A stretch of DNA of 64,000 nt from a virus. The stretch spans positions 62,001-126,000 of the IMG/VR virus record IMGVR_UViG_3300020442_000006. One strand, 5' to 3'. The notes beneath the pieces were generated by a model. The model did no database searches. It was not told the DNA's origin and worked only from the letters and a program-made list of their open reading frames with translations. A program made the translations under genes and the position numbers. Shown here one piece after another: positions 1-64,000 of the stretch. The first letter of the stretch is position 1, and each line of letters starts with the position of its first letter.

Positions 1-73
1 TGTCATTAGTGTAGGCAACTGTGTCACCTACTGAGATCTCGGAAAATGTCTCGTATGTGTTGTAACTAGGCAT
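1..73 (-). CDS. Small hypothetical protein, 3' end beyond window
   Basis: An open frame starts at the ATG at 73-71 (MPSYNTYETFSEISVGDTVAY...) and is still open at position 1, so only about 24 N-terminal residues are visible. Its start lies inside the end of the upstream gene (8-nt overlap), the usual tight packing of this region. No family is recognised. Confidence 0.6.
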   Translation of the reverse strand, partial: MPSYNTYETFSEISVGDTVAYTND

Positions 74-296
74 ATGCAACCGCCCTTGATTCGATGATAA
101 TATCTCTCACTCTCTCGCGATCGAGTGAATCACCATCACCAAATTCAATATCGGTTGATGCACATAAATCGAGATATTTTAAGATCGCGATTGCTATCTC
201 ACCTTGAGTTAAACCGTCTATTGGATATAATACATCTGCGTGATATGGTGCATAAAACATTTCGATGTACTGTAGAAATTCTTGAAAGTTGTGCAT
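66..296 (-). CDS. Hypothetical acidic early protein, 76 aa
   Basis: Acidic protein starting MHNFQEFLQY with no recognised domain or membrane segment. The ATG sits 23 nt after a TATAAT box, in the short AC-rich leader (AACAAAACAAATG) also seen before the genes starting at 851, 1413 and 2211. It is therefore probably first in its early transcription unit and coupled to the truncated gene at the window edge. Function unknown. Confidence 0.65.
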   Translation of the reverse strand: MHNFQEFLQYIEMFYAPYHADVLYPIDGLTQGEIAIAILKYLDLCASTDIEFGDGDSLDRERVRDIIIESRAVAYA

Positions 297-318
297 TTGT
301 TTTGTTGTGTATGTACTT

Positions 319-376
319 ATTATAAAGGCATATTGCCGAGATTAGTTATACTGTGTGCCACTAATATAACTGTCAC
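319..376 (-). promoter_or_regulatory. Early-unit junction: inverted repeat plus TATAAT promoter
   Basis: A TATAAT box (minus strand, 324-319) lies 23 nt upstream of the gene starting at 296. About 30 bp further upstream is an imperfect inverted repeat (355-376; GTGCCAC, A/T-rich centre, TGTCAC on the plus strand). The repeat follows immediately after the stop codon of the 36-aa gene. The same arrangement recurs at six more places in the window. Confidence 0.5.
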
Positions 377-378
377 AC

Positions 379-489
379 TTAACCAAATGAATGGGAATTG
401 TAGTGTGTTCTAATTGGTTTGGGTGCCTTGAGATCTTTTTTAGGTTTTGTAACCTGTAGATAGATCTTTAATAATTGCTCACTTTTCAT
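379..489 (-). CDS. Very small basic hypothetical protein, 36 aa
   Basis: Short frame MKSEQLLKIYLQVTKPKKDL..., lysine-rich, with no recognised family. The start overlaps the end of the preceding gene by 11 nt. The stop TAA abuts the inverted repeat at 355-376, exactly as other real genes of this region end, which is the main support for it being coding. Confidence 0.45.
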   Translation of the reverse strand: MKSEQLLKIYLQVTKPKKDLKAPKPIRTHYNSHSFG

Positions 490-637
490 TGTGTGTTTTT
501 ACCAAATAGTCCCCAGTTTGGATTGCTTCAAAAACTGCGGTTTGATTGTCTGTTAGGGGATAATCCATATCTCTTAGGGTATCCCATAATTTGATCATTT
601 CATATGCCTGATCAAATGAAACTGGTATATTAAGCAT
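479..637 (-). CDS. Small hypothetical protein, 52 aa
   Basis: Frame MLNIPVSFDQAYEMIKLWDT... ending HNEK. It overlaps the end of the upstream 73-aa gene by 8 nt, typical of translationally coupled phage genes. No domain is recognised. Confidence 0.6.
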   Translation of the reverse strand: MLNIPVSFDQAYEMIKLWDTLRDMDYPLTDNQTAVFEAIQTGDYLVKTHNEK

Positions 638-851
638 CGTAGTTAACTCCTGAGAATACTCTTAACTGAGTTGCATAGTTAACCAACTGATTGAAACCGT
701 CCTCATTAACCTTTATCTCATCAAGTAATTTTGAGTCTGCACACTCATCTAGGTATCTCATAATAGTTTCAAATTGCTCTAATGCTTCAAAACTAAATCC
801 AGTCTCTGCTTCAACTTGTGAGCGATCTGGGAAAGTGTTGTTTTCAATCAT
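630..851 (-). CDS. Hypothetical acidic protein, 73 aa
   Basis: MIENNTFPDRSQVEAETGFS..., acidic and predicted largely helical. First gene of a small unit: its ATG follows a TATAAT box (877-882) by 26 nt with the AC-rich leader typical of the early units here. Function unknown. Confidence 0.65.
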   Translation of the reverse strand: MIENNTFPDRSQVEAETGFSFEALEQFETIMRYLDECADSKLLDEIKVNEDGFNQLVNYATQLRVFSGVNYDA

Positions 852-876
852 TTGTTTCTGTGTTGCTTATGTTATT

Positions 877-934
877 ATTATAGTCAATGTGTGTGAACTA
901 TGGTGTTAGTTTGTGCCACTTATATAAGTGTCAC
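877..934 (-). promoter_or_regulatory. Early-unit junction: inverted repeat plus TATAAT promoter
   Basis: The TATAAT box on the minus strand at 882-877 serves the gene starting at 851. The clearest copy of the junction inverted repeat lies upstream at 913-934: GTGCCACTT, ATAT, AAGTGTCAC on the plus strand, 9-bp arms with one mismatch. It lies 12 nt beyond the stop of the 58-aa gene. Confidence 0.55.
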
Positions 935-946
935 ATAAACACTTGA

Positions 947-1123
947 CTATGCAGTTTGTAGTTCTTCTAATAGTGAATCGAGTTCCTCAGCACAACAACC
1001 ACATCGCCATCCTTGAATCTCGTCACCATAGTATGCATAACGATTGACATACCTACCAGTTCCAAATTTACAAGACTGGTCGCAGTCAACACAAATTTCT
1101 TGCCCAAATATGTCTCTTATCAT
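947..1123 (-). CDS. Small cysteine-rich protein, possible zinc binder, 58 aa
   Basis: Starts MIRDIFGQEICVDCDQSC and ends ...GWRCGCCAEELDSLLEELQTA. The CVDC...C and CGCC cysteine groups could bind zinc. I prefer the start at 1123 over an upstream in-frame ATG at 1165 because it gives an ATGA overlap with the stop of the preceding gene. Zinc binding is inference; no family is recognised. Confidence 0.6.
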   Translation of the reverse strand: MIRDIFGQEICVDCDQSCKFGTGRYVNRYAYYGDEIQGWRCGCCAEELDSLLEELQTA

Positions 1124-1278
1124 TGGCACATATCCTCGAATCTCTCGCGAGCAATATATTCGCAATGCTCTTGTAATGCTTCGGGGGTGAACATTTTATC
1201 CATCCCAGTTTTTTCCATTAGTTCCATTTCTTCTTCGAAGAATGTTTCTAACATATCTGCGTGATGTGCTACTGACAT
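1120..1278 (-). CDS. Small hypothetical protein, 52 aa
   Basis: MSVAHHADMLETFFEEEMEL..., strongly acidic and probably helical. Its ATG follows the stop TAA of the upstream 44-aa gene directly, and its stop forms an ATGA overlap with the next gene, so the three genes form one coupled unit. Function unknown. Confidence 0.6.
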   Translation of the reverse strand: MSVAHHADMLETFFEEEMELMEKTGMDKMFTPEALQEHCEYIARERFEDMCQ

Positions 1279-1413
1279 TTACACTTCCTCCCAGTAAACT
1301 GTGTCTACTTTCTTGTAAAGATCAGCAACTTTACATCCCTTCCTTCTAGCAACTTGTCTTGCTATCATTGCTTCCCATCTTAGGAAACTTTCATAACGTT
1401 GTTTGTTTGTCAT
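1279..1413 (-). CDS. Small cyanophage protein with KQRYESFLRW motif, 44 aa
   Basis: MTNKQRYESFLRWEAMIARQ... is basic. The segment KQRYESFLRW is nearly identical to KQRYESLLRW in the 80-aa protein at 6496-6738, so the two share a domain. It is first in a three-gene unit behind a TATAAT box at 1441-1446. Role unknown. Confidence 0.6.
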   Translation of the reverse strand: MTNKQRYESFLRWEAMIARQVARRKGCKVADLYKKVDTVYWEEV

Positions 1414-1440
1414 TTAAGTTTGTTGTTTGTTTATATTATT

Positions 1441-1498
1441 ATTATAGTAAATGTGTGGTTAGTATGGTGTTATGATGTGACACTTATTTAACTGTCAC
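1441..1498 (-). promoter_or_regulatory. Early-unit junction: inverted repeat plus TATAAT promoter
   Basis: The TATAAT box (1446-1441) lies 28 nt before the ATG at 1413. The inverted repeat at 1477-1498 (GTGACACTTA...AACTGTCAC on the plus strand) contains the stop codon of the upstream 79-aa gene. Confidence 0.5.
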
Positions 1499-1727
1499 CT
1501 GTCCAGTCCATAAATATCCACTCATATGTACCATCTTCGGGGTCACGTCCATTAACTACGAACTCCTTAAAAATTGCGTCAGCATCCTCAAAACGATTGC
1601 TATCAATGTGACTAGTAACCATTTTCATATAATGCTCACCGAGGTGATCGATTGACTGTTGCATTTCGTTAGTAAAATCGCCGTGGTCGTGATACTCGTG
1701 GATTTCTCTAGAGAATTCTTGTTCCAT
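1488..1727 (-). CDS. Hypothetical acidic protein, 79 aa
   Basis: MEQEFSREIHEYHDHGDFTN..., rich in Asp, Glu and His. It overlaps the end of the putative nuclease gene by 20 nt and so is probably co-translated with it; an immunity or accessory role is possible but unsupported. Its stop lies inside the junction inverted repeat. Confidence 0.6.
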   Translation of the reverse strand: MEQEFSREIHEYHDHGDFTNEMQQSIDHLGEHYMKMVTSHIDSNRFEDADAIFKEFVVNGRDPEDGTYEWIFMDWTGDS

Positions 1728-2211
1728 AGGTTTGGATTGCTTTGTTTGGGATTGTGTAACCTAGACGTGGGTCTTTTCTAACAGTATTAGAGTGAAATTG
1801 CTTCTTTAGACTAGGTAGCAGCAATTTAAGTACGTCATCGCCTGACATTTGCCAGACTTCAACAACTTGACCATTATGGTATCGTGCAAAGAAGTGATCT
1901 TTGTACTTACCAATTTTTTCTTCCTTCAGATACTTAACTTGATCTTCCCAAGTATCTTGAACTGAAATACCGTTGTATGTAGCGGTTAATTTCTTACCTA
2001 TAGTAGATTTATACTCTACTGGATTGCCAGATTGATCAAATGCATCAGCACCTGAGTAATCATCAGCAACTTTATGCCCTAGTATGCCTGCAAGATGTAT
2101 CTCTCTTGATCTAGCATAACTGAATGGGTCACCCCATCCGTGCTGATCGCATAGAGCATACATTTGCTCAAATAACTGTTGATACTGTTGTTCGGGTGTG
2201 GTCACTTGCAT
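1708..2211 (-). CDS. Putative PD-(D/E)XK endonuclease, 167 aa
   Basis: The segment YSGADAFDQSGNPVEYKS (about residues 52-69 of the shortened protein) has the D...E-x-K spacing of PD-(D/E)XK restriction-type nucleases: Asp in GADAF, Glu and Lys in VEYK. Later residues YNGISVQDTWEDQVKYLKEE and VVEVWQM look like the rest of a small restriction-fold domain. I choose the ATG at 2211 rather than the in-frame ATG at 2292, because the 27 extra codons cover a junction inverted repeat and a TATAAT box, followed by the AC-rich leader before ATG seen in neighbouring units. No methylase is nearby, so a host-DNA-degradation role is more likely than restriction-modification. The catalytic assignment is inference. 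Confidence 0.6.
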   Translation of the reverse strand: MQVTTPEQQYQQLFEQMYALCDQHGWGDPFSYARSREIHLAGILGHKVADDYSGADAFDQSGNPVEYKSTIGKKLTATYNGISVQDTWEDQVKYLKEEKIGKYKDHFFARYHNGQVVEVWQMSGDDVLKLLLPSLKKQFHSNTVRKDPRLGYTIPNKAIQTYGTRIL

Positions 2212-2233
2212 TTCTTTGTTTGTCGATACCTCT

Positions 2234-2291
2234 ATTATAAGGGGTGAATCGCCCTGTTGTGCATTTAGTTGTGCCACTTGTTGAACTGTCA
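2234..2291 (-). promoter_or_regulatory. Early-unit junction: inverted repeat plus TATAAT promoter
   Basis: TATAAT on the minus strand (2239-2234) lies 23 nt before the ATG at 2211. The inverted repeat at 2271-2291 lies just past the stop of the 58-aa gene (2297). An alternative reading makes this the N-terminal coding part of the nuclease gene, but its match to the other junctions favours regulatory DNA. Confidence 0.45.
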
Positions 2292-2296
2292 TAGTA

Positions 2297-2473
2297 TCAC
2301 TCGTAAATTAGTCCTTCATCGATTAGAAGTTTAACAGTCCGACCATAATGCCCTTGCAACCATTGATATGCCTTTGTGTCATATATTTGTTGGAAGAGGA
2401 AAAAGAAATCGTCCTCTGAGATTGTACCGTTCTCATATGAGAGCAGCAGGTCAAGATCAGGTGTCATAATCAT
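2297..2473 (-). CDS. Conserved small phage protein with QGHYGRT motif, 58 aa
   Basis: MIMTPDLDLLLSYENGTISE..., containing WLQGHYGRTVKLLIDEGLI. This pattern (Y-E-x-G, then LQGHYGR and LI-x-x-GLI) is familiar from small uncharacterised proteins widespread in tailed phages. A second ATG two codons downstream (2467) is also possible. Function unknown. Confidence 0.65.
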   Translation of the reverse strand: MIMTPDLDLLLSYENGTISEDDFFFLFQQIYDTKAYQWLQGHYGRTVKLLIDEGLIYE

Positions 2474-2486
2474 TTTTTAATTTGAA

Positions 2487-2705
2487 TCAGCAGCAAGCGG
2501 GAAAATACTCTTGTGGTTCAGTCAGGAAATCAGTCACTTGATAACCAATATCAATGCGTGAGTTGATTGTCTCCTTCATTTCTTTTTTAGTCATCAGTCT
2601 GATAGACATTGCATCACCCTTCAATTTGAGAGTGTAAACAAACTTGTCAGTCAGGATGTTGTGGGGACGGAACTCGCATTGCATTGAACCAGATGTGAGT
2701 TGCAT
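2487..2705 (-). CDS. Hypothetical protein, 72 aa
   Basis: MQLTSGSMQCEFRPHNILTD... with no recognised domain. A TATAAT box on the minus strand at 2733-2738, inside the end of the upstream gene, lies 28 nt before the ATG and probably drives it. Function unknown. Confidence 0.6.
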   Translation of the reverse strand: MQLTSGSMQCEFRPHNILTDKFVYTLKLKGDAMSIRLMTKKEMKETINSRIDIGYQVTDFLTEPQEYFPACC

Positions 2706-2728
2706 AGTTGTCTCCGTTTGCTTTACTC

Positions 2729-3052
2729 TTATATTATAGAGGACGGTGCGAGGTCTAGTGGGTCAGGTGTGACAGTTTGTGGACTGGCACTAAGTGTCAT
2801 TTGTTTCCAGTCTTCGAACTCCGTACCATAGTTTGCTTCAACTAGTGGTTTAATTTGTTTGAATAATCCTATGATTGCATCCTTACCGAAATCATCGTGT
2901 TCAATAGTATCGTGACCAGTACAAGATGAACCCCACGATGTTACATCGCTATCAATACGTGCAACTAGTCCACGTGTATAGTAATGCAATAATCCTAGTT
3001 CTCTACGTGATAGAGCGATTGTAAATTCTTTTTTGTTGTTAGTATGATTCAT
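2729..3052 (-). CDS. Hypothetical protein, 107 aa
   Basis: MNHTNNKKEFTIALSRRELG..., with no recognised domain. It overlaps the preceding small gene by 14 nt. Function unknown. Confidence 0.65.
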   Translation of the reverse strand: MNHTNNKKEFTIALSRRELGLLHYYTRGLVARIDSDVTSWGSSCTGHDTIEHDDFGKDAIIGLFKQIKPLVEANYGTEFEDWKQMTLSASPQTVTPDPLDLAPSSII

Positions 3053-3212
3053 AAATCTCCTTCATTATGTTGACTGCATTGAATAGGTCGATGTGTGCAG
3101 CGTCAGGTTCATCGCCATTTTCTTTAAGTTCTGATTTATAAATGTCAGGTAGATCTCTGACTGCATCATAAATTTCTTCGAACTGTCCTGTAGTGAGTTT
3201 TAGAGTTATCAT
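3039..3212 (-). CDS. Small hypothetical protein, 57 aa
   Basis: MITLKLTTGQFEEIYDAVRD..., acidic and predicted helical. It starts in an ATGA overlap with the upstream gene and overlaps the downstream gene by 14 nt; the three form a coupled unit. Function unknown. Confidence 0.6.
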   Translation of the reverse strand: MITLKLTTGQFEEIYDAVRDLPDIYKSELKENGDEPDAAHIDLFNAVNIMKEIYESY

Positions 3213-3367
3213 ACTATTCTCGCATCAATAACTGTTACTGGGTCTAAGAAGAAACCATTGTCAACTGCGTTGACTACTACATTTTGTGTGAGTGGTTCAC
3301 CGTCAGGGCAATTAATCTCGTCCTCGGTGTCAACTTCAACTAGTAATGTGACTTGTACTCTTGTCAT
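3209..3367 (-). CDS. Small hypothetical protein, 52 aa
   Basis: MTRVQVTLLVEVDTEDEINC... alternates hydrophobic and charged residues like a small beta sheet domain. It forms an ATGA overlap with the next gene. Directly upstream is the structured intergenic segment at 3388-3506, which would form its leader. Confidence 0.6.
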   Translation of the reverse strand: MTRVQVTLLVEVDTEDEINCPDGEPLTQNVVVNAVDNGFFLDPVTVIDARIV

Positions 3368-3387
3368 TGTTTTGAATTAGTGAATAT

Positions 3388-3506
3388 CGAGAGCGAGGGT
3401 ATCCCTCAGCGTTTGGTAATGTGAGCAACGCTCTCGAAATGGTGTGTGGAAGAGATTCGAATTAAAGAGCATTTTCCTCTGGGGTCGCTCACTCTTGCCT
3501 TCCACA
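3388..3506 (-). ncRNA. Candidate structured RNA or long 5' leader
   Basis: A non-coding stretch with two strong foldable domains. One has a perfect 8-bp outer stem, 3388-3395 with 3429-3436, enclosing a small hairpin (AGGG at 3396-3399 with CCCT at 3403-3406). The other has an 8-bp stem, 3445-3452 with 3499-3506, enclosing about 46 nt. The segment starts a few nt downstream of a TATTAT box (3510-3515), itself just after a terminator, so transcription would begin at or near the second stem. The second domain has an acceptor-like stem and a TTCGAAT sequence but is too short for a tRNA. It may be a separate small RNA or a structured leader of the 3209-3367 gene. Confidence 0.45.
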
Positions 3507-3509
3507 TTT

Positions 3510-3570
3510 ATAATATACCAATAAAAAAGACCCCTGTGGGGTCTCATTAGTACAGTTATTTAATTGGCAC
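3510..3570 (-). promoter_or_regulatory. Early-unit junction with terminator
   Basis: In minus-strand order: a degenerate copy of the inverted repeat (3552-3570), the terminator at 3523-3544, then a TATTAT box (3515-3510). It separates the 142-aa gene from the structured leader and the small-gene unit. Confidence 0.4.
3523..3544 (-). terminator. Rho-independent terminator
   Basis: On the minus strand AGACCCC, loop ACA, GGGGTCT is followed by a run of six T. It ends transcription of the 142-aa gene at 3576-4004. Confidence 0.85.
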
Positions 3571-3575
3571 ATTGT

Positions 3576-4004
3576 TTACCAGAATGTTCCCAAATGTGTT
3601 ACTTTATCGAAGAATGCTTCGCGATATGTATCATCGATGCTGTTAGCGTCTACGTTGTAAAGATCTCCCTTGAGTTTCTTACATTTACCTGTAGACCCTT
3701 CAATCCACATTAAAACTTTAGTGTGTCCACCTCGGTCGGGTGGTGCTGTTGCGGTGATCTTGATGTCATCGCCATCATCTTCCTTAGCGAATGACCACGT
3801 GACACTACTGTCACCTGCTACAACTTTGTCTCTCTTACTGAGAATGACATTCACGTGGGTATGGATTTGTCTCGCGAGTTCTGTTGTGGTTCCTACAGAC
3901 TCAGCAATTCTCTTGTCAATATTGGCGAGTCTATATGCCTTCGCCTTCTCTGACAATTTAGTGAGTAGCAAATCTGCATACCCATTAACTGCTGTCGTTG
4001 CCAT
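3576..4004 (-). CDS. Hypothetical protein, 142 aa
   Basis: MATTAVNGYADLLLTKLSEK... has a helical basic N-terminal half and a beta-rich C-terminal half. No family is recognised. It lies between the helicase gene and a terminator. A CATAAATA late-type motif 35 nt upstream of its ATG suggests its own late transcript. Confidence 0.65.
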   Translation of the reverse strand: MATTAVNGYADLLLTKLSEKAKAYRLANIDKRIAESVGTTTELARQIHTHVNVILSKRDKVVAGDSSVTWSFAKEDDGDDIKITATAPPDRGGHTKVLMWIEGSTGKCKKLKGDLYNVDANSIDDTYREAFFDKVTHLGTFW

Positions 4005-4038
4005 TGTTAATCTCTGAAATAACTGTACTTGATAGAGT

Positions 4039-4046
4039 TATTTATG
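4039..4046 (-). promoter_or_regulatory. Late-type promoter motif CATAAATA
   Basis: CATAAATA on the minus strand, 35 nt upstream of the 142-aa gene. It matches the T4-type late promoter core used by gp55/gp33-directed RNA polymerase. Confidence 0.4.
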
Positions 4047-5337
4047 CAACTAGCGACTCGGGGTGAATACCGTGGACGAAAATTGAATCTACAACTCTTT
4101 GAAGACGCTGTGCAATGTGCTTACCATAGTTTGTATAGGTCGGTACTGTCACATAACCAGTTGGTTTGCGATACATATCAAGTTTGCCTGCTGTCAACTG
4201 ACCTGATCGAATTCTTGCAGCGTCCTCTTTATGTAGGCGAATAACACGACCAATAGTTTGTGCCATTTCGACTGTCTGAAGTTGACGCAACAAAATGGTA
4301 TGAGTCAGACCGTGGACGTTGATACCTTCGCTAAGGATAGAGTAATGGAAGATGATAAACTTGCGATCATCATCACGTCCGAACTCATCCATAGTTTTGA
4401 AAAACTGCTCACGGTTCACTTTCTTGTCATTGACAAATGCACCAAACTTAGATGTGACGTGGAGAACATCATATCCACGTGACTTGAGTTCAACAAGCAA
4501 TTTAGTCTTACTGAGCATATGTCCCAAGATCTTAGAACTAGGAACTGCAACCAATACTTTGGATGCATTCTTGTCATCAAGATTGTCAAGTACGTCAAGA
4601 ACTGTCTGGGTATCAGTATCCCAACTCATTTTCTTGACTCTCTCAATATCTTGCTCAAAAGGAACAATAGTTGGGGGGATGATAGAACCACTTGCGATCA
4701 ACTCGGGTGCAGGTACTTGTTCAATGATTTGTCCATATACCTGACTGTTGTTCATACCACGTTGGTGCCTACGTGCTACACGTGGTGTTGCTGTAAAGAA
4801 GTAGCAACGCTTAGCGATTGCACTAATATCTTCAGTAGAATCAAAGAAATTACGTGTTACGCTGTTGTGTGCTTCATCAAAGTATGCTACGTCAATTTCA
4901 AGTTGGTGCTTAGTTACTGCTTCAACAACTCTACGAAGAGAGTGATAAGTTGTGAAAATAACATTAGTAGCAACTGCACTCTTTGCCCTGTTGTCCTTGA
5001 TGAACTGAGCAAGTTTATCTGGTTTGGTACCAGAATCATAATTTGTCTCACCTGAGTGGACGTGATAGACGTGAACCCAGTCTGCTTTAAGGAACTGCAT
5101 AAACTCCTCGCACAACTGATTGGCAAGAAGAATACGAGGTGCAACCACCACAATGGTGCTGTTGCTGTTAGTATTGAGCGTTCTCAAAGCATCGTAGATC
5201 ATACACATCGTCTTACCACCACCAGTAGGGATAATAACCTGTCCCTTAGTGTTACGCTTCATTGCGTCAACTGCTCTCTGTTGGTGCTTGCGAAGATTTA
5301 CGCTCAAATGTCTGTCCGTGATTGATAGACATATCAT
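4042..5337 (-). CDS. SF2 DEAH-box DNA/RNA helicase
   Basis: About 430 residues with the ordered superfamily II motifs: IPTGGGKT (Walker A, near residue 38), VVVAPRILL (Ia), YFDEAHN (Walker B, near 153), FFTATPR (III, near 180), HYSILSEGI (V) and QTIGRVIR (VI). It resembles type III restriction/RecQ-like or UvsW-like helicases. T4 UvsW carries an extra N-terminal domain and is near 500 residues, and that domain is missing here, so I do not assign uvsW. Likely roles are remodelling replication or recombination intermediates. The annotated ATG overlaps a TATGAT promoter-like box (5333-5338), so the true start may be a downstream TTG around 5307. Confidence 0.85.
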   Translation of the reverse strand: MICLSITDRHLSVNLRKHQQRAVDAMKRNTKGQVIIPTGGGKTMCMIYDALRTLNTNSNSTIVVVAPRILLANQLCEEFMQFLKADWVHVYHVHSGETNYDSGTKPDKLAQFIKDNRAKSAVATNVIFTTYHSLRRVVEAVTKHQLEIDVAYFDEAHNSVTRNFFDSTEDISAIAKRCYFFTATPRVARRHQRGMNNSQVYGQIIEQVPAPELIASGSIIPPTIVPFEQDIERVKKMSWDTDTQTVLDVLDNLDDKNASKVLVAVPSSKILGHMLSKTKLLVELKSRGYDVLHVTSKFGAFVNDKKVNREQFFKTMDEFGRDDDRKFIIFHYSILSEGINVHGLTHTILLRQLQTVEMAQTIGRVIRLHKEDAARIRSGQLTAGKLDMYRKPTGYVTVPTYTNYGKHIAQRLQRVVDSIFVHGIHPESLVA

Positions 5338-5392
5338 AGCACATAAAAAACCACCCGAGGGGGTGTCGGGTGGTCACTTCTTGAACTGTCAC
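5333..5392 (-). promoter_or_regulatory. Early-unit junction with terminator
   Basis: The inverted-repeat element (5373-5392; GTCACTTC, TTGAACTGTCAC on the plus strand) follows the stop of the 52-aa gene. It is followed on the minus strand by the terminator (5345-5374) and a TATGAT box (5338-5333) for the helicase. Confidence 0.4.
5345..5374 (-). terminator. Rho-independent terminator
   Basis: On the minus strand a 9-bp stem (ACCACCCGA with TCGGGTGGT, 5366-5374 with 5350-5358, loop of 7) is followed by six T. It separates the 52-aa gene from the helicase. Confidence 0.85.
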
Positions 5393-5393
5393 T

Positions 5394-5552
5394 CTACCAT
5401 ATATCTTTACAGATTCGTTTGCACTCGTGTGGGTGCTGTTCGATAGAGCATTCAATTAAACAGTCGAAATAGTCATTGATTAAGTCCATTTCCTCGTTAG
5501 AGTGTGATTCAGACCATTCTGCTAACTGCTCCTTTGCTATAAGATTGTGCAT
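5394..5552 (-). CDS. Small cysteine-containing protein, 52 aa
   Basis: MHNLIAKEQLAEWSESHSNE... has four cysteines in the C-terminal half (FDCLIECSIEQHPHECKRIC). No family is recognised. It is closed by a strong terminator and preceded by a CTAAATA motif at 5623-5630, so it may be a monocistronic late transcript. Confidence 0.55.
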   Translation of the reverse strand: MHNLIAKEQLAEWSESHSNEEMDLINDYFDCLIECSIEQHPHECKRICKDIW

Positions 5553-5622
5553 CTGCCTTACCTGTAACTGAAATCATAATGTAGGAAGATTAGGGTGCAT
5601 CGCTCTCCTCTAATTCTAGTAT

Positions 5623-5630
5623 TATTTAGA
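5623..5630 (-). promoter_or_regulatory. Late-type promoter motif TCTAAATA
   Basis: TCTAAATA on the minus strand, about 70 nt upstream of the 52-aa gene. Between them is AGGAGAGCG followed by a minimal 8-codon frame. The interval 5553-5696 otherwise holds no gene I can support. Confidence 0.35.
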
Positions 5631-5696
5631 AATGTTTGTAAATCATAACGTAGTTTTGTAAAAATAAAACACAACTAAACAATAATTCACACATCT

Positions 5697-5954
5697 TTAC
5701 CTGTTTCTGTCTGGTTGGTTCCAGTAGACTGAATGCTCGTATGTGTCTGTTGATGATGTGAAGTTAGGGGTATCGTCTCCGAAACTGATAACTCCGTCTC
5801 CGAGGGAATCGAGATCTCTCCTAATATGTCCACCATTGTTCTCTTGAATGAATCGCAAGTCAGCGGATTCTCGCAGGGTTTGTTGTCGTTCAAGTTCACA
5901 AATAACGGTGTTCAAATGTGATTGCAAATAAGATGTGTAATCAAGGTGCGTCAC
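5697..5954 (-). CDS. Hypothetical protein, GTG start, 85 aa
   Basis: The frame remains open far upstream, but the best start is the GTG at 5954 (VTHLDYTSYLQSHLNTVICE), which gives a 14-nt overlap with the preceding gene. The ATG at 6077 would overlap that gene by over 130 nt. Charged and probably helical; function unknown. Confidence 0.5.
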   Translation of the reverse strand: MTHLDYTSYLQSHLNTVICELERQQTLRESADLRFIQENNGGHIRRDLDSLGDGVISFGDDTPNFTSSTDTYEHSVYWNQPDRNR

Positions 5955-6168
5955 TTTCTGGTTCAACAGTCTCGCTAGACTGATCAACAGTTCCAAGTCC
6001 GTGTTTGATTGCTGTGTTGACAAAATCCTGTACCTCAGTTTGTGATAGTTTTGATAAAAAATTCCATTGTGGGTCATTATTGTCCCAGTCGAGAGTTACC
6101 TGACCCTCGTCATTAATTTGGATGTTAAGAGAATCCCCTGCCTTTCCCTCCTTTTTTTCGTTTGGCAT
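5941..6168 (-). CDS. Hypothetical acidic protein, 75 aa
   Basis: MPNEKKEGKAGDSLNIQIND.... The ATG at 6168 is preceded by a GAGG ribosome-binding sequence; an in-frame TTG four codons earlier is less likely. The composition suggests a beta-rich N-terminus and helical C-terminus. Part of a run of five overlapping small genes (5697-6738). Confidence 0.55.
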   Translation of the reverse strand: MPNEKKEGKAGDSLNIQINDEGQVTLDWDNNDPQWNFLSKLSQTEVQDFVNTAIKHGLGTVDQSSETVEPESDAP

Positions 6169-6337
6169 CAATAACCTCAATGTGTGATATATGTTGATGG
6201 AAGTTCCACCAAGCGGTTTGCACTTCCTCGTAAGACTCCACTATTTTAACTGAGTTGTCTTTGCACCATATTTTATACCAATGTCTGTCATATGGCAAGT
6301 CAGACGTATTTTTGAAGAAATCAGGCAATGCGTTCAT
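6125..6337 (-). CDS. Conserved small cyanophage protein, GGKG C-terminus, 70 aa
   Basis: The ATG at 6337 (MNALPDFFKNTSDLPYDRHW) overlaps the upstream stop by 17 nt; a longer in-frame version reaching 6436 is unlikely. It ends KRKKGGKGRGFS, a tail familiar from small cyanomyovirus proteins. Function unknown. Confidence 0.6.
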   Translation of the reverse strand: MNALPDFFKNTSDLPYDRHWYKIWCKDNSVKIVESYEEVQTAWWNFHQHISHIEVIDAKRKKGGKGRGFS

Positions 6338-6530
6338 AAGACCAATGGGGATCATCATCACCGTCAGACCAGATCCAGAATTCTGGATTGTGTTGCGATG
6401 ACATAAACATACGACCGTCCGCCCTCTTATCCTCAATGTTACAGATAGGGTTGCTGTTCATATGTTCAACAAATTGTTTTTTAGTTCGGTCTGATTTAGG
6501 TGTGACCTTCACCAATTTCCTCAAGGGCAT
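6321..6530 (-). CDS. Conserved small cyanophage protein, 69 aa
   Basis: MPLRKLVKVTPKSDRTKKQF... ends in an acidic, tryptophan-rich segment (FWIWSDGDDDPHW). I recognise the pattern from other cyanomyovirus small genes but know no function. It overlaps the preceding gene by 35 nt. Confidence 0.6.
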   Translation of the reverse strand: MPLRKLVKVTPKSDRTKKQFVEHMNSNPICNIEDKRADGRMFMSSQHNPEFWIWSDGDDDPHWSYERIA

Positions 6531-6738
6531 TTTCTAATTTTTGATAGAGATCATTATATTTGATACCGAGAAGTGATTCCCAGTTTTGTTGTGACCTATC
6601 GTCAAGCATTTGCATTGCTGACATACATCCCAACAGTTCTTTAGGTGTGAGTGACGTGATTTGCATTTGATTGATGTGTGTTCTTGTCCATCTTAACAGA
6701 CTTTCGTATCTTTGTTTGTAAATCTGTTCGCTGTTCAT
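6496..6738 (-). CDS. KQRYESLLRW-motif protein, 80 aa
   Basis: MNSEQIYKQRYESLLRWTRT... shares its N-terminal motif with the 44-aa protein at 1279-1413 and continues with a helical C-terminal region. First gene of the overlapping cluster 5697-6738. Function unknown. Confidence 0.6.
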   Translation of the reverse strand: MNSEQIYKQRYESLLRWTRTHINQMQITSLTPKELLGCMSAMQMLDDRSQQNWESLLGIKYNDLYQKLENALEEIGEGHT

Positions 6739-6780
6739 AATATTTTAGAATTTCATAATATAATTCTAAATCATAATGTT

Positions 6781-7110
6781 TCATCTATCCTCCACATCGG
6801 GTAACATCTCATTTCCTGGGTGGTCATTGGTTTTTCCCTTGTAATTCTTTTTATTTTTGAAGTGTTCATCATCAATTTCAAGGTCATCCCATTGATGTTG
6901 ATAGATGCACAAACAACACTTATTAAACGGTTGTCTAGACCCTTCTGGATTGGGTTTAGTGCCAACACATAGTGTAATGTATTCTTCAGACACGAATTCA
7001 ATCGTGCCTTCGAACTGTTCAAATCTTGCAGGCATTCCTACCTCAAGTGATTTTAGTATGTTCCGTAGTTCCAAGGGAATAGACTCCGAGATAAAAAGAG
7101 GTGTGGTCAT
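6781..7110 (-). CDS. Hypothetical protein, 109 aa
   Basis: MTTPLFISESIPLELRNILK... has a central beta-rich segment (ARFEQFEGTIEFVSEEYITL) that resembles a small barrel domain, and a polar C-terminus. It forms an ATGA overlap with the preceding gene. Function unknown. Confidence 0.6.
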   Translation of the reverse strand: MTTPLFISESIPLELRNILKSLEVGMPARFEQFEGTIEFVSEEYITLCVGTKPNPEGSRQPFNKCCLCIYQHQWDDLEIDDEHFKNKKNYKGKTNDHPGNEMLPDVEDR

Positions 7111-7295
7111 TCTGAGACGTGTTTCAAGTGTAGTAGATCGGCAAGTGCGTCCACTTCAGCAAGTGCGTCAGTCAGCATTTCTTTGCTGATCTGTCCTCGG
7201 TGATGTCTTCGATGTGAAGACGAAATGTACAACAGTAGTGCTTTGCGTAGGACTCCTTGTTGTTTGTCGTTAAGCATTCTGGATTTTAGGAACAT
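7107..7295 (-). CDS. Small basic hypothetical protein, 62 aa
   Basis: MFLKSRMLNDKQQGVLRKAL..., helical with a basic stretch HRRHHRG. A G-rich Shine-Dalgarno-like sequence (GGGGGAG) lies only 2 nt before the ATG at 7295, so the internal ATG at 7277 is also possible. Function unknown. Confidence 0.5.
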   Translation of the reverse strand: MFLKSRMLNDKQQGVLRKALLLYISSSHRRHHRGQISKEMLTDALAEVDALADLLHLKHVSE

Positions 7296-7322
7296 CGCTC
7301 CCCCAAGCGAAGATAATACTAT

Positions 7323-7997
7323 TTACAATAATGGGATGAGTGAGAATTGATCATCGGGTAGATCGGACTGGGTATGAATATCAAACCCAAGTGTAATACG
7401 AGGTGTTTCAAATTCCTCGTGAACCACCACCCTGTGTTGCCTGTCCCACCCAGGCCCAAAGTAGATATTGCCCACTTCATTCTTTATAGAATAGAGTGGT
7501 TCGCCATCTTGTCTGAACTCGGTCGTTGTGTTGTGCGGTTCAATACTAATATAACCGTGATAATCAAATTTGTGGTCGTGCCAGTTTAAGACATTGTTAG
7601 GATTATGGTAGTTCATCCAACATTGAAACCATAGTGGTTCGTCAGTCTCAAGCGTGGTGCGTACCACAGTTTGAAGATCGCGGTTCAATAACCAGAATAG
7701 CGGACTTGGGGATGTAAGTGCAAATATGTTATAGAATCGATACCCAGAATACTGATTTTTACCCCAATTCTTAATAAAATCCTCATCTTCCTTGCGTTTC
7801 TCTTCATAATTGAATAGACTAGGAAGATTGCCTAGTGTTAACCCCTGATCAGTCAGGGATGAATCGAAACCAGTAAATGTATTTTTGAACAGTCGATATG
7901 CCCTGCCCAGTTGTGTTATCATTTCTTCTTTCTCGTGGATGATACAAGGAGATCTCCATAGAGACCAGTCATCACCCTTCTCAAGTAAAGTTGCCAT
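7323..7997 (-). CDS. 2OG-Fe(II) oxygenase-like protein, 224 aa
   Basis: The C-terminal half has a double-stranded beta-helix signature: NWHDHKFDYHGYISI (putative metal-binding histidines), then GNIYFGPGWDRQHRVV (third ligand His), then an Arg in PRITLGFDI that would bind the 2-oxoglutarate carboxylate. I choose the ATG at 7997 (MATLLEKGDDWSLW), which overlaps the upstream gene by 17 nt, over the in-frame ATG at 8042. It is the last gene of the oxygenase/halogenase operon. The substrate is unknown; the context suggests a protein or peptide. Confidence 0.7.
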   Translation of the reverse strand: MATLLEKGDDWSLWRSPCIIHEKEEMITQLGRAYRLFKNTFTGFDSSLTDQGLTLGNLPSLFNYEEKRKEDEDFIKNWGKNQYSGYRFYNIFALTSPSPLFWLLNRDLQTVVRTTLETDEPLWFQCWMNYHNPNNVLNWHDHKFDYHGYISIEPHNTTTEFRQDGEPLYSIKNEVGNIYFGPGWDRQHRVVVHEEFETPRITLGFDIHTQSDLPDDQFSLIPLL

Positions 7998-8670
7998 AGT
8001 TAGGGTTGTAAGAAGTTCTTGGGTCTGTGGGTGTTTTCTCACTCACATTTATATTTACCACTAAACGTGGTTCGTTTGTTGGATAGGATGAACTGTGAAA
8101 CAGATCTCCCTTGAAAGCAACCGCTCTGCCCTTCTTAGGGGTTACACGTTGCTTTTCTGTCCAAGTATCCTTAGATACCATTGCAGGGTACTCAAAGGCA
8201 TCCTGAGTTCTCTCATTATAGATGATTGTATCTCCATCCGTGTCATTCAGATAGTAGATCACGTTCCAAGAATTAGGGACGTAACTATCAATGTGTGGCA
8301 TTTGTACCTGATTAGAACCCATAGCAGGTACTGCATTTATTCTCATTCGTAGCAGGCATTCAGCACTCAATGCTTCACGGAACTGTAAAGCGAGTGGCAT
8401 AAAACCATTTGTAAGTGTTGAGCAATGTGATTTGTCACCATACTCAATTTCATACAAATAATGTAGGTTAGCGAACCCATTGCGGGGGTCATCAATAAAA
8501 TCAGGAATATCCGTGATTGCTTTATCTTTACGATACCAAGCAAGATCTGGATTGTTTGCACATAATAGTAACCAGTCCTGATATACTGGTGGGATAATGT
8601 TCTCAAAGACGATCACATCATCCAGTTTCTTATATGCTGTATCAAATGGATTGCTGACTGTTAGTTTCAT
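7981..8670 (-). CDS. 2OG-Fe(II) oxygenase, prolyl-4-hydroxylase-like, 229 aa
   Basis: Complete motif set: MPHIDSY (HxD), DLFHSSSYP (distal His) and Arg in PRLVVNINV for 2-oxoglutarate. The stretch NVIYYLNDTDGDTIIYNE between them is typical of phage P4H-type hydroxylases. Its start codon overlaps the upstream stop by one base, so expression is coupled. It closely resembles the operon member at 11333-11866 and the copy at 63446. Confidence 0.85.
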   Translation of the reverse strand: MKLTVSNPFDTAYKKLDDVIVFENIIPPVYQDWLLLCANNPDLAWYRKDKAITDIPDFIDDPRNGFANLHYLYEIEYGDKSHCSTLTNGFMPLALQFREALSAECLLRMRINAVPAMGSNQVQMPHIDSYVPNSWNVIYYLNDTDGDTIIYNERTQDAFEYPAMVSKDTWTEKQRVTPKKGRAVAFKGDLFHSSSYPTNEPRLVVNINVSEKTPTDPRTSYNPNYGNFT

Positions 8671-9314
8671 TACGGTGCTACGTTAAATGTCAGGGTGATA
8701 CGATTGTGTTCACCATTTGTCTCATATCCGTGAGTCATATTGCTCGGGAAGATAACAATATCTCCCTCTGCTGTTGGTACGGTAGCGTCCAACAAATTAA
8801 ATGGTGTCATCCCAGTCTGTTTACATTGCATAATTGGATAGAATGTAGACTGTGTAGTTCTCTTGAACCTGAGTGGTGCGTGCTTCATCGGGTCGTAGTT
8901 AATGAAATAACAACCTGAGTACAAACAATTAGAGAACTCGTGTGGTGCATAGATTGAATTCTGTGATGCTACTTCAATGTGTGAGTCAATCAACTCCATA
9001 GTTGAGAGATCATATTGCATTGATGCTTCATTGATCTGTCTAACAGCGTCCAGAATCGTCTCCTTCACCGTTGCAAGCAAAGGATGATCCAACACATTAT
9101 TCTCTCCTATTTGCGTCACACCGTGGCATATAGACGTGTTAGGTGATTGATGTAGATCATCTTGTGAGCATTGATTGATGAAGTTAGTGATCGCGTTCTT
9201 GTCCCGTTCGTGATTCTCATTTGTGTAGTTTCCCACGGGGTTCATAAACAAACCGTACACGTTGGTTTGTTGGATGCTCTCGAAATCGTCAGATAATTCT
9301 TTAGGGGAATGCAT
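8670..9314 (-). CDS. 2OG-Fe(II) oxygenase superfamily protein, possibly degenerate, 214 aa
   Basis: The C-terminal cupin-like core PHEFSNCLYSGCYFIN ... SNMTHGYETN ... NRITLTFNV aligns with the intact oxygenase at 48703 (SHDHTNSMYSG ... LVHYVPQG ... PRMSLSFNI). At the second metal position the usual His/Asp is replaced by Phe (H-E-F), so the site may be altered or use Glu. Overlaps by one base with both neighbours. Confidence 0.7.
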   Translation of the reverse strand: MHSPKELSDDFESIQQTNVYGLFMNPVGNYTNENHERDKNAITNFINQCSQDDLHQSPNTSICHGVTQIGENNVLDHPLLATVKETILDAVRQINEASMQYDLSTMELIDSHIEVASQNSIYAPHEFSNCLYSGCYFINYDPMKHAPLRFKRTTQSTFYPIMQCKQTGMTPFNLLDATVPTAEGDIVIFPSNMTHGYETNGEHNRITLTFNVAP

Positions 9315-9967
9315 TATGTGTAATAGGGTGAAGTGTTAATCATTGACTGTTCATTCTGAATCCTTTGACTCGCTGTTTCCCAAGGTGCTGCTAACATCGG
9401 ACGACCGTCCCATTTATTGTCAGCGTACCTACCATCTTGATCGACATAGGATACAAATGCCTGTATCTGTAGATCTCCCTGATACTTTGGTCTCCAATGG
9501 AAATCTTTATGTCCACGGAAGATAATCATATCACCTTGATTCATCAATAAGTCATACGATTTACCATCAATTTCTATATAAAAGGGCCAATTAGTCTCAT
9601 CCCTTGTTATACATATATTTCCGACCCATTCGCCACTTGTTCTGTCTCTGTGTCGTACCAGATTAGTGCCTTTGGTATATACTCTAGCATAACTAAATGT
9701 CTGCCATAATTTACAACCAACAGCGTCTTCAATCTGTTTTTTAATTACCTGTCCCATCGCTTCAAAACATACTGGAGAGTACATTGCGAATGCCCCTGGC
9801 ATAATGGGATCGCTTGTGGGACCTGAAGTTGTCGCTTCAATTATGTTTTTAATCATAATGAATTCGTGCTTCAAATGTTCACAAGTTTCTTGTGATAATG
9901 CATTACGAATTCGCCAAAGTTTACCCTTTGCGAACTCTTCAATTTTCTCATCAATAACCACTTCCAT
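9314..9967 (-). CDS. 2OG-Fe(II) oxygenase, 217 aa
   Basis: LVRHRDRTSGEWVGNICI supplies HxD and DFHWRPKYQG supplies the distal histidine; DMIIFRGH precedes it as in prolyl-hydroxylase folds. The residue expected to bind 2-oxoglutarate is less clear (QIQAFVSY). It starts 6 nt after the stop of the preceding gene. Substrate unknown. Confidence 0.8.
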   Translation of the reverse strand: MEVVIDEKIEEFAKGKLWRIRNALSQETCEHLKHEFIMIKNIIEATTSGPTSDPIMPGAFAMYSPVCFEAMGQVIKKQIEDAVGCKLWQTFSYARVYTKGTNLVRHRDRTSGEWVGNICITRDETNWPFYIEIDGKSYDLLMNQGDMIIFRGHKDFHWRPKYQGDLQIQAFVSYVDQDGRYADNKWDGRPMLAAPWETASQRIQNEQSMINTSPYYT

Positions 9968-9973
9968 AACCCA

Positions 9974-10633
9974 TTAATTGTTTACTAGATCGTGAGTAAT
10001 TCCGTGAAAGAATCCCACAATAGTTAGGCGTGAATCGTTGACATCATTTCCGAAGAAATCCATACCACCGTGAAACTTCCTACCATCAAAGATTAAGCAA
10101 CGATTATATCTACTTTCAATACTAATTGAAGTTTGATACATCGAATTACACTCCTCTTTATACTTTTCATATGCTGCTGCCGATTCCTCATCATCCTGAG
10201 CAAGTAATTGTTTCTTGAATTCTTCTTCGAAACCTTGCCCATTAAAATGTGGTGGCACATCGTAGATAGTTGTACCACGATTAGGTACAACACCCTCATT
10301 CAAATAGATAACCATACCTACACCTAAGTGTGGTGGGTCAGAATGAATCCATCCACGTTTGTTGTTACCATCGCATACGTGAAATGCAATATCTGCAATA
10401 TCAAATCCGATGAAAGATGGTAGATACGATACTACTTTACGACATATGATTTCGTGCAAGATAGGGTCAACTGAATCAAGGAGAGTTGATCTCTTCCCAG
10501 GCCAATTACCCTTATTGGGGTGATCATAACACCTCATATATTCTTGCTGTTTCGCTAAGTTAACGACCAACGATGGTGTCTCGAAAAAATTATCGATTAC
10601 GATGGTTGGTACATACTCCTCAACAAATCTCAT
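9974..10633 (-). CDS. 2OG-oxygenase-fold protein, DUF6445-like, 219 aa
   Basis: WIHSDPPHLGVGMVIYLN carries HxD, RKFHGGMDFFG the distal His and SRLTIVGFFH the Arg. The order and spacing match the DUF6445 family, which often sits beside tryptophan halogenases in bacteria (recalled, not searched). A long insert (about residues 130-165) separates the two metal motifs. ATGA overlap with the preceding DUF6065-like gene. Confidence 0.75.
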   Translation of the reverse strand: MRFVEEYVPTIVIDNFFETPSLVVNLAKQQEYMRCYDHPNKGNWPGKRSTLLDSVDPILHEIICRKVVSYLPSFIGFDIADIAFHVCDGNNKRGWIHSDPPHLGVGMVIYLNEGVVPNRGTTIYDVPPHFNGQGFEEEFKKQLLAQDDEESAAAYEKYKEECNSMYQTSISIESRYNRCLIFDGRKFHGGMDFFGNDVNDSRLTIVGFFHGITHDLVNN

Positions 10634-11343
10634 TTTCTAAACCATCTGAAAGGGCATTTCTTTTCTTTCTCTCCAAAGATAATATCCTTGGCAAGAAATG
10701 GTGTGAATTGTTTCACCGATAGACGCTTATGCATCTGTAACAGCATTTCCTGTGGTGGTGCTGCCTTGGTCAACTTGAATGACTCTCTAAGATCGCCTTC
10801 CTTATAGAATGCAAACTTATAAATTGGGTCACCTCGTTTAATTTTGACCTGTTCATTAGGATCACAAATATTGATCCCAAAAGATATAGGTCTGCACCAA
10901 TCAGATAGGTTAAACCAACCGTTTACTAGTGTATAGTTATTATTCCTACTTGTCAATGGGTAGTCTCTCGCTTCCACCCATACACCTTTCTGTTTTGTCC
11001 ACAGCAACAACTGTGGTACTGAGATCTGTAGAGTTTTGATAGGTGGTTCTAAATCTTCTACCTTGAGATATTTCTGGATTTGCTGATCATTAAATTCTTT
11101 ACACTTGACTCCACCCTCATAGATTGTGAATGTCATATCCTTCGGACTGTACATAATGAACTCACGTGAGTTCTTATGTGTCCAAGCAGGGCATTGCATA
11201 TATGGTACGAATTTATTTCCCTCGTACTCATCGATAACTTTCTTTGGTTCAATACCAATACCTTCTAAACTTAGAGGTGAATCCCAACAGTTTAGAACAT
11301 CCTGACCACCGTCATACTGATAGTAAAAGATCTCAATAGTCAT
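10630..11343 (-). CDS. DUF6065-like protein, copy A, 237 aa
   Basis: MTIEIFYYQYDGGQDVLNCW... ends EKKCPFRWFRK. It shares its central region (PPIKTLQISVPQLLLWTKQK and DPNEQVKIKRGDPIYKFAFY) with the operon member at 12350. Both follow the DUF6065 layout: a tryptophan-containing PW/PQ segment, then a Gly/Asp-rich strand region, then a lipocalin-like end. Function is unknown, but the family is typically encoded with halogenases and oxygenases. Overlaps its neighbours by 4 and 11 nt. Confidence 0.6.
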   Translation of the reverse strand: MTIEIFYYQYDGGQDVLNCWDSPLSLEGIGIEPKKVIDEYEGNKFVPYMQCPAWTHKNSREFIMYSPKDMTFTIYEGGVKCKEFNDQQIQKYLKVEDLEPPIKTLQISVPQLLLWTKQKGVWVEARDYPLTSRNNNYTLVNGWFNLSDWCRPISFGINICDPNEQVKIKRGDPIYKFAFYKEGDLRESFKLTKAAPPQEMLLQMHKRLSVKQFTPFLAKDIIFGEKEKKCPFRWFRK

Positions 11344-11866
11344 AATTAAAATTTAATGTCATTCTATTTGTAGTGGTGGTAGGGCAACTCGATGCGTGGT
11401 AAGTAGAACCATCAAAAATAACGACTTTACCCTGTTCTGGTTTTACTCTCCTAGTTTCCTTGTTTTCCTCATCAAAGAACACCGTGTCACCATCACTTGT
11501 GTTCACATAATATATTGCAGTTGTATGTTTGTTGTGTCTGTCAATGTGTGGCATATTGTATCCTGTGCCTGTTGGCAATAGGAGACCACCTTTAATCCTA
11601 TACAGTTCATAATCCTTTGTCTCTACAAATGTGAAGAGAAGAGGCATTATGATATTACAAAACTCTGAGTGAGTACCAGTCTCTGCGTCATAAAACAAAT
11701 GTGCGAACCCTTGACTCCCATTTGCATTAGGGAATCGGTTTCGCACTTCGTCTGTCTCTCTGTATGTGACATCCTTAAGATAACCCCAAGGGAATCCCAC
11801 ATCTTCCATCATTTGTTTGATTCTCATCTGATATACAGGTGGAATCACATTACGAATAATTCGCAT
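11333..11866 (-). CDS. 2OG-Fe(II) oxygenase, prolyl-4-hydroxylase-like, 177 aa
   Basis: Has YNMPHIDRHN (HxD), STYHASSCPTT (distal His) and Arg in NRMTLNFNYDY, with TAIYYVNTSDGDTVFFDEEN between. This is a compact, complete catalytic core. It lies between the two DUF6065-like genes. Probably hydroxylates a protein or peptide residue; substrate not known. Confidence 0.85.
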   Translation of the reverse strand: MRIIRNVIPPVYQMRIKQMMEDVGFPWGYLKDVTYRETDEVRNRFPNANGSQGFAHLFYDAETGTHSEFCNIIMPLLFTFVETKDYELYRIKGGLLLPTGTGYNMPHIDRHNKHTTAIYYVNTSDGDTVFFDEENKETRRVKPEQGKVVIFDGSTYHASSCPTTTTNRMTLNFNYDY

Positions 11867-12036
11867 TAGTAACTCTGCTCACACTCCTCTAAATTTTCTT
11901 CACCACATTTCTCATATGAAATGCTGTCAGTATGATACGAATGATAAATCCTACCCCATACTACCTCGAACTCTTCCTCATTCAAGTTCTTGAATAAGAC
12001 TTTACCGTTGTAGTAAACGTGATAAGATTCTGCCAT
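11866..12036 (-). CDS. Small conserved cyanophage protein, 56 aa
   Basis: MAESYHVYYNGKVLFKNLNE... has the compact pattern of small phage proteins (Y-x-V-Y-x-N-G..., L-N-E-E-E-F) with two C-terminal cysteines. Stop and start codons overlap its neighbours by one base on each side, so it is a bona fide operon member. Confidence 0.6.
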   Translation of the reverse strand: MAESYHVYYNGKVLFKNLNEEEFEVVWGRIYHSYHTDSISYEKCGEENLEECEQSY

Positions 12037-12353
12037 TAATCATCCTCCTGATTTTCTTCTGATACGTTTCCGATAATTTCCATTTCAGTATCCTCAGCGT
12101 CAAGTTCTGCCATTGGCATCCCGACTTCATCTTCCTCACCCATAATGTCTCGTTTCACAATAAAGAGAGCATCGATAGCACCCTCCAATCTAGATCTCTG
12201 AGAATATGCATCAGATCTCTTTTGAAACTCGATAGTGGTGACACCATACGGATTCAGTTTCTTGTTTGCGAAATCCGTATCGTATTTTTCAATGATCTTG
12301 TCAACTTCCTCTTTTTGCAAGTGAAAGTTTTGAATCAATTCATTAATGTTCAT
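12036..12353 (-). CDS. Hypothetical acidic coiled protein, 105 aa
   Basis: MNINELIQNFHLQKEEVDKI... is helical with heptad-like leucines for about 70 residues, then a strongly acidic tail (EEDEVGMPMAELDAEDTEME). It overlaps the upstream DUF6065-like gene by 4 nt. Function unknown; the acidic tail could contact a basic partner in the same operon. Confidence 0.6.
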   Translation of the reverse strand: MNINELIQNFHLQKEEVDKIIEKYDTDFANKKLNPYGVTTIEFQKRSDAYSQRSRLEGAIDALFIVKRDIMGEEDEVGMPMAELDAEDTEMEIIGNVSEENQEDD

Positions 12354-13135
12354 CGGTCAATTCCGTTACTGTGGTGTTTGATCGCCCTCATAGCACGAGC
12401 AACCTTGTGTGATACATCGTCATCATTAGGATACTCTGCCTTCAAAGAATAGTTGAAAGCATTTTCAAGATCCCAATCTTCAGTCGTTGCATTATCTATA
12501 CGAATATCATACCAACCTTTGTCAAGTGTTGCTCTGGGCATAGGTATGAACTGTGCTAGTGGTGTCCCTGCTTTGATTAGAGTTTCACCATCTAATACGT
12601 GCCAGATAAGTTGCACGTTAACTTGCATAGCAAATCTTGGATCATAGATCCCTGCAGTTGCTTCGAAACGGGACTCATTGTTCCAGTACACGGGTGTCTG
12701 CATAAAGATTAGATCGTCACTTGCTCTCACTCTCCACGGTGTTTCGAGTTTAATGATGTGTGCAAGTGAATCACGTGGACTGTCCACCAAAGGTACAGTT
12801 TGGTCAGGTGGATGATCTCCAATAAAGTTCGCGTGTCTCGTGAACATTGTAGGGATTTCATACTCATAACCAACTCCATCACCGTTTGTACGAATGATGA
12901 AATCCATTGGTGCGACTACAACATAACCCATACGAGTGATCTGTTTCAACCCTGGGCAGTTTGCCACATTCATATTTCCACGAAAGGGGCATTTCTTTTG
13001 TCGTTCTTCTTTCGACATCCAACGTCTTCTTACCGAACTCGTTGGTATCAAAGGATAGTTCTCGACCAACCCTGGTTCTAGAGAGAAGAACCTCAACCAC
13101 GGTTTCTTCTTTTTATTCCTCAGGAAGTTGAACAT
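12350..13135 (-). CDS. DUF6065-like protein, copy B, 261 aa
   Basis: MFNFLRNKKKKPWLRFFSLE.... The ATG at 13135 overlaps the halogenase end by 22 nt; the in-frame ATG at 13213 is less likely. CPFRGNMNVANCPGLKQITR is followed by MGYVVVAPMDFIIRTNGDGV, then IIKLETPWRVRASDDLIFMQ and the Gly/Asp strand region, matching copy A and the DUF6065 layout. Two Cys-Pro elements could bind metal. Directly follows halogenase 2, suggesting that it acts with it, possibly as a substrate-binding partner (inference). Confidence 0.6.
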   Translation of the reverse strand: MFNFLRNKKKKPWLRFFSLEPGLVENYPLIPTSSVRRRWMSKEERQKKCPFRGNMNVANCPGLKQITRMGYVVVAPMDFIIRTNGDGVGYEYEIPTMFTRHANFIGDHPPDQTVPLVDSPRDSLAHIIKLETPWRVRASDDLIFMQTPVYWNNESRFEATAGIYDPRFAMQVNVQLIWHVLDGETLIKAGTPLAQFIPMPRATLDKGWYDIRIDNATTEDWDLENAFNYSLKAEYPNDDDVSHKVARAMRAIKHHSNGIDR

Positions 13136-14765
13136 TGTCTTCACCATAGATGTTTTCAAGTAAGAATTCATAATGTGTTGGGCATTCATCAGACTTGATA
13201 AACTCATCAACACTCTTGATATAGTCTAGACGCTCATTTCCAATATGAGTGAGTTCATCAATGTTTCCATATCCATTAAACCTAGTTCCCAATCTCAATC
13301 CCATACCTGCAGCGATGAAGTTCATACCTGCAATGTTTGCTCTGAGTGGTCTACCAAGATCAAGAATATCTCCCATCCTCTCGTACTCATCGTTCACCTT
13401 GATGTTACCATCAAACTGTTCGAGCATATACTCACATCTTTGTGATGCGTGTCTCCAATATGGATTATCAGTTCGTTTGCTCAATGCATAGTGCATTGCT
13501 ACGAAGTGACTGAACCCAATCACCTCACGTTGTGCAGCATAGTTGAACCATTGACGCTCAATACCTGATACATAACCCTGACGACGATTAAGAACATCGA
13601 CCAGTCTAAGGATATTCTCGTGAGTTGTCAACAGACCAGTGGATTCTAGTGGTTCAATGAAACCATATGACATCCCGATTGCTACACAATTCAACTCCCA
13701 CGCTTTCTCTCTATATCCGTGCTTGATGTCAATAGACTGGATTTCATACTCATCAGGTTCCAGATCGAATTCTTCATCAATCCACATCTCGAATTCCTGT
13801 CTCGCCTCATTTTCCATAGCGAAACGTGACGACCAACAGTATCCAACTCCGATCCTATCCCACAACGGAATAGTCCACATCCATCCATTATTTGCACCAC
13901 GACAGTCTGTCACATTGTGCATCTTTTCCTTACGTTGTTTCTGTGATGTGTAAGGAATGCGAGCAAAGAATGCTTTGTCGTTTGGTAGATATTTCTCGAA
14001 ACTAATATGACGTACTGCCATCATTTCCTCAATGAGTGCACCCTTAAATCCTGTGCAGTCAATGAAGAGATCGCCTTGTACCCCGATTGTCTTTTTATCT
14101 GCTGCTAGTTTTACTGCAAGTTGTTTGATGACTCTGTTACTTTGGGCGGGAGATCCACCTGCCATAACATCCTTGACCATTCCTCGTACATCACCTGTGA
14201 TGTGTGTGAATCTATCCTGTGATGCAAACGGATAGCATACATCAGTCTTCAAGTATTCTGCGAATCGATCAGCATCAATATGGTAGGCAGTATCACTAGC
14301 AAAGTCAAAATCACGAATCCTCCCATCTTCGTTACCGTATTCTTTATTATGTTCTGCCATACAGGTGTTACCTGCCAAGTAATACTTAGCAAACAACTCT
14401 GGCGGGAACTCATCAGGATATAATCTTTGAAGATCAAAGAAATCTTGAATATCGTTCTTACAATTATATAGATCTGCAGGTCCAAATGGATACTGGAATG
14501 TAGATCCCTTCTCACGGAAGTCTGTGAACTGAATACTGTTCTTATATGTTGCTCCTACCTTCGGCATCCAGTCTTCGTCTTTAAGACCAAGTGAACGCAA
14601 ATACTTATTAAACTGTCCGATAGTTGATTCACCAACTCCGACTGGTTTATGCTTCTTGGATTCGACTAGTACAACACTAATCCAAGGGCATAATTTCAAT
14701 AGTGCTGCTGCTGTCATCCATCCAGATGACCCACCGCCAACCACTACAACATTGTTAACTTGCAT
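13113..14765 (-). CDS. Flavin-dependent tryptophan halogenase-like protein, intact motifs, 550 aa
   Basis: N-terminal FAD-binding VVVGGGSSGWMTAAAL (GxGxxG, residues 6-21), the lysine in GATYKNSIQF near residue 74 that corresponds to the catalytic Lys of PrnA/RebH, the WxWxIP halogenase signature in NGWMWTIPLWDR (near residue 290), and GFIEPLESTGL, the Glu/Ser-Thr region of the chlorination site. All diagnostic motifs are present, so an active FADH2-dependent halogenase is plausible; it would need host or phage reduced flavin. The second half of a tandem pair, 2 nt after halogenase 1. Confidence 0.9.
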   Translation of the reverse strand: MQVNNVVVVGGGSSGWMTAAALLKLCPWISVVLVESKKHKPVGVGESTIGQFNKYLRSLGLKDEDWMPKVGATYKNSIQFTDFREKGSTFQYPFGPADLYNCKNDIQDFFDLQRLYPDEFPPELFAKYYLAGNTCMAEHNKEYGNEDGRIRDFDFASDTAYHIDADRFAEYLKTDVCYPFASQDRFTHITGDVRGMVKDVMAGGSPAQSNRVIKQLAVKLAADKKTIGVQGDLFIDCTGFKGALIEEMMAVRHISFEKYLPNDKAFFARIPYTSQKQRKEKMHNVTDCRGANNGWMWTIPLWDRIGVGYCWSSRFAMENEARQEFEMWIDEEFDLEPDEYEIQSIDIKHGYREKAWELNCVAIGMSYGFIEPLESTGLLTTHENILRLVDVLNRRQGYVSGIERQWFNYAAQREVIGFSHFVAMHYALSKRTDNPYWRHASQRCEYMLEQFDGNIKVNDEYERMGDILDLGRPLRANIAGMNFIAAGMGLRLGTRFNGYGNIDELTHIGNERLDYIKSVDEFIKSDECPTHYEFLLENIYGEDNVQLPEE

Positions 14766-14767
14766 AA

Positions 14768-16258
14768 CTAAGAATCTTCTGTCTTATATAGGGTAGTTTG
14801 ATAATACTCCAACGGTGTTGGATAGTCTGGATCACGTTTAGTTAGGTGATCCATAAACATATCGTCAAAGTCGGGTGATTCGTAACCATCGTGTGCTTTG
14901 ATGACATCGAACCTGTCAGGAATTATATCATATTCATACCCACCTAGCAAGTATAATGCACCCTCAGACAGGTAGTTTAGATTTCCAATCTGTTCGAATC
15001 TCTGTGTCAACACATCAGGGAACTCTGATTGAAAGTTCATTTGATTATAGTGTTTCCAGAATGGTGTGTCATCCCTAGGACTTAGACAATAGTGTGCCAA
15101 TACGAAATCCTTGAATGACTGTAGTCTTCGCTTGGATCCCCAGTTGAATTGTTCTCTGATAAAACCATTGTAGTTGTCCCTCTCTTTAGGAAGAACCTGT
15201 ATCAGATTGAATAAGAACTCGTGTACTGAGTATAGTCCACCTGATTCTAGTGGTTCAATGAAACCACCTGCCAATCCAATAGACACTACATTCTTCTTCC
15301 ATATCTCCTTCCTTACACCTGTAGGGAACTCAAGGAATCTGAATTCCTGTTCATCACCTACACCTAAATGCTGTTTGAATTCTGTTAGTGCATCCTCTTT
15401 GGATTGATGACGGGAAGAGAATACATAACCCGTTCCAATTCGTGACCACGTGGGTGCTCTCCATACCCATCCACTGCTCATTCCTGTGCAGTTTGTGTAT
15501 GCAACTAATTCTTTTGCTTTGTCCTTATATGGTATTCTCGTTGTCCACGCTGAGTCACAACACAATTCATCTACACCACAAATATCTGAGTTCCACGCTT
15601 CCCACTCGGATCCTACTTCATTGCTAAGGATCGCAGCAAAACCTGTGCAGTCTATAAAAAGGTCTGCATCGTGCCAATCGCCACTAGAAACGCGAACTCT
15701 GCTAATCCCATCCACGCAGGATTCAATCTCGCGGACTGTATCTTCAATAAGTTTAACACCTTTAGGAATTGCATAGTTGTGTTTTAGATATTCTGCAAAG
15801 GAAATAGCGTCGAAATGGTAACCAACGTTAAAATGAGTGAGATCTGGGATAAGTTTGCCATTTTCGGCACCGCGTACTGTGTCTGAATATATCAGACCAA
15901 ACGTCATACTGTCAATGTGTCCAACCTTTCTCCAAGTGTAGTAATCAGCAACAGATGCAGGACCTTCAGTCTTGCCGAATGGGTAATGAAAAGGACCCTT
16001 CGGATTGAAGTTCTCGAACCGTACACTGTGCTTATACGTTGCGTCACACTTAGGCATCCAGTCCTCATCCTTGAGACCAAGATACCTGACAAATGTATTA
16101 AAAAATTGTGTTGTCGCTTCTCCCACACCAATTCGAGGTGTAGTAGGAGATTCGATCAACACAATCTCTTTTGTATTACCAAAATGTTTCGCTAGAACAC
16201 TAGCGGTCATCCACCCTGCACTGCCACCACCGACAATACAGATTTTATGTAGTTGCAT
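14768..16258 (-). CDS. Flavin-dependent tryptophan halogenase-like protein, variant signature, 496 aa
   Basis: Same layout as the neighbouring halogenase: CIVGGGSAGWMTASVL at the N-terminus, DATYKHSVRF with the catalytic-type Lys, and GFIEPLESGGL. The WxWxIP signature reads SGWVWRAPTWSR, with Ala for Ile, and the EPLES motif is followed by Gly-Gly rather than Thr-Gly. It may be an active enzyme with different specificity or a flavin-binding partner. Starts 6 nt downstream of the 172-aa structural-type gene, so it shares its transcript. Confidence 0.85.
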   Translation of the reverse strand: MQLHKICIVGGGSAGWMTASVLAKHFGNTKEIVLIESPTTPRIGVGEATTQFFNTFVRYLGLKDEDWMPKCDATYKHSVRFENFNPKGPFHYPFGKTEGPASVADYYTWRKVGHIDSMTFGLIYSDTVRGAENGKLIPDLTHFNVGYHFDAISFAEYLKHNYAIPKGVKLIEDTVREIESCVDGISRVRVSSGDWHDADLFIDCTGFAAILSNEVGSEWEAWNSDICGVDELCCDSAWTTRIPYKDKAKELVAYTNCTGMSSGWVWRAPTWSRIGTGYVFSSRHQSKEDALTEFKQHLGVGDEQEFRFLEFPTGVRKEIWKKNVVSIGLAGGFIEPLESGGLYSVHEFLFNLIQVLPKERDNYNGFIREQFNWGSKRRLQSFKDFVLAHYCLSPRDDTPFWKHYNQMNFQSEFPDVLTQRFEQIGNLNYLSEGALYLLGGYEYDIIPDRFDVIKAHDGYESPDFDDMFMDHLTKRDPDYPTPLEYYQTTLYKTEDS

Positions 16259-16264
16259 ACCAAA

Positions 16265-16783
16265 TTAGAGTTCTTCGTAGGTTCTTCCCCAGTTAGAGTA
16301 TCTCTCCCAACAAGGTTGTTCTTGTGTTGAGAGTTTGCAGGGTCTGCTAGTAGCAGGTTCTACGTTGTCAGACATAAATTCTGCAATTTCTTCCTCTGTC
16401 ATCGTGGGATCCATTGGTTCCTCAACTGATGAAGGTGAAGTTGTGTTTTCTTTAACTGTCTTGACGTGATTATACCAAAGAGCATCGTCTGCTGTCAACG
16501 CTCTGCCTGCTGCGAGGTCTTTGTAGAGCATATCCAACTGTGCTCCCACCTCACCATATGCAACTCTACGTGTAGTAGCAGGATCTGCATATGTTTCTGT
16601 TCTCTTGACCCAGATCATATCCTCTGCCGAGGGTGACCACTCAAGTGTCCAAACCTTAGTAATATCGTCAGGTGCATTCACCCACATCTGTGCACAACCA
16701 CGACCAAGGAATAGTGCGTATTCCTCCCCTGGTTCTACGATGTCAGCGACATACCCTGTGAAATCCATCAATGCTTTTTTCAT
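16265..16783 (-). CDS. Possible tail-fibre-associated protein, 172 aa
   Basis: MKKALMDFTGYVADIVEPGE... contains a segment YGEVGAQLDMLYKDLAAGRA followed by W-x-x-H-V-x-x-V-K, a pattern common in small phage tail or fibre-assembly proteins. The acidic C-terminal third includes TMTEEEIAEFMSD. It lies between the glycine-rich adhesin and the halogenases with gaps of 9 and 6 nt. Confidence 0.55.
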   Translation of the reverse strand: MKKALMDFTGYVADIVEPGEEYALFLGRGCAQMWVNAPDDITKVWTLEWSPSAEDMIWVKRTETYADPATTRRVAYGEVGAQLDMLYKDLAAGRALTADDALWYNHVKTVKENTTSPSSVEEPMDPTMTEEEIAEFMSDNVEPATSRPCKLSTQEQPCWERYSNWGRTYEEL

Positions 16784-16792
16784 CGTGACCCC

Positions 16793-17593
16793 TTATTTGT
16801 AGTTGATAACAGTAACAACACCATACTTACCGTTTGAACCACGGAAAGAGTGGAAGTGACCACCTGAACCACCAGAACCATATGCTGAGTGATCTTGGTG
16901 ATTATGACTGAAGTTTCCACCATTTGGCCAACCTGCAGCAACAGATCCTCCAAAGTGAGAAGGTCCACCAGTTCCACCACCGTGAGCAGCGTGGGACTGT
17001 CCACCACCACCCCAGATGTTCAAGTCTCCACCAGAACCATTTCTGCCGAGACCACCTGAGTGTGAGTTATTTCTTGCAGCACCGTGTCCTCCACCTGCTG
17101 ACATATAAGGACCGAATGAAGATGATCCTCCATCACCACCACGGTTGAAGTACCAAGTACCACCGCCACCACCACCAATAGTGATACCAACGGATGAAAT
17201 GTTTGCCACAGACATCACACGTTCGGAGTAACCTCCTGCACCGCCTGATTCACCGTGACCCGCACCTCCTCCACCGCCGCCTTGTACGCGAACGTGGATA
17301 TACTTGACACCACTTGGTCTGTTCCAAGTACCATTACCTGTCCAAACCTGTAGTGATGAAATGTTTTCTGAACTTACGTCTGTCCAAGACATTGACGAAC
17401 CGTTCGTGGTAAGAAACTTACCACTCTGACCTGAGACACTAGGCACAATCTGACTAGATGAACCTGACATCGTACCGTTAACGGTCAAGTTACTAACAGT
17501 CAGCGTACCATTAGCAGTAATATTACCAGATGCGAGGGTAAAACCGCCAATGCCAGACAGGTCTCTAATAGATGCAACTTTGAGTGTACTCAT
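16793..17593 (-). CDS. Glycine-rich tail fibre/adhesin, 266 aa
   Basis: The N-terminal 90 residues have the short beta repeats of a virion fibre (LTVSNLTVNGTMSG). From about residue 105 the chain is glycine-rich with runs such as GGGGGGAGHGESGGAGGYS, interspersed with His, Ser and Asn, recalling polyglycine-II adhesin tips of T-even-like phages. A late promoter motif lies 29 nt upstream (17622-17629). Its transcript probably continues into the halogenase/oxygenase operon. A role in host recognition is inference from composition and position. Confidence 0.75.
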   Translation of the reverse strand: MSTLKVASIRDLSGIGGFTLASGNITANGTLTVSNLTVNGTMSGSSSQIVPSVSGQSGKFLTTNGSSMSWTDVSSENISSLQVWTGNGTWNRPSGVKYIHVRVQGGGGGGAGHGESGGAGGYSERVMSVANISSVGITIGGGGGGTWYFNRGGDGGSSSFGPYMSAGGGHGAARNNSHSGGLGRNGSGGDLNIWGGGGQSHAAHGGGTGGPSHFGGSVAAGWPNGGNFSHNHQDHSAYGSGGSGGHFHSFRGSNGKYGVVTVINYK

Positions 17594-17621
17594 TTTAGCC
17601 TGTTAAAATTTCCTCGTTAGT

Positions 17622-17629
17622 TATTTATA
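17622..17629 (-). promoter_or_regulatory. Late promoter motif TATAAATA
   Basis: Exact T4-type late promoter core on the minus strand, 29 nt upstream of the adhesin gene. It is the nearest recognisable promoter upstream of the 7.3-16.8 kb genes. Confidence 0.65.
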
Positions 17630-17631
17630 CA

Positions 17632-18165
17632 TTATGTAGGTGGCACAGGGCGTTCGAAACCAGAAGGGAGATAAGGTTGGTCTCTTTCCCATTGCTCATC
17701 ATCAGGATAGTATCCTTCGTGATACACAACTGTGTTCGCAGGATTCTCTCTCTGAGTAGACGGATCCTGATAATCAGGAACTTCAATCGTCTCTCTATGA
17801 ATCATTGATTTAGTATCGTCTCCTGCCCACATTTGAACAGAATACTTAACCTCTGTATTTAGCACAGGTAGTGATACTGTTAGTTGATACTTATCATCAC
17901 TTGATAAGATGTTATCAAGTTGTGTCGTAAAGATCTGAAATCCAGAAGGTTCAGAGACTGAGATACCAACTCTTAACCCATCCTCCCATTTCAGTTTGTA
18001 TTCTCCAAATTTCCTTACGCTCATTTTAATAGTGACATCTCTAGATTTAATCGTAGAGAATCCACTACCAATACTTGTGTCTTCTCCCAAATCGAAGACT
18101 ACAGCAGCAACGTTATACTTTTCGTATTGATCGTCTGCTGTTTTTGGGTCGTAAATTGTTGCCAT
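17632..18165 (-). CDS. Hypothetical virion-region protein, 177 aa
   Basis: MATIYDPKTADDQYEKYNVA... is beta-rich in the middle (VKYSVQMWAGDDTKS) with a proline-rich acidic end. It lies between two glycine-rich fibre proteins with gaps of 2 nt upstream and 38 nt downstream. Probably a structural or assembly protein; no family recognised. Confidence 0.55.
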   Translation of the reverse strand: MATIYDPKTADDQYEKYNVAAVVFDLGEDTSIGSGFSTIKSRDVTIKMSVRKFGEYKLKWEDGLRVGISVSEPSGFQIFTTQLDNILSSDDKYQLTVSLPVLNTEVKYSVQMWAGDDTKSMIHRETIEVPDYQDPSTQRENPANTVVYHEGYYPDDEQWERDQPYLPSGFERPVPPT

Positions 18166-18167
18166 AA

Positions 18168-19151
18168 TTAACTTACAATGTAACCAAGAGTGGCAATACC
18201 TGATCCACCATTAGGTTGTGCATAACCCTGTCTAAACTGAGAAGAGTTATCCCCTGGGGTATTCCAGTCACCATTACTTATATAACCACCAACGTGGTAT
18301 GGAGAAGAAATCCAAGAATTACCTCCACCACCACCTGCGGCACCGTTACAGTCACAACCTGGGTTTCCACCACAGTTACCTGCATTGTAACCGCCGCCAC
18401 CGCCGCCTCCACCTGAAGCGTCGTTCCCTGGTCTGCCACACTCATCACCGTTGGTATCACTGTTACCACCTGCTGATCCACCCTGTGAACCACACTGTCC
18501 GTTTGCTCCTCTTTGTCCACCTGCTCCACCATTACCTGCACCAGAGCAACCTTCACGACCTCCACCTCCGCCGCCTGCACCTGCGACTTGAAGGATGTGA
18601 TCACTCGACATACTTACTCCAAGTGGTGAGAAAAGCATAGTTGCTGCTCCTCCTCCACCTCCTCCTGCTGAACATCCTCTGCAAGAAGCGTGTGTACCAC
18701 GTCCCCCTGAACCATAACCAGATCCATTGGTACCGTTTCCACCGCCACCCCAACATCCGTAGCATCCGTTTCCTCCTCCACCGCCGCCACCGACGTAGAT
18801 TCTCATTCTGCCACCTGCATTAACCCAAGAATCTTGAACTGTAATCTCACCATATGACATACCACCTGCACCACCGTTGGCACCACCTTGACCGCCGCGG
18901 CCACCTGCAGCACCCCACATCCAAACGTATAGAGTTGCACCTGCACCACCACGAATGTATAGACTATTATCTCCTGTGCTTGTAAATCTGTGGAACCTGA
19001 AGTTCAATCCGTTATATGCTTGATCGAATACAGTTCCGTTATCATCAGCAATAATTCTGATAGCACCACCGCCACCTGCTCCACCACCACGAGAACATAG
19101 TGTGGACGACAGGGGATTGAACATCCCAGAATAACCAATGTTAGTTGACAT
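18168..19151 (-). CDS. Glycine- and cysteine-rich adhesin-like protein, 327 aa
   Basis: After about 85 residues the chain is dominated by glycine blocks (GGGGGGNGCYGCWGGGGNG; GCSGAGNGGAGGQRG). They are punctuated by at least ten cysteines in CxxC or isolated positions, which could form disulphides or bind metal outside the cell. The composition is like polyglycine-II sandwich adhesins. It starts 2 nt after the preceding fibre gene. Role in receptor binding is inferred. Confidence 0.7.
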   Translation of the reverse strand: MSTNIGYSGMFNPLSSTLCSRGGGAGGGGAIRIIADDNGTVFDQAYNGLNFRFHRFTSTGDNSLYIRGGAGATLYVWMWGAAGGRGGQGGANGGAGGMSYGEITVQDSWVNAGGRMRIYVGGGGGGGNGCYGCWGGGGNGTNGSGYGSGGRGTHASCRGCSAGGGGGGAATMLFSPLGVSMSSDHILQVAGAGGGGGGREGCSGAGNGGAGGQRGANGQCGSQGGSAGGNSDTNGDECGRPGNDASGGGGGGGGYNAGNCGGNPGCDCNGAAGGGGGNSWISSPYHVGGYISNGDWNTPGDNSSQFRQGYAQPNGGSGIATLGYIVS

Positions 19152-19153
19152 AA

Positions 19154-20020
19154 TTATGCAGGATAATATCCAGTAGCAGAACCAAAGATAGTGAATGAAT
19201 GTTGATTGGTATTTGGTGTGTAAACCAATGCGAATGACACAACCACATAGTTATCATCATCACCCCAAGCGGGTTCGTTACCACCTGACCAGTAGATTGT
19301 TGTTCCTTGTCCGTTAACGTTAACTGAGGTAGGAATACCCTCACCACCTGCGTTCTTGATAGCAACAGTCATACCATATGCGTGTGCACCATCAGTAGGA
19401 ACGTTGGTGAAACTGATAGTAAAGTTACCACCACCAGTTTTGTTGATCCAGATAGAGTTTGAATTATTGTAATCGTGAGTTAGAGAACCACTTGTTGTGT
19501 AATAGTAAACGCTCTCTTTTGTTTCACCGTAATGAAGTGTACCAGTGAATGTAGCGTGCTGTGATTCAATATCAACAAATTCAGCGTATGACAGGTCATC
19601 GTCACCGAGCAATGTCCAAGATGCACCGTTCTCGATAGTAACTGTATAACCTGAGTCAATTTGGATAGGACCCGCTGAGAATCCGTTTGTGAACTCTACA
19701 CCACCGTTTGCAGTAGGACCGACAGTTAAGTTCTCTTGAATATTTGTACCGTTCGTTCTAATGATAGAACCTTCACCAATAGCAGGACCACCTCCACCAA
19801 CGTCTGTCCACCCAGGGTTACCTTGGTTGGCATCTTGTTTGTAGATCTGTGCCATATCCTCGGTGTTATTATACACCAAGGTACCAAACGCGGGTGTACC
19901 TAGAGAGTTAACCTGCGATTGGTTCAGAGAGGGGAGATTTAATTGTTCGGAAATAGACCACGCTTCGACCAAACCTCTGGTCGTTGCTTGAATCTGATTA
20001 CCATTAATCTTTGTTGACAT
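19154..20020 (-). CDS. Tail fibre protein, 288 aa
   Basis: MSTKINGNQIQATTRGLVEA... contains PAFGTLVYNNTEDMAQIYKQ and a triple-beta region (EFTNGFSAGPIQIDSGYTVT) typical of myovirus fibre proteins. Preceded by a TCTAAATA late motif (20042-20049). Likely part of the distal or short tail fibres. Confidence 0.65.
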   Translation of the reverse strand: MSTKINGNQIQATTRGLVEAWSISEQLNLPSLNQSQVNSLGTPAFGTLVYNNTEDMAQIYKQDANQGNPGWTDVGGGGPAIGEGSIIRTNGTNIQENLTVGPTANGGVEFTNGFSAGPIQIDSGYTVTIENGASWTLLGDDDLSYAEFVDIESQHATFTGTLHYGETKESVYYYTTSGSLTHDYNNSNSIWINKTGGGNFTISFTNVPTDGAHAYGMTVAIKNAGGEGIPTSVNVNGQGTTIYWSGGNEPAWGDDDNYVVVSFALVYTPNTNQHSFTIFGSATGYYPA

Positions 20021-20041
20021 AGGATCCTACCGTTCCTGTTC

Positions 20042-20049
20042 TATTTAGA
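20042..20049 (-). promoter_or_regulatory. Late promoter motif TCTAAATA
   Basis: TCTAAATA on the minus strand, 22 nt before the 288-aa fibre gene; it overlaps the stop region of the 1191-aa gene. Confidence 0.55.
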
Positions 20050-23000
20050 TGACTAGTTCTCTGATCTGGATCACATCACCAGTAGAGGGTGGAGTACCGA
20101 TTGAGAAGTCAACAGCGTTGCCGCTAACTTGATAGTCAGTGCCTGGGATTTGGGCGACACCATTCAAGAACACAAGAACAGAGAAAGAGGTATGCCCTGG
20201 GGAAATAGCAAAGGATGATGTTGACCCGTTACCATTGTATGTGACCCCGTTGTTATTGTTAGCAAGACCAGTTGCAAGTCTATACTTATCAGCAGCACCA
20301 TACTTACCAGTGACATCAAGGTCACCAGAAATGAATGTGTTACCACTGATCTTCATTCTATTGGAAGCATCAGGTGCCATTCCAATACCATAGTTAGTAA
20401 CACCTGAGAACCTGCGTGCAGTAATAGGTGAGGTATCTGTCATACCAAACTTATACCATACACCTGCATCATAGATCCAACCAAGTGAATCACCTGCCTG
20501 CCAGTCAATGTTATAGATAATATCACCATCGTTAAATGCTAATGCACCATCAATATCTGGTTGACCTGACCCATCATCTTCTGCAAGGAACGTCTGCTTT
20601 AGTACAGTTCCATCGTCGTTGGAGTATGTTAACTTCAGAGTCTGAATATTTTCCTGAGAAGTAATTCTCTTCTGGAATGTAACAGGACCTGAGAATACAG
20701 ATTCCAACTGGTTAGATGCACCACCGATAACAGTTAGTTTGTCGGTAAGAACGATCTCGGAGAAGGTCTCAATAGTTGTACCTTCTTCACCCAAGACGTT
20801 CAACTGTGCAATATCTTCGTTAGTGATCTGACCTGTAACTGGGTTAATAACTTGGTTACCAACGAATAGTTCACCGTCAGAGTTAACACCTGAATAGTAT
20901 GCCACACCTGCTGCTTCCTTCAGGGACTGAGACAGTCTGACCTGTGCGGGTGATAGAACTTCCACCTGTGTAGATGGGAATGCAGTTGAGTAGTTCCCTG
21001 GTCCGAATCCAAGGTATTCAAACGTGTGACCAGATGCTCTAAGAATAGAGTATCTTCTTAGTTCACATAGGATAGGAGCAACAGAGTTATCAGCATTCAA
21101 CTTCAGAGGAATCTTTCTCTCTTCTTCATCACCAAGACGTGCAGTAACAACAATACTGTTCAGTGTATTAGATGTTGTGTTATATCCTAAGTTATTTTCC
21201 TGTTCAAGTAAGAAGAACTGAGTTGTCTCTTTAGTGATAGAGAGTTTAGTATCTTCATTTGGTGTAGGTGTAGCACCATCAGTTGTTGTAACAACACCAA
21301 GCACATCATTGTCAGCGACTGATACAGCAGGACCTGGGTCTGCTACTGGGTTGTCTCTGTCAAATGCAGGGTATAGATCAACTGTCTGCTGTGAGAATGC
21401 GAAGTCATCAAAGTTTGAAGTTGAAGGTGCAACTGATGCATTCAGGAATGTCAGATAGTAGATACCATCCTTCAGACCTCTTTCGAACTCTTGATATGTT
21501 TCTACTTCGTAGATGTAATATGTTTTGTCGTATGCAGGTGAGTTAGTCTCTGAAGATCTAGGTTGTACCACGAAACCAGTAATGGGTTGCCTAGGAATCG
21601 GGAACGCATCCTTGTCCAGTACATATCTAAATCTGTAAATTCTATCCTTAAGGTCTCTTGCGTCGGGAACTCTTCGGATGAATGATGTAGGTGTGAATCC
21701 AAGATTTTGATACTGACTGTTAGCGATTAGAGTTGTATAGATGTCGTTCTGGTTAGAATCTACCTGTAGATACCAGTTAGACTGGTTGGCATCATACTTG
21801 ATAGGTGAGTTGTCATCACCTGGGGATGTACCAGTAACGTCTTGTCCTGAAGGATCAATCTTTGCTGTGTGTGTTGTAGGAGCATTTGCACCAGATGCGA
21901 TCAACAGCACATTGATCTTGTCAGGCAATGTGGGTGAATCTCTTCTAGCACCAATGGTATAACCCTGAATCTTAGAGGGTGGTTTGGCATTCTCGTTTGT
22001 ATAACCGTAGAGATATAACTTAGTTGGGTCTGCTGCTGCACGAATCTTATTAATATCAAATGTAACCCAGTTGATAGAGATCTCAGGTACGTCAGAAATA
22101 TCTTTTGGTGGGATTACGTGAGTAATCTGTCCTGCCTTATCTTTTGTAAATGCTGCTGACTTGAATCCTTTTGATCGTAGCGACGTGTTTCCGAAGTTTG
22201 AGTTACTGTTAGTAATAGAAAGGTCACCACCGCTGTCAGAAAAGAAATGGTCACCAAATCCCACAGCAAACACAGACACAACCTGAATGAAACTGTCGTT
22301 GGATGCTTTAATGTGGACGTGACGCCATCCTTTACGGTATTTGCATAGACCGTTAATGTGTGCACCAGATCCAGATGCCTGTGCTTCATAGTTACCTGTT
22401 GATGGATTATAAAGTACAAATGCACGGTCATCCTTTTGTAGAGAGATACCCGTGAACTGTGCCACAACCATTGATTTGAAACCAGTTGCCTTCGAACCAT
22501 CGGCGTGCATACCACAAATACCCCACACTGAGCGGAGAGAGCAGTTGAACACATATGGTGACGCTGAGTCAACAGTATCAATCTCAACTTTAACCAGTAC
22601 GTTAGAACCAATAGCATTACCTGACGGTTCTGCTGACATCTGATAAGTAAACTGGTTACCCTGTGCTGACGTTACAAGGAATGATCCGTTGTATAGGTTA
22701 GCATCTGCTTCAGTTGGTCCCGTGACACCTGAGATATTAACAGCAACACCCACAGAGAAACCGTGGTTGACAGGGTTATCCTGAATATCAACTGTGAAAG
22801 CAGTTGCAGTTTGACCATTACGGATGATCTGAGAGACTCTAAATTCGTCAGAAATCGGACCAACGATTCTGTTTTCCTCGACCCTTGCCTGCAACTGGTC
22901 TTGTGCGATAGTTCCAGATGTGTCAGGAATTGTTGCGTATGCCTTCGAGATCTTCTGGTAGTAGAGATCAAGGTCATTAACCGTAGCGTATTCAAAGCAG

Positions 23001-23620
23001 GTAATCTTGTGGTGTGAGAAGTTTGGAGCAATAGTATCTGCAACGTCTCCTCTATAATATACCCCGTTATTGTCCCCGTCGAAGAAGGACATCTGCCAGA
23101 AGTAAGTACCACCAGTCAGTCTGAAGATTGCTGACGCTGTTGGTTCGTTTGCACCTGTGATACCAAGTGATGCGTTGATAGTAGGATATGGAACATACTT
23201 AGGAATGATCTTAGTTCTTCTAAGGTCAGATCCAACAACAGAACAACCCCTTGGGACGATGATTCCACCGTCTACGGAGTTGAACTTGTAAAGAATATTG
23301 TTTGGTGAGGTGAGATCGAAGTTAGTGTTCTCGTCAAATGGTGTGATCTCGTTGAAATTACTTGTCCCTGGTCTATTATCTAAAACGTACTCTGAAGGAT
23401 ATAGGTATATACTGAATGCGTCAAATTCGTCATTACTAAGTCCAACTCTATATGAAAATCTAGATACCTCAAGGAAGGCACGTTGCAACGTCTTAAAAGG
23501 ACGCAACGCTGAGTTACCTCGGTTGTCGTAAGCATCCGATGCATCAAAGTCGTCGGGGTTGACGTAAATAATACGACCAGTCCTCGACGTGATGATATTT
23601 TTAAGACGTGTTAGTGCCAT
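20045..23620 (-). CDS. Large virion structural protein, beta-helix N-terminus, 1191 aa
   Basis: The N-terminus (GRIIYVNPDDFDASDAYDN, then ALRPFKTLQRAFLEVSR) has the VNP...PFKTLQ signature of pectate-lyase-like right-handed beta helices; the C-terminus is fibre-like. The size and position, among fibre and hub genes, fit a baseplate wedge-fibre connector or long tail-fibre subunit of cyanomyoviruses. Preceded by an AATAAATA late motif 28 nt upstream. The exact T4 counterpart (gp10-like or fibre) is unclear. Confidence 0.7.
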   Translation of the reverse strand: MALTRLKNIITSRTGRIIYVNPDDFDASDAYDNRGNSALRPFKTLQRAFLEVSRFSYRVGLSNDEFDAFSIYLYPSEYVLDNRPGTSNFNEITPFDENTNFDLTSPNNILYKFNSVDGGIIVPRGCSVVGSDLRRTKIIPKYVPYPTINASLGITGANEPTASAIFRLTGGTYFWQMSFFDGDNNGVYYRGDVADTIAPNFSHHKITCFEYATVNDLDLYYQKISKAYATIPDTSGTIAQDQLQARVEENRIVGPISDEFRVSQIIRNGQTATAFTVDIQDNPVNHGFSVGVAVNISGVTGPTEADANLYNGSFLVTSAQGNQFTYQMSAEPSGNAIGSNVLVKVEIDTVDSASPYVFNCSLRSVWGICGMHADGSKATGFKSMVVAQFTGISLQKDDRAFVLYNPSTGNYEAQASGSGAHINGLCKYRKGWRHVHIKASNDSFIQVVSVFAVGFGDHFFSDSGGDLSITNSNSNFGNTSLRSKGFKSAAFTKDKAGQITHVIPPKDISDVPEISINWVTFDINKIRAAADPTKLYLYGYTNENAKPPSKIQGYTIGARRDSPTLPDKINVLLIASGANAPTTHTAKIDPSGQDVTGTSPGDDNSPIKYDANQSNWYLQVDSNQNDIYTTLIANSQYQNLGFTPTSFIRRVPDARDLKDRIYRFRYVLDKDAFPIPRQPITGFVVQPRSSETNSPAYDKTYYIYEVETYQEFERGLKDGIYYLTFLNASVAPSTSNFDDFAFSQQTVDLYPAFDRDNPVADPGPAVSVADNDVLGVVTTTDGATPTPNEDTKLSITKETTQFFLLEQENNLGYNTTSNTLNSIVVTARLGDEEERKIPLKLNADNSVAPILCELRRYSILRASGHTFEYLGFGPGNYSTAFPSTQVEVLSPAQVRLSQSLKEAAGVAYYSGVNSDGELFVGNQVINPVTGQITNEDIAQLNVLGEEGTTIETFSEIVLTDKLTVIGGASNQLESVFSGPVTFQKRITSQENIQTLKLTYSNDDGTVLKQTFLAEDDGSGQPDIDGALAFNDGDIIYNIDWQAGDSLGWIYDAGVWYKFGMTDTSPITARRFSGVTNYGIGMAPDASNRMKISGNTFISGDLDVTGKYGAADKYRLATGLANNNNGVTYNGNGSTSSFAISPGHTSFSVLVFLNGVAQIPGTDYQVSGNAVDFSIGTPPSTGDVIQIRELVI

Positions 23621-23647
23621 CTTCTATAGGAATCCTGTCTATATGGT

Positions 23648-23655
23648 TATTTATT
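23648..23655 (-). promoter_or_regulatory. Late promoter motif AATAAATA
   Basis: AATAAATA on the minus strand, 28 nt upstream of the 1191-aa gene. Confidence 0.5.
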
Positions 23656-23666
23656 AGGGGTTGGGA

Positions 23667-25586
23667 TTAGGGAGCAGCACCGCCTCCACCGCCTGCGCCA
23701 CCACCACCTGCAGCAGCTTGGTTATACTGATCAGGAGCGTAGTCAGGAGGTGAAACCTCGTTCTCGAATCCGTTCACTTGGAATGTTAAATCCGCACTTG
23801 AAGCATAAACCACAATGTGTGAGTTAGGTCCAACAACGATACCACTGTGTTTGTTAGCACCGTTTGCAGCAATAGCATAATCGTACATAATGTAGTCTGC
23901 AGTCTCAAGGTCAGCAGGTTGTGTAACTGAGTTGACCGTAGCAGATGTTCTATCAGCACCTTGTTCAGGTGGTGTATCTACAAATGTGTCTGAAGCAGCG
24001 AAAGCACTAGACCCAGGTCCAAGAGTAACTGAAAGAACTGGAGCAGTCCAATCTGAAACCCATCCATACTTACCACCAGTTACAGTACCAACAGTAATTG
24101 TTGAAGTACCAACCAAGAATGTATCACCAGTGATCCAAGTTCCTTTCACGTCATAGAGAAGAATCTCTGTGTATTGTGGATCTTGAACAACAGTCAAACT
24201 AGCAGAGTAAACTGTTTCACCTGCAGTTGAAGGTGCACCCTCAGCATAGTAGTACAGTGGGTTTGGTGACTGTGCAGTCGGAATAATATCAATGATTCCG
24301 TCTGTACCCGCAGTACCAGACTTCGTTACACCAGTTGTATATTCTGTACCTGCAACTGGAGTCGCTCCTGTACCCTCTTGTGTATCAGAGAATCTAAGAG
24401 GAAGTGAAGTGTTTGTTGAGTCTGACTGATCAAATCTGTATGTTCTTTCCACATCCATAGTGAATGAAGTAGGAACAATTTCTTGACCTGCAACAGTACC
24501 CCAAACAAATCCTGTTGTGTAGATAGCACTTGAAGTTGCAGTGAACTGAGTGTCTACAGTAGCGTTTGAGTTTGTACCTGTAAGAGTTTCAGCAGAATCA
24601 AACCAGTTGATCATTGCTTGAGAACCCTGTGACATAGGAGTTACAGTTGCACCATCAGCGTGGTTTGCATCTGTAGTACCCCACTGACCTCTAGTAACTG
24701 AGAGATCGTTACCAGTAACACCAGTAACAAGCATAATCTCGTTGCCAACACGAATGTATTGACCAGAGACAACCACAGTAGCATCAGAAACAGTCAGTGT
24801 AGTGTCCGCTGCTTGGAACTGTGCACCTTCGTTAATTGTTGTAGTCTGACCTGCATCCTGATAGAAGGAAACCATCTGTCCTGATCTGTGTGCAGCAGCA
24901 GATGTACCGAACTGTCCTCTTGTGACAGTTACGTTAGCACCACCAGTTGTTCCACTGTAGAAAGTAGGAGTGCCGACAAGGATGATCTCAGGAGTATATC
25001 CGTTAACTCCATCAGATAGCACAAAGTATGAAGCACCAACAGATGCTGTACCATCAGATACTTTCAGTGTGGTTGCACCTGAAGCGATGTCTGCAATCTC
25101 AATATTCATTGTGGTCCCGATACCACGGAATGATGCAGTTACACCTGAAGTACCACCAGTTACAGTTTCACCGCCCTGAAATGTTCCTGAGATAGCGTTC
25201 GAATCAATACCAATAGAAGTATATGTCTTAACCTTCACATAGTTTGTAATGACACTGGTATCAACAACCACGTCCAAAACGTTCGCTGACTTAGCAAAAT
25301 CTCCTGAGTTAATAGTCAAACCAGGGGTTGCATCAGACCTAGAAATCCCAGGTGCAATCTCAAGTTTGTATGTAGAAACTGGGTTTCCCCTATTAAACTT
25401 GTAACTACTGGCATCTAAAGTCAGTTTCTGTGTATAGTCTTTGAGACCAACACGATATGTTGCAGCAGAACCACCTCTCTCCGCTGCTAGAAGAATTGTC
25501 GATGCTGTAGTCGTGACGTTTGACGAATACAGCACAGTATTTGTTGTTGCTGCAGGGGCGGATGCAGCGAGTCTACCTGCCGTCAT
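23667..25586 (-). CDS. Virion structural protein, repetitive beta-rich, 639 aa
   Basis: Low-complexity, Thr/Ala/Gly/Val-rich chain with recurring units (TLTVSDATVVVSGQYIRVGN; TRGQFGTSAAAHR and TRGQWGTTDANHA), a tandem repeat of about 95 residues. It ends in an alanine/glycine-rich tail (AAAGGGGAGGGGGAAP). Typical of cyanomyovirus baseplate or fibre proteins; its precise location is unknown. Starts 3 nt after the preceding structural gene. Confidence 0.7.
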   Translation of the reverse strand: MTAGRLAASAPAATTNTVLYSSNVTTTASTILLAAERGGSAATYRVGLKDYTQKLTLDASSYKFNRGNPVSTYKLEIAPGISRSDATPGLTINSGDFAKSANVLDVVVDTSVITNYVKVKTYTSIGIDSNAISGTFQGGETVTGGTSGVTASFRGIGTTMNIEIADIASGATTLKVSDGTASVGASYFVLSDGVNGYTPEIILVGTPTFYSGTTGGANVTVTRGQFGTSAAAHRSGQMVSFYQDAGQTTTINEGAQFQAADTTLTVSDATVVVSGQYIRVGNEIMLVTGVTGNDLSVTRGQWGTTDANHADGATVTPMSQGSQAMINWFDSAETLTGTNSNATVDTQFTATSSAIYTTGFVWGTVAGQEIVPTSFTMDVERTYRFDQSDSTNTSLPLRFSDTQEGTGATPVAGTEYTTGVTKSGTAGTDGIIDIIPTAQSPNPLYYYAEGAPSTAGETVYSASLTVVQDPQYTEILLYDVKGTWITGDTFLVGTSTITVGTVTGGKYGWVSDWTAPVLSVTLGPGSSAFAASDTFVDTPPEQGADRTSATVNSVTQPADLETADYIMYDYAIAANGANKHSGIVVGPNSHIVVYASSADLTFQVNGFENEVSPPDYAPDQYNQAAAGGGGAGGGGGAAP

Positions 25587-25589
25587 TGT

Positions 25590-26915
25590 TTAGAAACCAG
25601 AGAAAAAGTGTTGTTGTAATCTTAGTCTACCACCGAGATCGGGAGCAGAAATTGAACCACCGAAACTAACACCAAGTGTTGTAACGTTTTCGGTTGAAAG
25701 CAACGTCGCATCAGCATTCGGGAATCTGATTGAACGTGTACCCTCTACATTATCTAGGAGGAAATTGATCTTGTTCTGATCGTTATCTGAACTGATTAGT
25801 TGGAAACCAACCGCAGATTTGTTCTCCATAACCTGCTGTGCTTTAGCAGTAAGAACAATGTTGTTCTCGGAGATAGGAACGTTTAAGTTGTTATGTGGGA
25901 ATGCATAACGTAAGAGTGTAGTTCCAGAGATCTCAGACAAATCGAACTGGATACGCTTGGTAACGTCAGTTCCGTCTGCAAATCTAGGATCAGCATACTC
26001 TTTGTTCTTAAGTACCTGTGTTGATTCAGTACCTGCAACTGTAAGTGACTGGTCAGGGAAAGTAACAATACGATCAGAAGTTACATCACCAGATTGGAAT
26101 GTAACCTTTGGTGTCGGGTTGTTAGGATCACCAGACTCAATATTACTAATTGAGGGGTTGATAAAGTTTTTATTACTGACGTTTTGTTCACTAATAGTGT
26201 CAAGTAGTGTTGACTGTGCAACACCTGAACCATAATCAGGTAGTCTGTAAATATGAGTTCCTGGGGATTCCCAAGAGTCACACTCAAAGAGTGCAACCTT
26301 AGCAGTGTCAGATGAACCAGTAACTCTTAAGTCACCGTCCTTGATGATAATGGTTTTGTTACTGATCGTTTGAGCAGTATCATTACCAAGAAGAGTTGTT
26401 GATGTAAAGTTACCTGTGCTAGGAAGTGCGAAAGTACGAATACCTGCACCAGTAGAAACACCAGAGATCTCGAACTTTGCTTTCTTATCTGGGTTCTGGT
26501 CATCTGCAATGAGCAGGTTGACATCTTGGAACTCAGCAGGTCCGTTCACCAAGAATCTACCAGATCCCTGTGGACGCATATCGATGTTTACGTTGGCACT
26601 CGTTGTATCCCCCGCAATCATCCTGATCGTAGCAGAACCGTCAGCGTTAGGTTGCTTCCTGTAGTACATACTAGATGTACCAAAAGCAATACCTATCTCA
26701 TTATATGCATTCTGGTATAGTCCTGTGTCCCTGTCCAAATCGAACGCTAGTCCAGGTTGGGACTGACTTCCTGCTGATACACCTTTGAAAAGTTGATTGA
26801 TTTTCGCTTTTCTATTTGGAATCAGCGGGTCAGAAATCACAACGGGGAGGATCGCCTCTCCCGTCAAGACAGCATCTGCCAGAGTCTCTAATTGTGAAAT
26901 TCTTTTTGTTCCCAC
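25590..26915 (-). CDS. Virion structural/tail-fibre protein, 441 aa
   Basis: MGTKRISQLETLADAVLTGE... has the N-terminal K-R-I-S-x-L and later TLLGNDTAQTISNKTI / STQVLKNKEYADP repeats typical of phage fibre proteins (T-x-x-L-x-N-K). Preceded by a TATAAATA late motif 28 nt upstream. Part of the fibre gene block 16.8-26.9 kb. Confidence 0.7.
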   Translation of the reverse strand: MGTKRISQLETLADAVLTGEAILPVVISDPLIPNRKAKINQLFKGVSAGSQSQPGLAFDLDRDTGLYQNAYNEIGIAFGTSSMYYRKQPNADGSATIRMIAGDTTSANVNIDMRPQGSGRFLVNGPAEFQDVNLLIADDQNPDKKAKFEISGVSTGAGIRTFALPSTGNFTSTTLLGNDTAQTISNKTIIIKDGDLRVTGSSDTAKVALFECDSWESPGTHIYRLPDYGSGVAQSTLLDTISEQNVSNKNFINPSISNIESGDPNNPTPKVTFQSGDVTSDRIVTFPDQSLTVAGTESTQVLKNKEYADPRFADGTDVTKRIQFDLSEISGTTLLRYAFPHNNLNVPISENNIVLTAKAQQVMENKSAVGFQLISSDNDQNKINFLLDNVEGTRSIRFPNADATLLSTENVTTLGVSFGGSISAPDLGGRLRLQQHFFSGF

Positions 26916-26943
26916 TTAACTCAGGCGCTATTTTATACAATCT

Positions 26944-26951
26944 TATTTATA
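26944..26951 (-). promoter_or_regulatory. Late promoter motif TATAAATA
   Basis: Exact T4-type late core on the minus strand, 28 nt before the 441-aa fibre gene. Confidence 0.6.
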
Positions 26952-27186
26952 CACGTTGGAGATAGAGGTCTTGAAGCGTCTCTTTTAGACTACCAATATG
27001 CTTGGATCCAATAGAGATCTGTGGATATGTTGCATCCTCTCCAAATTCTTGCTCAAATGCTCTCTGTGTAAAATGTTGATTTAATTTATATGTTGTAAAC
27101 TCGAAATCTTGAGAATTGAGGAACTGTTCTGCTCTCTCACTCTCTTGTGAACCATTGCTATACAAAACTGCTTTTGGATGGATCAT
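26947..27186 (-). CDS. Glutaredoxin-fold protein lacking the CxxC active site, 79 aa
   Basis: AVLYSNGSQESERAEQFLNS ... LNQHFTQRAFEQEFGEDATYPQISIGSKHIGSLKE follows the glutaredoxin layout, including the cis-Pro TYPQI and the GS loop. The Cys-Pro-x-Cys site is replaced by residues around GSQES, and there is no cysteine in the protein. It aligns in outline with the intact glutaredoxin at 52099. Redox chemistry is unlikely; a structural or binding role is possible. It sits between fibre and small genes. Confidence 0.65.
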   Translation of the reverse strand: MIHPKAVLYSNGSQESERAEQFLNSQDFEFTTYKLNQHFTQRAFEQEFGEDATYPQISIGSKHIGSLKETLQDLYLQRV

Positions 27187-27210
27187 TTCTCGTCCTTTTG
27201 GTACTACTAT

Positions 27211-27456
27211 TTACCCATACAAAGACTTCATAATAAACTCTTTTGATAACACTGGGTTGCCGAACAATTCTAACTGTAACTTATCTGCGTCTACGAATCT
27301 GTCTTCTTCATCTTTTCGACAATGCTGCCAGTAATATGTGCTATCTTCTCGTCGATATAGGTAAGAAGTGTTGTGTGAATCGAGGGTGAATAGGGCGACA
27401 CATTCTTGCTTGTGTTGCCAACAAGGATCGATTGCTCTCTTTTCATATTCGGTCAC
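27211..27456 (-). CDS. Hypothetical protein, 81 aa
   Basis: MTEYEKRAIDPCWQHKQECV..., rich in aromatic and charged residues with three cysteines. No family recognised. ATGA overlap with the upstream gene. Confidence 0.6.
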   Translation of the reverse strand: MTEYEKRAIDPCWQHKQECVALFTLDSHNTSYLYRREDSTYYWQHCRKDEEDRFVDADKLQLELFGNPVLSKEFIMKSLYG

Positions 27457-27683
27457 TGAGGTTTGTGGTCTTTGAATTTGTCGTGGTTACCGTCACCAGG
27501 CATTTTACCAAAGGCAACGTATTCGATTGCTTGAAGAGATCCTTGCAATCTGTCTAGATCTTTCTCGATCTTGACGTACTCTTCGTACCATCCTTGCAAC
27601 TCATCTTTTCTATCAGAGAGTTGTTTTGTACGTTTATTAAAACGTGCAATGAGTTGTTCGTAATTTTCAGTTGGTTTAGTCAC
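27453..27683 (-). CDS. Hypothetical coiled-coil protein, GTG start, 76 aa
   Basis: The GTG at 27683 (VTKPTENYEQLIARFNKRTK) overlaps the upstream stop by 8 nt; an ATG at 27779 would overlap that gene by over 100 nt. The middle is a predicted helix with heptads (EEYVKIEKDLDRLQGSLQAI). Function unknown. Confidence 0.55.
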   Translation of the reverse strand: MTKPTENYEQLIARFNKRTKQLSDRKDELQGWYEEYVKIEKDLDRLQGSLQAIEYVAFGKMPGDGNHDKFKDHKPQ

Positions 27684-27987
27684 GTTGTCTCCAATCGTCT
27701 GGTTTGTCACGGGTGAACCAATCATTGATGTCATCCGCAGATCCGAACCCTGTTCTATGATCGGATGGGTCGGGTTCACCTAATCCCATCCTATTCAGAA
27801 AATCATCTGTACTTCCTTCCTCAATACCCTTGGATGCTCTCCTTGCTTGACGCAACCACTCACGAGCAGTTGTATATCTCTTTGCGAGTTTCTCTGCCCA
27901 GATCATATCGTCTAGTGAAACGTCCTGACCTTTAGAAATTTTCGAACAAATCCCTTCCAATCGAAGGCGATAGGCGGTTGAGAGCAT
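27676..27987 (-). CDS. Hypothetical protein, 103 aa
   Basis: MLSTAYRLRLEGICSKISKG... is helical (ISKGQDVSLDDMIWAEKLAK) with an acidic C-terminus. Preceded 20 nt upstream by a TCTAAATA late motif. Possible small virion or assembly protein; family not recognised. Confidence 0.55.
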   Translation of the reverse strand: MLSTAYRLRLEGICSKISKGQDVSLDDMIWAEKLAKRYTTAREWLRQARRASKGIEEGSTDDFLNRMGLGEPDPSDHRTGFGSADDINDWFTRDKPDDWRQRD

Positions 27988-28005
27988 AGTCTACGAGTGT
28001 TTTGG

Positions 28006-28206
28006 TTATTTAGAACTAAGTATTTCCTTCAGTGCATCAATCTTTGTGAATTCAGCATATGCTGACTCTGATCGATCTGAGAGGATACCAAGAATGTCTG
28101 ACAAGATGTCATCGTTATCAACGTTATCGTCAATATAGGAGTTCAACGCTTCTTGTAGATAGCGTCTCCTATTCCATTCTGGTGAGTAAGGTTTGTAATG
28201 TGTCAT
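28006..28206 (-). CDS. Conserved small cyanophage protein, 66 aa
   Basis: MTHYKPYSPEWNRRRYLQEA..., starting with the Y-S-P-E-W-x-R-x-R-x-L motif that I recognise from cyanomyovirus small genes. Follows tRNA-Thr by 16 nt. Function unknown. Confidence 0.6.
   Translation of the reverse strand: MTHYKPYSPEWNRRRYLQEALNSYIDDNVDNDDILSDILGILSDRSESAYAEFTKIDALKEILSSK
28007..28014 (-). promoter_or_regulatory. Late promoter motif TCTAAATA
   Basis: TCTAAATA on the minus strand inside the last codons of the 66-aa gene, 20 nt upstream of the 103-aa gene. Confidence 0.45.
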
Positions 28207-28222
28207 AATTAAAATTTATGAG

Positions 28223-28295
28223 AGCCATTTATCGGATTTGAACCGATGACCTCCGCTTTACAAAAGCGATGCACTATCCGCTGTGCTAAAATGGC
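28223..28295 (-). tRNA. tRNA-Thr (anticodon UGU)
   Basis: Acceptor stem GCCATTT pairs with AAATGGC, with an anticodon arm TCGCT-TTTGTAA-AGCGG (anticodon TGT, reads ACA), variable AGGTC, and T arm ATCGG-TTCAAAT-CCGAT. The 3' CCA is not encoded. Its first 10 nt overlap the stop end of the gene at 28286-28543. Confidence 0.95.
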
Positions 28296-28543
28296 AATTC
28301 CTCTTCGCATTTTACCACATCTGTCATCTCAAAGACAATAGGGTGGCAAGATTCCATAATGAGGTATTGAGAATGCCTGTAAAGATCTTCCATAGTATAG
28401 CACATCTTTTCAGAACACGCATCAATCAACTCGATTGATGGTTGATCAACTTCATCAAATGTAAAAGGAATACCATTGATGTACCACATCTTAACGATAC
28501 CCTGTCCCTCGATGAGTCTGTAGTCTGAATTTACCGTGTACAT
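28286..28543 (-). CDS. Hypothetical protein overlapping tRNA-Thr, 85 aa
   Basis: MYTVNSDYRLIEGQGIVKMW.... The ATG at 28543 gives a 13-nt overlap with the CpeT-like gene; an in-frame ATG at 28603 would overlap it by 73 nt. The last three codons and the TAG lie inside the tRNA-Thr 5' acceptor sequence, so the tRNA must be cut from the message. No family recognised. Confidence 0.55.
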   Translation of the reverse strand: MYTVNSDYRLIEGQGIVKMWYINGIPFTFDEVDQPSIELIDACSEKMCYTMEDLYRHSQYLIMESCHPIVFEMTDVVKCEEELPF

Positions 28544-28965
28544 TTTACGAACTGAAAAGGTCCTTTTTCTGATCCCCATAGAAGGGTTCCTGATTTGTCC
28601 CATCCTTTATCGGATGTTTCCCACGAGTCTTTAGTAAGTCGTGCTGTTGTTTCAACTCTCCTACCTAGTTCGTCAACCCTTTCAGATTTACCAACCCAAA
28701 CACAATCTTTGACTTCTGTAAACGTCATATCACTGACGTTGATTCCATCTTTGAAAGTTTGTAGGATGATTTGATCATTATCTATAACAATTTTATGATC
28801 TCTCTGGCGATATACATCACCGTTCCAGTCATACCATTGTTTAGTCTTCAATACATCGTCTTCATAGTACCACTCGTAATGAACATAAGCGAATGACGTT
28901 GGATTTAGTTGACATTGCTTGATGTTATGCCAGTGGTGGACTAAGTGATCAAGAAATTTCTTCAT
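28531..28965 (-). CDS. CpeT-like phycobiliprotein lyase homologue, copy 1, 144 aa
   Basis: MKKFLDHLVHHWHNIKQCQL..., with NPTSFAYVHYEWYYEDDVLK, then WYDWNGDVYRQRDHKIV and ending GSEKGPFQFVKC. The same ordered motifs occur in the adjacent gene. The layout (short helix, P-x-x-F-x-x-V-H, YRQR strand) matches CpeT/CpcT lyases, which help attach bilins to phycobiliproteins; phage CpeT members are shorter than host ones (about 200 residues). Actual lyase activity is not shown by sequence. Confidence 0.65.
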   Translation of the reverse strand: MKKFLDHLVHHWHNIKQCQLNPTSFAYVHYEWYYEDDVLKTKQWYDWNGDVYRQRDHKIVIDNDQIILQTFKDGINVSDMTFTEVKDCVWVGKSERVDELGRRVETTARLTKDSWETSDKGWDKSGTLLWGSEKGPFQFVKCTR

Positions 28966-28969
28966 AGAT

Positions 28970-29401
28970 CTAATCTATATATTTCCTTTCGAATATGAAT
29001 GGTCCAGGGGTTTTACCCCAAGTTCTACCTTCGTCAATACTGGTGAATTTATCAGCAGTAATAGTAACATAAGAGTAACAATCATCACCCTTGCTGTTCT
29101 TAGCACCTTCTTCAGTTCTACCAGTAAAACCATCTTCAGACTTCTGAAAGATCATACTAGGTTCTTTTGTACCATCCTTGCGAAAGGTTTGTAACTCAAG
29201 GTGATTACCTTTGTCCAAGAGTTTGTGATCTCGCTCTCGGTACATCTCTCCACTCCAGTCATACCACTGAGCAGAATGAATCTCCCCCTCAGGTTCTTCC
29301 CAGAACTGATAGTGAACGTGGGAGAAATGAGAAGGAGAGTTTTGTGCCTGACGAAAGTTCGTCCAAGGATGAAATAGTAGTTTCTTAAACTCTTCGATCA
29401 C
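28970..29401 (-). CDS. cpeT: CpeT-like phycobiliprotein lyase homologue, copy 2, 143 aa
   Basis: MIEEFKKLLFHPWTNFRQAQ, then NSPSHFSHVHYQFWEEPEGE, WYDWSGEMYRERDHKL and ending GKTPGPFIFERKY. The F-x-N-x-x-Q-A-x-x-x-P-x-x-F-x-H-V start and YRxRDHKL core are the best CpeT match of the pair. With the preceding copy it forms a tandem duplication, about 30% identical by eye. Would act on phycoerythrin maturation in the host thylakoid if active. ATGA overlap with the upstream Phd-like gene. Confidence 0.7.
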   Translation of the reverse strand: MIEEFKKLLFHPWTNFRQAQNSPSHFSHVHYQFWEEPEGEIHSAQWYDWSGEMYRERDHKLLDKGNHLELQTFRKDGTKEPSMIFQKSEDGFTGRTEEGAKNSKGDDCYSYVTITADKFTSIDEGRTWGKTPGPFIFERKYID

Positions 29402-29658
29402 AGCATTTTGTGAGCAGCAGCAGTCTCCGCAGCGACGTGTGCACCAAGTGCTGCCTCGCTAGGAAGGTTATCCAAATTAGGTAGTGCGTCATTCTGAAGA
29501 AGTTCAGTGACATCAGCACCAATATTGCGTCCTGGGGCAACTTGTGTCATCACAACATTACCTTTAGGTGCTTCGATGAGAATATTCTCACCGCGCTCAA
29601 CAAGTTTAAGTAGAAAATCGAAGTTCTCTTGTGCTTCGTCGATAGTAACTCTAATCAT
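29398..29658 (-). CDS. Phd/YefM-like antitoxin-fold protein, 86 aa
   Basis: MIRVTIDEAQENFDFLLKLV, then ERGENILIEAPKGNVVMTQV and VAPGRN follow the N-terminal dimerisation and DNA-binding domain of Phd/YefM antitoxins (I-T-x-A-x-x-N-x-x-x-L-x-x-V, then V-V-M). The C-terminus (LPNLDNLPSEAALGAHVAAE) differs from canonical toxin-binding tails. No toxin gene is visible beside it, so it may counter a host RelE/Doc-type toxin or act as a repressor (inference). Confidence 0.6.
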   Translation of the reverse strand: MIRVTIDEAQENFDFLLKLVERGENILIEAPKGNVVMTQVAPGRNIGADVTELLQNDALPNLDNLPSEAALGAHVAAETAAAHKML

Positions 29659-29663
29659 AGTTC

Positions 29664-29810
29664 TTAATGGTCGTGGTCATCAAATGGATCCTCAAGTCCC
29701 TCGTTAGCGAAGAACCCTTTGTAAACACCATAGATCACAAACAAGATCACGATAACCATAATGGAAATCGGGAATGTGATGTTGGGGTCTGCGTTGTAGT
29801 GGTGAATCAT
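29664..29810 (-). CDS. PsbN-like small membrane protein, 48 aa
   Basis: MIHHYNADPNITFPISIMVI, one transmembrane helix (ISIMVIVILFVIYGVYKGFF), then GLEDPFDDHDH. Helix plus acidic DPFxDH-D tail is the PsbN signature (host proteins end ELRDPFEEHED or similar). PsbN is needed for photosystem II repair and assembly. It ends 5 nt upstream of the Phd-like start. The N-terminus is shorter and unlike host PsbN, so orthology is not certain. Confidence 0.55.
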   Translation of the reverse strand: MIHHYNADPNITFPISIMVIVILFVIYGVYKGFFANEGLEDPFDDHDH

Positions 29811-30010
29811 AGCAAATAATGAATAGACTCGGTGTCAACCGCTCCTTGAACATTGGTCACGGATTGTTGGAATCCTTCTGCTCCTTCTTCGGTGAATGTA
29901 AACCGAATCTTTTCAATGTTTCCATCACTAACTTGTATGGACAGGGTGCGTTTCGGAAAATCGATCCAAACATAATCAACGTACAGGTGGTCTAGGTACT
30001 CGTCGGTCAT
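29807..30010 (-). CDS. Hypothetical protein, 67 aa
   Basis: MTDEYLDHLYVDYVWIDFPK..., a beta-rich N-terminal half and polar end. ATGA overlaps on both sides tie it to its neighbours. No family recognised. Confidence 0.6.
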   Translation of the reverse strand: MTDEYLDHLYVDYVWIDFPKRTLSIQVSDGNIEKIRFTFTEEGAEGFQQSVTNVQGAVDTESIHYLL

Positions 30011-30162
30011 TTGTATGTAGGGTAACAGTCAATCACTTGCAGACCATACATTGATGCTGCAGTTTGACGTGCTTCTTGTGCTGAGAAGACCTCATCAATG
30101 ATAACACGTTTGATAGGACCGTTGGGGCGACGAAGCAAAACTTCGTACTTCCTTGCAGGCAT
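30007..30162 (-). CDS. Small basic hypothetical protein, 51 aa
   Basis: MPARKYEVLLRRPNGPIKRV... is basic with a single strand-helix-like pattern (VIIDEVFSAQEARQTAASMY). First of the coupled run 29664-30162. Function unknown. Confidence 0.6.
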   Translation of the reverse strand: MPARKYEVLLRRPNGPIKRVIIDEVFSAQEARQTAASMYGLQVIDCYPTYK

Positions 30163-30192
30163 TGAAATCTTGTAACTGAATTTAGTATAGCA

Positions 30193-32655
30193 CTAATTCA
30201 GCATAATGGGTAGTCCTACGAACTGTGCTAGACCACCTGTGCAACCTGCTGTGAATACACCTGTTCCGACTGTATATGTAGCAACACCATTGGTGACAGT
30301 GTTTAGAATACCACCACCTGCTCCAGTAACGAATTCTCCGATACCACCTTTAGGAGTCTTAACAAGAGTCAAGTGACCACCTGCTGTACCAGAAACTAGA
30401 TCCACCATACCCCCAGGTTGTCCTGTACACTCAGCAATACGAACGTGTGCAGCAGGGAGAGCAGATGTACCACCACCTGATCCACAGATAGTAAGGTCAA
30501 GACCTTTGATCATTGTGCATCTACCTGTCAACCCAGGCATAGGGTTAAGTGCTCCGATATTCTGGAAGATAACGTTGTTAATAAATTCTGATTTCCACGC
30601 TGCCTCATTAATAATCTCACCAGAGACAGTGTTCATCAACGTTGCACACTTATGATTGATAGCAGATGCGTTGAGACTGATTTCATTGTGAGCATTCAAC
30701 TTAATGTTTGCTGCTTGAATCATATAGTCACCCTCATAAGCAACGTTATAGTCTGATGAGAATGTCTGTGCAGTTTTAGACTGCTTTGCACCTGATACAG
30801 GTTCACCATCGTCACCTGTCTCAACATTCTGTGAGAGGTGTGTATTCATTGCACCACCAACTTCAAGGTTGAGATCACCCATAACCTTCAGAGTGAAGTC
30901 ACCTTCAACAGTCAGTGTTTTATTCTTCTTGATAGTCTTACATTCATCTCTACCAATGATCTTTGTATCATTTCCAGGGACGTTTGTATGCTGATCACCA
31001 AGTGCAGTAGCGATTACAGTTTGACCACCTGCGTGCTGTACAATAGTTTTCTCTTTTCCTGGGGTGTTATCTTGAATAGTCTTTGCACCATTCAAGAATG
31101 TCTCTGCCTTAACAGCATAAACATCAATATCTTTCATCAAAGACTTGAAGTATTCTCCCTTTGATTTTGGTTTAGATCCACCTACACTACCCCCATCATA
31201 CAGAGTTACCTCCTGCATTAAGAATTCTGGTGCTGTTTCACAAGTTGATGTACCCAACAAGGGTAACCAGAATTTTTGTTTCGGTTGTTTTATCGATCGT
31301 CCACAATCTTTGTTGCCAAAGAGTGCTGCGATGATTCCCATAATAATAGAAACGACTGAAGCAAAGTCAAGTTTTGAGAAGTCAAACTCAAATAGAGTGT
31401 TCAATGAACCTTGAACTTTACGTGCAACACCTGCTGCTTTTTGAGCAACACCGATTGCTGATGTAATTGTATTAGCAACACTAGAAACTTTGCTGATACC
31501 GTTCTGAATCTTACCAAGAACACCGTTTACTGTATCAGTAACTTTTTCAGCGAAACCACCAACCACTTTGTCAACAACTTTCCCTGCAATATCATCGGCG
31601 AATCCCGATATATCACCCATCGCAGATTTAAGTTGTCCAAGAATAAATTTACCTTCGAAACTACAGAACAAATTGGTGATGAAATCAGCAAGTTTCGTAA
31701 TGGAACTAATAACACCTGTAGGGACGACGTTACTAATTGCACCAAGAATCGAACTCATCAGCGATTCGATCTGTTTCGCGAGCATTTGTTTTAGAGAACT
31801 CATAATGCCGCTCATAGCAGAAGAAACATAGTTCTTGATACCTGCCAGAGATTCATTCACGACATCGTTGAAAACCTTCTTACCAGTAATGAGTGAAGTT
31901 AGGTTACCATTTAGGTCTCTGCCTAAAGTTCCACTAAGTTGTCCAAACTCCGTCAACATTCTGTTAAGGTCTTTCTCAAAACCTTCTCCACTGGGACCGA
32001 CCACTCCATTTCCGATGCCTTGAACATCTGGAGGAACACCAGTAGGGTTCGTGTACACGTTTCCATTCGATTCCTGCTCAAGAATCGATAGAACACCATT
32101 GGATTTCTCTTCACCACCATTCTCATCCCCAGGTGTAACGCTTCCATCTACAACGAAACTGTTACCCTGATTGACAACCTGCCCTTTAATATCCTTGGCA
32201 GTTTCGGGCATCTCTTCTTCGGTGAGTGCCTCTGTGTTGTCAGCGATAGTGGTTGCCGAGACACCCTCGTCGCTTGTGGCAGAATCGTCACCTTGTTTAG
32301 GATCAGACATACCACGGAATCCACGAATAGATCCCATCACAACGGGGAGTTGTGCTTCTTCCCCGTCAAGGAAAAAACCTAATACCTGTGCACCAACTTG
32401 CAGTTCAGTCTTTGTACCAGTATTCTTGATACCTGCCTGATCAGTAGGCAGCATAACGACTGCCCAAGGAAGATCCTCTGTAGGAATTTGATCAAGATAT
32501 GACTGACCACCAGTACCTGTGTACCATCCAACAATCCTCACCTTGACTCTGCCAAGCATTTGAGGATCCTTGATCGATTCGACTTCACCTAACCACCAGG
32601 TGAACCCGTCACGACCCATTACGTCAGATTTTCCAATAGGTGCTACTGTTGCCAC
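30193..32655 (-). CDS. 5: Baseplate hub protein gp5 (VgrG-like spike), 820 aa
   Basis: The N-terminal OB-fold (GFTWWLGEVESIKDPQMLGR, VKVRIVGWYT, then LPWAVVMLPT, residues 15-115) is the gp5/VgrG module that caps the tail tube. Residues about 215-470 are hydrophobic helical repeats, and about 560-820 a beta-helical spike with regular Gly/Asn-rich strands. T4 gp5 (575 residues) has a lysozyme domain between OB-fold and spike; I see no lysozyme catalytic motif here. TATAAT is absent but a GCTAAATA late motif lies 22 nt upstream. Confidence 0.85.
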   Translation of the reverse strand: MATVAPIGKSDVMGRDGFTWWLGEVESIKDPQMLGRVKVRIVGWYTGTGGQSYLDQIPTEDLPWAVVMLPTDQAGIKNTGTKTELQVGAQVLGFFLDGEEAQLPVVMGSIRGFRGMSDPKQGDDSATSDEGVSATTIADNTEALTEEEMPETAKDIKGQVVNQGNSFVVDGSVTPGDENGGEEKSNGVLSILEQESNGNVYTNPTGVPPDVQGIGNGVVGPSGEGFEKDLNRMLTEFGQLSGTLGRDLNGNLTSLITGKKVFNDVVNESLAGIKNYVSSAMSGIMSSLKQMLAKQIESLMSSILGAISNVVPTGVISSITKLADFITNLFCSFEGKFILGQLKSAMGDISGFADDIAGKVVDKVVGGFAEKVTDTVNGVLGKIQNGISKVSSVANTITSAIGVAQKAAGVARKVQGSLNTLFEFDFSKLDFASVVSIIMGIIAALFGNKDCGRSIKQPKQKFWLPLLGTSTCETAPEFLMQEVTLYDGGSVGGSKPKSKGEYFKSLMKDIDVYAVKAETFLNGAKTIQDNTPGKEKTIVQHAGGQTVIATALGDQHTNVPGNDTKIIGRDECKTIKKNKTLTVEGDFTLKVMGDLNLEVGGAMNTHLSQNVETGDDGEPVSGAKQSKTAQTFSSDYNVAYEGDYMIQAANIKLNAHNEISLNASAINHKCATLMNTVSGEIINEAAWKSEFINNVIFQNIGALNPMPGLTGRCTMIKGLDLTICGSGGGTSALPAAHVRIAECTGQPGGMVDLVSGTAGGHLTLVKTPKGGIGEFVTGAGGGILNTVTNGVATYTVGTGVFTAGCTGGLAQFVGLPIMLN

Positions 32656-32675
32656 GATTTAATATAGGTTTTTTA

Positions 32676-32834
32676 TTATTTAGCAAGTGACTCAACATAA
32701 TTGTTGAAACTGTCTGCCATACGGTGATAACCGCTGCCAATGTAGACCTGTCCTGCTACAACAGCAACAGAACAAAGTCCCCAAAAGATGTAATAAGGTG
32801 ATGATTTCACTTGATGCCAACGTTTCTTTTTCAT
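32676..32834 (-). CDS. Small single-pass membrane protein, 52 aa
   Basis: MKKKRWHQVKSSPYYIFWGL.... A basic N-terminus is followed by one transmembrane helix (YYIFWGLCSVAVVAGQVYIG). The pattern is familiar from cyanomyovirus genes beside gp5. ATGA overlap with the upstream zinc-ribbon gene. Role unknown; possibly lysis or envelope related. Confidence 0.6.
   Translation of the reverse strand: MKKKRWHQVKSSPYYIFWGLCSVAVVAGQVYIGSGYHRMADSFNNYVESLAK
32677..32684 (-). promoter_or_regulatory. Late promoter motif GCTAAATA
   Basis: On the minus strand, 22 nt upstream of gp5, in the stop region of the 52-aa membrane-protein gene. Confidence 0.5.
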
Positions 32835-32989
32835 TGTCTAGGATAATAAACTTCAACAAAAGAATTGCACTTAGGGCAACTCAAATTTGTGACCATAGAA
32901 TATTCTGAGGAGGTGACTGGATAGTCTTCTTCGTCAAGACTATGGTCTCCTCCCCAGATCAATTCAGTTTGGCAATGCCAACATTTCAT
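32831..32989 (-). CDS. Small zinc-ribbon-like protein, 52 aa
   Basis: MKCWHCQTELIWGG ... LSCPKCNSFVEVYYPRQ has two CxxC pairs about 35 residues apart, as in zinc ribbons. It overlaps the metalloprotease gene stop by 4 nt. Zinc binding and any transcription or DNA role are inference. Confidence 0.6.
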   Translation of the reverse strand: MKCWHCQTELIWGGDHSLDEEDYPVTSSEYSMVTNLSCPKCNSFVEVYYPRQ

Positions 32990-33675
32990 TTAATGTAATT
33001 GTTTTCGATTAACCACTTCTTTGTGAGAGGAGTGGGGTTGTAGTGTTCCCACATCGGAGTATCTGATGCACACACTTTAAGTGCGTCAGCAGTTAGATCC
33101 TCTGTGTGACCTGCCCAAAATGCTTCCTTTTCCCAAGGAATTGCTCCAGGGTTTTGAAAATACGTTCTCTCTGCCATATCCTGCCACATTTTAGGAACTC
33201 TGTCCTCTGGGTAGATAATAGCGAGAAGCGAATTCTCAAGGGTGCCTGCCATACAATCCTGAGCAGCGTGCCAACCTTCGTGTCTGACTACTGCCATAAA
33301 CACGTGAGGACGACTAACGTATGCTTCGTTGAGATAGAAGTTATTACTCACAGTGTGGTAAACACCTCTATGTCCAACAGGAAAATACTTTGGACTTGCA
33401 ATATAAACGTTTATTCCTAATTTGTCAAATGACCTTGAAATACTGTCGAATTCTTGTCTAACTACGTTGAAGTTTTGGTTAGAAAAAATCTTTTGAACAT
33501 CGTCCGTATTACGGACCCTTTTTACATCTTCAGTACACTCCTGTAGTAACATACAACCCATAGCATCATTTGTAAACCACCCTTTAGTAATTTTACCTTC
33601 AACGGGTTTTGGTAGTGAATGTGCTGCTACAGGTAAACTCAAACTCAACAATGTCGCCAATAGGACATTACGCAT
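32986..33675 (-). CDS. Secreted zinc metallopeptidase-like protein, 229 aa
   Basis: N-terminal signal peptide (MRNVLLATLLSLSLPVAAHS, cleavage near AHS-L). HEGWHAAQDC near residue 132 is an HExxH zinc-protease motif (here H-E-G-W-H), and EKEAFWAGHTEDLTAD further on may supply the third ligand. Cysteines in CMLLQEC suggest export to an oxidising compartment. No family assigned with certainty. Possibly processes a periplasmic or virion protein; the adjacent oxygenase overlaps its start by 8 nt. Confidence 0.7.
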   Translation of the reverse strand: MRNVLLATLLSLSLPVAAHSLPKPVEGKITKGWFTNDAMGCMLLQECTEDVKRVRNTDDVQKIFSNQNFNVVRQEFDSISRSFDKLGINVYIASPKYFPVGHRGVYHTVSNNFYLNEAYVSRPHVFMAVVRHEGWHAAQDCMAGTLENSLLAIIYPEDRVPKMWQDMAERTYFQNPGAIPWEKEAFWAGHTEDLTADALKVCASDTPMWEHYNPTPLTKKWLIENNYIK

Positions 33676-34231
33676 ACGAAATCCATCCAGTTACAATAAG
33701 TTTCTTTTCATTGGGAGCAGGAACACCGTGATGAATATGAGTCCAATCAACTGGCCACAGCAATGTCAGTCCCTTTTCGGGTTGAATTGTGAGGTCTTGA
33801 TGCACCCATTGGGTCTCACCGCCTTCTTGCACTGTATTTAGGTAGGTCATCCAGACAAGATGTCTGAAAGATGTAGTCTTATTTGAACCCACTCTTTCGC
33901 AGTGGGGTTGTGAAAATGCTTGCCCTGGTTCATATTCTTGGATATTGAATGGTTCGATAACCTCCAAATCCGCCATTTTTGCCCAAGGATATTGATCAAC
34001 GTACAGTTGAATGCACGCTTGTACCTCATCCAAGTAATTTGTAATTCTCGGATCTTTAATCCAAGATGGCACAGACATATCCGTGGAGTTCTTAATGAGT
34101 GGATCGGTTCCACCACTATATTCGCCAGGGACTTTGGCAAGATAATCACAGGTATTGTAGAAATCTACTACACCGTCAATAATTTCTTCTTTTATTTTGC
34201 CACCCGCAATAAACGATTGTACTGCTGCCAT
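33668..34231 (-). CDS. 2OG-Fe(II) oxygenase, 187 aa
   Basis: FSQPHCERVG gives HxE, WTHIHHGVP the distal His and KKLIVTGWI a basic residue for 2-oxoglutarate; MTYLNTVQEGGETQWVHQD is the typical phage P4H strand. One of three oxygenases outside the 7-12 kb cluster. It overlaps the metallopeptidase gene by 8 nt and lies near the CP12-like gene. Substrate unknown. Confidence 0.8.
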   Translation of the reverse strand: MAAVQSFIAGGKIKEEIIDGVVDFYNTCDYLAKVPGEYSGGTDPLIKNSTDMSVPSWIKDPRITNYLDEVQACIQLYVDQYPWAKMADLEVIEPFNIQEYEPGQAFSQPHCERVGSNKTTSFRHLVWMTYLNTVQEGGETQWVHQDLTIQPEKGLTLLWPVDWTHIHHGVPAPNEKKLIVTGWISYA

Positions 34232-34247
34232 AATGATAGATGATAAA

Positions 34248-34475
34248 TTAGTCGTCGTAAACTAGACACTCAGGTTCAGATGGTTCTACTTCGCAGAACA
34301 GTTCTAGTGCAGTAGGATCGTGATGATCTCCTGCTTCGATCTCTGCTTTGTGGTTTTTGACGTAAGTTTCCAACTCGTGAAGTTCACCCTCAATATGACG
34401 ACGAGTCTGTGGACTTGTCTGTGGGTTATCGAGAATCTCTTTATCGTGTTGGATGTGTTGTTCTAGTGTTTGCAT
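34248..34475 (-). CDS. cp12: CP12-like Calvin-cycle regulator, 75 aa
   Basis: The C-terminus DPTALELFCEVEPSEPECLVYDD is the CP12 C-terminal cysteine loop (host consensus PLExFCxxxPxxxECRxYD), with the two cysteines 9 apart. The N-terminal 45 residues are helical and charged and lack the N-terminal Cys pair. CP12 bridges GAPDH and PRK to shut the Calvin cycle; a phage copy would favour pentose-phosphate flux together with talC. Length fits the family. Confidence 0.75.
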   Translation of the reverse strand: MQTLEQHIQHDKEILDNPQTSPQTRRHIEGELHELETYVKNHKAEIEAGDHHDPTALELFCEVEPSEPECLVYDD

Positions 34476-34486
34476 TTGAATGTCTC

Positions 34487-35860
34487 CTATGAGGTTACAC
34501 TATCTTTAGATAGGTGTAAACGTGTGGTTAACCCAGTGGGACTATAATCGTGTATGAGTCCCGTGATAAGATACCGTCCTGAATAAATTGGATCCAATAC
34601 AGTTCTATCCTCTTCGTTTTTCGAAGCAGGTATTTTACATTCAATAACCATACCGACAGTTAATGATACATTACCTGGGATGGTTATGTCAAGTGTGATA
34701 GAGTTCAGCAACTGCCATCGTGAATACGAATATGCACTAGCAGCAACTGTATCTGTATCCATACTGCCTGCGGATGCGGATCCGTCCAAGGCGGTTTTTG
34801 CATCCTTCATCCCTGGCAAGGCACGAATCTTCGTACGAGTTGGTTTTTTCTCATCGAAGTATTCCTCCTTAATTTTAGGGAATGGGAATGCATCGTTAAG
34901 CGTTTCTGCTTCACTAAACACCTGTAACAGGGTTTGAGTCACAGGTTTTTTGATTGAACCAGATGGTCCATCAGATCCACTACCTGCTGAAGGTAGATTC
35001 CCTGAGGTAAGTGCAGGTGCTTTAACACCGATAACAGTATTTACATAAGCACCAGTCCTCATCTTTTCCAGATGGTTTCCCTGATCTGGATAGTTCATCG
35101 ATTCTATATTATAAGCGTTAAACTCAGAATCGCCAACATTTGCTTGTTCATATGTGAATTGCGGGATATTTCCCTCCACATTCATCAATTCTCCCTTGGT
35201 AAGGGTGTCTATTGTATTAAAATAGAACCCATTCTTGTTTTCAAAGAACATATACCCCGATTTTTTTGTTTCCGAAGAAACAATTTTGTCTGAGATATAC
35301 GCAATTACATCAAATGGTCTCCAAGAGGGAGATATAAAATTGAAGTTGCCTGTCGATGCCTCATACGAGTATTCTCGACCTGCAGACTTCAAATACTTTT
35401 CGACAACCTCTTTTACGTGATCTACACCAGTCTTATTTTTGAATGACTTAAAGACTCTGTTGGTTTCATTATTATATGCTTCTGGTGAAACAGTGTATAT
35501 CACATATGCTTGCATTCTCTCAGATTTGGTTACAGAACCAATCTTGAAAATACGTTGTCTGATTGACAGAGGTTGATCTGGAGCACTATCTGACTCCAAT
35601 TCGATTTGAATAAATTCATTACCAGTCAAATCAGAAATCAAGTCCATAGTATCTGCTATTGCGAGTTCCATCCTGAGAGAAGGAGACTGGAGAGATTCAA
35701 TATACTTAAATCCAGGGCAAATACCTCTAATATCGATCGGGTTACCATCCTCAGGTGCTATCTCCTCGATCGTTTCTGAAGGTTTATACTCATCACTCAT
35801 ATACAGATTGAACTGTTTGATCGTATAACCTTTCGCCTGATATGTGGATTCTTCTGCCAT
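34487..35860 (-). CDS. Baseplate hub protein, gp27-like, 457 aa
   Basis: MAEESTYQAKGYTIKQFNLY... has barrel-like strands at the N-terminus (YIESLQSPSLRMELAIADTM) and a central region (VDHVKEVVEKYLKSAGREYS) resembling gp27/phage tail hub D proteins. A C-terminal beta region ends IECKIPASKNEEDRTVLDP. T4 gp27 is about 390 residues, lies next to gp5 and forms the hub collar; this gene's position near gp5 and tape-measure genes agrees. Overlaps the tape-measure gene by one base. Confidence 0.6.
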   Translation of the reverse strand: MAEESTYQAKGYTIKQFNLYMSDEYKPSETIEEIAPEDGNPIDIRGICPGFKYIESLQSPSLRMELAIADTMDLISDLTGNEFIQIELESDSAPDQPLSIRQRIFKIGSVTKSERMQAYVIYTVSPEAYNNETNRVFKSFKNKTGVDHVKEVVEKYLKSAGREYSYEASTGNFNFISPSWRPFDVIAYISDKIVSSETKKSGYMFFENKNGFYFNTIDTLTKGELMNVEGNIPQFTYEQANVGDSEFNAYNIESMNYPDQGNHLEKMRTGAYVNTVIGVKAPALTSGNLPSAGSGSDGPSGSIKKPVTQTLLQVFSEAETLNDAFPFPKIKEEYFDEKKPTRTKIRALPGMKDAKTALDGSASAGSMDTDTVAASAYSYSRWQLLNSITLDITIPGNVSLTVGMVIECKIPASKNEEDRTVLDPIYSGRYLITGLIHDYSPTGLTTRLHLSKDSVTS

Positions 35861-37908
35861 TAGAATAGATTACTCAAAGAACTAGATGCTTCAGCAACTC
35901 GACCAAATCTACTGGTGAGGAACTCAGCAGCAGGATTGGGATGTGTTTTCTGGTTAACTACAGTACCACCGCCACCTGCATTTGTTGCAGTTTTCTCTGT
36001 GGGTAATATGATAGCATCAGCAACTATAGTCTCTACTGCAGCATTTAGGTCATCACTCTTGACCTTTGTAGCAAGACTCTTAATATTGGTAACTGTCTTC
36101 TGGATAATTTTACCAGTTCGCTCTTTTAGAGCAGGGGGCATAATATCAACAACTTTATTGACGACACCACCAATATTTTCACTAGCAGATTCAATATGAG
36201 GTTTGATGAATTTCATCGCTGCTGCTGCGTGTGGCGGTAAAGTCGCATTTGCTGCTACAGATGAAATTTTATCTAAAAATCCACCAAATGAGTATCCTTT
36301 ATATTGACCATAATTTGTAGGGGGCAATGCAGGGGGTGATGTGAGAGATGATTTTGAACCACCGAAGTTAAATGGAACTACACCACCTTTTGAGAATTTT
36401 GGTACTTTATATCCTGCAGCAGACGCCTGTCTAATTCTTTGACTTGTAAGATTGGGATTTTTTCGCGTATGGGGGGTATCAAACGGTACCACAAATCCCC
36501 CAGAGGATCTTTGTGCCACATATTCAGTTCCGTGTCCGATAAAGGAAACCGACTTACCACCATCGAGTGATACTGGGTAACCTGATTGTGGTCCAGAGAT
36601 CCACCCACCTTTGGACTTCTCTGGTAGCACTGCGGTCTGTGGTCGAATCAGACCACCTTTTGACATCTCATCTGGATTGCCTGTATTGTCCCCTGTAGTG
36701 TCCGCTGCGTCCATCCTGTCTTGGACCCCAGGAATCATTTTGAGGAATCCAGTCAATCCTTCCAACATTTTGATCAATGGGAAGAATACGACCGTACCCA
36801 TCGTCTCAGCAAATGACATCAATCTAGGTAGATGTGGTTTTATCGCATCTACGATCATCTGCAATGGTGGACCCATTGCCTTGAAAAGTTCGTCTATCGC
36901 ATCTCTAAGTGGTTTGAACAATTTGTCCAAAAACTCCATCATAGTATCGAACATTTCCTTCATTGTATTGAAGAAATTGCCCACCATAGGTCCGAGGAAC
37001 TTACCTGCCTCTTTTCCTAGTAATCCACCAACAGCGTTACCAATCAATCCACCGATAGGACCTGCAATCTTGTTACCGATCATACCAAGTGCTATACCGC
37101 CACCTGCAGCACCTACACCTGCACCTCTCGCTGCTGCTACTCGATCTTCTTCAGCACCATCGTAGTTCTGCATCACATCTTGGTATGCCATATAACCTTG
37201 GGCACCCGCCATCGCCATCTGACCAAGGGCATTCCCGCCAAGGAATTTACCCAAATTCATAATACCTTTACCAACAGTGGTGATGATACCACTAAATGCT
37301 TTGATGGTTCCGATAGGATTCTTCAGGAACGCTATACCTGCTAATACAGCAATTCCTGCACCAAGCATTTTTGCTGCCGCTTTGAATCTAGTCCATCCAT
37401 CGCTATCTTCACCAAATAACTCACCAAATTTCTGTTTCCACCAATTTATCGTGTCTCCAATCCACTTGAAGAACCCACTTATCATCTCAAACCCTTTTAT
37501 TATCTTCTCTCGGTTCTCTTTCTTAGATAAGAAGTTCAGTGCACCAAAGATCAACAGATTCTTGAGGAATTTCCACAAGTAATCCATAAAACCCATAGCA
37601 GAACCAGTGGTGTTTCTGATTGCGCTATCTGCACTTACTTCTTCTGCCTCTATCGCTGCTTCTCTTTGTCTATCTGCTTGGAGGGCAGCAGCACGTCTCT
37701 GGTCCTCCATTATTCGTGCTTGTGCCTGCTGATTCTTCTTTAGAGCAATACCAATGCTGTTTACAGTTGCTCCTAGGGAATTAATTGCTTTAACTGTTGG
37801 GACGAAACCTGTGGTGGTAAATGTTTTTTTACCCACAGTCATCTGTGCACCATCCGCCTCTTTGGGTGGTGTTACATACTTATATAACCTGATACGATTT
37901 TCTGACAT
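35860..37908 (-). CDS. Tape-measure-like hub protein, copy 1, 682 aa
   Basis: MSENRIRLYKYVTPPKEADG..., an N-terminal charged coiled coil (QQAQARIMEDQRRAAALQAD), then hydrophobic helices (LLIFGALNFLSKKENREKII; GAGIAVLAGIAFLKNP) and a Gly-rich middle (GAGVGAAGGGIALGMIGNKI). The same order of segments occurs in the next gene, so the two are paralogues. Tape-measure proteins set tail length and help DNA delivery (T4 gp29 is about 590 residues). Confidence 0.65.
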   Translation of the reverse strand: MSENRIRLYKYVTPPKEADGAQMTVGKKTFTTTGFVPTVKAINSLGATVNSIGIALKKNQQAQARIMEDQRRAAALQADRQREAAIEAEEVSADSAIRNTTGSAMGFMDYLWKFLKNLLIFGALNFLSKKENREKIIKGFEMISGFFKWIGDTINWWKQKFGELFGEDSDGWTRFKAAAKMLGAGIAVLAGIAFLKNPIGTIKAFSGIITTVGKGIMNLGKFLGGNALGQMAMAGAQGYMAYQDVMQNYDGAEEDRVAAARGAGVGAAGGGIALGMIGNKIAGPIGGLIGNAVGGLLGKEAGKFLGPMVGNFFNTMKEMFDTMMEFLDKLFKPLRDAIDELFKAMGPPLQMIVDAIKPHLPRLMSFAETMGTVVFFPLIKMLEGLTGFLKMIPGVQDRMDAADTTGDNTGNPDEMSKGGLIRPQTAVLPEKSKGGWISGPQSGYPVSLDGGKSVSFIGHGTEYVAQRSSGGFVVPFDTPHTRKNPNLTSQRIRQASAAGYKVPKFSKGGVVPFNFGGSKSSLTSPPALPPTNYGQYKGYSFGGFLDKISSVAANATLPPHAAAAMKFIKPHIESASENIGGVVNKVVDIMPPALKERTGKIIQKTVTNIKSLATKVKSDDLNAAVETIVADAIILPTEKTATNAGGGGTVVNQKTHPNPAAEFLTSRFGRVAEASSSLSNLF

Positions 37909-40322
37909 TAGAACCCACCTGATGTGAATGATCCGAGATCAGTGTGAATGACCTGAGTATTGTCAACGCCAACAGTTTCTTTCACTGTCTTGATGATTGG
38001 TTGCATAACGACCACCTGTGAAGAATCACCTGAAGTAAGTTCAGTGTCTTGTCTTTGAGATGATGATGTTAATTCACTAGTCTTCGTACTATTTAGATCT
38101 GTACTAGTAATACTCCTGTTATCAGGAGTGCTTGGTGGTCCACTGCTCAACTTTTTGGCACCTTTAGCGATAGCAACTCTTATAGTTTTTGGCATCACCT
38201 TTTTATATTTTTTCACAAAATCCTTATCTTTTTTATTACCTGCAACACCACCAAGAGTCACACCAACACAACCTGCAGTACCATTGTCATTAATATCATT
38301 ATGAAGTTGAATTGCAGATCTTTTACCAATCGTACCACTCATATTGTTAATAAAGGTAGACCAAATTCCAATACCTTTTACATTTCCGTGTTCTGCAAAT
38401 CCAACAAGAGGATAAGTACCATCTGGTAAAGGATAATAAGCACCAGATACGTTTCTTCTTTGTTTCTGTGATGTACCTGCTGTATTATATGTACCACTGA
38501 TTGCTTCCCACTGACCAACCTTCTTATTCTTACCATCAAACAGACGTAACACACCAGTAGCACCATCACCGTGTCCTTGGAAATCTAAACGTCCTCCTGG
38601 TGGCACAGGACCGTCATCTGGACCCTTACCTTTATTAGCAATAGATGGATCGGAAACCATATCAGTTTGAGGTTGTGCCATCTCAATCTCTTGTAATGCT
38701 ATTGCTGCTTCTCTTGCTTTCTTTTTAGCGTGGGGTATTAAAACCTCTTCCCAGTGCTTCGCTTTTTCATCGTTAGTTGAACCAAGTGGGTTACCGTGAC
38801 CATTTCCGATGTGCATACCTGGTGCACCATTGGATGTCCTGATGACACCATCAACACCAAACCAGATTGATCTGCTTCCACCCTTACCCTTTGCTTGACG
38901 CTTCTTAATCTTCTCTAACTGCTTAGTCAGATTTCGAACATCATAATCCTCATTCTCTGCCTGAGCGATTGCTTTCTGAGCATCTGAACCAAATGCTCTC
39001 GCGAAATTATTCGCTGTTCCTTGTGCAAGTTTGACACCATTCTTAATGAACCACGCTGCTTTCTCAATGATCCAGACAATACCATCTAACGCTCCTTGAG
39101 CAAGAGGACCTGCAATGAAATCCATAATGGCACTGAACGCCTTGGTTGCAATAGGTGCAACCGCATCAATAATGATTCCAAATAATGCTTTCAGTGGTTC
39201 AAACAAATCTTTCAGTGGTTCTACCAGTGGCATTAGATATGCTTTCCATATTGGTAGAGCAATATTCTTAAAGAAATCACCCATAGGTTTCAGAATGGGT
39301 TCCATTGACTCTCCAAGGAACGCTCCAATCTTATCTCCAATAAATCCACCCAAGACACCACCAACAAGAGGTGCAAATGGTCCTAAGACAGGCACCAACA
39401 ATGCAGTTACCGCAGTAGTACCAACAGCAGCACCGATACCTCCACCTGCTGCAACGTTCAACTTGTCACCTGCAGCGAGTCTAGATCCAAATGCAAACAC
39501 ACCTGACAGTGCACCTGCACCGACAGGAGATTTGAAGAACTTACCCATCTTACCTAGCAACTTGCCGCCACCACCAGGTTTCATCCCAGGTTTTCCTTTT
39601 AATCCTGGTCTTGTGCCAGTATTTTGCATCTGGCGCTGTTGGATGCGCTGCTTCTGTAACTGACCTGCCTTTCTATTTCCTTTGAATAGTTTAGATAGTT
39701 TACTTATATCTCCTGCAATTTTCCACGGTCTTAATATTCTACCTGCTACAAAAATACCTGCGAGACCACCTATAACTTTCAGTGCTCTCATTACAGGTCC
39801 GTCGTTACCATCTGGATCAAACAGACCATCGTAGATCATAGAGAAACCCCACGATCCAACTTTCCATACAGTTCCCAACCACTTACCGATCCACGAGAAA
39901 CCAGTCTTGATCATCTCTTTGTTCTCTGGTTTGGATAAGAAATCCAATGCAAAGAACGTTGCAATAGTACCTGCAAATTGAATTAGAGGTTGGATTAGTG
40001 GTGATAGCAGTCCAAAGATACCACTGCCACCCTTCTTATATCCTCTTGCTTCTGACTCCTTGTCAATATTTTCTGCTGTCTTCTTCTCAATCTTTTTCTC
40101 TCTCGCCCTGTCTTGTGCTAAAGACCTTCTTCCTTGCACCTGATACGCTGCATCTAGTCTCGCTTGATGTGAACTGGTTAGAATTTTACCTACATCAGTT
40201 ACAGTTGCTCCAAGTCTGTTGACCGCCAAGGTCATTGACATAGCAGGATCTCTCTTGTCCATACCTGAGGTAGTGACAGGAAGAAAGTTTCTTATTTGTA
40301 ACTTGGGTGCTGATTTTGCCAT
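37908..40322 (-). CDS. Tape-measure-like protein with C-terminal L,D-transpeptidase-like domain, 804 aa
   Basis: N-terminal 500 residues parallel the previous gene: charged coiled coil (REKKIEKKTAENIDKESEAR), hydrophobic segment (FAGTIATFFALDFLSKPENK) and a glycine/alanine-rich hydrophobic middle. From about residue 590 a domain begins: LRLFDGKNKKVGQWEAISGT, LPDGTYPLVGF, then SAIQLHNDINDNGTAGCVGV near residue 680. The His...Ser/Thr-x-Gly-Cys arrangement is that of YkuD/DUF2778 (Tlde1-like) L,D-transpeptidases, with Thr-Ala-Gly-Cys-Val. It could cut or cross-link host peptidoglycan during injection (inference). Its ATG overlaps gp51's stop. Confidence 0.7.
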   Translation of the reverse strand: MAKSAPKLQIRNFLPVTTSGMDKRDPAMSMTLAVNRLGATVTDVGKILTSSHQARLDAAYQVQGRRSLAQDRAREKKIEKKTAENIDKESEARGYKKGGSGIFGLLSPLIQPLIQFAGTIATFFALDFLSKPENKEMIKTGFSWIGKWLGTVWKVGSWGFSMIYDGLFDPDGNDGPVMRALKVIGGLAGIFVAGRILRPWKIAGDISKLSKLFKGNRKAGQLQKQRIQQRQMQNTGTRPGLKGKPGMKPGGGGKLLGKMGKFFKSPVGAGALSGVFAFGSRLAAGDKLNVAAGGGIGAAVGTTAVTALLVPVLGPFAPLVGGVLGGFIGDKIGAFLGESMEPILKPMGDFFKNIALPIWKAYLMPLVEPLKDLFEPLKALFGIIIDAVAPIATKAFSAIMDFIAGPLAQGALDGIVWIIEKAAWFIKNGVKLAQGTANNFARAFGSDAQKAIAQAENEDYDVRNLTKQLEKIKKRQAKGKGGSRSIWFGVDGVIRTSNGAPGMHIGNGHGNPLGSTNDEKAKHWEEVLIPHAKKKAREAAIALQEIEMAQPQTDMVSDPSIANKGKGPDDGPVPPGGRLDFQGHGDGATGVLRLFDGKNKKVGQWEAISGTYNTAGTSQKQRRNVSGAYYPLPDGTYPLVGFAEHGNVKGIGIWSTFINNMSGTIGKRSAIQLHNDINDNGTAGCVGVTLGGVAGNKKDKDFVKKYKKVMPKTIRVAIAKGAKKLSSGPPSTPDNRSITSTDLNSTKTSELTSSSQRQDTELTSGDSSQVVVMQPIIKTVKETVGVDNTQVIHTDLGSFTSGGF

Positions 40323-40495
40323 TAAAGTGATTGATGTTGACCCGACTGTTGTCGTTGCCTTGCTTCTTCTTCACGTAGATAACGCATCAGAAGATTCACA
40401 TAAACATCACGTTCCCAGGGCATCATATTTTCTAACTCAGTGAGACTATACTTATGGTGTTGCATCAAAGCAAAGTTAGTCTCAAACATATTCAT
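40322..40495 (-). CDS. 51: Baseplate hub assembly protein gp51-like, -1 frame extension of gp26, 57 aa
   Basis: MNMFETNFALMQHHKYSLTE, LENMMPWERDVYVNLLMRYL. Corresponds to the small gp51-type tail assembly chaperone of T4-like phages. The frame is open back to gp26: from the slippery T TTT TTC in the end of gp26, the -1 frame reads CGC GTA GCC CTA GCG CAC GAC TCC TTG and then this ATG with no stop. It may therefore be made both alone and as a gp26-gp51 fusion. The standalone start has no strong ribosome site. Confidence 0.7.
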   Translation of the reverse strand: MNMFETNFALMQHHKYSLTELENMMPWERDVYVNLLMRYLREEEARQRQQSGQHQSL

Positions 40496-40515
40496 CAAGG
40501 AGTCGTGCGCTAGGG

Positions 40516-41220
40516 CTACGCGAAAAAACTTGCTAGTCCTTCAAGCACGATGGGTGATGTAACTTCAGTTTTAGGATTGAAAACCTCAATAGTATGAGTA
40601 AGTTTAGGCATAGTTTCAAAGAACTTCTGAACCTTAGCGAACTGTACTGAATCCATACTCTCGTAGAATTCTACAAGTTCCTTGGTTGTATGATCCTTTC
40701 CTTCATATACTTCCTCGCCTTCAGCAATATTATCAGTACAAGAGGCAGCGAGTTTGAATAGATCATCTACACCTGGATCATCAACGAGATTATTTTTCAC
40801 GAACACATCCAGTGAAGGATACTTCATAGTAATAGTAATATCATCGTTGAGTACAAGTTTGTTGGTATGTTCCTTAGGAATTTGTACCTTAACTTCATCC
40901 AGATTGACTTGAATGTCAACCTTAGTGGTCTCATCGTCAGGACAAGTGATTTTGAATTCACTCACCTCACCTACAGATTTACCACGGATCTTAAGGAAAA
41001 GATATTCAATATCAAAAGTGGCAAGTTCATTAACGTTCTTAATGTTAGTGCACGCTTTGATAATATCTTTAACCGCTTTGATCATCTCCTTGTTATCCTG
41101 TGTCTCCATAGCAAGGTAAAGAAGTTTCTCTTCTCTTACTAGGAAAGGTCTGTAGGTAACCTTTTGTCCACGAGGAAGCACGCATTCATAATCTGGAATG
41201 CTCAGTTTAGGTAAAGGCAT
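40516..41220 (-). CDS. 26: Baseplate hub protein gp26, 234 aa
   Basis: MPLPKLSIPDYECVLPRGQK, VTYRPFLVREEKLLYLAMET is the gp26 N-terminal signature (T4 gp26 is 208 residues). It then has alternating helices and a C-terminal VFNPKTEVTSPIVLEGLASFFA. The last codons contain the slippery run (40522-40528), and the TAG follows two codons later. A TCTAAATA late motif lies 27 nt upstream of the ATG (41247-41254). Confidence 0.75.
   Translation of the reverse strand: MPLPKLSIPDYECVLPRGQKVTYRPFLVREEKLLYLAMETQDNKEMIKAVKDIIKACTNIKNVNELATFDIEYLFLKIRGKSVGEVSEFKITCPDDETTKVDIQVNLDEVKVQIPKEHTNKLVLNDDITITMKYPSLDVFVKNNLVDDPGVDDLFKLAASCTDNIAEGEEVYEGKDHTTKELVEFYESMDSVQFAKVQKFFETMPKLTHTIEVFNPKTEVTSPIVLEGLASFFA
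40522..40528 (-). promoter_or_regulatory. Candidate -1 frameshift slippery heptamer T TTT TTC
   Basis: In the gp26 frame the codons are AGT TTT TTC GCG TAG, giving the heptamer T TTT TTC. Slipping by one base continues, with no stop, into the gp51-like frame. A short imperfect hairpin (GTAG/CTA region, 40511-40520) lies immediately after it. Confidence 0.55.
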
Positions 41221-41246
41221 TGTGTAAAATTACAATTCAGTAAAAC

Positions 41247-41254
41247 TATTTAGA
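41247..41254 (-). promoter_or_regulatory. Late promoter motif TCTAAATA
   Basis: On the minus strand, 27 nt upstream of gp26, overlapping the stop region of the gp54-like gene. Confidence 0.5.
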
Positions 41255-41972
41255 CCCCGACGTAGGTCCTAAAGTCACTACTGTCGAGCACATTATCTAT
41301 ATTGTTTATAACCTTTTCGGTAGTCCATCCGTTGACTCTGTTCTCTTTCGTAGTAAATCTATAACGCTCGAACTTAAACTGTACATCCAATCTCATAACA
41401 TCTGCAGCAGCGTTTCCAAAGTTCATTGTACCTAGGTTGAATGGATATGCACCCGTGAATCTCCAGATACCCGTCGCTTTATTCAGACGTGTCTCGTACT
41501 TTATATTCTTCCTAGTTGTCTCTACCTTAAAATTAGATCCTCTCTCCCACTTTCTAACGATGATGTCACAGATGTAATCATCATAGAAACAGACTCTGTT
41601 CTCACCATCAGGTGCGATAGCATTCATCCAAGTCTCAAAGAAATTTCTATGCCACTGGTTCTTAGTCACCAGGAATGACATACCTAGTTCATTAGGTGTC
41701 TGTCCTGTAGCATATGATCTTTGAAGACCAAAGTTTTGTGTGTCACCTGTAGTAATATTTCTAGAAGGAATTGTAACTGAGTCAGCAAAATAATTTACAG
41801 CATCATAATACTCTGCACTAGGTTTGAATTCATTAGGTTGCAAAGCACCTGCACCAAGAACTCTCGGGAAACCAATGTCTACAGAGTACAGGTTGCCACG
41901 AACGGGTTCCCAAGCACCTTTAGCAACAAGGGATTGGAACTGTGTGAATGAATTGGGTGCTGAATATGCCAT
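41250..41972 (-). CDS. Baseplate-tail tube initiator, gp54-like, 240 aa
   Basis: MAYSAPNSFTQFQSLVAKGA... has a tail-tube-like beta-barrel pattern (SVDIGFPRVLGA; SYATGQTPNELGMSFLVTKN; RFTGAYPFNLGTMNFGNAAA). It fits the gp54 family (T4 320 residues), which nucleates the tail tube on the baseplate; in this group the protein is shorter. An alternative is a diverged tail-tube protein. It overlaps the upstream gene's stop by one base. Confidence 0.55.
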   Translation of the reverse strand: MAYSAPNSFTQFQSLVAKGAWEPVRGNLYSVDIGFPRVLGAGALQPNEFKPSAEYYDAVNYFADSVTIPSRNITTGDTQNFGLQRSYATGQTPNELGMSFLVTKNQWHRNFFETWMNAIAPDGENRVCFYDDYICDIIVRKWERGSNFKVETTRKNIKYETRLNKATGIWRFTGAYPFNLGTMNFGNAAADVMRLDVQFKFERYRFTTKENRVNGWTTEKVINNIDNVLDSSDFRTYVGV

Positions 41973-42427
41973 TAAAGTTTCTTCAATACTGCCGACGTTG
42001 GTACGGGTATGTTTCTTCCGTTAATCGTGGTGACGAATTCTTCGGAGGGAATCAAACCAATATCTGCCCACTCAGAGTTTTCAATGTTGTAATAGGGAGA
42101 TAAAACATTACTTCTCAAGTATTTATGCAGAGTAACGGGAGGTGGTGACGGGGAGAACCCTGACACCCGTGCTTGAGGTGGTAGATAGTGCACGTTGGCA
42201 CCCCAAAAGTGTTCTGCTGACTCACCTATCACGTACACCATAGGACACTTGTCCCAGAACTGATACTTCTCTGCATACTCTGCTGTGTACTTGAATGTAC
42301 ACACCCCACCGACAGCAGGACTATCCAGACCACGACCTGCAAGGTAGAAGAACAACTGACTCCTCCACCACGATGGTGCCATAGATTTATAGTTTGCTAG
42401 GTCTCTTAGATCTTGATAGACAGTCAT
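41972..42427 (-). CDS. Hypothetical virion/assembly protein, 151 aa
   Basis: MTVYQDLRDLANYKSMAPSW... is aromatic-rich with a beta-strand middle (CTFKYTAEYAEKYQFWDKCP). Family unknown. It is wedged between gp4 and the gp54-like gene, overlapping gp4 by 4 nt. Position suggests baseplate or head completion. Confidence 0.55.
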   Translation of the reverse strand: MTVYQDLRDLANYKSMAPSWWRSQLFFYLAGRGLDSPAVGGVCTFKYTAEYAEKYQFWDKCPMVYVIGESAEHFWGANVHYLPPQARVSGFSPSPPPVTLHKYLRSNVLSPYYNIENSEWADIGLIPSEEFVTTINGRNIPVPTSAVLKKL

Positions 42428-42861
42428 ACTTTGAGTTCTTTTTCGGTGAGGATCATAAATTTCATCTTACGATCTGCACAATACTCACGTGCTGCTTTCC
42501 ACTTCGCTTGATTGACTCCGTAAGTGGCGATCTCATTCAATAATCTCTTCGTCCTCCTACCTTTCTTAGGTGGGAGAGTTTGTGCTTTAGGTTTTACCTC
42601 CACTATATATTTAGTAGTACCAGAGGAAGTTTTTCCTTTGATGTAGAAGTCTGGGAAATATCTGTGAACTCTACCGTCAACAGGTGATATGTAAGGGATA
42701 ATAATCTCCTCACTACCCCACTCTAGAACGTTCTCATTCTTATCACACCACACCATTAATTTTCTTTCCCATAAACTCCTATAAATAATGTTTGTGGGAT
42801 CCCCTTTGTATTTTCCTGGGTAACTAGGTCTGAACCGTCCTGAATAACTACGCTGTGTCAT
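42424..42861 (-). CDS. 4: Head completion protein gp4, 145 aa
   Basis: The C-terminal half reads RYFPDFYIKGKTSSGTTKYIVEVKPK, the D...E-x-K arrangement of the endonuclease-like fold in gp4 (T4 gp4, 150 residues), and ANQ...KWKAAREYCADRK follows. gp4 closes the T4 head for tail joining. Its ATG at 42861 abuts the gp48 ATG at 42862 on the other strand (CATATG). Confidence 0.85.
   Translation of the reverse strand: MTQRSYSGRFRPSYPGKYKGDPTNIIYRSLWERKLMVWCDKNENVLEWGSEEIIIPYISPVDGRVHRYFPDFYIKGKTSSGTTKYIVEVKPKAQTLPPKKGRRTKRLLNEIATYGVNQAKWKAAREYCADRKMKFMILTEKELKV
42780..42787 (+). promoter_or_regulatory. Late promoter motif TATAAATA, plus strand
   Basis: Exact late core 75 nt upstream of gp48, inside the gp4 coding region. 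The only plus-strand late motif I saw, matching the only plus-strand gene cluster. Confidence 0.6.
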
Positions 42862-43950
42862 ATGACTGCTCCATTAGTCTACCCAAGAACCCTTCCAACA
42901 GACATCCTCTCTAGTAGAAGAGAGATTGATGCTGAGGATACATATCGGACAGAACTTGTTGATTATTTGAAGATTCAAGTTTTTGATTCGGAGATTGCTA
43001 ACCCTTATACTTATGCAGGAAGCGGTGGACAAGATATAAAATCATTGAATGCTCAGAGATCTACTGCAGGATTAGTGGGTAATGTGTTCTTATATTTACC
43101 CAATGGATTGCAGGAAAGTTATCAAGCAATGTATAACGAGACAACACTGGGTGCAGTTGGTGTTGGTGCGATTGGTGCAATAGGAGATCTAACTAATAAA
43201 GAAAATCTTGTAGAACAATTACAAAGTACAGCGGGTGCATTGAAACCAGAGTTCTTGATGAACTCAGTGTCATCTGCTCTCGGTACAGTTAACTCTACTC
43301 TAGGTGCAAGTGGTAACATCGATGGTGATGCTCTGTCTGCTCTTACAACTAAGAAAGTTTTCAACCCATACCAAGAAGTAACATTCAAAGGTGTGGCATA
43401 TAGAAACCATACATTTAACTTTAAGATTGCACCACGTAATGCATCTGAAGCAGAGGAAGCACTAAGAATATTCAAACTACTAAGAATTACTATGCACCCT
43501 GCTATGTCAGGTGGTAACGATGAAGCAGTTAATAAGATGTTTGGTCTAGATAATAAGAATGAGAAGACTGAAAAAGAGTCAGGTGATGATAAAACCAAAG
43601 AGAATGTAGCAAACTTTGTAGCAGTTAAAGATGGTGAGACTGCTAACAACGCTAGGTTCCTAAACATTCCTCATCATTATCGTCTGTCTGTCGTTCGTGT
43701 GAAAGCACAAGAGACTGAGACGGGTGATGATCTTACGATCACTGGTAAAGGTGGGTTCCTGAAACAGATTCATAACTTCCCATCGAAAGTTGTGCTTGAG
43801 AATCTTTCTTTGAGTTCTTCACCTGATAACTTTATGAATACGCTGAGAGACATTGCTAACAACACTTGGGACTATGGTCCTGTTGCATACACTTTGACGA
43901 TGACCTTCAAAGAAACTCAGTTCCTTACAAACGATATGTTCCCTGCATAA
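42862..43950 (+). CDS. 48: Baseplate tail tube cap gp48, 362 aa
   Basis: MTAPLVYPRTLPTDILSSRR..., then NPYQEVTFKGVAYRNHTFNF KIAPRNASEAEEALRIFKLL and a C-terminal tube domain; T4 gp48 is 364 residues. It caps the baseplate hub and starts tail tube growth. First plus-strand gene, its start abuts gp4's, and its stop abuts the next gene's ATG (TAAATG, zero gap). Confidence 0.85.
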   Translation: MTAPLVYPRTLPTDILSSRREIDAEDTYRTELVDYLKIQVFDSEIANPYTYAGSGGQDIKSLNAQRSTAGLVGNVFLYLPNGLQESYQAMYNETTLGAVGVGAIGAIGDLTNKENLVEQLQSTAGALKPEFLMNSVSSALGTVNSTLGASGNIDGDALSALTTKKVFNPYQEVTFKGVAYRNHTFNFKIAPRNASEAEEALRIFKLLRITMHPAMSGGNDEAVNKMFGLDNKNEKTEKESGDDKTKENVANFVAVKDGETANNARFLNIPHHYRLSVVRVKAQETETGDDLTITGKGGFLKQIHNFPSKVVLENLSLSSSPDNFMNTLRDIANNTWDYGPVAYTLTMTFKETQFLTNDMFPA

Positions 43951-44937
43951 ATGGCATACTTTAAGTTTTTCCCCAACGTATATGTAAGAAATAGGACGTT
44001 CCAAAACGGTAACCATCCTTATGAACTTACAAAAAACATCTTCCGTCGTATCAAGATCAAGGAGAAGGTCGTAGGTAAACTCCTAGGTTTTACTCAGTAT
44101 TCTATCAAGGAAGGTGAGCGTCCAGATATGGTTGCCAAGAAAGTGTATGGTGATTCTGGATTGGACTGGGTTGTGTTACTTTGCAACAACATCATCAATG
44201 TAAATGAAGAATGGCCAGTAACAAGAGATGAAATGTATGCTATATGTCAAGACAGGTTTGGTGATGTAGATTCAATCAGTCACTACGAAACTAGAGAGAT
44301 TAAAAATCTTGATGGTACTGTGGTTCTACCCGAAGGTATAGTTGTCAATGAAGATTATCAATACATCAAAAGTGATGGGACTGTAATGCCCAAGAGTGAA
44401 TCTCGTAGACCTATCAGTAACTTTGAGAAACTTGATGCAGAGAATGAATACAAACGTAACATACATCTCTTGCGTGGTGCATACATTGATGACTTTGTGA
44501 ATGAGTTCAGAAGACTTGCCAAGTATCTACCTAACGATGAAGTAGATGCTAAAGGCAATAAGAAAACCCCTACCACATTGGCAGAGGAGTTCATTGGTAT
44601 CACTAACTATAGAAAACCAAGTCAGAGCACAGCATCAACTGGTTCTGCACGTGGTGGTGGATCATCTACAGCACTCATCTCATCTGGTGGAGGAGTATCA
44701 GCAGTAACATCAGCAGTAGAGACAGAGGCAGACAACACACAAGCATCAACGTCCACGACATCCACATCGAGTGTGTCTTCTGGATCATACACTGGCACTC
44801 AGACTGGTAGTGGTGACACCTCAAGTAGTTCTAGTTCCTCTAGCAGTAGCAGCAGTTCCAGTTCTTCTAGCGGTAGTTCCAGTAGTGGAGGATCCAGTAG
44901 TTCTGGTGGAGGTTACGGTTACGGAGGAGGATATTAA
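43951..44937 (+). CDS. 53: Baseplate wedge gp53 with long Ser/Gly tail, 328 aa
   Basis: MAYFKFFPNVYVRNRTFQNG, then a LysM-like segment IKEGERPDMVAKKVYGDSGL and LDWVVLLCNNI identify gp53 (T4 196 residues). From about residue 225 a low-complexity tail follows: Ala/Ser/Thr-rich, then a run of serines and Gly-Ser-Tyr (GGGYGYGGGY). The tail is extra relative to T4. It may be a flexible linker exposed on the virion. The next gene starts at its stop (TAATG). Confidence 0.85.
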   Translation: MAYFKFFPNVYVRNRTFQNGNHPYELTKNIFRRIKIKEKVVGKLLGFTQYSIKEGERPDMVAKKVYGDSGLDWVVLLCNNIINVNEEWPVTRDEMYAICQDRFGDVDSISHYETREIKNLDGTVVLPEGIVVNEDYQYIKSDGTVMPKSESRRPISNFEKLDAENEYKRNIHLLRGAYIDDFVNEFRRLAKYLPNDEVDAKGNKKTPTTLAEEFIGITNYRKPSQSTASTGSARGGGSSTALISSGGGVSAVTSAVETEADNTQASTSTTSTSSVSSGSYTGTQTGSGDTSSSSSSSSSSSSSSSSSGSSSSGGSSSSGGGYGYGGGY

Positions 44938-45182
44938 TGCTGTACATCGAAGGTTGCCAGTCTCTTAAATTAGAGTGTGCCCTTCGGCAGTTAGGTTTTG
45001 TTGATATAGGTTGGAAGACAGTAGCACACGCAGGTATATTTTTCGTGCAACCAGTAGGAGTTCCTGACGTACCAGACGGAGACCTCCTAGGATTTCTTGT
45101 GACTATTCCATACGCAGAATGGCGGCGTCCTAAACTTAAGACGACCGCCAAACTTGCTTTAGATTATGCTCTACACGGTTAG
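44937..45182 (+). CDS. Hypothetical protein, 81 aa, plus strand
   Basis: MLYIEGCQSLKLECALRQLG... is a mixed alpha/beta small domain. Its start overlaps the gp53 stop (TAATG), so it is co-transcribed with gp48/gp53. It converges with the His-rich secreted protein, overlapping it by 4 nt. Family unknown. Confidence 0.6.
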   Translation: MLYIEGCQSLKLECALRQLGFVDIGWKTVAHAGIFFVQPVGVPDVPDGDLLGFLVTIPYAEWRRPKLKTTAKLALDYALHG

Positions 45183-45475
45183 AAACACCAACCGTCTTTC
45201 TTGTAGAAATAACAGGGAACACCGTGTTCGTTGTACCGATTAGGTCTGAACACAGGGGGACGATAATAATCCCTGTGATAATGATGGTGATGATGATGCT
45301 CTCGCTTTGGTCTTACTGGTGAGTACCAACAGTTCCAAGTCTCGAACAGTTTATCATACACGCAATGTGATGGATGCACTTCAAATCCATCAGCAGTTTT
45401 AATACGAGGTTTGTGTGCTGCCACCGCAGGTGATGCGATGGTAAGTGCAAGGAGTGCGATGGCAAACTTTTTCAT
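45179..45475 (-). CDS. Secreted His-rich small protein, 98 aa
   Basis: MKKFAIALLALTIASPAVAA is a signal peptide (A-V-A-A cleavage). The mature part has cysteines (HCVYDKLFETWNCWY; VPCYFYKKDGWCF) and a histidine cluster EHHHHHHYHRDYY that could bind metal. Four cysteines would suit a disulphide-bonded periplasmic protein. Function unknown; lies between gp32 and the plus-strand cluster. Confidence 0.6.
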   Translation of the reverse strand: MKKFAIALLALTIASPAVAAHKPRIKTADGFEVHPSHCVYDKLFETWNCWYSPVRPKREHHHHHHYHRDYYRPPVFRPNRYNEHGVPCYFYKKDGWCF

Positions 45476-45482
45476 TGGTTCT

Positions 45483-46403
45483 TTACTCTTCTTCTGCTAG
45501 TTTAGCAAAGTATGAGAGAGTGTCGTCCTCGTCTGTGCCACTTGTTGAAGTGGACACCTGTTCTGTCCAAGCAGGAGCAGTAGGTGTGATGTCAGCAGCG
45601 TTGAATGAACCACGTCCTTCAGACTCATCCTCAAGTGACTCATCGATCTGCATAGCAGCAGTCTTAGGACCGAGCACAGACTTCAGACGAGCATCAAGTT
45701 CCTCGTAGGTCTTGAACTGATCTGGAGCAGTGAACGATGCAAGATCGTGAGTAGATGTGTAAATCTCTTCAAGTTTAGCATCATCAAAACTACCCAAGAC
45801 ATTAGGAGTAGTGAAAGAACTATCATCATAGTTCCAGTAACCTGCAACCTGCTTGATCTTCAACTTGAAGTCAGCACCCTTCCAAAGATCGAAAGGATTG
45901 AATGCGGGTTCTGGATCGTAGTCATTCTCATTGGGTTGCATCTTTGCCATAATCTTGTCAAAGATACGCTTGCCATACTTATACAGGAATACCTTACCTT
46001 CGTTCTCAGGATTCAATGGATCCTTAACAACGTAGATGTTGCTGTAGTACGACAACTTACGCTTTTGCTTACGTGCGATGTCTTTATCTGACTCGTTACC
46101 AGAGTTCCAAAGTGAAGAGTTGAGTGCAGAGACAGGATCCTTTTGACCAAGGGTTGTGAGAGAGTTCTCAATGTACCAACCACCAGGACCTTGGAATGCG
46201 TGACTCCAAACCTGTGCCCAAGGAAGGTCTGCTCCTTCAGACTCTGGGAGGAAACGGATTACTGCGAACCCATTACCTGATTTGTCCACCTGTGGTTTCC
46301 AGAAGCGTTCGTCTACCTTCTTTCCTCCACTGGACATTTTCTCAATTTCTTTAGTCAGGTTAGCGAATGAACCAGACTTCTTCTTAAGATCTGCAAATGC
46401 CAT
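45483..46403 (-). CDS. 32: Single-stranded DNA-binding protein gp32, 306 aa
   Basis: Basic N-terminal B domain (MAFADLKKKSGSFANLTKEI), zinc-and-OB core from VDERFWKPQVDKSGNGFAVI RFLPESEG through KYGKRIFDKI, then an acidic C-terminal A domain (TSGTDEDDTLSYFAKLAEEE). T4 gp32 is 301 residues. It coats ssDNA in replication and recombination. A hairpin in its leader (46438-46452) and a CTAAATA motif (46459-46466) are possible control sites. Confidence 0.9.
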   Translation of the reverse strand: MAFADLKKKSGSFANLTKEIEKMSSGGKKVDERFWKPQVDKSGNGFAVIRFLPESEGADLPWAQVWSHAFQGPGGWYIENSLTTLGQKDPVSALNSSLWNSGNESDKDIARKQKRKLSYYSNIYVVKDPLNPENEGKVFLYKYGKRIFDKIMAKMQPNENDYDPEPAFNPFDLWKGADFKLKIKQVAGYWNYDDSSFTTPNVLGSFDDAKLEEIYTSTHDLASFTAPDQFKTYEELDARLKSVLGPKTAAMQIDESLEDESEGRGSFNAADITPTAPAWTEQVSTSTSGTDEDDTLSYFAKLAEEE

Positions 46404-46437
46404 TTGATTAGTGTCGTTGTGTGTTGTGTGTTTGTAC

Positions 46438-46452
46438 TACCCATACAGGGTA
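46438..46452 (-). promoter_or_regulatory. Small hairpin in gp32 leader
   Basis: A 5-bp stem (TACCC/GGGTA, 5-nt loop) 35 nt upstream of the gp32 ATG on the minus strand. T4 gp32 represses its own translation through a leader structure, so an analogous role is possible but unsupported beyond position. Confidence 0.2.
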
Positions 46453-46458
46453 ACGTAC

Positions 46459-46466
46459 TATTTAGT
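46459..46466 (-). promoter_or_regulatory. Late promoter motif ACTAAATA
   Basis: ACTAAATA on the minus strand, 56 nt upstream of gp32. Confidence 0.4.
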
Positions 46467-46803
46467 CGTTGTCAAGGTGCTTTCTTCGCATATCCCTGAG
46501 TTTTGTCTCCATATCATCAAGAACCTCGTTGATGTGCTTGCCTCCAGAATACATCTCTGAAAGCGTATCAATTTTGAACTTGATGGACCTTGCCTCCTCG
46601 TCTGTGTGGGACATCAGAGCAAGTCTAGCATAGAATACCTTTTGCTTGGCGATCAGTTCCAGAGTTCCCTCTAGATGCTGTCGTCTGCCTTCCTCATCGA
46701 GTTCAGCAAACTTTACTGACAGTTTTGCAAGTTCGAGATAGAGTTGCTCCATCTCTTGTACTTCGCCACGTACAACGTCCGATTCGTAGAATGGTTTCGT
46801 CAT
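46462..46803 (-). CDS. DUF1825-like protein, 113 aa
   Basis: MTKPFYESDVVRGEVQEMEQ..., helical, with FYESDVVRGEVQEMEQLYLE, then EGRRQHLEGTLELIAKQKVF YARL, the layout of the cyanobacterial DUF1825 family (F-x-S-x-x-V...). It lies between gp32 and gp33, where T4 has gene 59, but T4 gp59 is twice as long and not similar by eye. Function unknown. Confidence 0.6.
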   Translation of the reverse strand: MTKPFYESDVVRGEVQEMEQLYLELAKLSVKFAELDEEGRRQHLEGTLELIAKQKVFYARLALMSHTDEEARSIKFKIDTLSEMYSGGKHINEVLDDMETKLRDMRRKHLDND

Positions 46804-47045
46804 ATTGGTAGGACTCCTCTGCTTGTGCGTTTAACGTAGTTTAATTCTTGGGCATTAAACTTAATCTTATCCTTCAGCGGTTTGCTGATGAGTTTGTTAA
46901 CAGTGTCCACCTCAATGTCAAGATCATCACAGACAACAATGACTGCATCAATATAGTTGACAAGACCGTTGCTGTTTTTGACAACCTCTTCCACAGCAGC
47001 AGAAAATTTCGCTTGTGTCATAAATTTGTCTTTGTATTCCTTCAT
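46800..47045 (-). CDS. 33: Late transcription coactivator gp33, 81 aa
   Basis: MTQAKFSAAVEEVVKNSNGL... (from M9), then IDAVIVVCDDLDIEVDTVNKLIS and RTSRGVLPI. The size, helical character and gp32 neighbourhood match T4 gp33, which links sigma factor gp55 and the sliding clamp at late promoters. The ATG at 47045 gives an ATGA overlap; a start at 47021 is possible. Confidence 0.75.
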   Translation of the reverse strand: MKEYKDKFMTQAKFSAAVEEVVKNSNGLVNYIDAVIVVCDDLDIEVDTVNKLISKPLKDKIKFNAQELNYVKRTSRGVLPI

Positions 47046-47713
47046 TGTAGTTTTGACTGCATAAATTCGTTGATGTATTCAACAAGTAATTGGTAGTAAT
47101 AATCAAGATCAGTTTTCTGAATGACCTGCATAGATCCTTCTTCAGTGGCGATAAGAGTTACAATCTTATCAACCTTGACACCACACCGCTCGTAATACAT
47201 CACAGCGTATGCAGTTTCTTGAACAAAGTAGTTCTCAATCCAGTTTTCTTTCTTAGGTTTCGTAGAAGTTTTGAAATCAATGACTGCTAGTTCACCTTCA
47301 TACTCAGCGATGCAGTCTACTCGACCTGCAACACGGAGGTGATCACTGAACAAAGGACTTTCAAGAAGATGAATGTTGTCAATGTTCTTAAGAGTTTCCT
47401 TTGCTGTTCTGAATAAAAAGGATGCTAAAGGATTCTTATCGTCGAACTTGACAGTTTCATTCTTCAGATAACATTCTACCATACTATGAAACTTATTGCC
47501 ACGTGATGAAGCACGACCAGAGATCTTGTTTGCCTCTGCCTCTCCAACACGCTTTCTCCATTTCATAATCTTGTCCTTGGTCCGATGACTGGTGACAGTC
47601 GTCACGGAAGGATACCATTTGCCATCACCAACTTCATATAAACGAAGACCATTAGTTTTAGTAACAGCATTCATTTCAGTCAGTGGAACGGGAGGTCCCA
47701 CTAAGTTAAACAT
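47042..47713 (-). CDS. PD-(D/E)XK exonuclease, RecB-like, 223 aa
   Basis: Core motifs: GNKFHSMVECYLKN, then VAGRVDCIAEYEGELAVIDFKTS, with Asp in GRVD and Asp-x-Lys in IDFKTS, followed by QETAYAVMYYER. This is the RecB/Cas4-type nuclease signature seen in cyanophage exonucleases. Likely degrades host DNA or processes recombination intermediates. It ends in an ATGA overlap with gp33. Confidence 0.85.
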   Translation of the reverse strand: MFNLVGPPVPLTEMNAVTKTNGLRLYEVGDGKWYPSVTTVTSHRTKDKIMKWRKRVGEAEANKISGRASSRGNKFHSMVECYLKNETVKFDDKNPLASFLFRTAKETLKNIDNIHLLESPLFSDHLRVAGRVDCIAEYEGELAVIDFKTSTKPKKENWIENYFVQETAYAVMYYERCGVKVDKIVTLIATEEGSMQVIQKTDLDYYYQLLVEYINEFMQSKLQ

Positions 47714-47715
47714 AA

Positions 47716-48468
47716 TTAGAAACCAAGATTAATTTTGCTGATCAGATACTCTCGTACCAGACCAGAGCGAACGATGTCTTCAATACCAAACTCTACACAA
47801 TCAAACGAACTCATAGTCTGAATGATCTTCATAAAATCTAGAACACCGTTCTTCTCATTTGTTTTGATGAGGTCAGACTGTGTGTAGTCACCTGCGAAGA
47901 TGATCTTACAGTTCTCTCCCACCCTTGTAATTATACTATCTAATTCGTGAAAGTTCAAGTTACTAAACTCATCAACGATGACAATACAATTATCCATCGT
48001 GACACCACGGATGAATGAGGTTGACCAGAATGAAATAGTTTCCTGTGCTCTAAGATTATCGTAAAGCATTTCGAATGCAGCATCGTCTGGCATTTCGAAC
48101 ATATACTTCACCATATTCTTGTAAGGAATCTGGTATAGGTTTGACTTGTCCTCGTGATCACCTGGAAGGAAACCAATCTCCCTCGTAGGTACCAGAGAAC
48201 GCACCATATAAACCTTCTCATAATTATTATCAGGTTCAAGCACTTGTTTCAGTGCCATATACAGACTGATAAATGTTTTACCAGTACCTGCTGCACCGTG
48301 TAGACACAAGTTCTTACCTTCACCATAAGACTTGAACACTCTCTCCTGATTAGGAGTGATAGGTTCAATGGTTTTTAGATGTTCAAGATTGATAGGTTTC
48401 TTTCTTCGCATCTGTTTCGCTGAACGTGAAAATGATGATGAGGGTGTCTTCCTTTTCCTTTGTGGCAT
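47716..48468 (-). CDS. phoH: PhoH-like ATPase, 250 aa
   Basis: LHGAAGTGKTFISLYMALKQ holds Walker A (GxxGTGKT, near residue 60) and IVIVDEFSNL Walker B; VRSLVPTREIGFLPGDHEDK is the PhoH hallmark (V-x-R-P-x-x-x-x-G-x-x-x-G-x-L-P-G). PhoH genes are phosphate-stress associated and common in marine phages; their biochemical role is unclear. A basic N-terminus precedes the ATPase. Ends near the exonuclease start. Confidence 0.9.
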   Translation of the reverse strand: MPQRKRKTPSSSFSRSAKQMRRKKPINLEHLKTIEPITPNQERVFKSYGEGKNLCLHGAAGTGKTFISLYMALKQVLEPDNNYEKVYMVRSLVPTREIGFLPGDHEDKSNLYQIPYKNMVKYMFEMPDDAAFEMLYDNLRAQETISFWSTSFIRGVTMDNCIVIVDEFSNLNFHELDSIITRVGENCKIIFAGDYTQSDLIKTNEKNGVLDFMKIIQTMSSFDCVEFGIEDIVRSGLVREYLISKINLGF

Positions 48469-48471
48469 AGT

Positions 48472-48702
48472 TTAAGTAAAGCGACTGAGGTTCGCTGCAG
48501 GGTGATTCTTTTGAATCTTTTGCATCACGTTTTTGAATCCTTCGGACTGTTTAGGTTTACCGTAAATAGTTCCGTTGGTTTGGTTGCCCAAGTATCTTTC
48601 CAACTCGGGATGTTCTTCTTTGTATTTATCGAGATCAGCGATCTTCATAAAGTTGGTCGTGATCTCTCCAGTCTCTTTGTTAATCCATTCGTAGGTTGGC
48701 AT
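48472..48702 (-). CDS. Conserved small protein, FmdB-like N-terminus without cysteines, 76 aa
   Basis: MPTYEWINKETGEITTNFMK... resembles the FmdB regulatory-protein start (M-P-T-Y-E-x-x-C-x-x-x-G) but has no cysteines, so zinc binding would be lost. Familiar from cyanomyoviruses beside phoH. Function unknown. Directly adjacent to the oxygenase. Confidence 0.6.
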   Translation of the reverse strand: MPTYEWINKETGEITTNFMKIADLDKYKEEHPELERYLGNQTNGTIYGKPKQSEGFKNVMQKIQKNHPAANLSRFT

Positions 48703-49299
48703 TTATCTGAGGTCCAAAGATTTTGTGTGAATACCGAACAATCCTCTGATAAAAATATTAAAAGAGAGACTCATTCGTGGGGTAAGATTTGTACCCTGTG
48801 GTACATAGTGTACTAGATGTGAGGGAAAAATACAAATCATCCCTTGTTGAGGGGTAACTTTATATAGGGAACTATTGTACATATTCCATCCCTCAATGTC
48901 TGGTTCGATCATCTTGTACTGATTCTTATTGAAGATCAATTCGGATGATCCCACAGGTGCTGTAAGGAATATGACACCACTGTACATACTATTAGTATGG
49001 TCGTGGGAGTCCGCTGCTTCACCATCATTCAGTTTACTGATCCAAGAATTAGTAACTTGGATGTCGTGCTTCTGACTGATACCTTGAACAGCATACACAT
49101 ACTGTTTGATGTGGTGGTTTGTCCATTCGACAAACTCTTTAGGCATTCTAGCAAGAACGTTAGGGTATTGCGTCAGTGCTCCACCACTAGGTACGCTTTC
49201 GAATGAAAAACCTGACACTACTTCAGTAACGTCAGGCATCTTACCATCATTATCAATGTAAAGAGGAGATGAAAACAATGGAATAACTTCCATCGTCAT
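48703..49299 (-). CDS. 2OG-Fe(II) oxygenase superfamily protein, 198 aa
   Basis: SHDHTNSMYSGVIFLTAPVG (H-D-H), SHLVHYVPQG (distal His) and TPRMSLSFNIF (Arg) match the 2OG-FeII_Oxy_5-like group. I take the ATG at 49299, which overlaps the thyX stop as TGATG and follows a GAGG site; the TTG at 49302 is an alternative. Here it lies among nucleotide-metabolism genes rather than structural ones, so its substrate may differ from the cluster's. Confidence 0.8.
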   Translation of the reverse strand: MTMEVIPLFSSPLYIDNDGKMPDVTEVVSGFSFESVPSGGALTQYPNVLARMPKEFVEWTNHHIKQYVYAVQGISQKHDIQVTNSWISKLNDGEAADSHDHTNSMYSGVIFLTAPVGSSELIFNKNQYKMIEPDIEGWNMYNSSLYKVTPQQGMICIFPSHLVHYVPQGTNLTPRMSLSFNIFIRGLFGIHTKSLDLR

Positions 49300-50021
49300 C
49301 AATCAATCCTCAAGCAAGGTTGTAGATCATCCCAATCCTCAGGACAACCACAGTCTTCATCTGGACACCAGTCAAGTGCACTAGAAATGATAGGGAACTG
49401 ACAGATGAAGTGTGTCTTCACGATGTCAGCGATACGTTTGTGCTCTAGTTGCGTACCGTTCTTCTCACGCAACTGAATATAATGAATCCAGTTACGAAGA
49501 TTACCTGTCATATAAAGTTTGGTTGGTGTGGCGAGTGGAAGCACAAATCTTGCACACTCTTTTGCGATCCCATCCTCTACCATTTTCTTGTAGAGATCCA
49601 TCGCTTCATCAAAATGTTTTGCAACTAGAATCTCATAACGTTGCTTAGTATATTCATCAACGTCATCGATACTGTTCTGTCTGTTCTTTGTATCTTGTCT
49701 GCGTAGATCAAACATAGGAATTTTATTGTCCAACTGTGATGCATCAGCATACCGTTGGGAAAACTCTTGGAATGTGAATGACCTGTGTCTCAAGATCTGA
49801 GCAGCGATTGCTCTAGTCGTACTGATTTCCAGAGTCATACTTGCCTGCTCAAACACAGACCAGTGACCGTGCTTAATACAATACTTAAGGAGTCCTGATA
49901 CGTTAGGGTTCTCCTGATTCTTGGGGTTGCTTACGCGAGCGATGTATCCGATAGTCTTCTCAGCGTCAGGTGTGACAGAGACTAGGCATACCTTGGTGGT
50001 GTCAGTCGGCATTAGTAACAA
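49299..50021 (-). CDS. thyX: Flavin-dependent thymidylate synthase ThyX, 240 aa
   Basis: RHRSFTFQEFSQRYADAS (near residue 79) is the ThyX motif RHRxxSxQxxSQR in variant form. ARFVLPLATPTKLYMTGNLR NWIHYIQLR matches the C-terminal core. It converts dUMP to dTMP with methylene-THF and NADPH through FAD. Overlaps the upstream membrane-protein gene by about 20 nt. Confidence 0.9.
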   Translation of the reverse strand: MLLMPTDTTKVCLVSVTPDAEKTIGYIARVSNPKNQENPNVSGLLKYCIKHGHWSVFEQASMTLEISTTRAIAAQILRHRSFTFQEFSQRYADASQLDNKIPMFDLRRQDTKNRQNSIDDVDEYTKQRYEILVAKHFDEAMDLYKKMVEDGIAKECARFVLPLATPTKLYMTGNLRNWIHYIQLREKNGTQLEHKRIADIVKTHFICQFPIISSALDWCPDEDCGCPEDWDDLQPCLRID

Positions 50022-50232
50022 ATCTGATAATTACAATCATACAAAATGCGTGGAGATAGTTCAGTGTCTTTAGACCAAAGAGGTAAGGCATTAAACCATT
50101 CCAACATACCATCAGAAGTAGCGGTCCGAGAAGGAAAACTCCAATGAACTTTCCAACTTGCTCGGGTGTGACTTCGTATTCTGGTTTCTTGATCTCATCA
50201 GGAGCATCTTTCTGCCCCCTCATATAGATCAT
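50002..50232 (-). CDS. Membrane protein with two hydrophobic segments, 76 aa
   Basis: I start at the ATG at 50232 (MIYMRGQKDAPDEIKKPEYE), which makes an ATGA overlap with the upstream stop; a longer frame begins at 50268. Two hydrophobic segments (GKFIGVFLLGPLLLMVCWNG and the FCMIVIIRF region) suggest two membrane helices. Familiar in cyanomyoviruses; role unknown. Confidence 0.6.
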   Translation of the reverse strand: MIYMRGQKDAPDEIKKPEYEVTPEQVGKFIGVFLLGPLLLMVCWNGLMPYLFGLKTLNYLHAFCMIVIIRFVTNAD

Positions 50233-50483
50233 TTTTTCTTTCCAGGTTTCTCTGGGTTTGGATTCCATAATTTAGGTGAGATTCTTCCTTGTGTTTGTTC
50301 AAATCCTTTGAACTTCTTCTTGTACTTGTCGTAGTAATGATCAAAGATTTTGACCTGTACTCCCATCACTATATCATACTTTGGTTGATCCTTCTCGTCA
50401 AGATAATTAACAAGATAGGCATTGTTAGGAAGGTCGCGATTGTTCGCGTCCTCAGGACGTGCATTCTCTTTAATCATTTTCAT
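50229..50483 (-). CDS. Hypothetical protein, 84 aa
   Basis: MKMIKENARPEDANNRDLPN... is basic at the C-terminus (PNPEKPGKKK). Start at the ATG at 50483 overlaps the upstream stop (TGATG). Unknown function. Confidence 0.6.
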   Translation of the reverse strand: MKMIKENARPEDANNRDLPNNAYLVNYLDEKDQPKYDIVMGVQVKIFDHYYDKYKKKFKGFEQTQGRISPKLWNPNPEKPGKKK

Positions 50484-50929
50484 CAGGCAGAACCCCGATT
50501 ACCCCAGTTGATTGATGGGAACGCTTCACTTACAACGTTCTTTGTGATGCGAAACTTCTTGTGCAGTTTCTTATCCTTTACAAGACAGAGGATCTTCGCT
50601 TCATCTGCGTGCAATCCTTCGCACATTTGGATGAACATATTCTCTCGTTGCATACGAGGTACATTCTCAGCACCACCCTTGATGAAGTAATAGAACTTAC
50701 GTCCTTCCTTCTCTAGAAGAGTATGCTCTGTGCCTTGAGGTGCATCGTTAGGTGTGTAAGGTACTTCACCCTCGGGTACAACAGACTGTACAGTCTCATC
50801 AAAGTTCCAGATGAACAGAGACCTGAGTGCCTGTGAATTATTTTCTTGAAGGATTTTCACCTTCTCTGCTTTTGTCTTAGCGTTGTGCGCTTTCTGCAGA
50901 ATTTCTGAGATCATAAGTTTGAATGCCAT
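50483..50929 (-). CDS. Hypothetical protein, 148 aa (DUF6433-like)
   Basis: MAFKLMISEILQKAHNAKTK..., helical, with LHADEAKILCLVKDKKLHKKF near the C-terminus. I recall such proteins as DUF6433 in T4-like phages, adjacent to RNase H. The family name is from memory. Function unknown. Confidence 0.55.
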   Translation of the reverse strand: MAFKLMISEILQKAHNAKTKAEKVKILQENNSQALRSLFIWNFDETVQSVVPEGEVPYTPNDAPQGTEHTLLEKEGRKFYYFIKGGAENVPRMQRENMFIQMCEGLHADEAKILCLVKDKKLHKKFRITKNVVSEAFPSINWGNRGSA

Positions 50930-50931
50930 AG

Positions 50932-51801
50932 TTAAAAGTCTCCGATCTGTTGGAGCAAATCATTTAGTTCGTTGTCTACAAGATACTTCCACACGTACTT
51001 ACGTGCAGGAGGATTAAAACTCTCATAGTTATCTATAATCTTTTCTTCAACCTCTTTTGGGATACAAGAAAAGTCTATCAGAGTTTTGTTCCTTTCGTAG
51101 TTTGCTTTGTTTTCCTCAGGGATGTAGTCCACGTTCTGTGCCCAGACATCTATCTTCTTACGTGCCAGAGGGCGCTGTCTGCGTCCTTCTGTGAGGCAGG
51201 AGTCATCTGATAGGACGTTGGGGATTCCGTCGCTTCTATCGCCTTTGAGGATGTGCTCAGAGATGTAGATGTGAGGGTCTACACCGTTCACATACTTCTT
51301 GAGGCAGGGATTGTACTGGGTGACAAATCTAAAGCGTTGAAGTTGGATGAAGTCTTTATCTCCAGAGAGAATCAAGACCTTCTGAGCAGGTTGCATATTG
51401 TTTTGCAGTCGTATGTTCTTCAGACCTTGGTCCTTAACAAGAACTGCGATGATGTCATCTGCTTCAGCACCATCAACTTCGACAACTTTATATGGAAGTG
51501 ACTCTCTGAACTCATCCTTAAGTTTATTAAGGAGGTCAAAGATGTTGTTCCAGTTGTGCTTGGACTTCTCTCGATCCTTCTTCCTCGTACCTTTATAGTA
51601 AGGAAAGTATTCACGTCGCCAGTAATGTTTACTGTCATAACAAAGGACTAATTCACCGTACTCTTTCCGAAACTCGTGGCGATAATTTCGCAGTGAGTTA
51701 AGGATCATATGGCGAACCAGTCCTTCCTGTAGTTCTTCAGATTGTGTCAAACTAACCATCAGGTTAGCGATCATTACCTGATTCATATCGACCAGGATCA
51801 T
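50932..51801 (-). CDS. rnh: T4-type RNase H (FEN-like 5'-3' nuclease), 289 aa
   Basis: MILVDMNQVMIANL (first metal Asp), then GAEADDIIAVLVKDQGLKN and LILSGDKDFIQLQ (acidic cluster), then DPHIYISEHILKGDRSDGIP NVLSDDSC, the flap-endonuclease helix-turn motif. It removes RNA primers and flaps at the lagging strand, working with gp32. T4 RNase H is 305 residues. It is preceded by a membrane protein. Confidence 0.85.
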   Translation of the reverse strand: MILVDMNQVMIANLMVSLTQSEELQEGLVRHMILNSLRNYRHEFRKEYGELVLCYDSKHYWRREYFPYYKGTRKKDREKSKHNWNNIFDLLNKLKDEFRESLPYKVVEVDGAEADDIIAVLVKDQGLKNIRLQNNMQPAQKVLILSGDKDFIQLQRFRFVTQYNPCLKKYVNGVDPHIYISEHILKGDRSDGIPNVLSDDSCLTEGRRQRPLARKKIDVWAQNVDYIPEENKANYERNKTLIDFSCIPKEVEEKIIDNYESFNPPARKYVWKYLVDNELNDLLQQIGDF

Positions 51802-51804
51802 AAC

Positions 51805-52035
51805 TCAGTCGTCATCTTCAGCGTCTAGTGTATCATCATTGTCCGTGAATCGCAAGTAAAGTAGTTCTGATTGATCTACATTACCATCTTCATCTAGCAT
51901 CTCAGGATGCACAATGGACTTTGCGTATGCTGCATTGTCAATGTATGCATCAACGTAGTCTTTCGCTGTCCAAGTTACCAGTCCTCCAATGAGGAATGCT
52001 CCTATGATTGCGAAGACATATAATGCTGTGACCAT
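51805..52035 (-). CDS. Membrane-anchored acidic protein, 76 aa
   Basis: MVTALYVFAIIGAFLIGGLV is a transmembrane helix near the N-terminus, followed by an acidic soluble tail (RFTDNDDTLDAEDDD). I use the ATG at 52035 with GGAGAG 5' to it; a TTG at 52047 is possible. A TATAAATA motif lies 60 nt upstream. Role unknown. Confidence 0.6.
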   Translation of the reverse strand: MVTALYVFAIIGAFLIGGLVTWTAKDYVDAYIDNAAYAKSIVHPEMLDEDGNVDQSELLYLRFTDNDDTLDAEDDD

Positions 52036-52095
52036 CGGTCTCTCCAAGTAAGGTGAACAAAGGGTGCAAGATAGAGACCTCCTATAACTCTGATT

Positions 52096-52103
52096 TATTT
52101 ATA
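52096..52103 (-). promoter_or_regulatory. Late promoter motif TATAAATA
   Basis: Exact late core on the minus strand, in the end of the glutaredoxin gene, 60 nt before the membrane-protein gene. Confidence 0.5.
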
Positions 52104-52341
52104 GAAGACCTTGGGATCTAAACTGTGTGATGGTTTCATTGCATCCACCAGTCCTTTTCCCATCTACGATTAGTTGTGGGAATGTAGCAGAGCGACCAAA
52201 CTCTTCCCAGAATTGTGGACGTGTGAAGTTCACATCAAGTTTCTGTTCTTGGAACTTCCATCCCTTCATCTCGTAGAGTTTTTTAATTTTAACACAGAAG
52301 GGACAACCTTCACGAGTGTAGATAATAGTGTTGCTTGGCAT
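52099..52341 (-). CDS. nrdC: Glutaredoxin, 80 aa
   Basis: IIYTREGCPFCVKIKKLYEM has the CPFC dithiol site (residues 13-16), SATFPQLIVDGKRTGGCNET the cis-Pro and GG loop. T4 NrdC is the same size class. It supplies electrons to ribonucleotide reductase. Contrast with the cysteine-free fold at 26947. A TATAAT box on the minus strand at 52387-52392 precedes it. Confidence 0.9.
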   Translation of the reverse strand: MPSNTIIYTREGCPFCVKIKKLYEMKGWKFQEQKLDVNFTRPQFWEEFGRSATFPQLIVDGKRTGGCNETITQFRSQGLL

Positions 52342-52356
52342 CAGTCTTCAGAGAAT

Positions 52357-52379
52357 AAAAAAGGGAGCGAGTGCTCCCT
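52357..52379 (-). terminator. Rho-independent terminator
   Basis: On the minus strand AGGGAGC, loop ACTC, GCTCCCT then six T. It ends the porin-like transcript. Confidence 0.85.
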
Positions 52380-52403
52380 AGTATCTATTATAGTACGAAA
52401 CAA

Positions 52404-52772
52404 TTAGAATGCGTACTTAACTCCGAGTTTACCACCAAATGAGGTGTCCTTAACATCGTCTGTCAAGAAAGAAACTTCACCATATACTCCAACTGCCTCA
52501 GAAACAGCAACACCAAGTCCGCCCTTACCAGAGAACTCAGTCTTACCGTCAGCACCGTCAACAGAAATCAAACTTGGACCTGCCTGCACGTAGTATGAAG
52601 CAGCGCCAGTAGTACCCTCGTAACCCACGTGAAGATCTGTGGTTGCACCAGTGTAGTCAGATCCCGTCCAACCCGCATTGGTTTCTACGTTGACGTAGGG
52701 TCCTGCAATGGATGCAGATGGGGCAGCAATAGCGGTTGCTGCAGCAAGAGCAGCGAATGCAGTTTTAATCAT
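52404..52772 (-). CDS. Porin-like outer-membrane-type protein, 122 aa
   Basis: MIKTAFAALAAATAIAAPSA is a signal peptide (from the ATG at 52772); a longer frame to 52832 would hide it. The mature part alternates short beta strands (YVNVETNAGWTGSDY; LGVAVSEAVGVYGEVSFLTD; KLGVKYAF) with a C-terminal Phe, the mark of outer-membrane beta barrels. I recall similar proteins in many cyanomyoviruses. Function unknown. It has a TATAAATA late promoter upstream and a terminator downstream, so it is monocistronic. Confidence 0.65.
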   Translation of the reverse strand: MIKTAFAALAAATAIAAPSASIAGPYVNVETNAGWTGSDYTGATTDLHVGYEGTTGAASYYVQAGPSLISVDGADGKTEFSGKGGLGVAVSEAVGVYGEVSFLTDDVKDTSFGGKLGVKYAF

Positions 52773-52839
52773 TGAAATTTTACTCCTTAAAATAGAAATG
52801 GACAATTCGTGTTTACGATGCGCTTCGAGCACGAATGGT

Positions 52840-52847
52840 TATTTATA
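52840..52847 (-). promoter_or_regulatory. Late promoter motif TATAAATA
   Basis: Exact late core on the minus strand, 68 nt upstream of the porin-like gene. Confidence 0.6.
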
Positions 52848-52869
52848 CACAAAATGTTTCATTGTGTAA

Positions 52870-52954
52870 CGGAAAAGGTGGGATTCGAACCCACGGACGC
52901 TCTCACGTCGTCGGTTTTCAAGACCGATGCCATCAACCACTCGACCACTTTTCC
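52870..52954 (-). tRNA. tRNA-Ser (anticodon UGA)
   Basis: 85 nt. Acceptor GGAAAAG with CTTTTCC, anticodon arm TCGGT-CTTGAAA-ACCGA (anticodon TGA, reads UCA), long variable arm typical of serine, and T arm with GGTTCGAATCC. Its 5' 22 nt overlap the gene at 52933-53142. Confidence 0.95.
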
Positions 52955-53142
52955 TTGTATTTGAAAACGCCAGAGCGATCATACACCAAACGATAGTTAT
53001 CTGTCAACACATAGTGACCAGTAATATCAGAACCGTCACAGTGATACCCATACGAAATGACTGACTCGTAAACACCATCAATGCAGAACTTCTTTTCCTT
53101 GTCAGCAAGGTAGGAGTGATAGTATTCATCGAGGTTTATCAT
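52933..53142 (-). CDS. Hypothetical protein overlapping tRNA-Ser, 69 aa
   Basis: MINLDEYYHSYLADKEKKFC.... Its final codons (KEKWSSG, TGA) are read from the first 22 nt of tRNA-Ser. ATG at 53142 chosen because it overlaps the upstream gene's stop as ATGA; a frame from 53175 also exists. Function unknown. Confidence 0.55.
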   Translation of the reverse strand: MINLDEYYHSYLADKEKKFCIDGVYESVISYGYHCDGSDITGHYVLTDNYRLVYDRSGVFKYKEKWSSG

Positions 53143-53288
53143 TGGTTTTGAATCTCCTTCAAACGACGGTGGCAATAGTCAAGGAGTTCATCACGGTACC
53201 CTAAGAGTTCGTGATAGCACTCCTGATTATGTGCACAATTTCTTAACGCAGGATCAGGTTTGTGAAGACTCTCGATCAGCAGGGTCAT
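53139..53288 (-). CDS. Small hypothetical protein, 49 aa
   Basis: MTLLIESLHKPDPALRNCAH..., with two Cys/His-containing stretches (CAHNQECYHELLGY; YCHRR), which could bind zinc. Overlaps the preceding gene by 35 nt, so the true start could differ. Unknown function. Confidence 0.5.
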   Translation of the reverse strand: MTLLIESLHKPDPALRNCAHNQECYHELLGYRDELLDYCHRRLKEIQNQ

Positions 53289-53511
53289 CCCCCGTATCTG
53301 TTTGTCCTTCATTCATTTCCTCCTGTGTTGAATCCTTAACATTATATAGAGAACCGTCAAGTCTGGCAACTTCTCCGAGGGGAGATTTGAAAAACTTACG
53401 GATTTTCTTTAGTTTCTTTGCCGCTTTTCTCTGGTCTCCAGACTTGAGTGCTCCTTTAACAGCATCCAACTCCATCTTAGACTTGAGGAAACGACGGTCC
53501 CAATAATCCAT
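53254..53511 (-). CDS. Hypothetical basic-then-acidic protein, 85 aa
   Basis: MDYWDRRFLKSKMELDAVKG... has a lysine-rich middle (RKAAKKLKKIRKFFKSPLGE) and an acidic tail. It overlaps the large structural gene's stop by one base. Function unknown. Confidence 0.6.
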   Translation of the reverse strand: MDYWDRRFLKSKMELDAVKGALKSGDQRKAAKKLKKIRKFFKSPLGEVARLDGSLYNVKDSTQEEMNEGQTDTGDDPADRESSQT

Positions 53512-56500
53512 TAGTCAGTATCTTTAATTACTATGTTGAAATACCTTATCTGTGTGGGTTGATAAGGCGTCCTATTACTATACCATACATTGCTAGTTTT
53601 GTCGTGCATCTTCTGGTACAGTGCCATCCTAGCGTTGCGTTTGTACCTACCAGTCGTGGCATCTCTTACAAGAACTTTCTTCGGTAGGTTAGTTTGATTA
53701 GGATAGTACGGTGACTGTGCTTCTGAACCATCAGAATACTGTAAGTCTGCAGGTGGCCACTGAATATTAATCACATCGTCAGTATCATATCTCTTACCAT
53801 AATCAAACACGTCAGAGATACTTACCATACCAAACCATCCATACTTATCAAACTTATATGAATCACCAGAATCATAATGATCTTGGAATACAACTCTGAT
53901 CTTGAGTCTGAAATGCAGTCCACCTTTGTCTCTATAATCTGTCCTAAAGATTACGTTTTGACCTGCAGTAGTTTTTTCCATCCAATACTGGTGGAATGAA
54001 GTGGCATTACCATTCTCATACAGGAAGAAACTCTGGAAGATCTCATTCATATTAACTGCATACTCATTACCTGTAGTGCTCTGGTTGTTGACCACCAACG
54101 CTCCAGGTTGTCTAGGAATTGTTAGGTCACTGTAACTGTCAAGTTCAATGTCTTGAATCCTACCTTGGTTTTCAGCAGGGTCGGGACACTGATCACTATT
54201 GATTGCTGTCACTTTGAATCCTAACATATACCACTTAGGACCACTCCAAGTAATGCCATCAAATCCGCGTTGATCTGTATTGAAATATTCATCCTGATTA
54301 TCAATGTGTAAATTAAATTCATCGTTAACTTTGAAACCACCACTACCCCAGTCTTCGACACTATCAAGGTACCATCTGACAAAATATTGCTCTGCATCCT
54401 CAACGAGATACTTGAGTCTAACTGAGAATCCATTCTTTGCGACGACATCAACGAACCCTGTGTCACCATCTTCCATATCTTGTGCAACATCTTTACCATT
54501 AATGATCCTACATCTCTGTGATGATCTCTCGTGATTATCCAAATAGACGTTTGCTGCTTGGTCAACTACTTTATTTGTGAGTACAGTTGTGTAATCTTCT
54601 TTATCTGGATCATCATCCAAGTGATTATCCCAAACAAATAACTGACCACTGATAGGTAGACCACACGGTTCTGTAATATCAGGACCTGATTGTGGTTGTC
54701 CCTCTGCCTGATCCTTACTATCAGTTCCATAACTATGTGACTGTGTGATCAGATTGACAGTCCAAGTGTTTACATATACACCTTCGTTCTCATCCCTCAA
54801 TGCAAAGGCAGGAGATGTCTTTCCATTGTAGTGTCCTGTGTTAATTGCTTTAATTTTGAATACTAAGTTGTCTCCCTTCTCTACATTAAACGTATGTAAG
54901 ACAGCACCGATCCTTTTCCATTCAGATACTAGTGACTTCTCTTCATAGATTACATTACCATTTAATTTGAGTTGCCAAGTGAACTTGGTACAGTCACCAT
55001 AACCTGCAGTCATACCACCGTGTGATCTGATGGTCATTGTTGTAGTCTTTGCAATCTTAACTTTCTGTACTCTGTTTATACTGTTCGCATAGTCACCCTT
55101 ACATTTACCACACTCCCACTGGTCAGCACCTGTCTTAGGATGTTCTGAATAGTTTCCACACTCAGTACGAGTCAGCATCACGTCACCGAATGCTCCTTCC
55201 TTAAATGCTGCCTTCTCACAATCATCTTGAGTGTTTATAGATGCGAAGACTGGTTGTGCAGGTTCAGAGAAGACATAACATTCAATACCTTCATAGTAAT
55301 ACTCACTGTCACCATAACCTACTTTATATGATAGGCGAGTGTCATTATAATCTTCATCACCAGACCATAAGTCCTCCCAGTATTGCCAAACAGCATCTGG
55401 CCACTTAGTCATATCTTTCTTGCCAGGGTTCAGTCTCCTGTCTGAGAACCATACATATCCATTCTGTTTAGGGTGACTGTTCTGACCATTGGTTGTGTAC
55501 CCATCACCGTACTGATTATTGTGTGCTACAAATGTGATGTCTTGACCATCACTTGCACCACCACGTCCACCATCAGGAATCATAAAGAACCCGAGGTTGC
55601 AGGGCATATAAGAATTGATTTCGTCCTTAGGAATAGATCTATGGAATGTACCAGAAGAATCAGTAGCGTTTGCTAGAAGAACCCGACCAAAGATAGGTAC
55701 ATTGTTTTCATCTGTGACGTACCATCCAATAGTATTATCATACTGAGCACTACCACGTCGTGTATTCAAAGTAATCTTGAGTCTAGACTCAGCAGGGGTA
55801 TCAAACCTGAATATATTGTTCTTGAGATCTGGTGCTCTCATTACTTTCCCAAGTGGTTCAATAGAATATTTGTGATCATTACCCTCAAAACTATAGTAAC
55901 GATGGAGAGCAGCAGGTTCCTCACCTTCCATCAGTTCTGAGATCATATCCTCTGCCTCTCTGTACCCAAAGAAGAGAACCTCATCACGTGGTTGGTATCC
56001 ACCTGCATCTAGATCTGCTTGCTCCCCTGCAGGGTCAGAGAGCAACTGAGTGTCCTGTCTGGATGCTGAGAATGTCCTATAGACAGGGACGCTGCGTCCT
56101 GTACCAGAGGGTACAAGGTTACCGTACCACCTGATACCACCCATCTCATAACCTGCATCAGGTATATCAAACTTGCCATAGCGATGATCTCTACCGAGGT
56201 TATTGTTACCTAGGATAGAGAACCTTGCGTTGGCATCGTTACCATCATTATCTTTGAATGCAATCGACTTATTATTACCATAGTTCTTATCATTATCAAC
56301 TGAGTATCCAGAACCAGATAGTCCTGTATAACTGATGGTGTAATCCCCAGGTGCTAGTGTGAGTGCTTGCGTTAACTTTCCTTTCTCTCCACTTCTAGTG
56401 AACGTAGTACCACTAACTGTCACAGTATCTACAGCAGTGCCTGCTGTCCTAGGATTATCATCCCACTGAAGTTCAAAACTAATTGTCTGTGATGTGTTAC

Positions 56501-57167
56501 CAGTAACAGTAACTGTGTTGGGTCCGTTGAACACAGCACCACCTGTGTTACTCATACCCTTTTTGTATTCAAATATAGGTACTCTCTCTGTTACACAATT
56601 TCTAATACATACCTGATTGGTAGTTCCATATGATGCCTTAGGTACAAACGAATCACAGTCTGCCTGAGGTGGTTTCCAAGCACCACCAACATAAGGTCTG
56701 AAGTGACAGTCAAGATGATTCTGAAGACATCTCTCAAGGTCAGGGTTCTTTCCCTTATCACAATCTACTGTGGTGCGACTCATATTAGTTGTCTCTGGTG
56801 GTGAGTTGCAAATGTCACCAGAGTTCTCATCGTCAGGATCAATCACAGAGATTGAAATGTCACCTGTATCAGGTGCACTCAGTCCTAGTCCTAAGATGGT
56901 ATCTAAAATAGGTTTCCAACTGATATATGTTGGAGGTGGTAGTGGTTCTTCCGTTAGGTCAGGGAAGTTGTTAGGTTGCAACGTACCTTGGTCACCATAA
57001 CATTGACCAAGGAGTTGCTCCACTACTGCTGTTAGTGTGTTAGGGGAGGGAGCACCACCAGGCGCACCAGTTCCTCCACCACCAGACGGGACAGGTTGTT
57101 CCTGTTGTTCTACGTCTGAGGGATCACAATTTCGTTCGAACCAATGATCGTTCGAGAGGTTGGACAT
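53511..57167 (-). CDS. Large virion protein with DUF4114-like domain, 1218 aa
   Basis: The N-terminal third is Pro/Gly/Cys-rich (CDSFVPKASYGTTNQVCIRN). Residues about 210-300 look like an Ig/fibronectin-type sheet (PNTVTVTGNTSQTISFELQW). Residues about 500-630 contain IPDGGRGG...ITFVAHNNQYGDGYTT...WEDLWSGDEDYNDTRLSYKV, the DUF4114 signature (WED...GD.DYND). A preceding late motif (57188-57195) points to virion expression. A surface appendage or fibre is the best guess; cysteine richness is unusual for a phage structural protein. Confidence 0.65.
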   Translation of the reverse strand: MSNLSNDHWFERNCDPSDVEQQEQPVPSGGGGTGAPGGAPSPNTLTAVVEQLLGQCYGDQGTLQPNNFPDLTEEPLPPPTYISWKPILDTILGLGLSAPDTGDISISVIDPDDENSGDICNSPPETTNMSRTTVDCDKGKNPDLERCLQNHLDCHFRPYVGGAWKPPQADCDSFVPKASYGTTNQVCIRNCVTERVPIFEYKKGMSNTGGAVFNGPNTVTVTGNTSQTISFELQWDDNPRTAGTAVDTVTVSGTTFTRSGEKGKLTQALTLAPGDYTISYTGLSGSGYSVDNDKNYGNNKSIAFKDNDGNDANARFSILGNNNLGRDHRYGKFDIPDAGYEMGGIRWYGNLVPSGTGRSVPVYRTFSASRQDTQLLSDPAGEQADLDAGGYQPRDEVLFFGYREAEDMISELMEGEEPAALHRYYSFEGNDHKYSIEPLGKVMRAPDLKNNIFRFDTPAESRLKITLNTRRGSAQYDNTIGWYVTDENNVPIFGRVLLANATDSSGTFHRSIPKDEINSYMPCNLGFFMIPDGGRGGASDGQDITFVAHNNQYGDGYTTNGQNSHPKQNGYVWFSDRRLNPGKKDMTKWPDAVWQYWEDLWSGDEDYNDTRLSYKVGYGDSEYYYEGIECYVFSEPAQPVFASINTQDDCEKAAFKEGAFGDVMLTRTECGNYSEHPKTGADQWECGKCKGDYANSINRVQKVKIAKTTTMTIRSHGGMTAGYGDCTKFTWQLKLNGNVIYEEKSLVSEWKRIGAVLHTFNVEKGDNLVFKIKAINTGHYNGKTSPAFALRDENEGVYVNTWTVNLITQSHSYGTDSKDQAEGQPQSGPDITEPCGLPISGQLFVWDNHLDDDPDKEDYTTVLTNKVVDQAANVYLDNHERSSQRCRIINGKDVAQDMEDGDTGFVDVVAKNGFSVRLKYLVEDAEQYFVRWYLDSVEDWGSGGFKVNDEFNLHIDNQDEYFNTDQRGFDGITWSGPKWYMLGFKVTAINSDQCPDPAENQGRIQDIELDSYSDLTIPRQPGALVVNNQSTTGNEYAVNMNEIFQSFFLYENGNATSFHQYWMEKTTAGQNVIFRTDYRDKGGLHFRLKIRVVFQDHYDSGDSYKFDKYGWFGMVSISDVFDYGKRYDTDDVINIQWPPADLQYSDGSEAQSPYYPNQTNLPKKVLVRDATTGRYKRNARMALYQKMHDKTSNVWYSNRTPYQPTQIRYFNIVIKDTD

Positions 57168-57375
57168 CTACTAACACTTTGTTTAGGTATTTAGGGGTTT
57201 GTTCTGGAGGGTTCCAATGTCGTATGACTCCGCTGATAATAAAACAATTAGTGACAAGATAACTGAGAAATAGAATGGTCCGTACAACCACAATGTAGTT
57301 GTCATACTGTTCTGTTTTGTCATCAGAGAAACTCCCAAGGGAATACTTCCAGACATCCCACATTTTTTTAGGCAT
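57124..57375 (-). CDS. Small single-pass membrane protein, 83 aa
   Basis: MPKKMWDVWKYSLGSFSDDK (ATG at 57375), then transmembrane VVRTILFLSYLVTNCFIISG and a polar tail. It overlaps the start of the large virion gene by 44 nt, and its ATG coincides with the psbA terminator. The WKYSLGSFSDxKT...YDNYIVVxR motif is familiar from cyanophages. Role unknown. Confidence 0.55.
   Translation of the reverse strand: MPKKMWDVWKYSLGSFSDDKTEQYDNYIVVVRTILFLSYLVTNCFIISGVIRHWNPPEQTPKYLNKVLVDVQPLERSLVRTKL
57188..57195 (-). promoter_or_regulatory. Late promoter motif CCTAAATA
   Basis: On the minus strand, inside the membrane-protein gene, 21 nt before the 1218-aa gene. Confidence 0.5.
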
Positions 57376-57399
57376 AAAAAAAGGGACCGTAAGGTCCCT
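57376..57399 (-). terminator. Rho-independent terminator of psbA
   Basis: On the minus strand AGGGACC, loop TTAC, GGTCCCT followed by T's, about 28 nt after the psbA stop. Confidence 0.9.
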
Positions 57400-57426
57400 A
57401 TAGAATATCATAATGTAATGAGAAGA

Positions 57427-58515
57427 TCAACCGATGCTAGGTGCAGTAAGTGCAACAGGCACAGACTCAGCAGCAGCAAGATCAAGAGGGAAGTTGTGAG
57501 CGTTACGCTCGTGCATAACTTCCATTCCAAGACCTGCTCTGTTCAAGATGTCTGCCCAAGTAGGAATCACAGAACCGTTTGCGTCAAGCACAGACTGGTT
57601 GAAGTTGAAACCATTTAGGTTGAATGCCATTGTACTTACACCCATTGCAGTAAACCAGATGCAGACCACAGGGAATGCAGCAAGGAAGAAGTGCAGTGAA
57701 CGTGAGTTGTTGAATGAAGCATATTGGAAGATCAAACGACCAAAGTAACCGTGAGCGGCAACGATGTTGTAAGTCTCTTCTTCTTGACCGAACTTGTAAC
57801 CGTAGTTCTGTGACTCTTGCTCAGTTGTTTCTCTGATAAGAGAAGATGTAACAAGAGAACCGTGCATAGCACTGAAAAGTGAACCACCGAATACACCTGC
57901 AACTCCAAGCATATGGAATGGGTGCATCAGAATGTTGTGCTCTGCTTGGAACACGAACATATAGTTAAAAGTACCTGAGATACCAAGAGGCATAGCATCA
58001 GAGAAAGAACCTTGACCGAAAGGATAGACCAAGAACACAGCGAATGCTGCTGAAACTGGTGCAGAGTATGCAACACAGATCCAAGGTCTCATACCCAAGC
58101 GGTATGAAAGTTCCCACTGACGACCACAGTATGCTGTGATTCCGATAAGGAAGTGGAATACAACGAGTTGGAAAGGACCACCGTTATACAACCACTCGTC
58201 TAGTGATGCTGCTTCCCAGATAGGGTAGAAGTGTAGACCAATAGCGTTTGAACTAGGTACAACAGCACCAGAGATGATGTTGTTACCGTAAAGCAATGAA
58301 CCTGCAACAGGTTCTCTGATTCCATCGATGTCCACAGGAGGAGCAGCGATGAATGCGATGATGAAGCAAGTAGCAGCAGTAAGCAGGCAGGGGATCATCA
58401 AGACACCGAACCAACCGACATAAAGACGGTTGTCTGTGCTTGTCACCCACTGACAAAACTCGTCCCAACCTGAGAGGAGTCCGCCACGCTGACGTGTAAG
58501 TGTTGAACTAGACAT
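57427..58515 (-). CDS. psbA: Photosystem II D1 protein PsbA, 362 aa
   Basis: Nearly complete host-like D1: five helices, [60 protein letters not shown], and [16 protein letters not shown] near the Mn-ligand C-terminus, with the processed tail [16 protein letters not shown]. The residue equivalent to host 130 is Gln (GRQWE), the low-light D1:1 type. N-terminus [12 protein letters not shown] is about three residues longer than host D1. It replaces photodamaged D1 during infection. It has its own promoter, structured leader and terminator, so it is independently transcribed. Confidence 0.98.
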
Positions 58516-58562
58516 TGAAAAAAGGGTTAAGTATGAGTGCGGGGAACACTGAATTAAATATT

Positions 58563-58585
58563 CCTGCCTTACCCTCCAAGGCAGG
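58563..58585 (-). promoter_or_regulatory. Hairpin in psbA leader
   Basis: An 8-bp perfect stem (CCTGCCTT / AAGGCAGG, 7-nt loop), 48 nt before the psbA ATG, without a following U-run. It may protect the mRNA or regulate translation. A second stem (GTCGC/GCGAC, 58607-58633) lies upstream. Confidence 0.4.
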
Positions 58586-58675
58586 TATGAGAGACTGTTA
58601 TTTAATGTCGCTGTTTAGTCTCGGTGAGGCGACGAAGTATGAAGTGTTTACGTTTCGTAACATTCAACAGTATAT

Positions 58676-58705
58676 ATAATACTCTGAATGCTCAGGATTT
58701 GTCAA
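58676..58705 (-). promoter_or_regulatory. Sigma70-like promoter of psbA
   Basis: TTGACA (58705-58700), an 18-bp spacer and TATTAT (58681-58676), giving a leader of about 150 nt before psbA. Its -35 lies in the end of the preceding gene. Confidence 0.7.
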
Positions 58706-58874
58706 CCCTGTGTGCCACTTCGTTTTGTGTCTCCTTGATCTTTTCGACCTTGATGTGGCGAAGTGTCGCAAACGCATAGTTGATCTCTTCCTGAGTGTAG
58801 TTCTCAGGATGTTTCATTGCCTTAGTAATCAATAATTTCGCTGCTTTTTTTCTTGTTAGTGATTTCTGTGTCAT
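58692..58874 (-). CDS. Small basic hypothetical protein, 60 aa
   Basis: MTQKSLTRKKAAKLLITKAM... from the ATG at 58874; a longer frame to 58943 would overlap the upstream gene more. Basic, helical (YTQEEINYAFATLRHIKVEK). Ends over the psbA -35 box. Function unknown. Confidence 0.5.
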   Translation of the reverse strand: MTQKSLTRKKAAKLLITKAMKHPENYTQEEINYAFATLRHIKVEKIKETQNEVAHRVDKS

Positions 58875-59094
58875 AGTAGTATTCCAAATAGAGTGCGGAT
58901 AATTCGTGCGTAAATAAACTTTCGTCAGTCTTTTCGATCTCAATAAGTCTCTTGTAAAGTCCGCTGCTCATCACCCAGTCACAAAAATCATAGTGACGGT
59001 TGGTTAATTCTCCATTCAGTTTTACACATCTCTGCAATAGGGTTGCTCGATACTCCATCATATCATCAGAGTATCTCCAATCATTAATTGTCAT
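58822..59094 (-). CDS. Hypothetical protein, 90 aa
   Basis: MTINDWRYSDDMMEYRATLL... is helical and acidic with aromatic residues. Overlaps its downstream neighbour by 53 nt. A 19-codon frame in the gap to the lysozyme gene (59095-59165) is too short to support. Function unknown. Confidence 0.6.
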   Translation of the reverse strand: MTINDWRYSDDMMEYRATLLQRCVKLNGELTNRHYDFCDWVMSSGLYKRLIEIEKTDESLFTHELSALYLEYYYDTEITNKKKSSEIIDY

Positions 59095-59165
59095 CGGGAA
59101 TCATCCTTACATTACAATAGTATGGTACATAAGGTTTTGCCATCTCGCAAACCTTTGTATAGAAA

Positions 59166-59717
59166 TTACACTTTAATTCCGACAAACCCGAGTATTTCCT
59201 CAAGGTAACCCAGTCGTTTTTGATTTGAACTTGTAGATTGAACTTTTTCATCGGAGACTTTTGAGAGTCTGTCCAGGTAATTATATGTATATGTCTTCCT
59301 TGGTCCTTCGATTCCCCATCCCAACCATCTGTATGCTGCATTGTGGTACTCACCGTAGGTACGACCTGGGATCTTCCAAGTGAGTAGTGCCTGTTGGAAC
59401 TGGTACTCGTTAGACATATAACGTAACTGTCCATAGAAAGAAGATGGATTCAATCCATACTTGGCACAGAACCTACCGAGTCCTTCATAGCGTGACTCAG
59501 TTGTCCATTGAATCAAACCATACCCACCCACGTGGCAGTCTTGATACTCTACACGAGCACCACCTTCACAAATGTTAGGGGTGAAGTTCGATTCCTGTTT
59601 GATGTTTGCCATAACAACAGAAAGCGCCAGAGGATCTGTGATCCCTTGACGCTGCTGTAGATACTGTAGTGCCCTTGTCTCGTTGAAGGTACACGTTGCA
59701 CAGATCCATTCAATCAT
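59166..59717 (-). CDS. Lysozyme-like peptidoglycan hydrolase, 183 aa
   Basis: ANIKQESNFTPNICEG...GGYGLIQWTTESRYEGLGRFC (residues 36-85) is the phage tail-lysozyme/transglycosylase motif: Glu in KQES as catalytic acid, then GYGLIQW. The remaining helices (QLRYMSNEYQFQQALLTW) fit a lysozyme fold. There is no signal peptide, so it could act from the virion or, with a holin, as endolysin. It lies beside the psbA region, not the tail genes. Confidence 0.75.
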   Translation of the reverse strand: MIEWICATCTFNETRALQYLQQRQGITDPLALSVVMANIKQESNFTPNICEGGARVEYQDCHVGGYGLIQWTTESRYEGLGRFCAKYGLNPSSFYGQLRYMSNEYQFQQALLTWKIPGRTYGEYHNAAYRWLGWGIEGPRKTYTYNYLDRLSKVSDEKVQSTSSNQKRLGYLEEILGFVGIKV

Positions 59718-59862
59718 TTCGTTTCTTGATGACGATAACGTTTTTAGAGTCTACCACGGCAAGACCGAACTCAAGTTCGTCGTCGGGGTCCCAACACAAT
59801 TCTTGATAAAGTGTGTTGAGTTTTTCCATATCCTCCCACAACTGGTCTGGGTTCGGTGCCAT
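59710..59862 (-). CDS. Small hypothetical protein, 50 aa
   Basis: MAPNPDQLWEDMEKLNTLYQ..., acidic then basic (IVIKKRND), overlapping the lysozyme gene by 8 nt. An AATAAATA late motif (59884-59891) lies 22 nt upstream. Unknown function. Confidence 0.6.
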   Translation of the reverse strand: MAPNPDQLWEDMEKLNTLYQELCWDPDDELEFGLAVVDSKNVIVIKKRND

Positions 59863-59883
59863 AGTTAAGTTATTTACTGAACG

Positions 59884-59891
59884 TATTTATT
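59884..59891 (-). promoter_or_regulatory. Late promoter motif AATAAATA
   Basis: AATAAATA on the minus strand, 22 nt before the 50-aa gene and the lysozyme gene, giving the lysozyme a late promoter. Confidence 0.5.
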
Positions 59892-59894
59892 CTA

Positions 59895-60080
59895 TCAGAA
59901 TAATCCGAAGAACATATGTCCAGTTAGCAAATCAGAACACGCTGCTGCAAGTAAACCAAGCATTGCGAGTCTGCCATTCCAAGTCTCTGCCCAAACCTTC
60001 TGAGGTTCGATAGCGATTGCTTTCGCCTGTGCCTGTGGTTGTTGTTGGGGCACAGAGAATTGTGTGCGTGATGTTCTCAT
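59895..60080 (-). CDS. hli: High-light inducible protein, hli copy 1, 61 aa
   Basis: MRTSRTQFSVPQQQPQAQAK, then KVWAETWNGRLAMLGLLAAA CSDLLTGHMFFGLF. The ExxNGRxAMxGxxAA motif marks the single chlorophyll-binding helix of Hli/SCP proteins. Gln-rich N-terminal extension is an oddity. I use the ATG at 60080, 2 nt after the preceding hli stop. Hli proteins dissipate excess light energy in the thylakoid. Confidence 0.85.
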   Translation of the reverse strand: MRTSRTQFSVPQQQPQAQAKAIAIEPQKVWAETWNGRLAMLGLLAAACSDLLTGHMFFGLF

Positions 60081-60081
60081 C

Positions 60082-60189
60082 TTAGAATATGCCAGGAATG
60101 ATTTGTCCTGTTGTAACGTAAGCACCAACTGCTGCTACGAAACCGAGCATTGCTGCCCAACCATTAAAACGTTCTGCTTCTGGGGTCAT
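60082..60189 (-). CDS. hli: High-light inducible protein, minimal hli copy 2, 35 aa
   Basis: MTPEAERFNGWAAMLGFVAA VGAYVTTGQIIPGIF: Hli helix with E-x-F-N-G-W-A-A-M-L-G and the G-Q-I-x-P-G end. Only the core helix is present, far shorter than usual. It lies between the other two hli genes. Confidence 0.8.
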   Translation of the reverse strand: MTPEAERFNGWAAMLGFVAAVGAYVTTGQIIPGIF

Positions 60190-60238
60190 TGTTAGTCTCC
60201 TGTAAAATTGAATTGATAGCATTGAGGGTACCATAGGT

Positions 60239-60436
60239 CTAACCTAGGATACCGAAGAAAAAGAAGTTGCCTGTAGCAACATAAGAAATGAATCCTGTAG
60301 CAAGACCGAGCATTGCCAGTCTTCCATTGAGGAGTTCTGCACGTTCGTTGTGTGTCACGGATACATCCATTACTCTCATCTGTGGTTCTTTTGCGAAGAT
60401 GTTTTGTCTTCCGCCTTGTTCAGTGATTGTGGTCAT
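60239..60436 (-). CDS. hli: High-light inducible protein, hli copy 3, 65 aa
   Basis: MTTITEQGGRQNIFAKEPQM ... NERAELLNGRLAMLGLATGF ISYVATGNFFFFGILG. ExxNGRxAMLG motif present. First of the three-gene hli operon, behind a consensus promoter (60462-60490). Confidence 0.85.
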   Translation of the reverse strand: MTTITEQGGRQNIFAKEPQMRVMDVSVTHNERAELLNGRLAMLGLATGFISYVATGNFFFFGILG

Positions 60437-60461
60437 TAGTCAAGTATTAAGAACTGTTACA

Positions 60462-60490
60462 ATTATATAGGGATTGTAAACTTTTGTCAA
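60462..60490 (-). promoter_or_regulatory. Consensus sigma70-type promoter of the hli operon
   Basis: TTGACA (60490-60485), 17-bp spacer, TATAAT (60467-60462): both boxes exact. It lies 26 nt before the hli copy 3 ATG. Confidence 0.85.
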
Positions 60491-60512
60491 CCCCCAAGTC
60501 AGTTTTTCTTGA

Positions 60513-60752
60513 CTACTGTGACGAAACTGTATCACGTTCGTAACAGGGAACACCTGCAGGGTCCAACCACTTGGTGTACTCGAAGTCCTCGATGGCGGTC
60601 ATCATCTGATCCATATTGTCACAGTAGTACATCGTCTGATACCGCTCAGTGTATTCATTGTACTTGAGGATCCTGCAATCTGGTTTGCCATTGATCTCAA
60701 GCAACCCACAAGTCACGTACTTGTAGGGATAGCGTTCGTGGATTAGGTCCAT
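60513..60752 (-). CDS. Hypothetical protein, 79 aa
   Basis: MDLIHERYPYKYVTCGLLEI... is beta-rich with tyrosines (YTERYQTMYYCDNMDQMMTA). It is preceded by a TATAGT box (60774-60779) and the terminator of the previous unit. Unknown function. Confidence 0.6.
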   Translation of the reverse strand: MDLIHERYPYKYVTCGLLEINGKPDCRILKYNEYTERYQTMYYCDNMDQMMTAIEDFEYTKWLDPAGVPCYERDTVSSQ

Positions 60753-60773
60753 TGAATTTGTTTGACTGTTATT

Positions 60774-60830
60774 ACTATACTAATAAAAAGACCCTCTTGT
60801 CGAGGGTCAGTGTGCCACTTTAATAAGTGA
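60774..60830 (-). promoter_or_regulatory. Early-unit junction with terminator
   Basis: Inverted-repeat copy (60812-60830; GTGCCACTTTAATAAGTGA on the plus strand) contains the stop of the 66-aa gene; then a terminator and a TATAGT box for the 79-aa gene. Same order as at 3510-3570 and 5333-5392. Confidence 0.45.
60785..60808 (-). terminator. Rho-independent terminator
   Basis: On the minus strand GACCCTC, loop GACAA, GAGGGTC followed by five T; ends the tRNA-Arg/66-aa gene unit. Confidence 0.8.
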
Positions 60831-61020
60831 ATCCGATGTCTAGAGCAAGATTGTCTACGAAGAGTTCATAATCTTCGTCTGGATCTCCAAAGAACTGGAC
60901 ACCAACAGACTCATAATATTTGAACAGTCGCTTGAACAAGGAGGGGTTTTCTTGATCCAATGCGATGTCTCCGTTTACAACATCCCTCAAGTATGAGAGA
61001 TCTCTATTGCTGATAGGCAT
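60820..61020 (-). CDS. Hypothetical protein, 66 aa
   Basis: MPISNRDLSYLRDVVNGDIA..., acidic with aromatic residues. Downstream of tRNA-Arg, with a TATAGT-type box between them. Unknown function. Confidence 0.6.
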   Translation of the reverse strand: MPISNRDLSYLRDVVNGDIALDQENPSLFKRLFKYYESVGVQFFGDPDEDYELFVDNLALDIGFTY

Positions 61021-61062
61021 AATGCTACCTCTTTTGACTAGACTATAATCCCCAAAGGGGAA

Positions 61063-61135
61063 CGGGTCAGGCAGGATTCGAACCTGCGACCGACTGCTTA
61101 GAAGGCAGTTGCACTATCCACTGTGCTACTGACCC
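61063..61135 (-). tRNA. tRNA-Arg (anticodon UCU)
   Basis: 73 nt. Acceptor GGGTCAG with CTGACCC, D arm AGCAC...GTGC, anticodon loop CTTCTAA (anticodon TCT, reads AGA), T arm GCAGG-TTCGAAT-CCTGC. No encoded CCA. Confidence 0.95.
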
Positions 61136-61142
61136 ATCTATG

Positions 61143-61298
61143 CTAGGAGTCTAGTTGAGCGATACGCTCTGCGATAATCTCTGCTTTGTGTAGTTCGTTT
61201 CTCTCCAGATACTCGTGCATCTTATCGATGAGAACCTCTAGTGTAGAGTTGAGAAATGCATTGTCAGAATCGTAATCATCCGTTTGATAGGAGGACAT
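61143..61298 (-). CDS. Small acidic hypothetical protein, 51 aa
   Basis: MSSYQTDDYDSDNAFLNSTL... from the ATG at 61298; a frame from 61325 starts before the -10 box. Helical, with NELHKAEIIAERIAQLDS. Driven by the promoter at 61326-61354, whose transcript continues into tRNA-Arg. Unknown function. Confidence 0.6.
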   Translation of the reverse strand: MSSYQTDDYDSDNAFLNSTLEVLIDKMHEYLERNELHKAEIIAERIAQLDS

Positions 61299-61325
61299 TG
61301 TTCTTGCCTTTGAACTACAGAGCAT

Positions 61326-61354
61326 ACTATATATCAGGTTTTACTCTCTGTCAA
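61326..61354 (-). promoter_or_regulatory. Sigma70-type promoter
   Basis: TTGACA (61354-61349), 17-bp spacer, TATAGT (61331-61326) on the minus strand, before the 51-aa gene and tRNA-Arg. Confidence 0.75.
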
Positions 61355-61840
61355 GGGGTCTGGGAAGTAGTCCTTTCTGTAGTAGCGTCCGAGTATGTTG
61401 GAGTTGTAGAAATGGGGGGTTCCATCGGTTCGGGACTCGGTAAGGACTCCATTGACGAATAGTTGTCGAGTCTCTTCGTAGTTTGTTTTGCCTGTAGTGA
61501 GATGGAGTGATAAAATTTCTCGTCTGAATCTAGACTTACCGAGTCGCTTAATATCATCAGTAAGTTCAGGGCACGATCCGTAGTATTTTTTCCAGTCGCT
61601 TTCAGATGTAACTCTCCTAGACTTACCTCTAGGTTTTCGTTTTTGCCAAAAGTATTTTCTTCCGATGTACTCTCTCCCCGATTCGAGATTTGTAATCCGA
61701 TAGACAAAACCGAAATAAGAGTTAATGTCCTCAGATAGAAAAGGGGATCCGTTATAAATCCAGGGGTTTTCATAGTCAATCGCAGATTCCTTCTTCGTCG
61801 TTGATGTCACGGTAGGTAGTAGTCCTGTCAGTGTCACCAT
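61334..61840 (-). CDS. GIY-YIG nuclease-like protein, 168 aa
   Basis: SYFGFVYRITNLESGREYIG RKYFW carries the GFVY ... YIGRK form of the GIY-YIG motif (residues 43-65). SDWKKYYGSCPELTDDIKRL follows as in phage nucleases, and SRFRREILSL with the later ETRQLFVNG supplies Arg and Glu of the active site. Probably a homing-type or host-DNA-degrading endonuclease. It overlaps the 55-aa gene by 65 nt and the promoter at 61326-61354. Confidence 0.7.
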   Translation of the reverse strand: MVTLTGLLPTVTSTTKKESAIDYENPWIYNGSPFLSEDINSYFGFVYRITNLESGREYIGRKYFWQKRKPRGKSRRVTSESDWKKYYGSCPELTDDIKRLGKSRFRREILSLHLTTGKTNYEETRQLFVNGVLTESRTDGTPHFYNSNILGRYYRKDYFPDPLTESKT

Positions 61841-61943
61841 TAGTTATACGATACGCTGCAGCGTCTGCGTAAACTTCTGATTTTAGTTCTGCTAATGCTT
61901 TTTCTATGTCAGCAATGAGAACCTTTAGGTTTCTTTTTTTCAT
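61776..61943 (-). CDS. Small coiled-coil protein, 55 aa
   Basis: MKKRNLKVLIADIEKALAEL... from the ATG at 61943, then a helix (KSEVYADAAAYRITN) and polar end. It overlaps the GIY-YIG gene. The 61973 start is less likely. Unknown function. Confidence 0.55.
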   Translation of the reverse strand: MKKRNLKVLIADIEKALAELKSEVYADAAAYRITNGDTDRTTTYRDINDEEGICD

Positions 61944-62006
61944 AGTGTTTGTGAGGATAGACCCCAGTAGCAAAAGTAAGCGATGAGTGAGAATAAGACA
62001 AGTGCC

Positions 62007-62189
62007 TTAAGATAGATCATCAGGTACAACTTCTTCGGGTGCACCTATCATATCAAACTTTTTGACTCCGTGGTCAAATTTGAGGATACGCTCAATATGT
62101 CCTTTAACTTCCCAAGGAAATTTGGTCTCCGCTTCCACGAAGACCTCACCAACCTCAGGAATGTTTACCTTCTGTCTCCAAAGTTTCAT
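62007..62189 (-). CDS. Small conserved cyanophage protein, 60 aa
   Basis: MKLWRQKVNIPEVGEVFVEA ETKFPWEVKGHIERILKFDH. Beta-rich small domain; familiar in cyanophages near talC. ATGA overlap with the talC stop, so it is coupled to it. Function unknown. Confidence 0.6.
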   Translation of the reverse strand: MKLWRQKVNIPEVGEVFVEAETKFPWEVKGHIERILKFDHGVKKFDMIGAPEEVVPDDLS

Positions 62190-62854
62190 TCGTCTATGTG
62201 CAGTTCCTCTTGAAGTTTTGCCCAGTCGTTTTCAAACCTCTCAAGACCATTGTCTGTGAGGATATGTTTGTACATTTTATTGAAGACTTCGTATGGCATA
62301 GTCACAATGTCTGCCCCTGCATCAAAGCAACGTGCGACGTGGTGCACTTCGCGTACAGATGCAGCAAGGATCTCTGTCTCTACATCGTGCATACGATATA
62401 CTCTAGAGATTGCTTGGACTAATGAAATACCTGAGAAAGAATTGTCGTTCAGTCTGCCAACAAAAGGAGACATCATAGATGCTCCTGCCTTTGCAGCGAG
62501 GATTGCTTGTGCGACTGAAAAGATTAACGTTACGTTTGTACTGATACCATCTGCTGATAGATCACTACAAGCAATCAAACCTTCACGTGTACAGGGTAGT
62601 TTGATTGTGACGTTGGGTGCGATACTATAGTATTCGTTTGCTGCTTCAAGCATTTCTTCAGCAGTATCACCCATAACCTCTGCTGAAATTGAAGCATCCC
62701 AAGAGAACAGATCACTGATTTCCTGTATAACATCTCTTGGATTTCTACCTGCCTTCAACATAAGAGAAGGGTTAGTAGTAACACCATCGATTAGAGAAGT
62801 CTCCATCGCGTGTTGGATAAGTTCGGGGTCCGAACAATCGAGAAAGATTTTCAT
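62186..62854 (-). CDS. talC: Transaldolase TalC, 222 aa
   Basis: DGVTTNPSLMLKAG (residues 23-36), APNVTIKLPCTREG with the Schiff-base Lys (near residue 85), and SMMSPFVGRLNDNS are the TalC-type motifs. Length 222 matches the small cyanophage TalC. It moves carbon through the non-oxidative pentose-phosphate pathway, which together with the CP12-like protein supplies ribose for phage DNA. A TATAAT box (62879-62884) lies 25 nt upstream, and a terminator precedes that. Confidence 0.95.
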   Translation of the reverse strand: MKIFLDCSDPELIQHAMETSLIDGVTTNPSLMLKAGRNPRDVIQEISDLFSWDASISAEVMGDTAEEMLEAANEYYSIAPNVTIKLPCTREGLIACSDLSADGISTNVTLIFSVAQAILAAKAGASMMSPFVGRLNDNSFSGISLVQAISRVYRMHDVETEILAASVREVHHVARCFDAGADIVTMPYEVFNKMYKHILTDNGLERFENDWAKLQEELHIDE

Positions 62855-62878
62855 TCGGCAATACCTCTATCATCTTGT

Positions 62879-62884
62879 ATTATA
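62879..62884 (-). promoter_or_regulatory. TATAAT box of talC
   Basis: TATAAT on the minus strand, 25 nt before the talC ATG. No clear -35 box; the upstream sequence is the terminator of the previous unit. Confidence 0.5.
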
Positions 62885-62895
62885 TATCTTAGCAT

Positions 62896-62921
62896 AAAAA
62901 AAACACCCTGTGAAGGGTGTT
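62896..62921 (-). terminator. Rho-independent terminator
   Basis: On the minus strand an 8-bp stem (AACACCCT/AGGGTGTT, loop TCAC) followed by T's; ends the DUF4278-like gene. Confidence 0.85.
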
Positions 62922-62945
62922 CGTTTCACGAAGTTATATCTAAGA

Positions 62946-63089
62946 TTAACTCTTAGATGCGAACTTACGCTCAACCTTGATGCCTCTGTACATCATTTCG
63001 TGGTTACGATTTGATTGTGCTTCGGCGAGTACCTTTGCTTTGTACTCTTTAGCGTTGTACTTAACGCCTCTGTAAGTAATTAGTTCCAT
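62946..63089 (-). CDS. DUF4278-like small protein with YRG repeats, 47 aa
   Basis: MELITYRGVKYNAKEYKAKV..., with YRGVKY and a second MYRGIKV, the Y-R-G-x-x-Y pattern of the DUF4278 family common in cyanobacteria and cyanophages. Very basic. Followed by a terminator. Function unknown. Confidence 0.65.
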   Translation of the reverse strand: MELITYRGVKYNAKEYKAKVLAEAQSNRNHEMMYRGIKVERKFASKS

Positions 63090-63131
63090 TGAAATACTCC
63101 TAAAGTAGTTGGATGTTTTAAGTCCGTTCCT

Positions 63132-63302
63132 TTAGTCGTTTGCGTCCCACGGACATTCAGGAGTTGCCTCTTGAATGACTTGAACCAACTCGATCTTCTC
63201 CCCAGGGGAGAGTTGTTCGTGCCCCTGTACGTTTTGGATAAACCTCAACGCATCGTGACACTGAATATCGGTGTACATTAACAGCAACAAGTGCATTAAC
63301 AT
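63132..63302 (-). CDS. Small hypothetical protein, 56 aa
   Basis: MLMHLLLLMYTDIQCHDALR..., ending QVIQEATPECPWDAND. The EKIELVQVIQEAT...C-P-W-D-A end is familiar from cyanophage small proteins. A competing frame (63157-63387) would translate the structured element upstream. Unknown function. Confidence 0.55.
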   Translation of the reverse strand: MLMHLLLLMYTDIQCHDALRFIQNVQGHEQLSPGEKIELVQVIQEATPECPWDAND

Positions 63303-63317
63303 AGTTGTTCAAGCATA

Positions 63318-63370
63318 GGGATGAACGCTCCGTTCCGCGACTTACTTGCGTCCTCCAAGGAGGATGAACG
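63318..63370 (-). promoter_or_regulatory. Candidate structured leader element with direct repeats
   Basis: A 53-nt segment flanked by direct repeats GGATGAACG (63319-63327 and 63362-63370). It includes a hairpin (GAACG/CGTTC, 63323-63335) and a near-perfect palindrome (TCCTCC/GGAGGA, 63351-63364). It lies in the 5' leader of the 56-aa gene. I recall closely similar sequences from other cyanobacterial and cyanophage genomes, but cannot check this. Confidence 0.4.
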
Positions 63371-63395
63371 TATGGATATGATAACATACCCTGTA

Positions 63396-63521
63396 TTATT
63401 TAGCAACATCTTTCTTTTTGTAACGTTTTCTATTCCTACGGATACCTATACCTTTATCTCGTTTAAGATCCCGCTTAAGTTGCCTGAGGAACTTAAGATG
63501 TAGTTTAAGTTGATTATGCAT
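63396..63521 (-). CDS. Very basic small protein, 41 aa
   Basis: MHNQLKLHLKFLRQLKRDLK..., mostly Lys and Arg (RNRKRYKKKDVAK). It overlaps the end of the oxygenase gene by 76 nt. Its composition could bind nucleic acid. Coding status moderate. Confidence 0.4.
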   Translation of the reverse strand: MHNQLKLHLKFLRQLKRDLKRDKGIGIRRNRKRYKKKDVAK

Positions 63522-63994
63522 CGATAGTCATTGTACTGCGGATTACTGCTCGCGTGAAAGTTATGACCATCGAAGATAATAAACCTACCTTGACGTGGTT
63601 CGATCTTAGTTTTCAGCGTCAGTTTCTTACGTGATCCATCGTACATTTCATTGAAGAAGAACGTAGGACCATCTGAATCGTTCACATAATACAGCAACGT
63701 CATATGTGGAAAATCATAATCCACGTGTGGTGTATGGTATAGATGCTTCGATTCTTTCTTAGTTAATAGATTGATTTTGATACGTCTGAACTTTTCAAAG
63801 TCTCCTAGTTCGTCAGCGAAGTTCTCAGAAATATATTTCCACAGTGGTTCCACCACAATATCCCAAGCGTGTTGGGAAGAAATTTCTCCGTGGTTGTTTA
63901 CAACTGTGTGCTGAAACTGGGGATCCTCCCCCGACAATTCATCGGGGATAGAATCATTGAACTTAGGGTCATACCCAGTTGTTTCAGTAATCAT
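63446..63994 (-). CDS. 2OG-Fe(II) oxygenase, likely 5'-truncated by window end
   Basis: Complete core: YHTPHVDYDFPHMTLLYYVN (HxD), FDGHNFHASS (distal His) and DYRCIINLNYI (Arg). The frame is open to the right edge of the window, and P4H-type relatives have 20 or so extra N-terminal residues, so the real start probably lies beyond 64000; the ATG at 63994 is an alternative. The eighth clear oxygenase-family member in the window besides the degenerate one at 8670. Confidence 0.75.
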   Translation of the reverse strand: MITETTGYDPKFNDSIPDELSGEDPQFQHTVVNNHGEISSQHAWDIVVEPLWKYISENFADELGDFEKFRRIKINLLTKKESKHLYHTPHVDYDFPHMTLLYYVNDSDGPTFFFNEMYDGSRKKLTLKTKIEPRQGRFIIFDGHNFHASSNPQYNDYRCIINLNYILSSSGNLSGILNEIKV

Positions 63995-64000
63995 ATACCA

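Follow-up and report, generated by a model that had tools for sequence, protein, structure and literature searches.

The stretch of DNA analysed here, which we call the window, comprises bases 62001-126000 (64,000 nucleotides) of a 187,493-base IMG/VR virus record. The window carries psbA (57427-58515), indicating that the virus is a cyanophage. Behind a block of fibre genes we found a run of genes, all on the minus strand, in which a glycine-rich adhesin and a 172-aa protein are followed by two halogenases, halA and halB, and by a series of 2OG-Fe(II) oxygenase-like proteins (Table 1). A preliminary description of this DNA had joined these genes into a translationally coupled operon starting 6 nt after the 172-aa gene, which itself was said to follow the adhesin by 9 nt. 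Every gene that it named was found at the place it gave and on the minus strand, and the spacings between adhesin and 172-aa gene (9 nt) and between 172-aa gene and halA (6 nt) were both confirmed. From 16783 to 7323 the genes form one unbroken coupled run, each junction being an overlap or a gap of 0-6 nt as had been claimed, once a 56-aa ORF at 12036-11866 is counted. This ORF (MAESYHVYY...), omitted from the first ORF list, occupies an apparent hole of 169 nt, has a TAATG-type overlap with either neighbour and matches phrog_2626 (E 2e-20). The phrog_7084 protein (13213-12350) probably has its true start further in, which would shorten its overlap with halB. Where dN/dS could be computed in the operon genes against two relatives, it ranged from 0.04 to 0.21, indicating that the operon is maintained by purifying selection.

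Table 1. Features of the adhesin-halogenase-oxygenase region in window coordinates
Feature	Position	Strand	Basis or remark
Late promoter motif, T4-type, TATAAATA	17622..17629	-	36 nt ahead of adhesin ATG
266-aa glycine-rich fibre-tip adhesin, proposed substrate	16793..17593	-	phrog_863; PF21722 E 3e-6; AF2/Foldseek
172-aa protein, proposed adhesin chaperone	16265..16783	-	phrog_1787; chaperone role from position and Pam3 gp25 analogy
Halogenase A (halA), flavin-dependent (predicted), 496 aa	14768..16258	-	PF04820 E 7e-101; Lys76, Glu335
Halogenase B (halB, predicted), 550 aa, VirX1 orthologue group	13113..14765	-	PDB 6qgm E 6e-146; tree
287-aa protein	12350..13213	-	phrog_7084
105-aa protein, no assigned function	12036..12353	-	same-place relatives in syn9 and S-CREM1
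56-aa ORF closing apparent gap	11866..12036	-	phrog_2626
2OG-Fe(II) oxygenase	11333..11866	-	phrog_274; HxD...H...R intact
237-aa protein, no assigned function	10630..11343	-	phrog_17480
DUF6445-type 2OG-like oxygenase	9974..10633	-	PF20043 E 1e-12; HxD...H...R intact
2OG-like oxygenase	9314..9967	-	phrog_2954 (named 'ferrochelatase'); HxD...HxR invariant
2OG-FeII_Oxy_5-type protein, degenerate first motif HEF, probably impaired	8670..9314	-	absent from nearest relatives
2OG-Fe(II) oxygenase	7981..8670	-	phrog_274; HxD...H...R intact
2OG-like oxygenase	7323..8042	-	phrog_2696; HxH...H...R invariant
Upstream fibre block: 1191-aa fibre (phrog_529), 288-aa, 327-aa glycine-rich and 177-aa proteins	17632..23620	-	

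The late motif that the preliminary description had seen before the adhesin is present where it was placed, and the statement that no terminator intervenes also held, terminator-like sites in the region numbering 7 against 8.4 expected by chance. To compare the adhesin locus with its relatives we used an IMG/VR set seeded with the adhesin, comprising the best 80 by similarity (at least 51% identity; remoter adhesins lie outside its scope). In 78 of 78 loci from this set the late motif NATAAATA, which is a consensus match and not a mapped start site, lies in the 100 nt preceding an adhesin copy, and in none of the 78 does it precede the halogenase; among random 100-nt windows, 2.2% carry it. 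The conserved motif supports the earlier claim that the operon is transcribed late, together with the adhesin. Within the 172-aa gene, a perfect sigma70-like site (16498-16469) was considered as a separate early promoter, but two relatives (L008 and L009) lack it and it is probably a chance occurrence. For early, middle and late transcript classes, PMC6224464 cites a Syn9 transcriptome study as source.

The assignment of two halogenases was borne out by the PF04820 profile, which matched halA with 339 bits (E 7e-101) and halB with 290 bits (E 3e-86) against a cut-off of 21. halB aligned over its full length with VirX1 from cyanophage Syn10 (PDB 6qgm; E 6e-146) and halA aligned with it over its first 411 residues. 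Across 17 phage sequences the GGGxxGW flavin motif (GxGxxG), K76 and E335 (A numbering) do not vary; the WxWxIP position reads WMWTIP in halB and WVWRAP in halA. Both are predicted to be VirX1-type flavin-dependent halogenases with intact catalytic residues. Halogenating activity has been demonstrated for VirX1, whose active site is unusually open and which in vitro accepts a broad range of substrates, all of those reported being small aromatics (PMC8407142). The N-terminal sequence of syn9B matches that of VirX1 as given in the PDB, and the VirX1 gene itself lies inside the adhesin-linked block of Syn10/syn9. In a tree of 49 halogenase sequences the B-type enzymes, including the VirX1 group, form a clade of 11, all beside fibres (support 98/90), and the A-type enzymes form a fibre-linked group of four (support 100/97), the sister of which includes the unlinked S-H35 enzyme, the fibre-region enzyme of Sf-CH11 and a bacterial sequence. 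Relatives of the A-type halogenases also occur away from fibres, in S-H35 and S-MbCM6.

Pfam/PHROG matches and conserved metal/2OG residues identified six 2OG-Fe(II)-like proteins in the operon, the number given earlier, and the triad is complete in five of them. The pattern H-x-D/H...H...R is invariant in the families of 11866-11333, 8670-7981, 9967-9314, 10633-9974 and 8042-7323, with the arginine placed two residues past the histidine in the 9967-9314 family. The sixth protein (9314-8670) reads HEF where its relatives have HxH and has lost the second metal ligand; this motif, together with its absence from the nearest relatives, suggests that it may be inactive. The product of 10633-9974 matched DUF6445 (PF20043) with 48.8 bits (cut-off 24). 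Names under which these oxygenase families are annotated, 'ferrochelatase', 'DNA endonuclease V' and 'minor coat protein', were ruled out by the conserved metal motifs. Genes for 2OG enzymes are scattered across these phage genomes and are not confined to the fibre end, and the number of oxygenases differs from phage to phage. Cyanophage 2OG enzymes have been read as acting in DNA repair or, through 2-oxoglutarate pools, in nitrogen (NtcA) signalling (PMC3037559, PMC9146016). For the operon such roles strike us as highly improbable, since consumption of 2OG would not call for five to six divergent paralogues with differing motif types or for a late adhesin promoter, and either role leaves the halogenases unaccounted for.

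For the two proteins that had been described as DUF6065-like (13213-12350 and 11343-10630), that identity found no support. Neither matches any Pfam family, DUF6065 (PF19541) included, hhalign against true DUF6065 proteins returned a probability of ~1% (E 0.045 and 0.079, respectively), a PDB profile search gave nothing significant on this point and an AF2 model made from four sequences was unusable (pLDDT 35). Of the bacterial neighbourhood in which halogenases of this type were said to sit with DUF6065 and DUF6445 proteins, the DUF6445 part found support, with DUF6445 present in 14 of 20 halogenase-bearing genomes and a halogenase ORF adjacent in 2 of the 4 loci of 3.7 kb examined. The DUF6065 part did not, as DUF6065 occurred in only 3 of the 20 genomes and the 3.7-kb loci examined there held no halogenase. 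Scaffold-building enzymes (NRPS, PKS, ligase, aminotransferase) were not found among the operon proteins by Pfam/PHROG.

The 266-aa adhesin matches the PHROG family 'tail fiber assembly' (phrog_863; E 1e-55) and PF21722 (27.7 bits, cut-off 24.3). The top PDB match of its AF2 model (28 sequences; pLDDT 78) in Foldseek was the fibre of cyanophage Pam3 (7ypx_A; E 4.7e-8, probability 1.00, TM 0.56-0.59), and the protein thus models as a candidate glycine-rich receptor-binding fibre tip of the Pam3 gp24 type. According to PMC9608196, the glycine-rich end of the Pam3 fibre is the receptor-recognising tip and is folded via a dedicated chaperone. By analogy, the 172-aa protein, for which a sequence search of the PDB gave no significant match, probably chaperones the adhesin. 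Trp70, Trp90, Tyr148, His178 and His235 are invariant across the 28 adhesins, and in 16 adhesins histidine accounts for 3-8% of the C-terminal domain, compared with 1.1% in the remaining large window ORFs and 1.2% in the second glycine-rich protein.

The comparisons strongly supported a specific tie between these enzymes and fibre adhesins. By tblastn the adhesin was detectable in 19 phage records, all 19 of which carry a halogenase, while the neighbouring 1191-aa fibre was present in 453 records and any halogenase in only 70; the 19 records are related, so that their effective number is about 8 genera or species groups. A neighbourhood survey of cyanophages, a check that the preliminary description had proposed, showed that the order of adhesin, 172-aa relative and halogenase recurs in nine named phages on two backbones. 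The adhesin, in one to three copies, is followed by the 172-aa relative, the halogenase or halogenases, usually a phrog_7084 protein, and the oxygenases. This order is complete, phrog_7084 included, in syn9, Syn10, P-TIM40, S-RIM44, Sf-FR1 and S-CREM1, and is found with no detected phrog_7084 relative in S-WAM1, P-RSM6 and S-SZBM1. On one backbone the block lies behind the 1191-aa fibre (syn9, P-TIM40, S-WAM1, P-RSM6, S-CREM1); on the other it lies behind a ~10.5-kb fibre gene, just before the neck genes (S-RIM44, Sf-FR1). The linkage has a limit in S-RIM2, where a distantly related glycine-rich adhesin (83 bits to the profile) is accompanied by a relative of the 172-aa type but by no halogenase, although a 2OG-like gene lies just upstream.

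Clustering of the adhesins in the IMG/VR set (best 80) gives 35 groups at an identity of 95% and 16 at 80%. A locus was testable if it had at least 2.5 kb of downstream sequence, as 70 of the best 80 did, and in all 70 the adhesin is followed by a 172-aa relative (a 150-170-aa gene) and then by a halogenase; the two genes are both present in 78 of the 80, with median gaps of 10.5 and 25 nt along the series. With the phrog_7084 protein as seed, 59 of 63 testable loci had a halogenase no more than 4 kb upstream. Among halogenase-seeded IMG/VR loci devoid of the window's adhesin, 19 of 35 had a glycine-rich ORF on the same strand in the 4 kb upstream and 5 of 24 had one downstream; the other strand had none. 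Two such loci (L245 and L262) carry, in order, a fibre gene, a glycine-rich protein, a 137-156-aa protein, one or more 2OG genes, a halogenase and further 2OG genes, and the glycine-rich protein of L262 matches PF21722 (E 2e-19); to judge from their sequences, these unrelated viruses repeat the same gene plan. When this second glycine-rich type served as seed, a 2OG gene lay downstream in 17 of 22 testable loci and a halogenase in 2 of 22, making oxygenases its commoner partner. The halogenase is constant only with the adhesin type of the window. A search seeded by one unrelated glycine-rich protein returned too few relatives, and the 9967-9314 oxygenase family was rejected as a general marker of glycine-rich adhesins, a glycine-rich ORF lying upstream in just 5 of 34 testable loci without a window-type adhesin. 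Were the fibre end a hypervariable insertion site, halogenase and oxygenase genes might gather there as cargo without acting on the fibre, and the scattered 2OG genes and varying oxygenase number would agree with this. We nevertheless hold it to be improbable, given the strict order of adhesin, 172-aa gene and halogenase in 70 of 70 testable loci (best 80), the retention of the block in two different backbones, the exclusively fibre-linked B-type clade and the glycine-rich proteins found upstream of halogenases elsewhere (19/35, against 5/24 downstream).

The strict adhesin-halogenase linkage in dozens of viral sequences indicates that the attachment protein is probably modified by the virus's own enzymes, and we consider it reasonably likely that the locus is expressed late as a cassette for making a receptor-binding tail-fibre tip and tailoring it chemically. 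The adhesin would be the first protein translated from a single late message and would then fold with the help of the 172-aa protein, its probable chaperone. The halogenases would halogenate aromatic side chains of the adhesin (Trp, Tyr or His) and the 2OG oxygenases would hydroxylate other residues of it, both before the fibre is attached, and the changed tip surface would adjust how the fibre binds the cyanobacterial envelope in seawater. The abundance of halide in seawater would meet the need for it, and reduced flavin would come from the host.

If the enzymes instead made or halogenated a small molecule, be it a signal, an antibiotic or a secreted metabolite, their place among fibre genes would be a mere slot for late expression. 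The activity of VirX1 on many small aromatics in vitro (PMC8407142) is consistent with this, as are the proposal by Iyer et al. (PMC7824862) that S-SSM6a has a cluster for a halogenated metabolite or for capsule decoration and the speculative suggestion of antibiotic protection for syn9 (PMC2984593). However, the operon has no scaffold-building enzyme by Pfam/PHROG, the halogenase stands behind one adhesin type in all 70 testable loci (best 80) and the conserved late motif would leave little time to make and use a metabolite, all of which render such a product unlikely. Late expression would likewise suit a remodelling of host surface molecules or proteins, for example to block superinfection or to change the envelope before lysis, and the broad substrate range of VirX1 would allow it; we give this very little credence, as no transport genes were noticed among the operon genes and this reading would not account for the one-to-one link with an adhesin type.

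Against the tailoring of the fibre tip stand S-RIM2, the A-type halogenase relatives away from fibres, the small aromatic substrates reported for VirX1 and published virion proteomics of S-SZBM1 (PMC9146016). In the proteomics, homologues of the 1191-aa and 288-aa fibre-block proteins are present in these virions, and both adhesin homologues and all of the enzymes are absent from the protein list. All nine tryptic peptides of 7-30 aa from one S-SZBM1 adhesin contain Trp, Tyr or His, and since such peptides would escape a standard search if halogenated, the absence is weak counter-evidence; low copy number or true absence explains it equally well. A wider claim, which we advance tentatively and with somewhat less than even confidence, is that marine phages own dedicated enzyme sets that halogenate and hydroxylate, after translation, receptor-binding fibre tips of at least two unrelated glycine-rich types, as a general system of adhesin maturation, and that this is the natural job of VirX1-type halogenases. 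If true, viral halogenases would finally gain a natural target, phages would rely on post-translational chemistry, in addition to sequence, to recognise their hosts, common ocean viruses would contain halogenated amino acids and the operon enzymes would be candidate tools for protein-level halogenation.

Cyanophage halogenases have so far been seen as antibiotic, metabolite or general auxiliary genes (PMC2984593, PMC7824862, PMC10452541). We found no report linking them or the cyanophage 2OG enzymes to an adjacent adhesin, in a literature search whose subscription coverage was thin, so that prior mention is possible. For the natural substrate of viral halogenases and for the many 2OG oxygenases of cyanophages, the strict adhesin link points to a specific and testable candidate. 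The ten-gene cluster of S-SSM6a (Iyer et al. 2021, PMC7824862) resembles the operon in combining a cyanophage halogenase with 2OG enzymes, but it includes carbamoyltransferases, a HemK-like methylase and phosphatases, none of which occur here, and the operon is distinguished by its location among fibre genes. VirX1 is a full-length relative of halB and its gene lies in the same adhesin-linked block, yet the literature presents it as a free iodinating biocatalyst, and we found no report that ties it to the adjacent adhesin or names its natural substrate. The Pam3 gp24/gp25 pair offers the best structural match to the adhesin model and, as here, a small gene that follows as candidate chaperone, whereas the consulted description of Pam3 names no modifying enzymes and the PDB holds no significant sequence match to the 172-aa protein. 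PrnA, RebH and Thal belong to the same family as the operon halogenases and share their catalytic Lys/Glu, but serve antibiotic pathways with free tryptophan as substrate, and no such pathway is seen in the operon. Ribosomally made peptides can be substrates of this enzyme class, as in RiPP tailoring by the lanthipeptide Trp halogenase MibH, and the collagen hydroxylase L230 of mimivirus illustrates that virion proteins can be substrates of the oxygenase class. The operon differs from both in having no leader-peptide or collagen substrate, its proposed target being instead the receptor-binding tip of the phage.

The plan of the cassette is repeated in viruses whose glycine-rich protein is unrelated to the window adhesin: at two halogenase-seeded IMG/VR loci (L245 and L262), the gene order is fibre, glycine-rich protein, a protein of 137-156 aa and halogenase, and at least five 2OG-like (2-oxoglutarate/Fe(II) oxygenase-type) genes flank the halogenase. 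A second glycine-rich protein of 327 aa is encoded two genes upstream of the adhesin (window 18168-19151); it has Cys, is poor in His and is retained in syn9 and S-WAM1. At loci L012/L033, an additional, very divergent halogenase-like ORF (19060-20577, minus strand) lies at the cassette end on the opposite strand.

Three of the oxygenase families bear misleading labels in PHROG, namely ferrochelatase (phrog_2954), DNA endonuclease V (phrog_274) and minor coat protein (phrog_1644), given their conserved metal motifs of the 2OG-oxygenase type. The 2OG-like protein at 8670-9314 has lost the second metal ligand, carrying HEF instead of HxH, and its gene is missing in the close relatives L003 and L008.

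Coordinates of the repeated blocks and of the window oxygenase-type genes
Feature	Location	Remark
Fibre/glycine-rich/halogenase/2OG block	L245 3377-10497	
Fibre/glycine-rich/halogenase/2OG block	L262 1514-8860	
phrog_2954, phrog_274, phrog_1644 members	window 9314-9967, 11333-11866, 7981-8670, 9974-10633	conserved 2OG-oxygenase-type metal motifs

The late-type motif TATAAATA occurs five times in the window versus 2.3 expected by chance, four further sites being at 26944, 42780, 52096 and 52840. The window carries psbA (photosystem II D1; 57427-58515), and therefore the virus is a cyanophage. In S-RIM2, the same genome place is occupied by a trio (L481 3268-5267) of a 2OG-like gene, annotated 'tail fiber protein', a distant relative of the glycine-rich adhesin and a relative of the 172-aa type, without halogenase; this locus is a natural halogenase-free counterpart of the cassette.

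Follow-up and report, generated by a model that had tools for sequence, protein, structure and literature searches.

The window, the whole stretch of DNA analysed here, covers 64 kb of a 187,493-base IMG/VR virus record. Its ORF list, read by eye, includes a psbA-like protein (57427-58515) and a transaldolase-like protein (62186-62854), which fit a cyanophage. Also apparent by eye, on the minus strand, are two adjacent tryptophan-halogenase-like flavoproteins and several 2-oxoglutarate-oxygenase-like proteins (13113-16258 and 7323-11866, 33668-34231, 48703-49302, 63446-63994).

The gene of interest encodes an 804-aa protein within a tail hub cassette (Table 1). A sequence-only reading of this DNA had placed the ORF correctly, leaving out the strand. 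The motifs it quoted from the C-terminal domain are present, including His674 and Cys685, which both lie in HNDINDNGTAGC (encoded at 38268-38303, minus strand). Upstream of the gene are gp26 and a tail-tube-like protein; downstream follow a 682-aa ORF, a gp27-like gene and gp5. The 804- and 682-aa proteins are paralogues (BLASTP, 27% over 371 columns, E 4e-15). The longer one consists of the paralogous helical and hydrophobic core (residues ~30-465), a linker (466-574), a domain of predicted L,D-transpeptidase fold (575-728) and a low-complexity tail. Between gp5 and the gp27-like gene, a 229-aa protein (32986-33675, minus strand) shows by eye a signal-peptide-like start and an HEGWH motif (HExxH, metalloprotease-like); searches of Pfam (at E 1) and the PDB (at E 10) gave no match to it.

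Table 1. Positions of the genes, domains and residues discussed (window coordinates unless a locus prefix is given)
Feature	Position	Strand	Basis or remark
804-aa gene	37908..40322	-	ORF list; BLASTP against the 682-aa neighbour
Predicted L,D-transpeptidase-fold domain, residues 575-728	38139..38600	-	Borders of the low-divergence segment common to L005; agree with predicted strands
Codon of putative catalytic His674	38301..38303	-	Alignments
Codon of putative catalytic Cys685, in Gly-Thr-Ala-Gly-Cys	38268..38270	-	Alignments
682-aa paralogue, second gene of the pair	35860..37908	-	No Pfam domain; no recognised enzyme
gp27-like hub protein	34487..35860	-	phrog_350, E 3e-93
gp5-like spike: OB domain, ~400-residue helix-rich middle, spike repeats	30193..32655	-	phrog_694; no recognisable lysozyme
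gp26-like baseplate hub protein	40516..41220	-	phrog_150, E 2e-78; upstream of the pair; survey anchor
Lysozyme + YkuD-like fusions	L149:5329-6582; L156:1353-2495; L152:3212-4489; L153:2954-4495; L154:2954-4504

Fold and relatives of the C-terminal domain

An AlphaFold model of the domain, built from a 37-sequence alignment, has a pLDDT of 86.4 and a pTM of 0.85. With VIA-align, its closest structures are Pgp2 and Csd6 (Z 12.3 over 128-131 residues at 2.7-3.2 Å), followed by Bd1075 (10.0), YkuD (9.9), LdtMt1 (9.5) and DpaA (9.3). Among the matches listed, every one that reaches Z 8 is an enzyme of the L,D-transpeptidase fold. A Foldseek search of the PDB gave a single match under 0.001, again Pgp2 (E 3.6e-4). 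Residues 575-728 thus almost certainly adopt the L,D-transpeptidase (YkuD) fold, with the conserved His and Cys of a putative cysteine enzyme, as the sequence-only reading had proposed. The predicted fold comes closest to two L,D-carboxypeptidases, Csd6 and Pgp2, and not to the cross-linking transpeptidases, since the classical YkuD enzymes score at most 9.9.

Foldseek against viral models returned three cyanophage homologues, a Nodularia phage endolysin, a phage 'tape measure domain protein', a Tlde1-domain protein and a DUF5675 protein. One model of the same fold (BFVD A0A7G9A4H1_3, E 2.9e-5) is labelled 'Tape measure domain protein [Bacteriophage sp.]', so the combination of fold and label already has a precedent among predicted structures. 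In the open-licence PMC literature we found no paper joining a YkuD/L,D-transpeptidase domain to a tape measure or a cyanophage tail.

Sequence profiles left the domain unnamed. None of the Pfam families of this fold matches the 804-aa protein at E 1 or below, the window domain alone matches only DUF5675 (at 0.16), and NCBIfam and PHROGs gave no credible match. Across the 37 domain copies, Pfam matches were all weak and below the curated cut-offs: Tlde1 (DUF2778) in 6 (best E 0.0018), DUF5675 in 4 (best E 0.03) and YkuD in 4. Against PF03734 (YkuD, cut-off 23.4 bits) the window was unmatched and its best close relative, L014, scored 18.0 bits; against PF10908 (Tlde1_dom, cut-off 30.1 bits) the window was likewise unmatched and L038 scored 17.2 bits. 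Weak YkuD matches appeared in 5 of 10 members scanned singly, with the Cys at profile position 123 each time if the match end is ungapped. The phage's own genome gave no matches to PF03734, PF10908 or PF18925 even at E 10, and a PDB sequence search with the domain profiles found no L,D-transpeptidase at E 10.

The motif described for Csd6 and its relatives is H(S/G/D)X14-19C (PMC4599014), and transpeptidases carry S/T-H-G-C (PMC9638812). The window domain instead reads H-N-X9-C and T-A-G-C: its His-Cys spacing is 11, and the His of SHGC is replaced by Ala, Leu or Gln. The suggested likeness to DUF2778/YkuD holds for the fold and the His/Cys pair, and fails for the PF10908 and PF03734 profiles and the SHGC-type motif. 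Compared with Csd6 (Helicobacter pylori) and Pgp2 (Campylobacter jejuni), the domain shares the fold and the putative catalytic His and Cys, but identity is 14-17%, the spacing in those enzymes is 16, and the window domain sits on a phage tail protein without their NTF2-like domain.

Relatives closer in sequence were found fused to lysozymes. A Nodularia phage protein combines a GH24 lysozyme with a C-terminal domain containing RRSAIEVHID...GTAGCVGV; cyanophage S-2L has a related lysozyme, as do Hydrococcus (two) and Microcystis viridis (one), and PG_binding_1 is also present in one Hydrococcus protein and in the Microcystis protein. Profile-profile alignment joins the window-type and lysozyme-fused families with probability 95.9 (E 5.1e-9), placing His on His and Cys on Cys, and both residues are kept in the lysozyme-fused relatives too. 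Two of the five full-length fusions exceed the Pfam YkuD cut-off of 23.4 (25.3 and 26.2 bits), both of them cyanobacterial proteins from Hydrococcus. The profile link and the Hydrococcus scores together mark the window domain as a divergent branch within the fold superfamily. Bacterial genomes yielded three relatives with a lysozyme-type query and none with the window-type alignment.

The fused and window-type domains have the motif RSAI-x-x-H...GTAGC in common. They differ in setting, the former belonging to free lysozyme-fused proteins with a spacing of 14-15 and the latter to a hub-cassette protein without lysozyme. As judged from these sequences, the nearest relatives known here have a muramidase as their working partner, both in cyanobacteria and in cyanophages. 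The fusion of lysozyme and YkuD-like domain is common to Nodularia phages, S-2L and cyanobacterial genomes, and phage and host cell-wall enzymes look interchangeable in this respect.

Spread and exchange of the domain

A tblastn search of 50,697 phage records found the domain in 12, representing eight isolates (S-H34, S-N03, S-H38, P-TIM68, MA01, MA10, ME01 and MC09), all cyanomyoviruses. The presence in other cyanomyoviruses that the sequence-only reading had proposed checking was thereby confirmed. A pattern scan of IMG/VR added 59 loci, picked by two peptide patterns; one of these includes the His, a bias from which the tblastn set alone is free. Many domain loci are near-identical contigs and hence not independent. 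In 37 aligned distinct copies, the invariant features include Ser-Gly, Pro-x-Pro-x-Gly, the His, Asp+2, Ile+3, Gly-Thr-x-Gly-Cys and Gly-Gly, with 20-odd columns beyond the His, Asp+2 and Gly-Thr-x-Gly-Cys; both His and Cys are present in 37/37. The intact His...Cys motif occurs in 62 of 64 ORFs matching the domain profile, and the other two end at a contig edge before the motif, giving 62/62 testable copies. The recurrence of the domain is beyond chance.

Between the window and L005, third codon positions differ at 11 of 148 sites in the domain and at 279 of 655 outside it (Fisher p 2e-18). Comparisons with L008, L009 and L010 are alike (279 or 281 of 655 outside, p ~1e-18 to 2e-18). Flanking genes are as diverged as the region outside the domain, with third-position identities of 0.71 for gp26, 0.64 for the 682-aa gene and 0.63 for gp27. 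A two-break-point fit returned residues 575-728 as the segment, with a gain of 84.3 against a maximum of 15.0 in 60 shuffles. Since divergence drops exactly over the domain, the domain appears to move as a cassette, and homologous replacement of just this domain is the simplest reading. The pattern is reversed against L014 (50/148 versus 118/651, p 5e-5) and shows no contrast against L013 (p 0.13). Within the exchanged stretch (38139-38600 versus L005:4204-6699, also L008, L009 and L010), dN (0.086) is close to dS (0.097); in the same comparison, core and linker have dN/dS of ~0.27-0.29.

Wall enzymes in the gene pair and in gp5

Wherever gp26 is present, the domain is encoded by one or other of the long gene pair beside it (56/56 loci; 41 in the first gene and 15 in the second). 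Eight of 63 domain loci were dropped from this count because their contigs lack gp26 (L017, L043, L048, L051, L053, L054, L058, L061). We also surveyed 80 further gp26 loci, from at least 591 relatives, and found the domain in none; this 0/80 is not a frequency, as loci already in the domain set were seemingly left out of the survey. The result does imply that the role of the domain is dispensable or otherwise filled.

The gene pair itself is widespread. Both pair genes were complete at 39 of these loci, and a Pfam scan (E 0.01) found peptidoglycan enzymes in both positions. First genes carry M23 (3), Amidase_2 (2) and one each of Phage_lysozyme2, C39_2, VanY, GH24 and GH19; second genes carry M23 (5), Phage_lysozyme2 (4) and one each of DPBB_1, GH24, Hydrolase_2 and VanY. 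The counts run per family and not per pair, so pairs with an enzyme number at most 23 of 39, and in L100 and L102 the contig stops before any gp27-like gene. Where the domain is present, companions in the same gene (47 scanned) include Phage_lysozyme2 (2), GH19 (2) and Glucosaminidase (1), and the partner gene (38 scanned) carries Hydrolase_2 (5), M15 (4), Phage_lysozyme2 (3), SLT (3), GH24 (2) and others. The S-CREM1 pair has M15 and NlpC/P60. The first genes of S-H34 and S-CREM2 have in common the N-terminus, a short glycine-rich motif and a GH19 C-terminus, and the L,D-transpeptidase-fold domain of S-H34 has no counterpart in S-CREM2. Judging by these domain assignments, the pair serves as a slot in which wall enzymes are exchanged across cyanomyoviruses.

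By eye, the S-CREM2 pair (L160:4484-13555) appears to contain amidase-, CHAP/NlpC-, GH19- and two lysozyme-like domains between long Ser/Thr/Asn and glutamine-rich repeats; the parts actually matched to S-H34 are GH19 and GH24 only. A conserved module of the window's 682-aa protein (residues ~429-511) occurs in the first gene of L055 (494-3631) and in the second gene of S-H38 (L003:6889-10476), implying that gene order changed or modules were swapped between the paralogues.

The gp5 of the window matches Gp5_OB (E 6e-7) and, below its cut-off of 30.9, Gp5_trimer_C (27.2 bits). As the sequence-only reading had claimed, it lacks a lysozyme as far as Pfam profiles can tell, and its alignment to T4 gp5 covers the OB part and the spike only, not the intervening lysozyme. 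A model of the gp5 middle (residues 110-560, 11 sequences) was poor (pLDDT 38.9) and gave nothing beyond helix content, so this absence is a matter of sequence profiles. A pattern for the T4-lysozyme active site was dropped, as it did not pick up even the GH24 domains that S-H34 and S-N03 are known to have. In the place of the T4 lysozyme, gp5 residues ~165-550 (30976-32328, minus strand) form a conserved, hydrophobic, helix-rich stretch across relatives.

The gp5 proteins of five other cyanophages (L002, L143, L144, L127, L046) likewise yielded no lysozyme family, and PF00959 has no match in the window's own genome record. These phages include ones with and without the new domain, so loss of the gp5 lysozyme would be a lineage trait and not a swap; it seems lineage-wide. 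The idea that wall work moved from gp5 to a tail protein agrees with the peptidoglycan enzymes found in the pair across cyanomyoviruses, although not as a one-to-one transfer from gp5 to this domain. The further proposal that peptide chemistry replaced glycan cleavage is not borne out: other phages pair the domain with muramidases or chitinases, and the window's own genome encodes a lysozyme-like protein. This stand-alone 183-aa Phage_lysozyme2 protein (59166-59717, minus strand; PF18013 E 3e-12; phrog_512, unknown function) is the only PF18013 match in the record and is a candidate endolysin.

Role in the virion and alternative readings

Evidence on location comes from S-CREM2, whose homologous pair (ORF208/209, 1565 and 1456 aa) gave 73 and 71 unique peptides by virion mass spectrometry (PMC10665884); that pair is without the L,D-transpeptidase-fold domain. 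The S-CREM2 authors regard both proteins as non-structural endolysins that may be packed in the capsid (PMC10665884). By synteny the pair is located between gp26/gp51 and gp27/gp5, which argues for the tail hub instead. From the S-CREM2 pair we infer that the 804-aa protein is present in the virion, and a role there during injection is quite likely.

The name 'tape measure', used by the sequence-only reading, is plausible and unproven; the gene's position and its paralogy agree with it. The S-CREM2 tail, at ~418 nm, is the longest cyanomyovirus tail known to its authors (PMC10665884), and those of S-N03 and S-H34, with much shorter pairs, measure 138 and 129 nm. The longest pair seen thus goes with the longest tail, as tape measures would have it, in a comparison of three phages in which the S-CREM2 pair is rich in low-complexity sequence. 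The lengths of the two paralogues correlate (r 0.81, 74 complete pairs, uncorrected for kinship). To call the 804-aa protein the one tape measure would be premature: it has a paralogue next to it, many of its homologues bear the label 'endolysin' or 'chitinase', and the sole profile tested, phrog_167, is non-discriminating (it rings in 14 of 14 control genomes).

Building on the computed fold, the conserved His and Cys, the placement, the domain exchange and the company of wall enzymes, we consider it probable that the domain is a virion-borne cysteine hydrolase that cuts stem peptides during injection, carried on one of two paralogous hub-cassette proteins. We infer its activity, target bond and timing as follows. 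With the sheath contracted and the hub open, the domain would enter the periplasm. There Cys685, with His674 as base, would attack cyanobacterial stem peptides at the bond that follows their third residue. Stems trimmed or cross-links opened locally would then give passage to the tube and DNA.

Enzymes of the Csd6/Pgp2 type have a deep active site with a single path, shaped by the long loops I and III. Both cut the bond between residue 3 (mDAP) and D-Ala4 (PMC4599014; PMC9638812), and Csd6 is thought to be without transpeptidase activity because one access path leads to the cleft (PMC4599014). The closest fold, the hydrolytic partners and an entry role that needs broken bonds make hydrolysis our best guess, and a hydrolase is the probable class. 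Trimming by a pure carboxypeptidase would not alone open the wall; the same bond cut in a cross-linked donor stem would. The shorter His-Cys loop and the replaced His of SHGC mean that specificity may differ from that of Csd6 and Pgp2.

A true L,D-transpeptidase, forming 3-3 cross-links or exchanging D-amino acids to seal or mark the wall at the entry site, would have the same fold and Cys/His pair, and Tlde1a performs both exchange and trimming (PMC9638812). We regard this as improbable given the hydrolases in neighbouring domains and the closest folds, Csd6 and Pgp2, for which the available text reports only carboxypeptidase activity (PMC4599014; PMC9638812). Still less probable, and drawn from the analogy of cellular L,D-transpeptidases that weld lipoproteins, is a transpeptidase that on entry joins the host peptidoglycan by covalent bonds to a virion protein or to the cut stem peptides, leaving the site anchored and either resealed or closed to other phages. 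The shortened loop and the lack of a match to catalytic family models could also indicate a dead domain that only binds peptidoglycan and anchors the hub. That is very unlikely when His and Cys are intact in 62/62 copies reaching the motif and in the lysozyme-fused relatives.

The remaining alternative concerns timing: the protein could be an endolysin for lysis at the end of infection. Many pair homologues are annotated endolysin or chitinase, and the proteins most akin to the domain in sequence, free GH24 lysozymes, go under the names lysozyme or endolysin. We think this unlikely, because the gene lies inside the tail hub cassette at all loci seen, the S-CREM2 pair is in the virion (PMC10665884) and the separate PF18013 protein could serve lysis.

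An injection hydrolase of this kind belongs with the known virion-associated lysins and is no new kind. Lysins in the tape measures of mycobacteriophage TM4 and of enterococcal phages (GH23) are also wall enzymes on a long tail protein, of a different enzyme class; in the available text of an enterococcal survey, tape measures carry only lytic transglycosylases (PMC10194240). The hub protein gp15 of the Anabaena myophage A-1(L) is likewise a cyanophage tail-hub protein with wall-degrading domains, two of them active on host cells (PMC10966104). It differs in carrying endoglucanase, lysozyme-like and peptidase domains on a hub barrel protein of a phage that is not T4-like, and the available description names no L,D-transpeptidase fold (PMC10966104). 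The action of its peptidase and endoglucanase on Anabaena is a precedent for tail-borne peptide cutting in cyanophages (PMC10966104).

If this reading is right, the entry lysozyme that T4 carries on gp5 has been dispersed in T4-like cyanophages, giving way to an exchangeable enzyme slot on a pair of hub-cassette paralogues. One of the plug-ins would have a cysteine peptidase fold, left unnamed on these proteins by Pfam, NCBIfam and PHROGs. It would also demonstrate domain-precise recombination between phage lineages. Many 'endolysin/chitinase' genes would be reannotated as probable virion enzymes, there would be a new candidate lytic module for use on cyanobacteria, and the way in which marine cyanophages get through the wall of their hosts would become open to a defined test.
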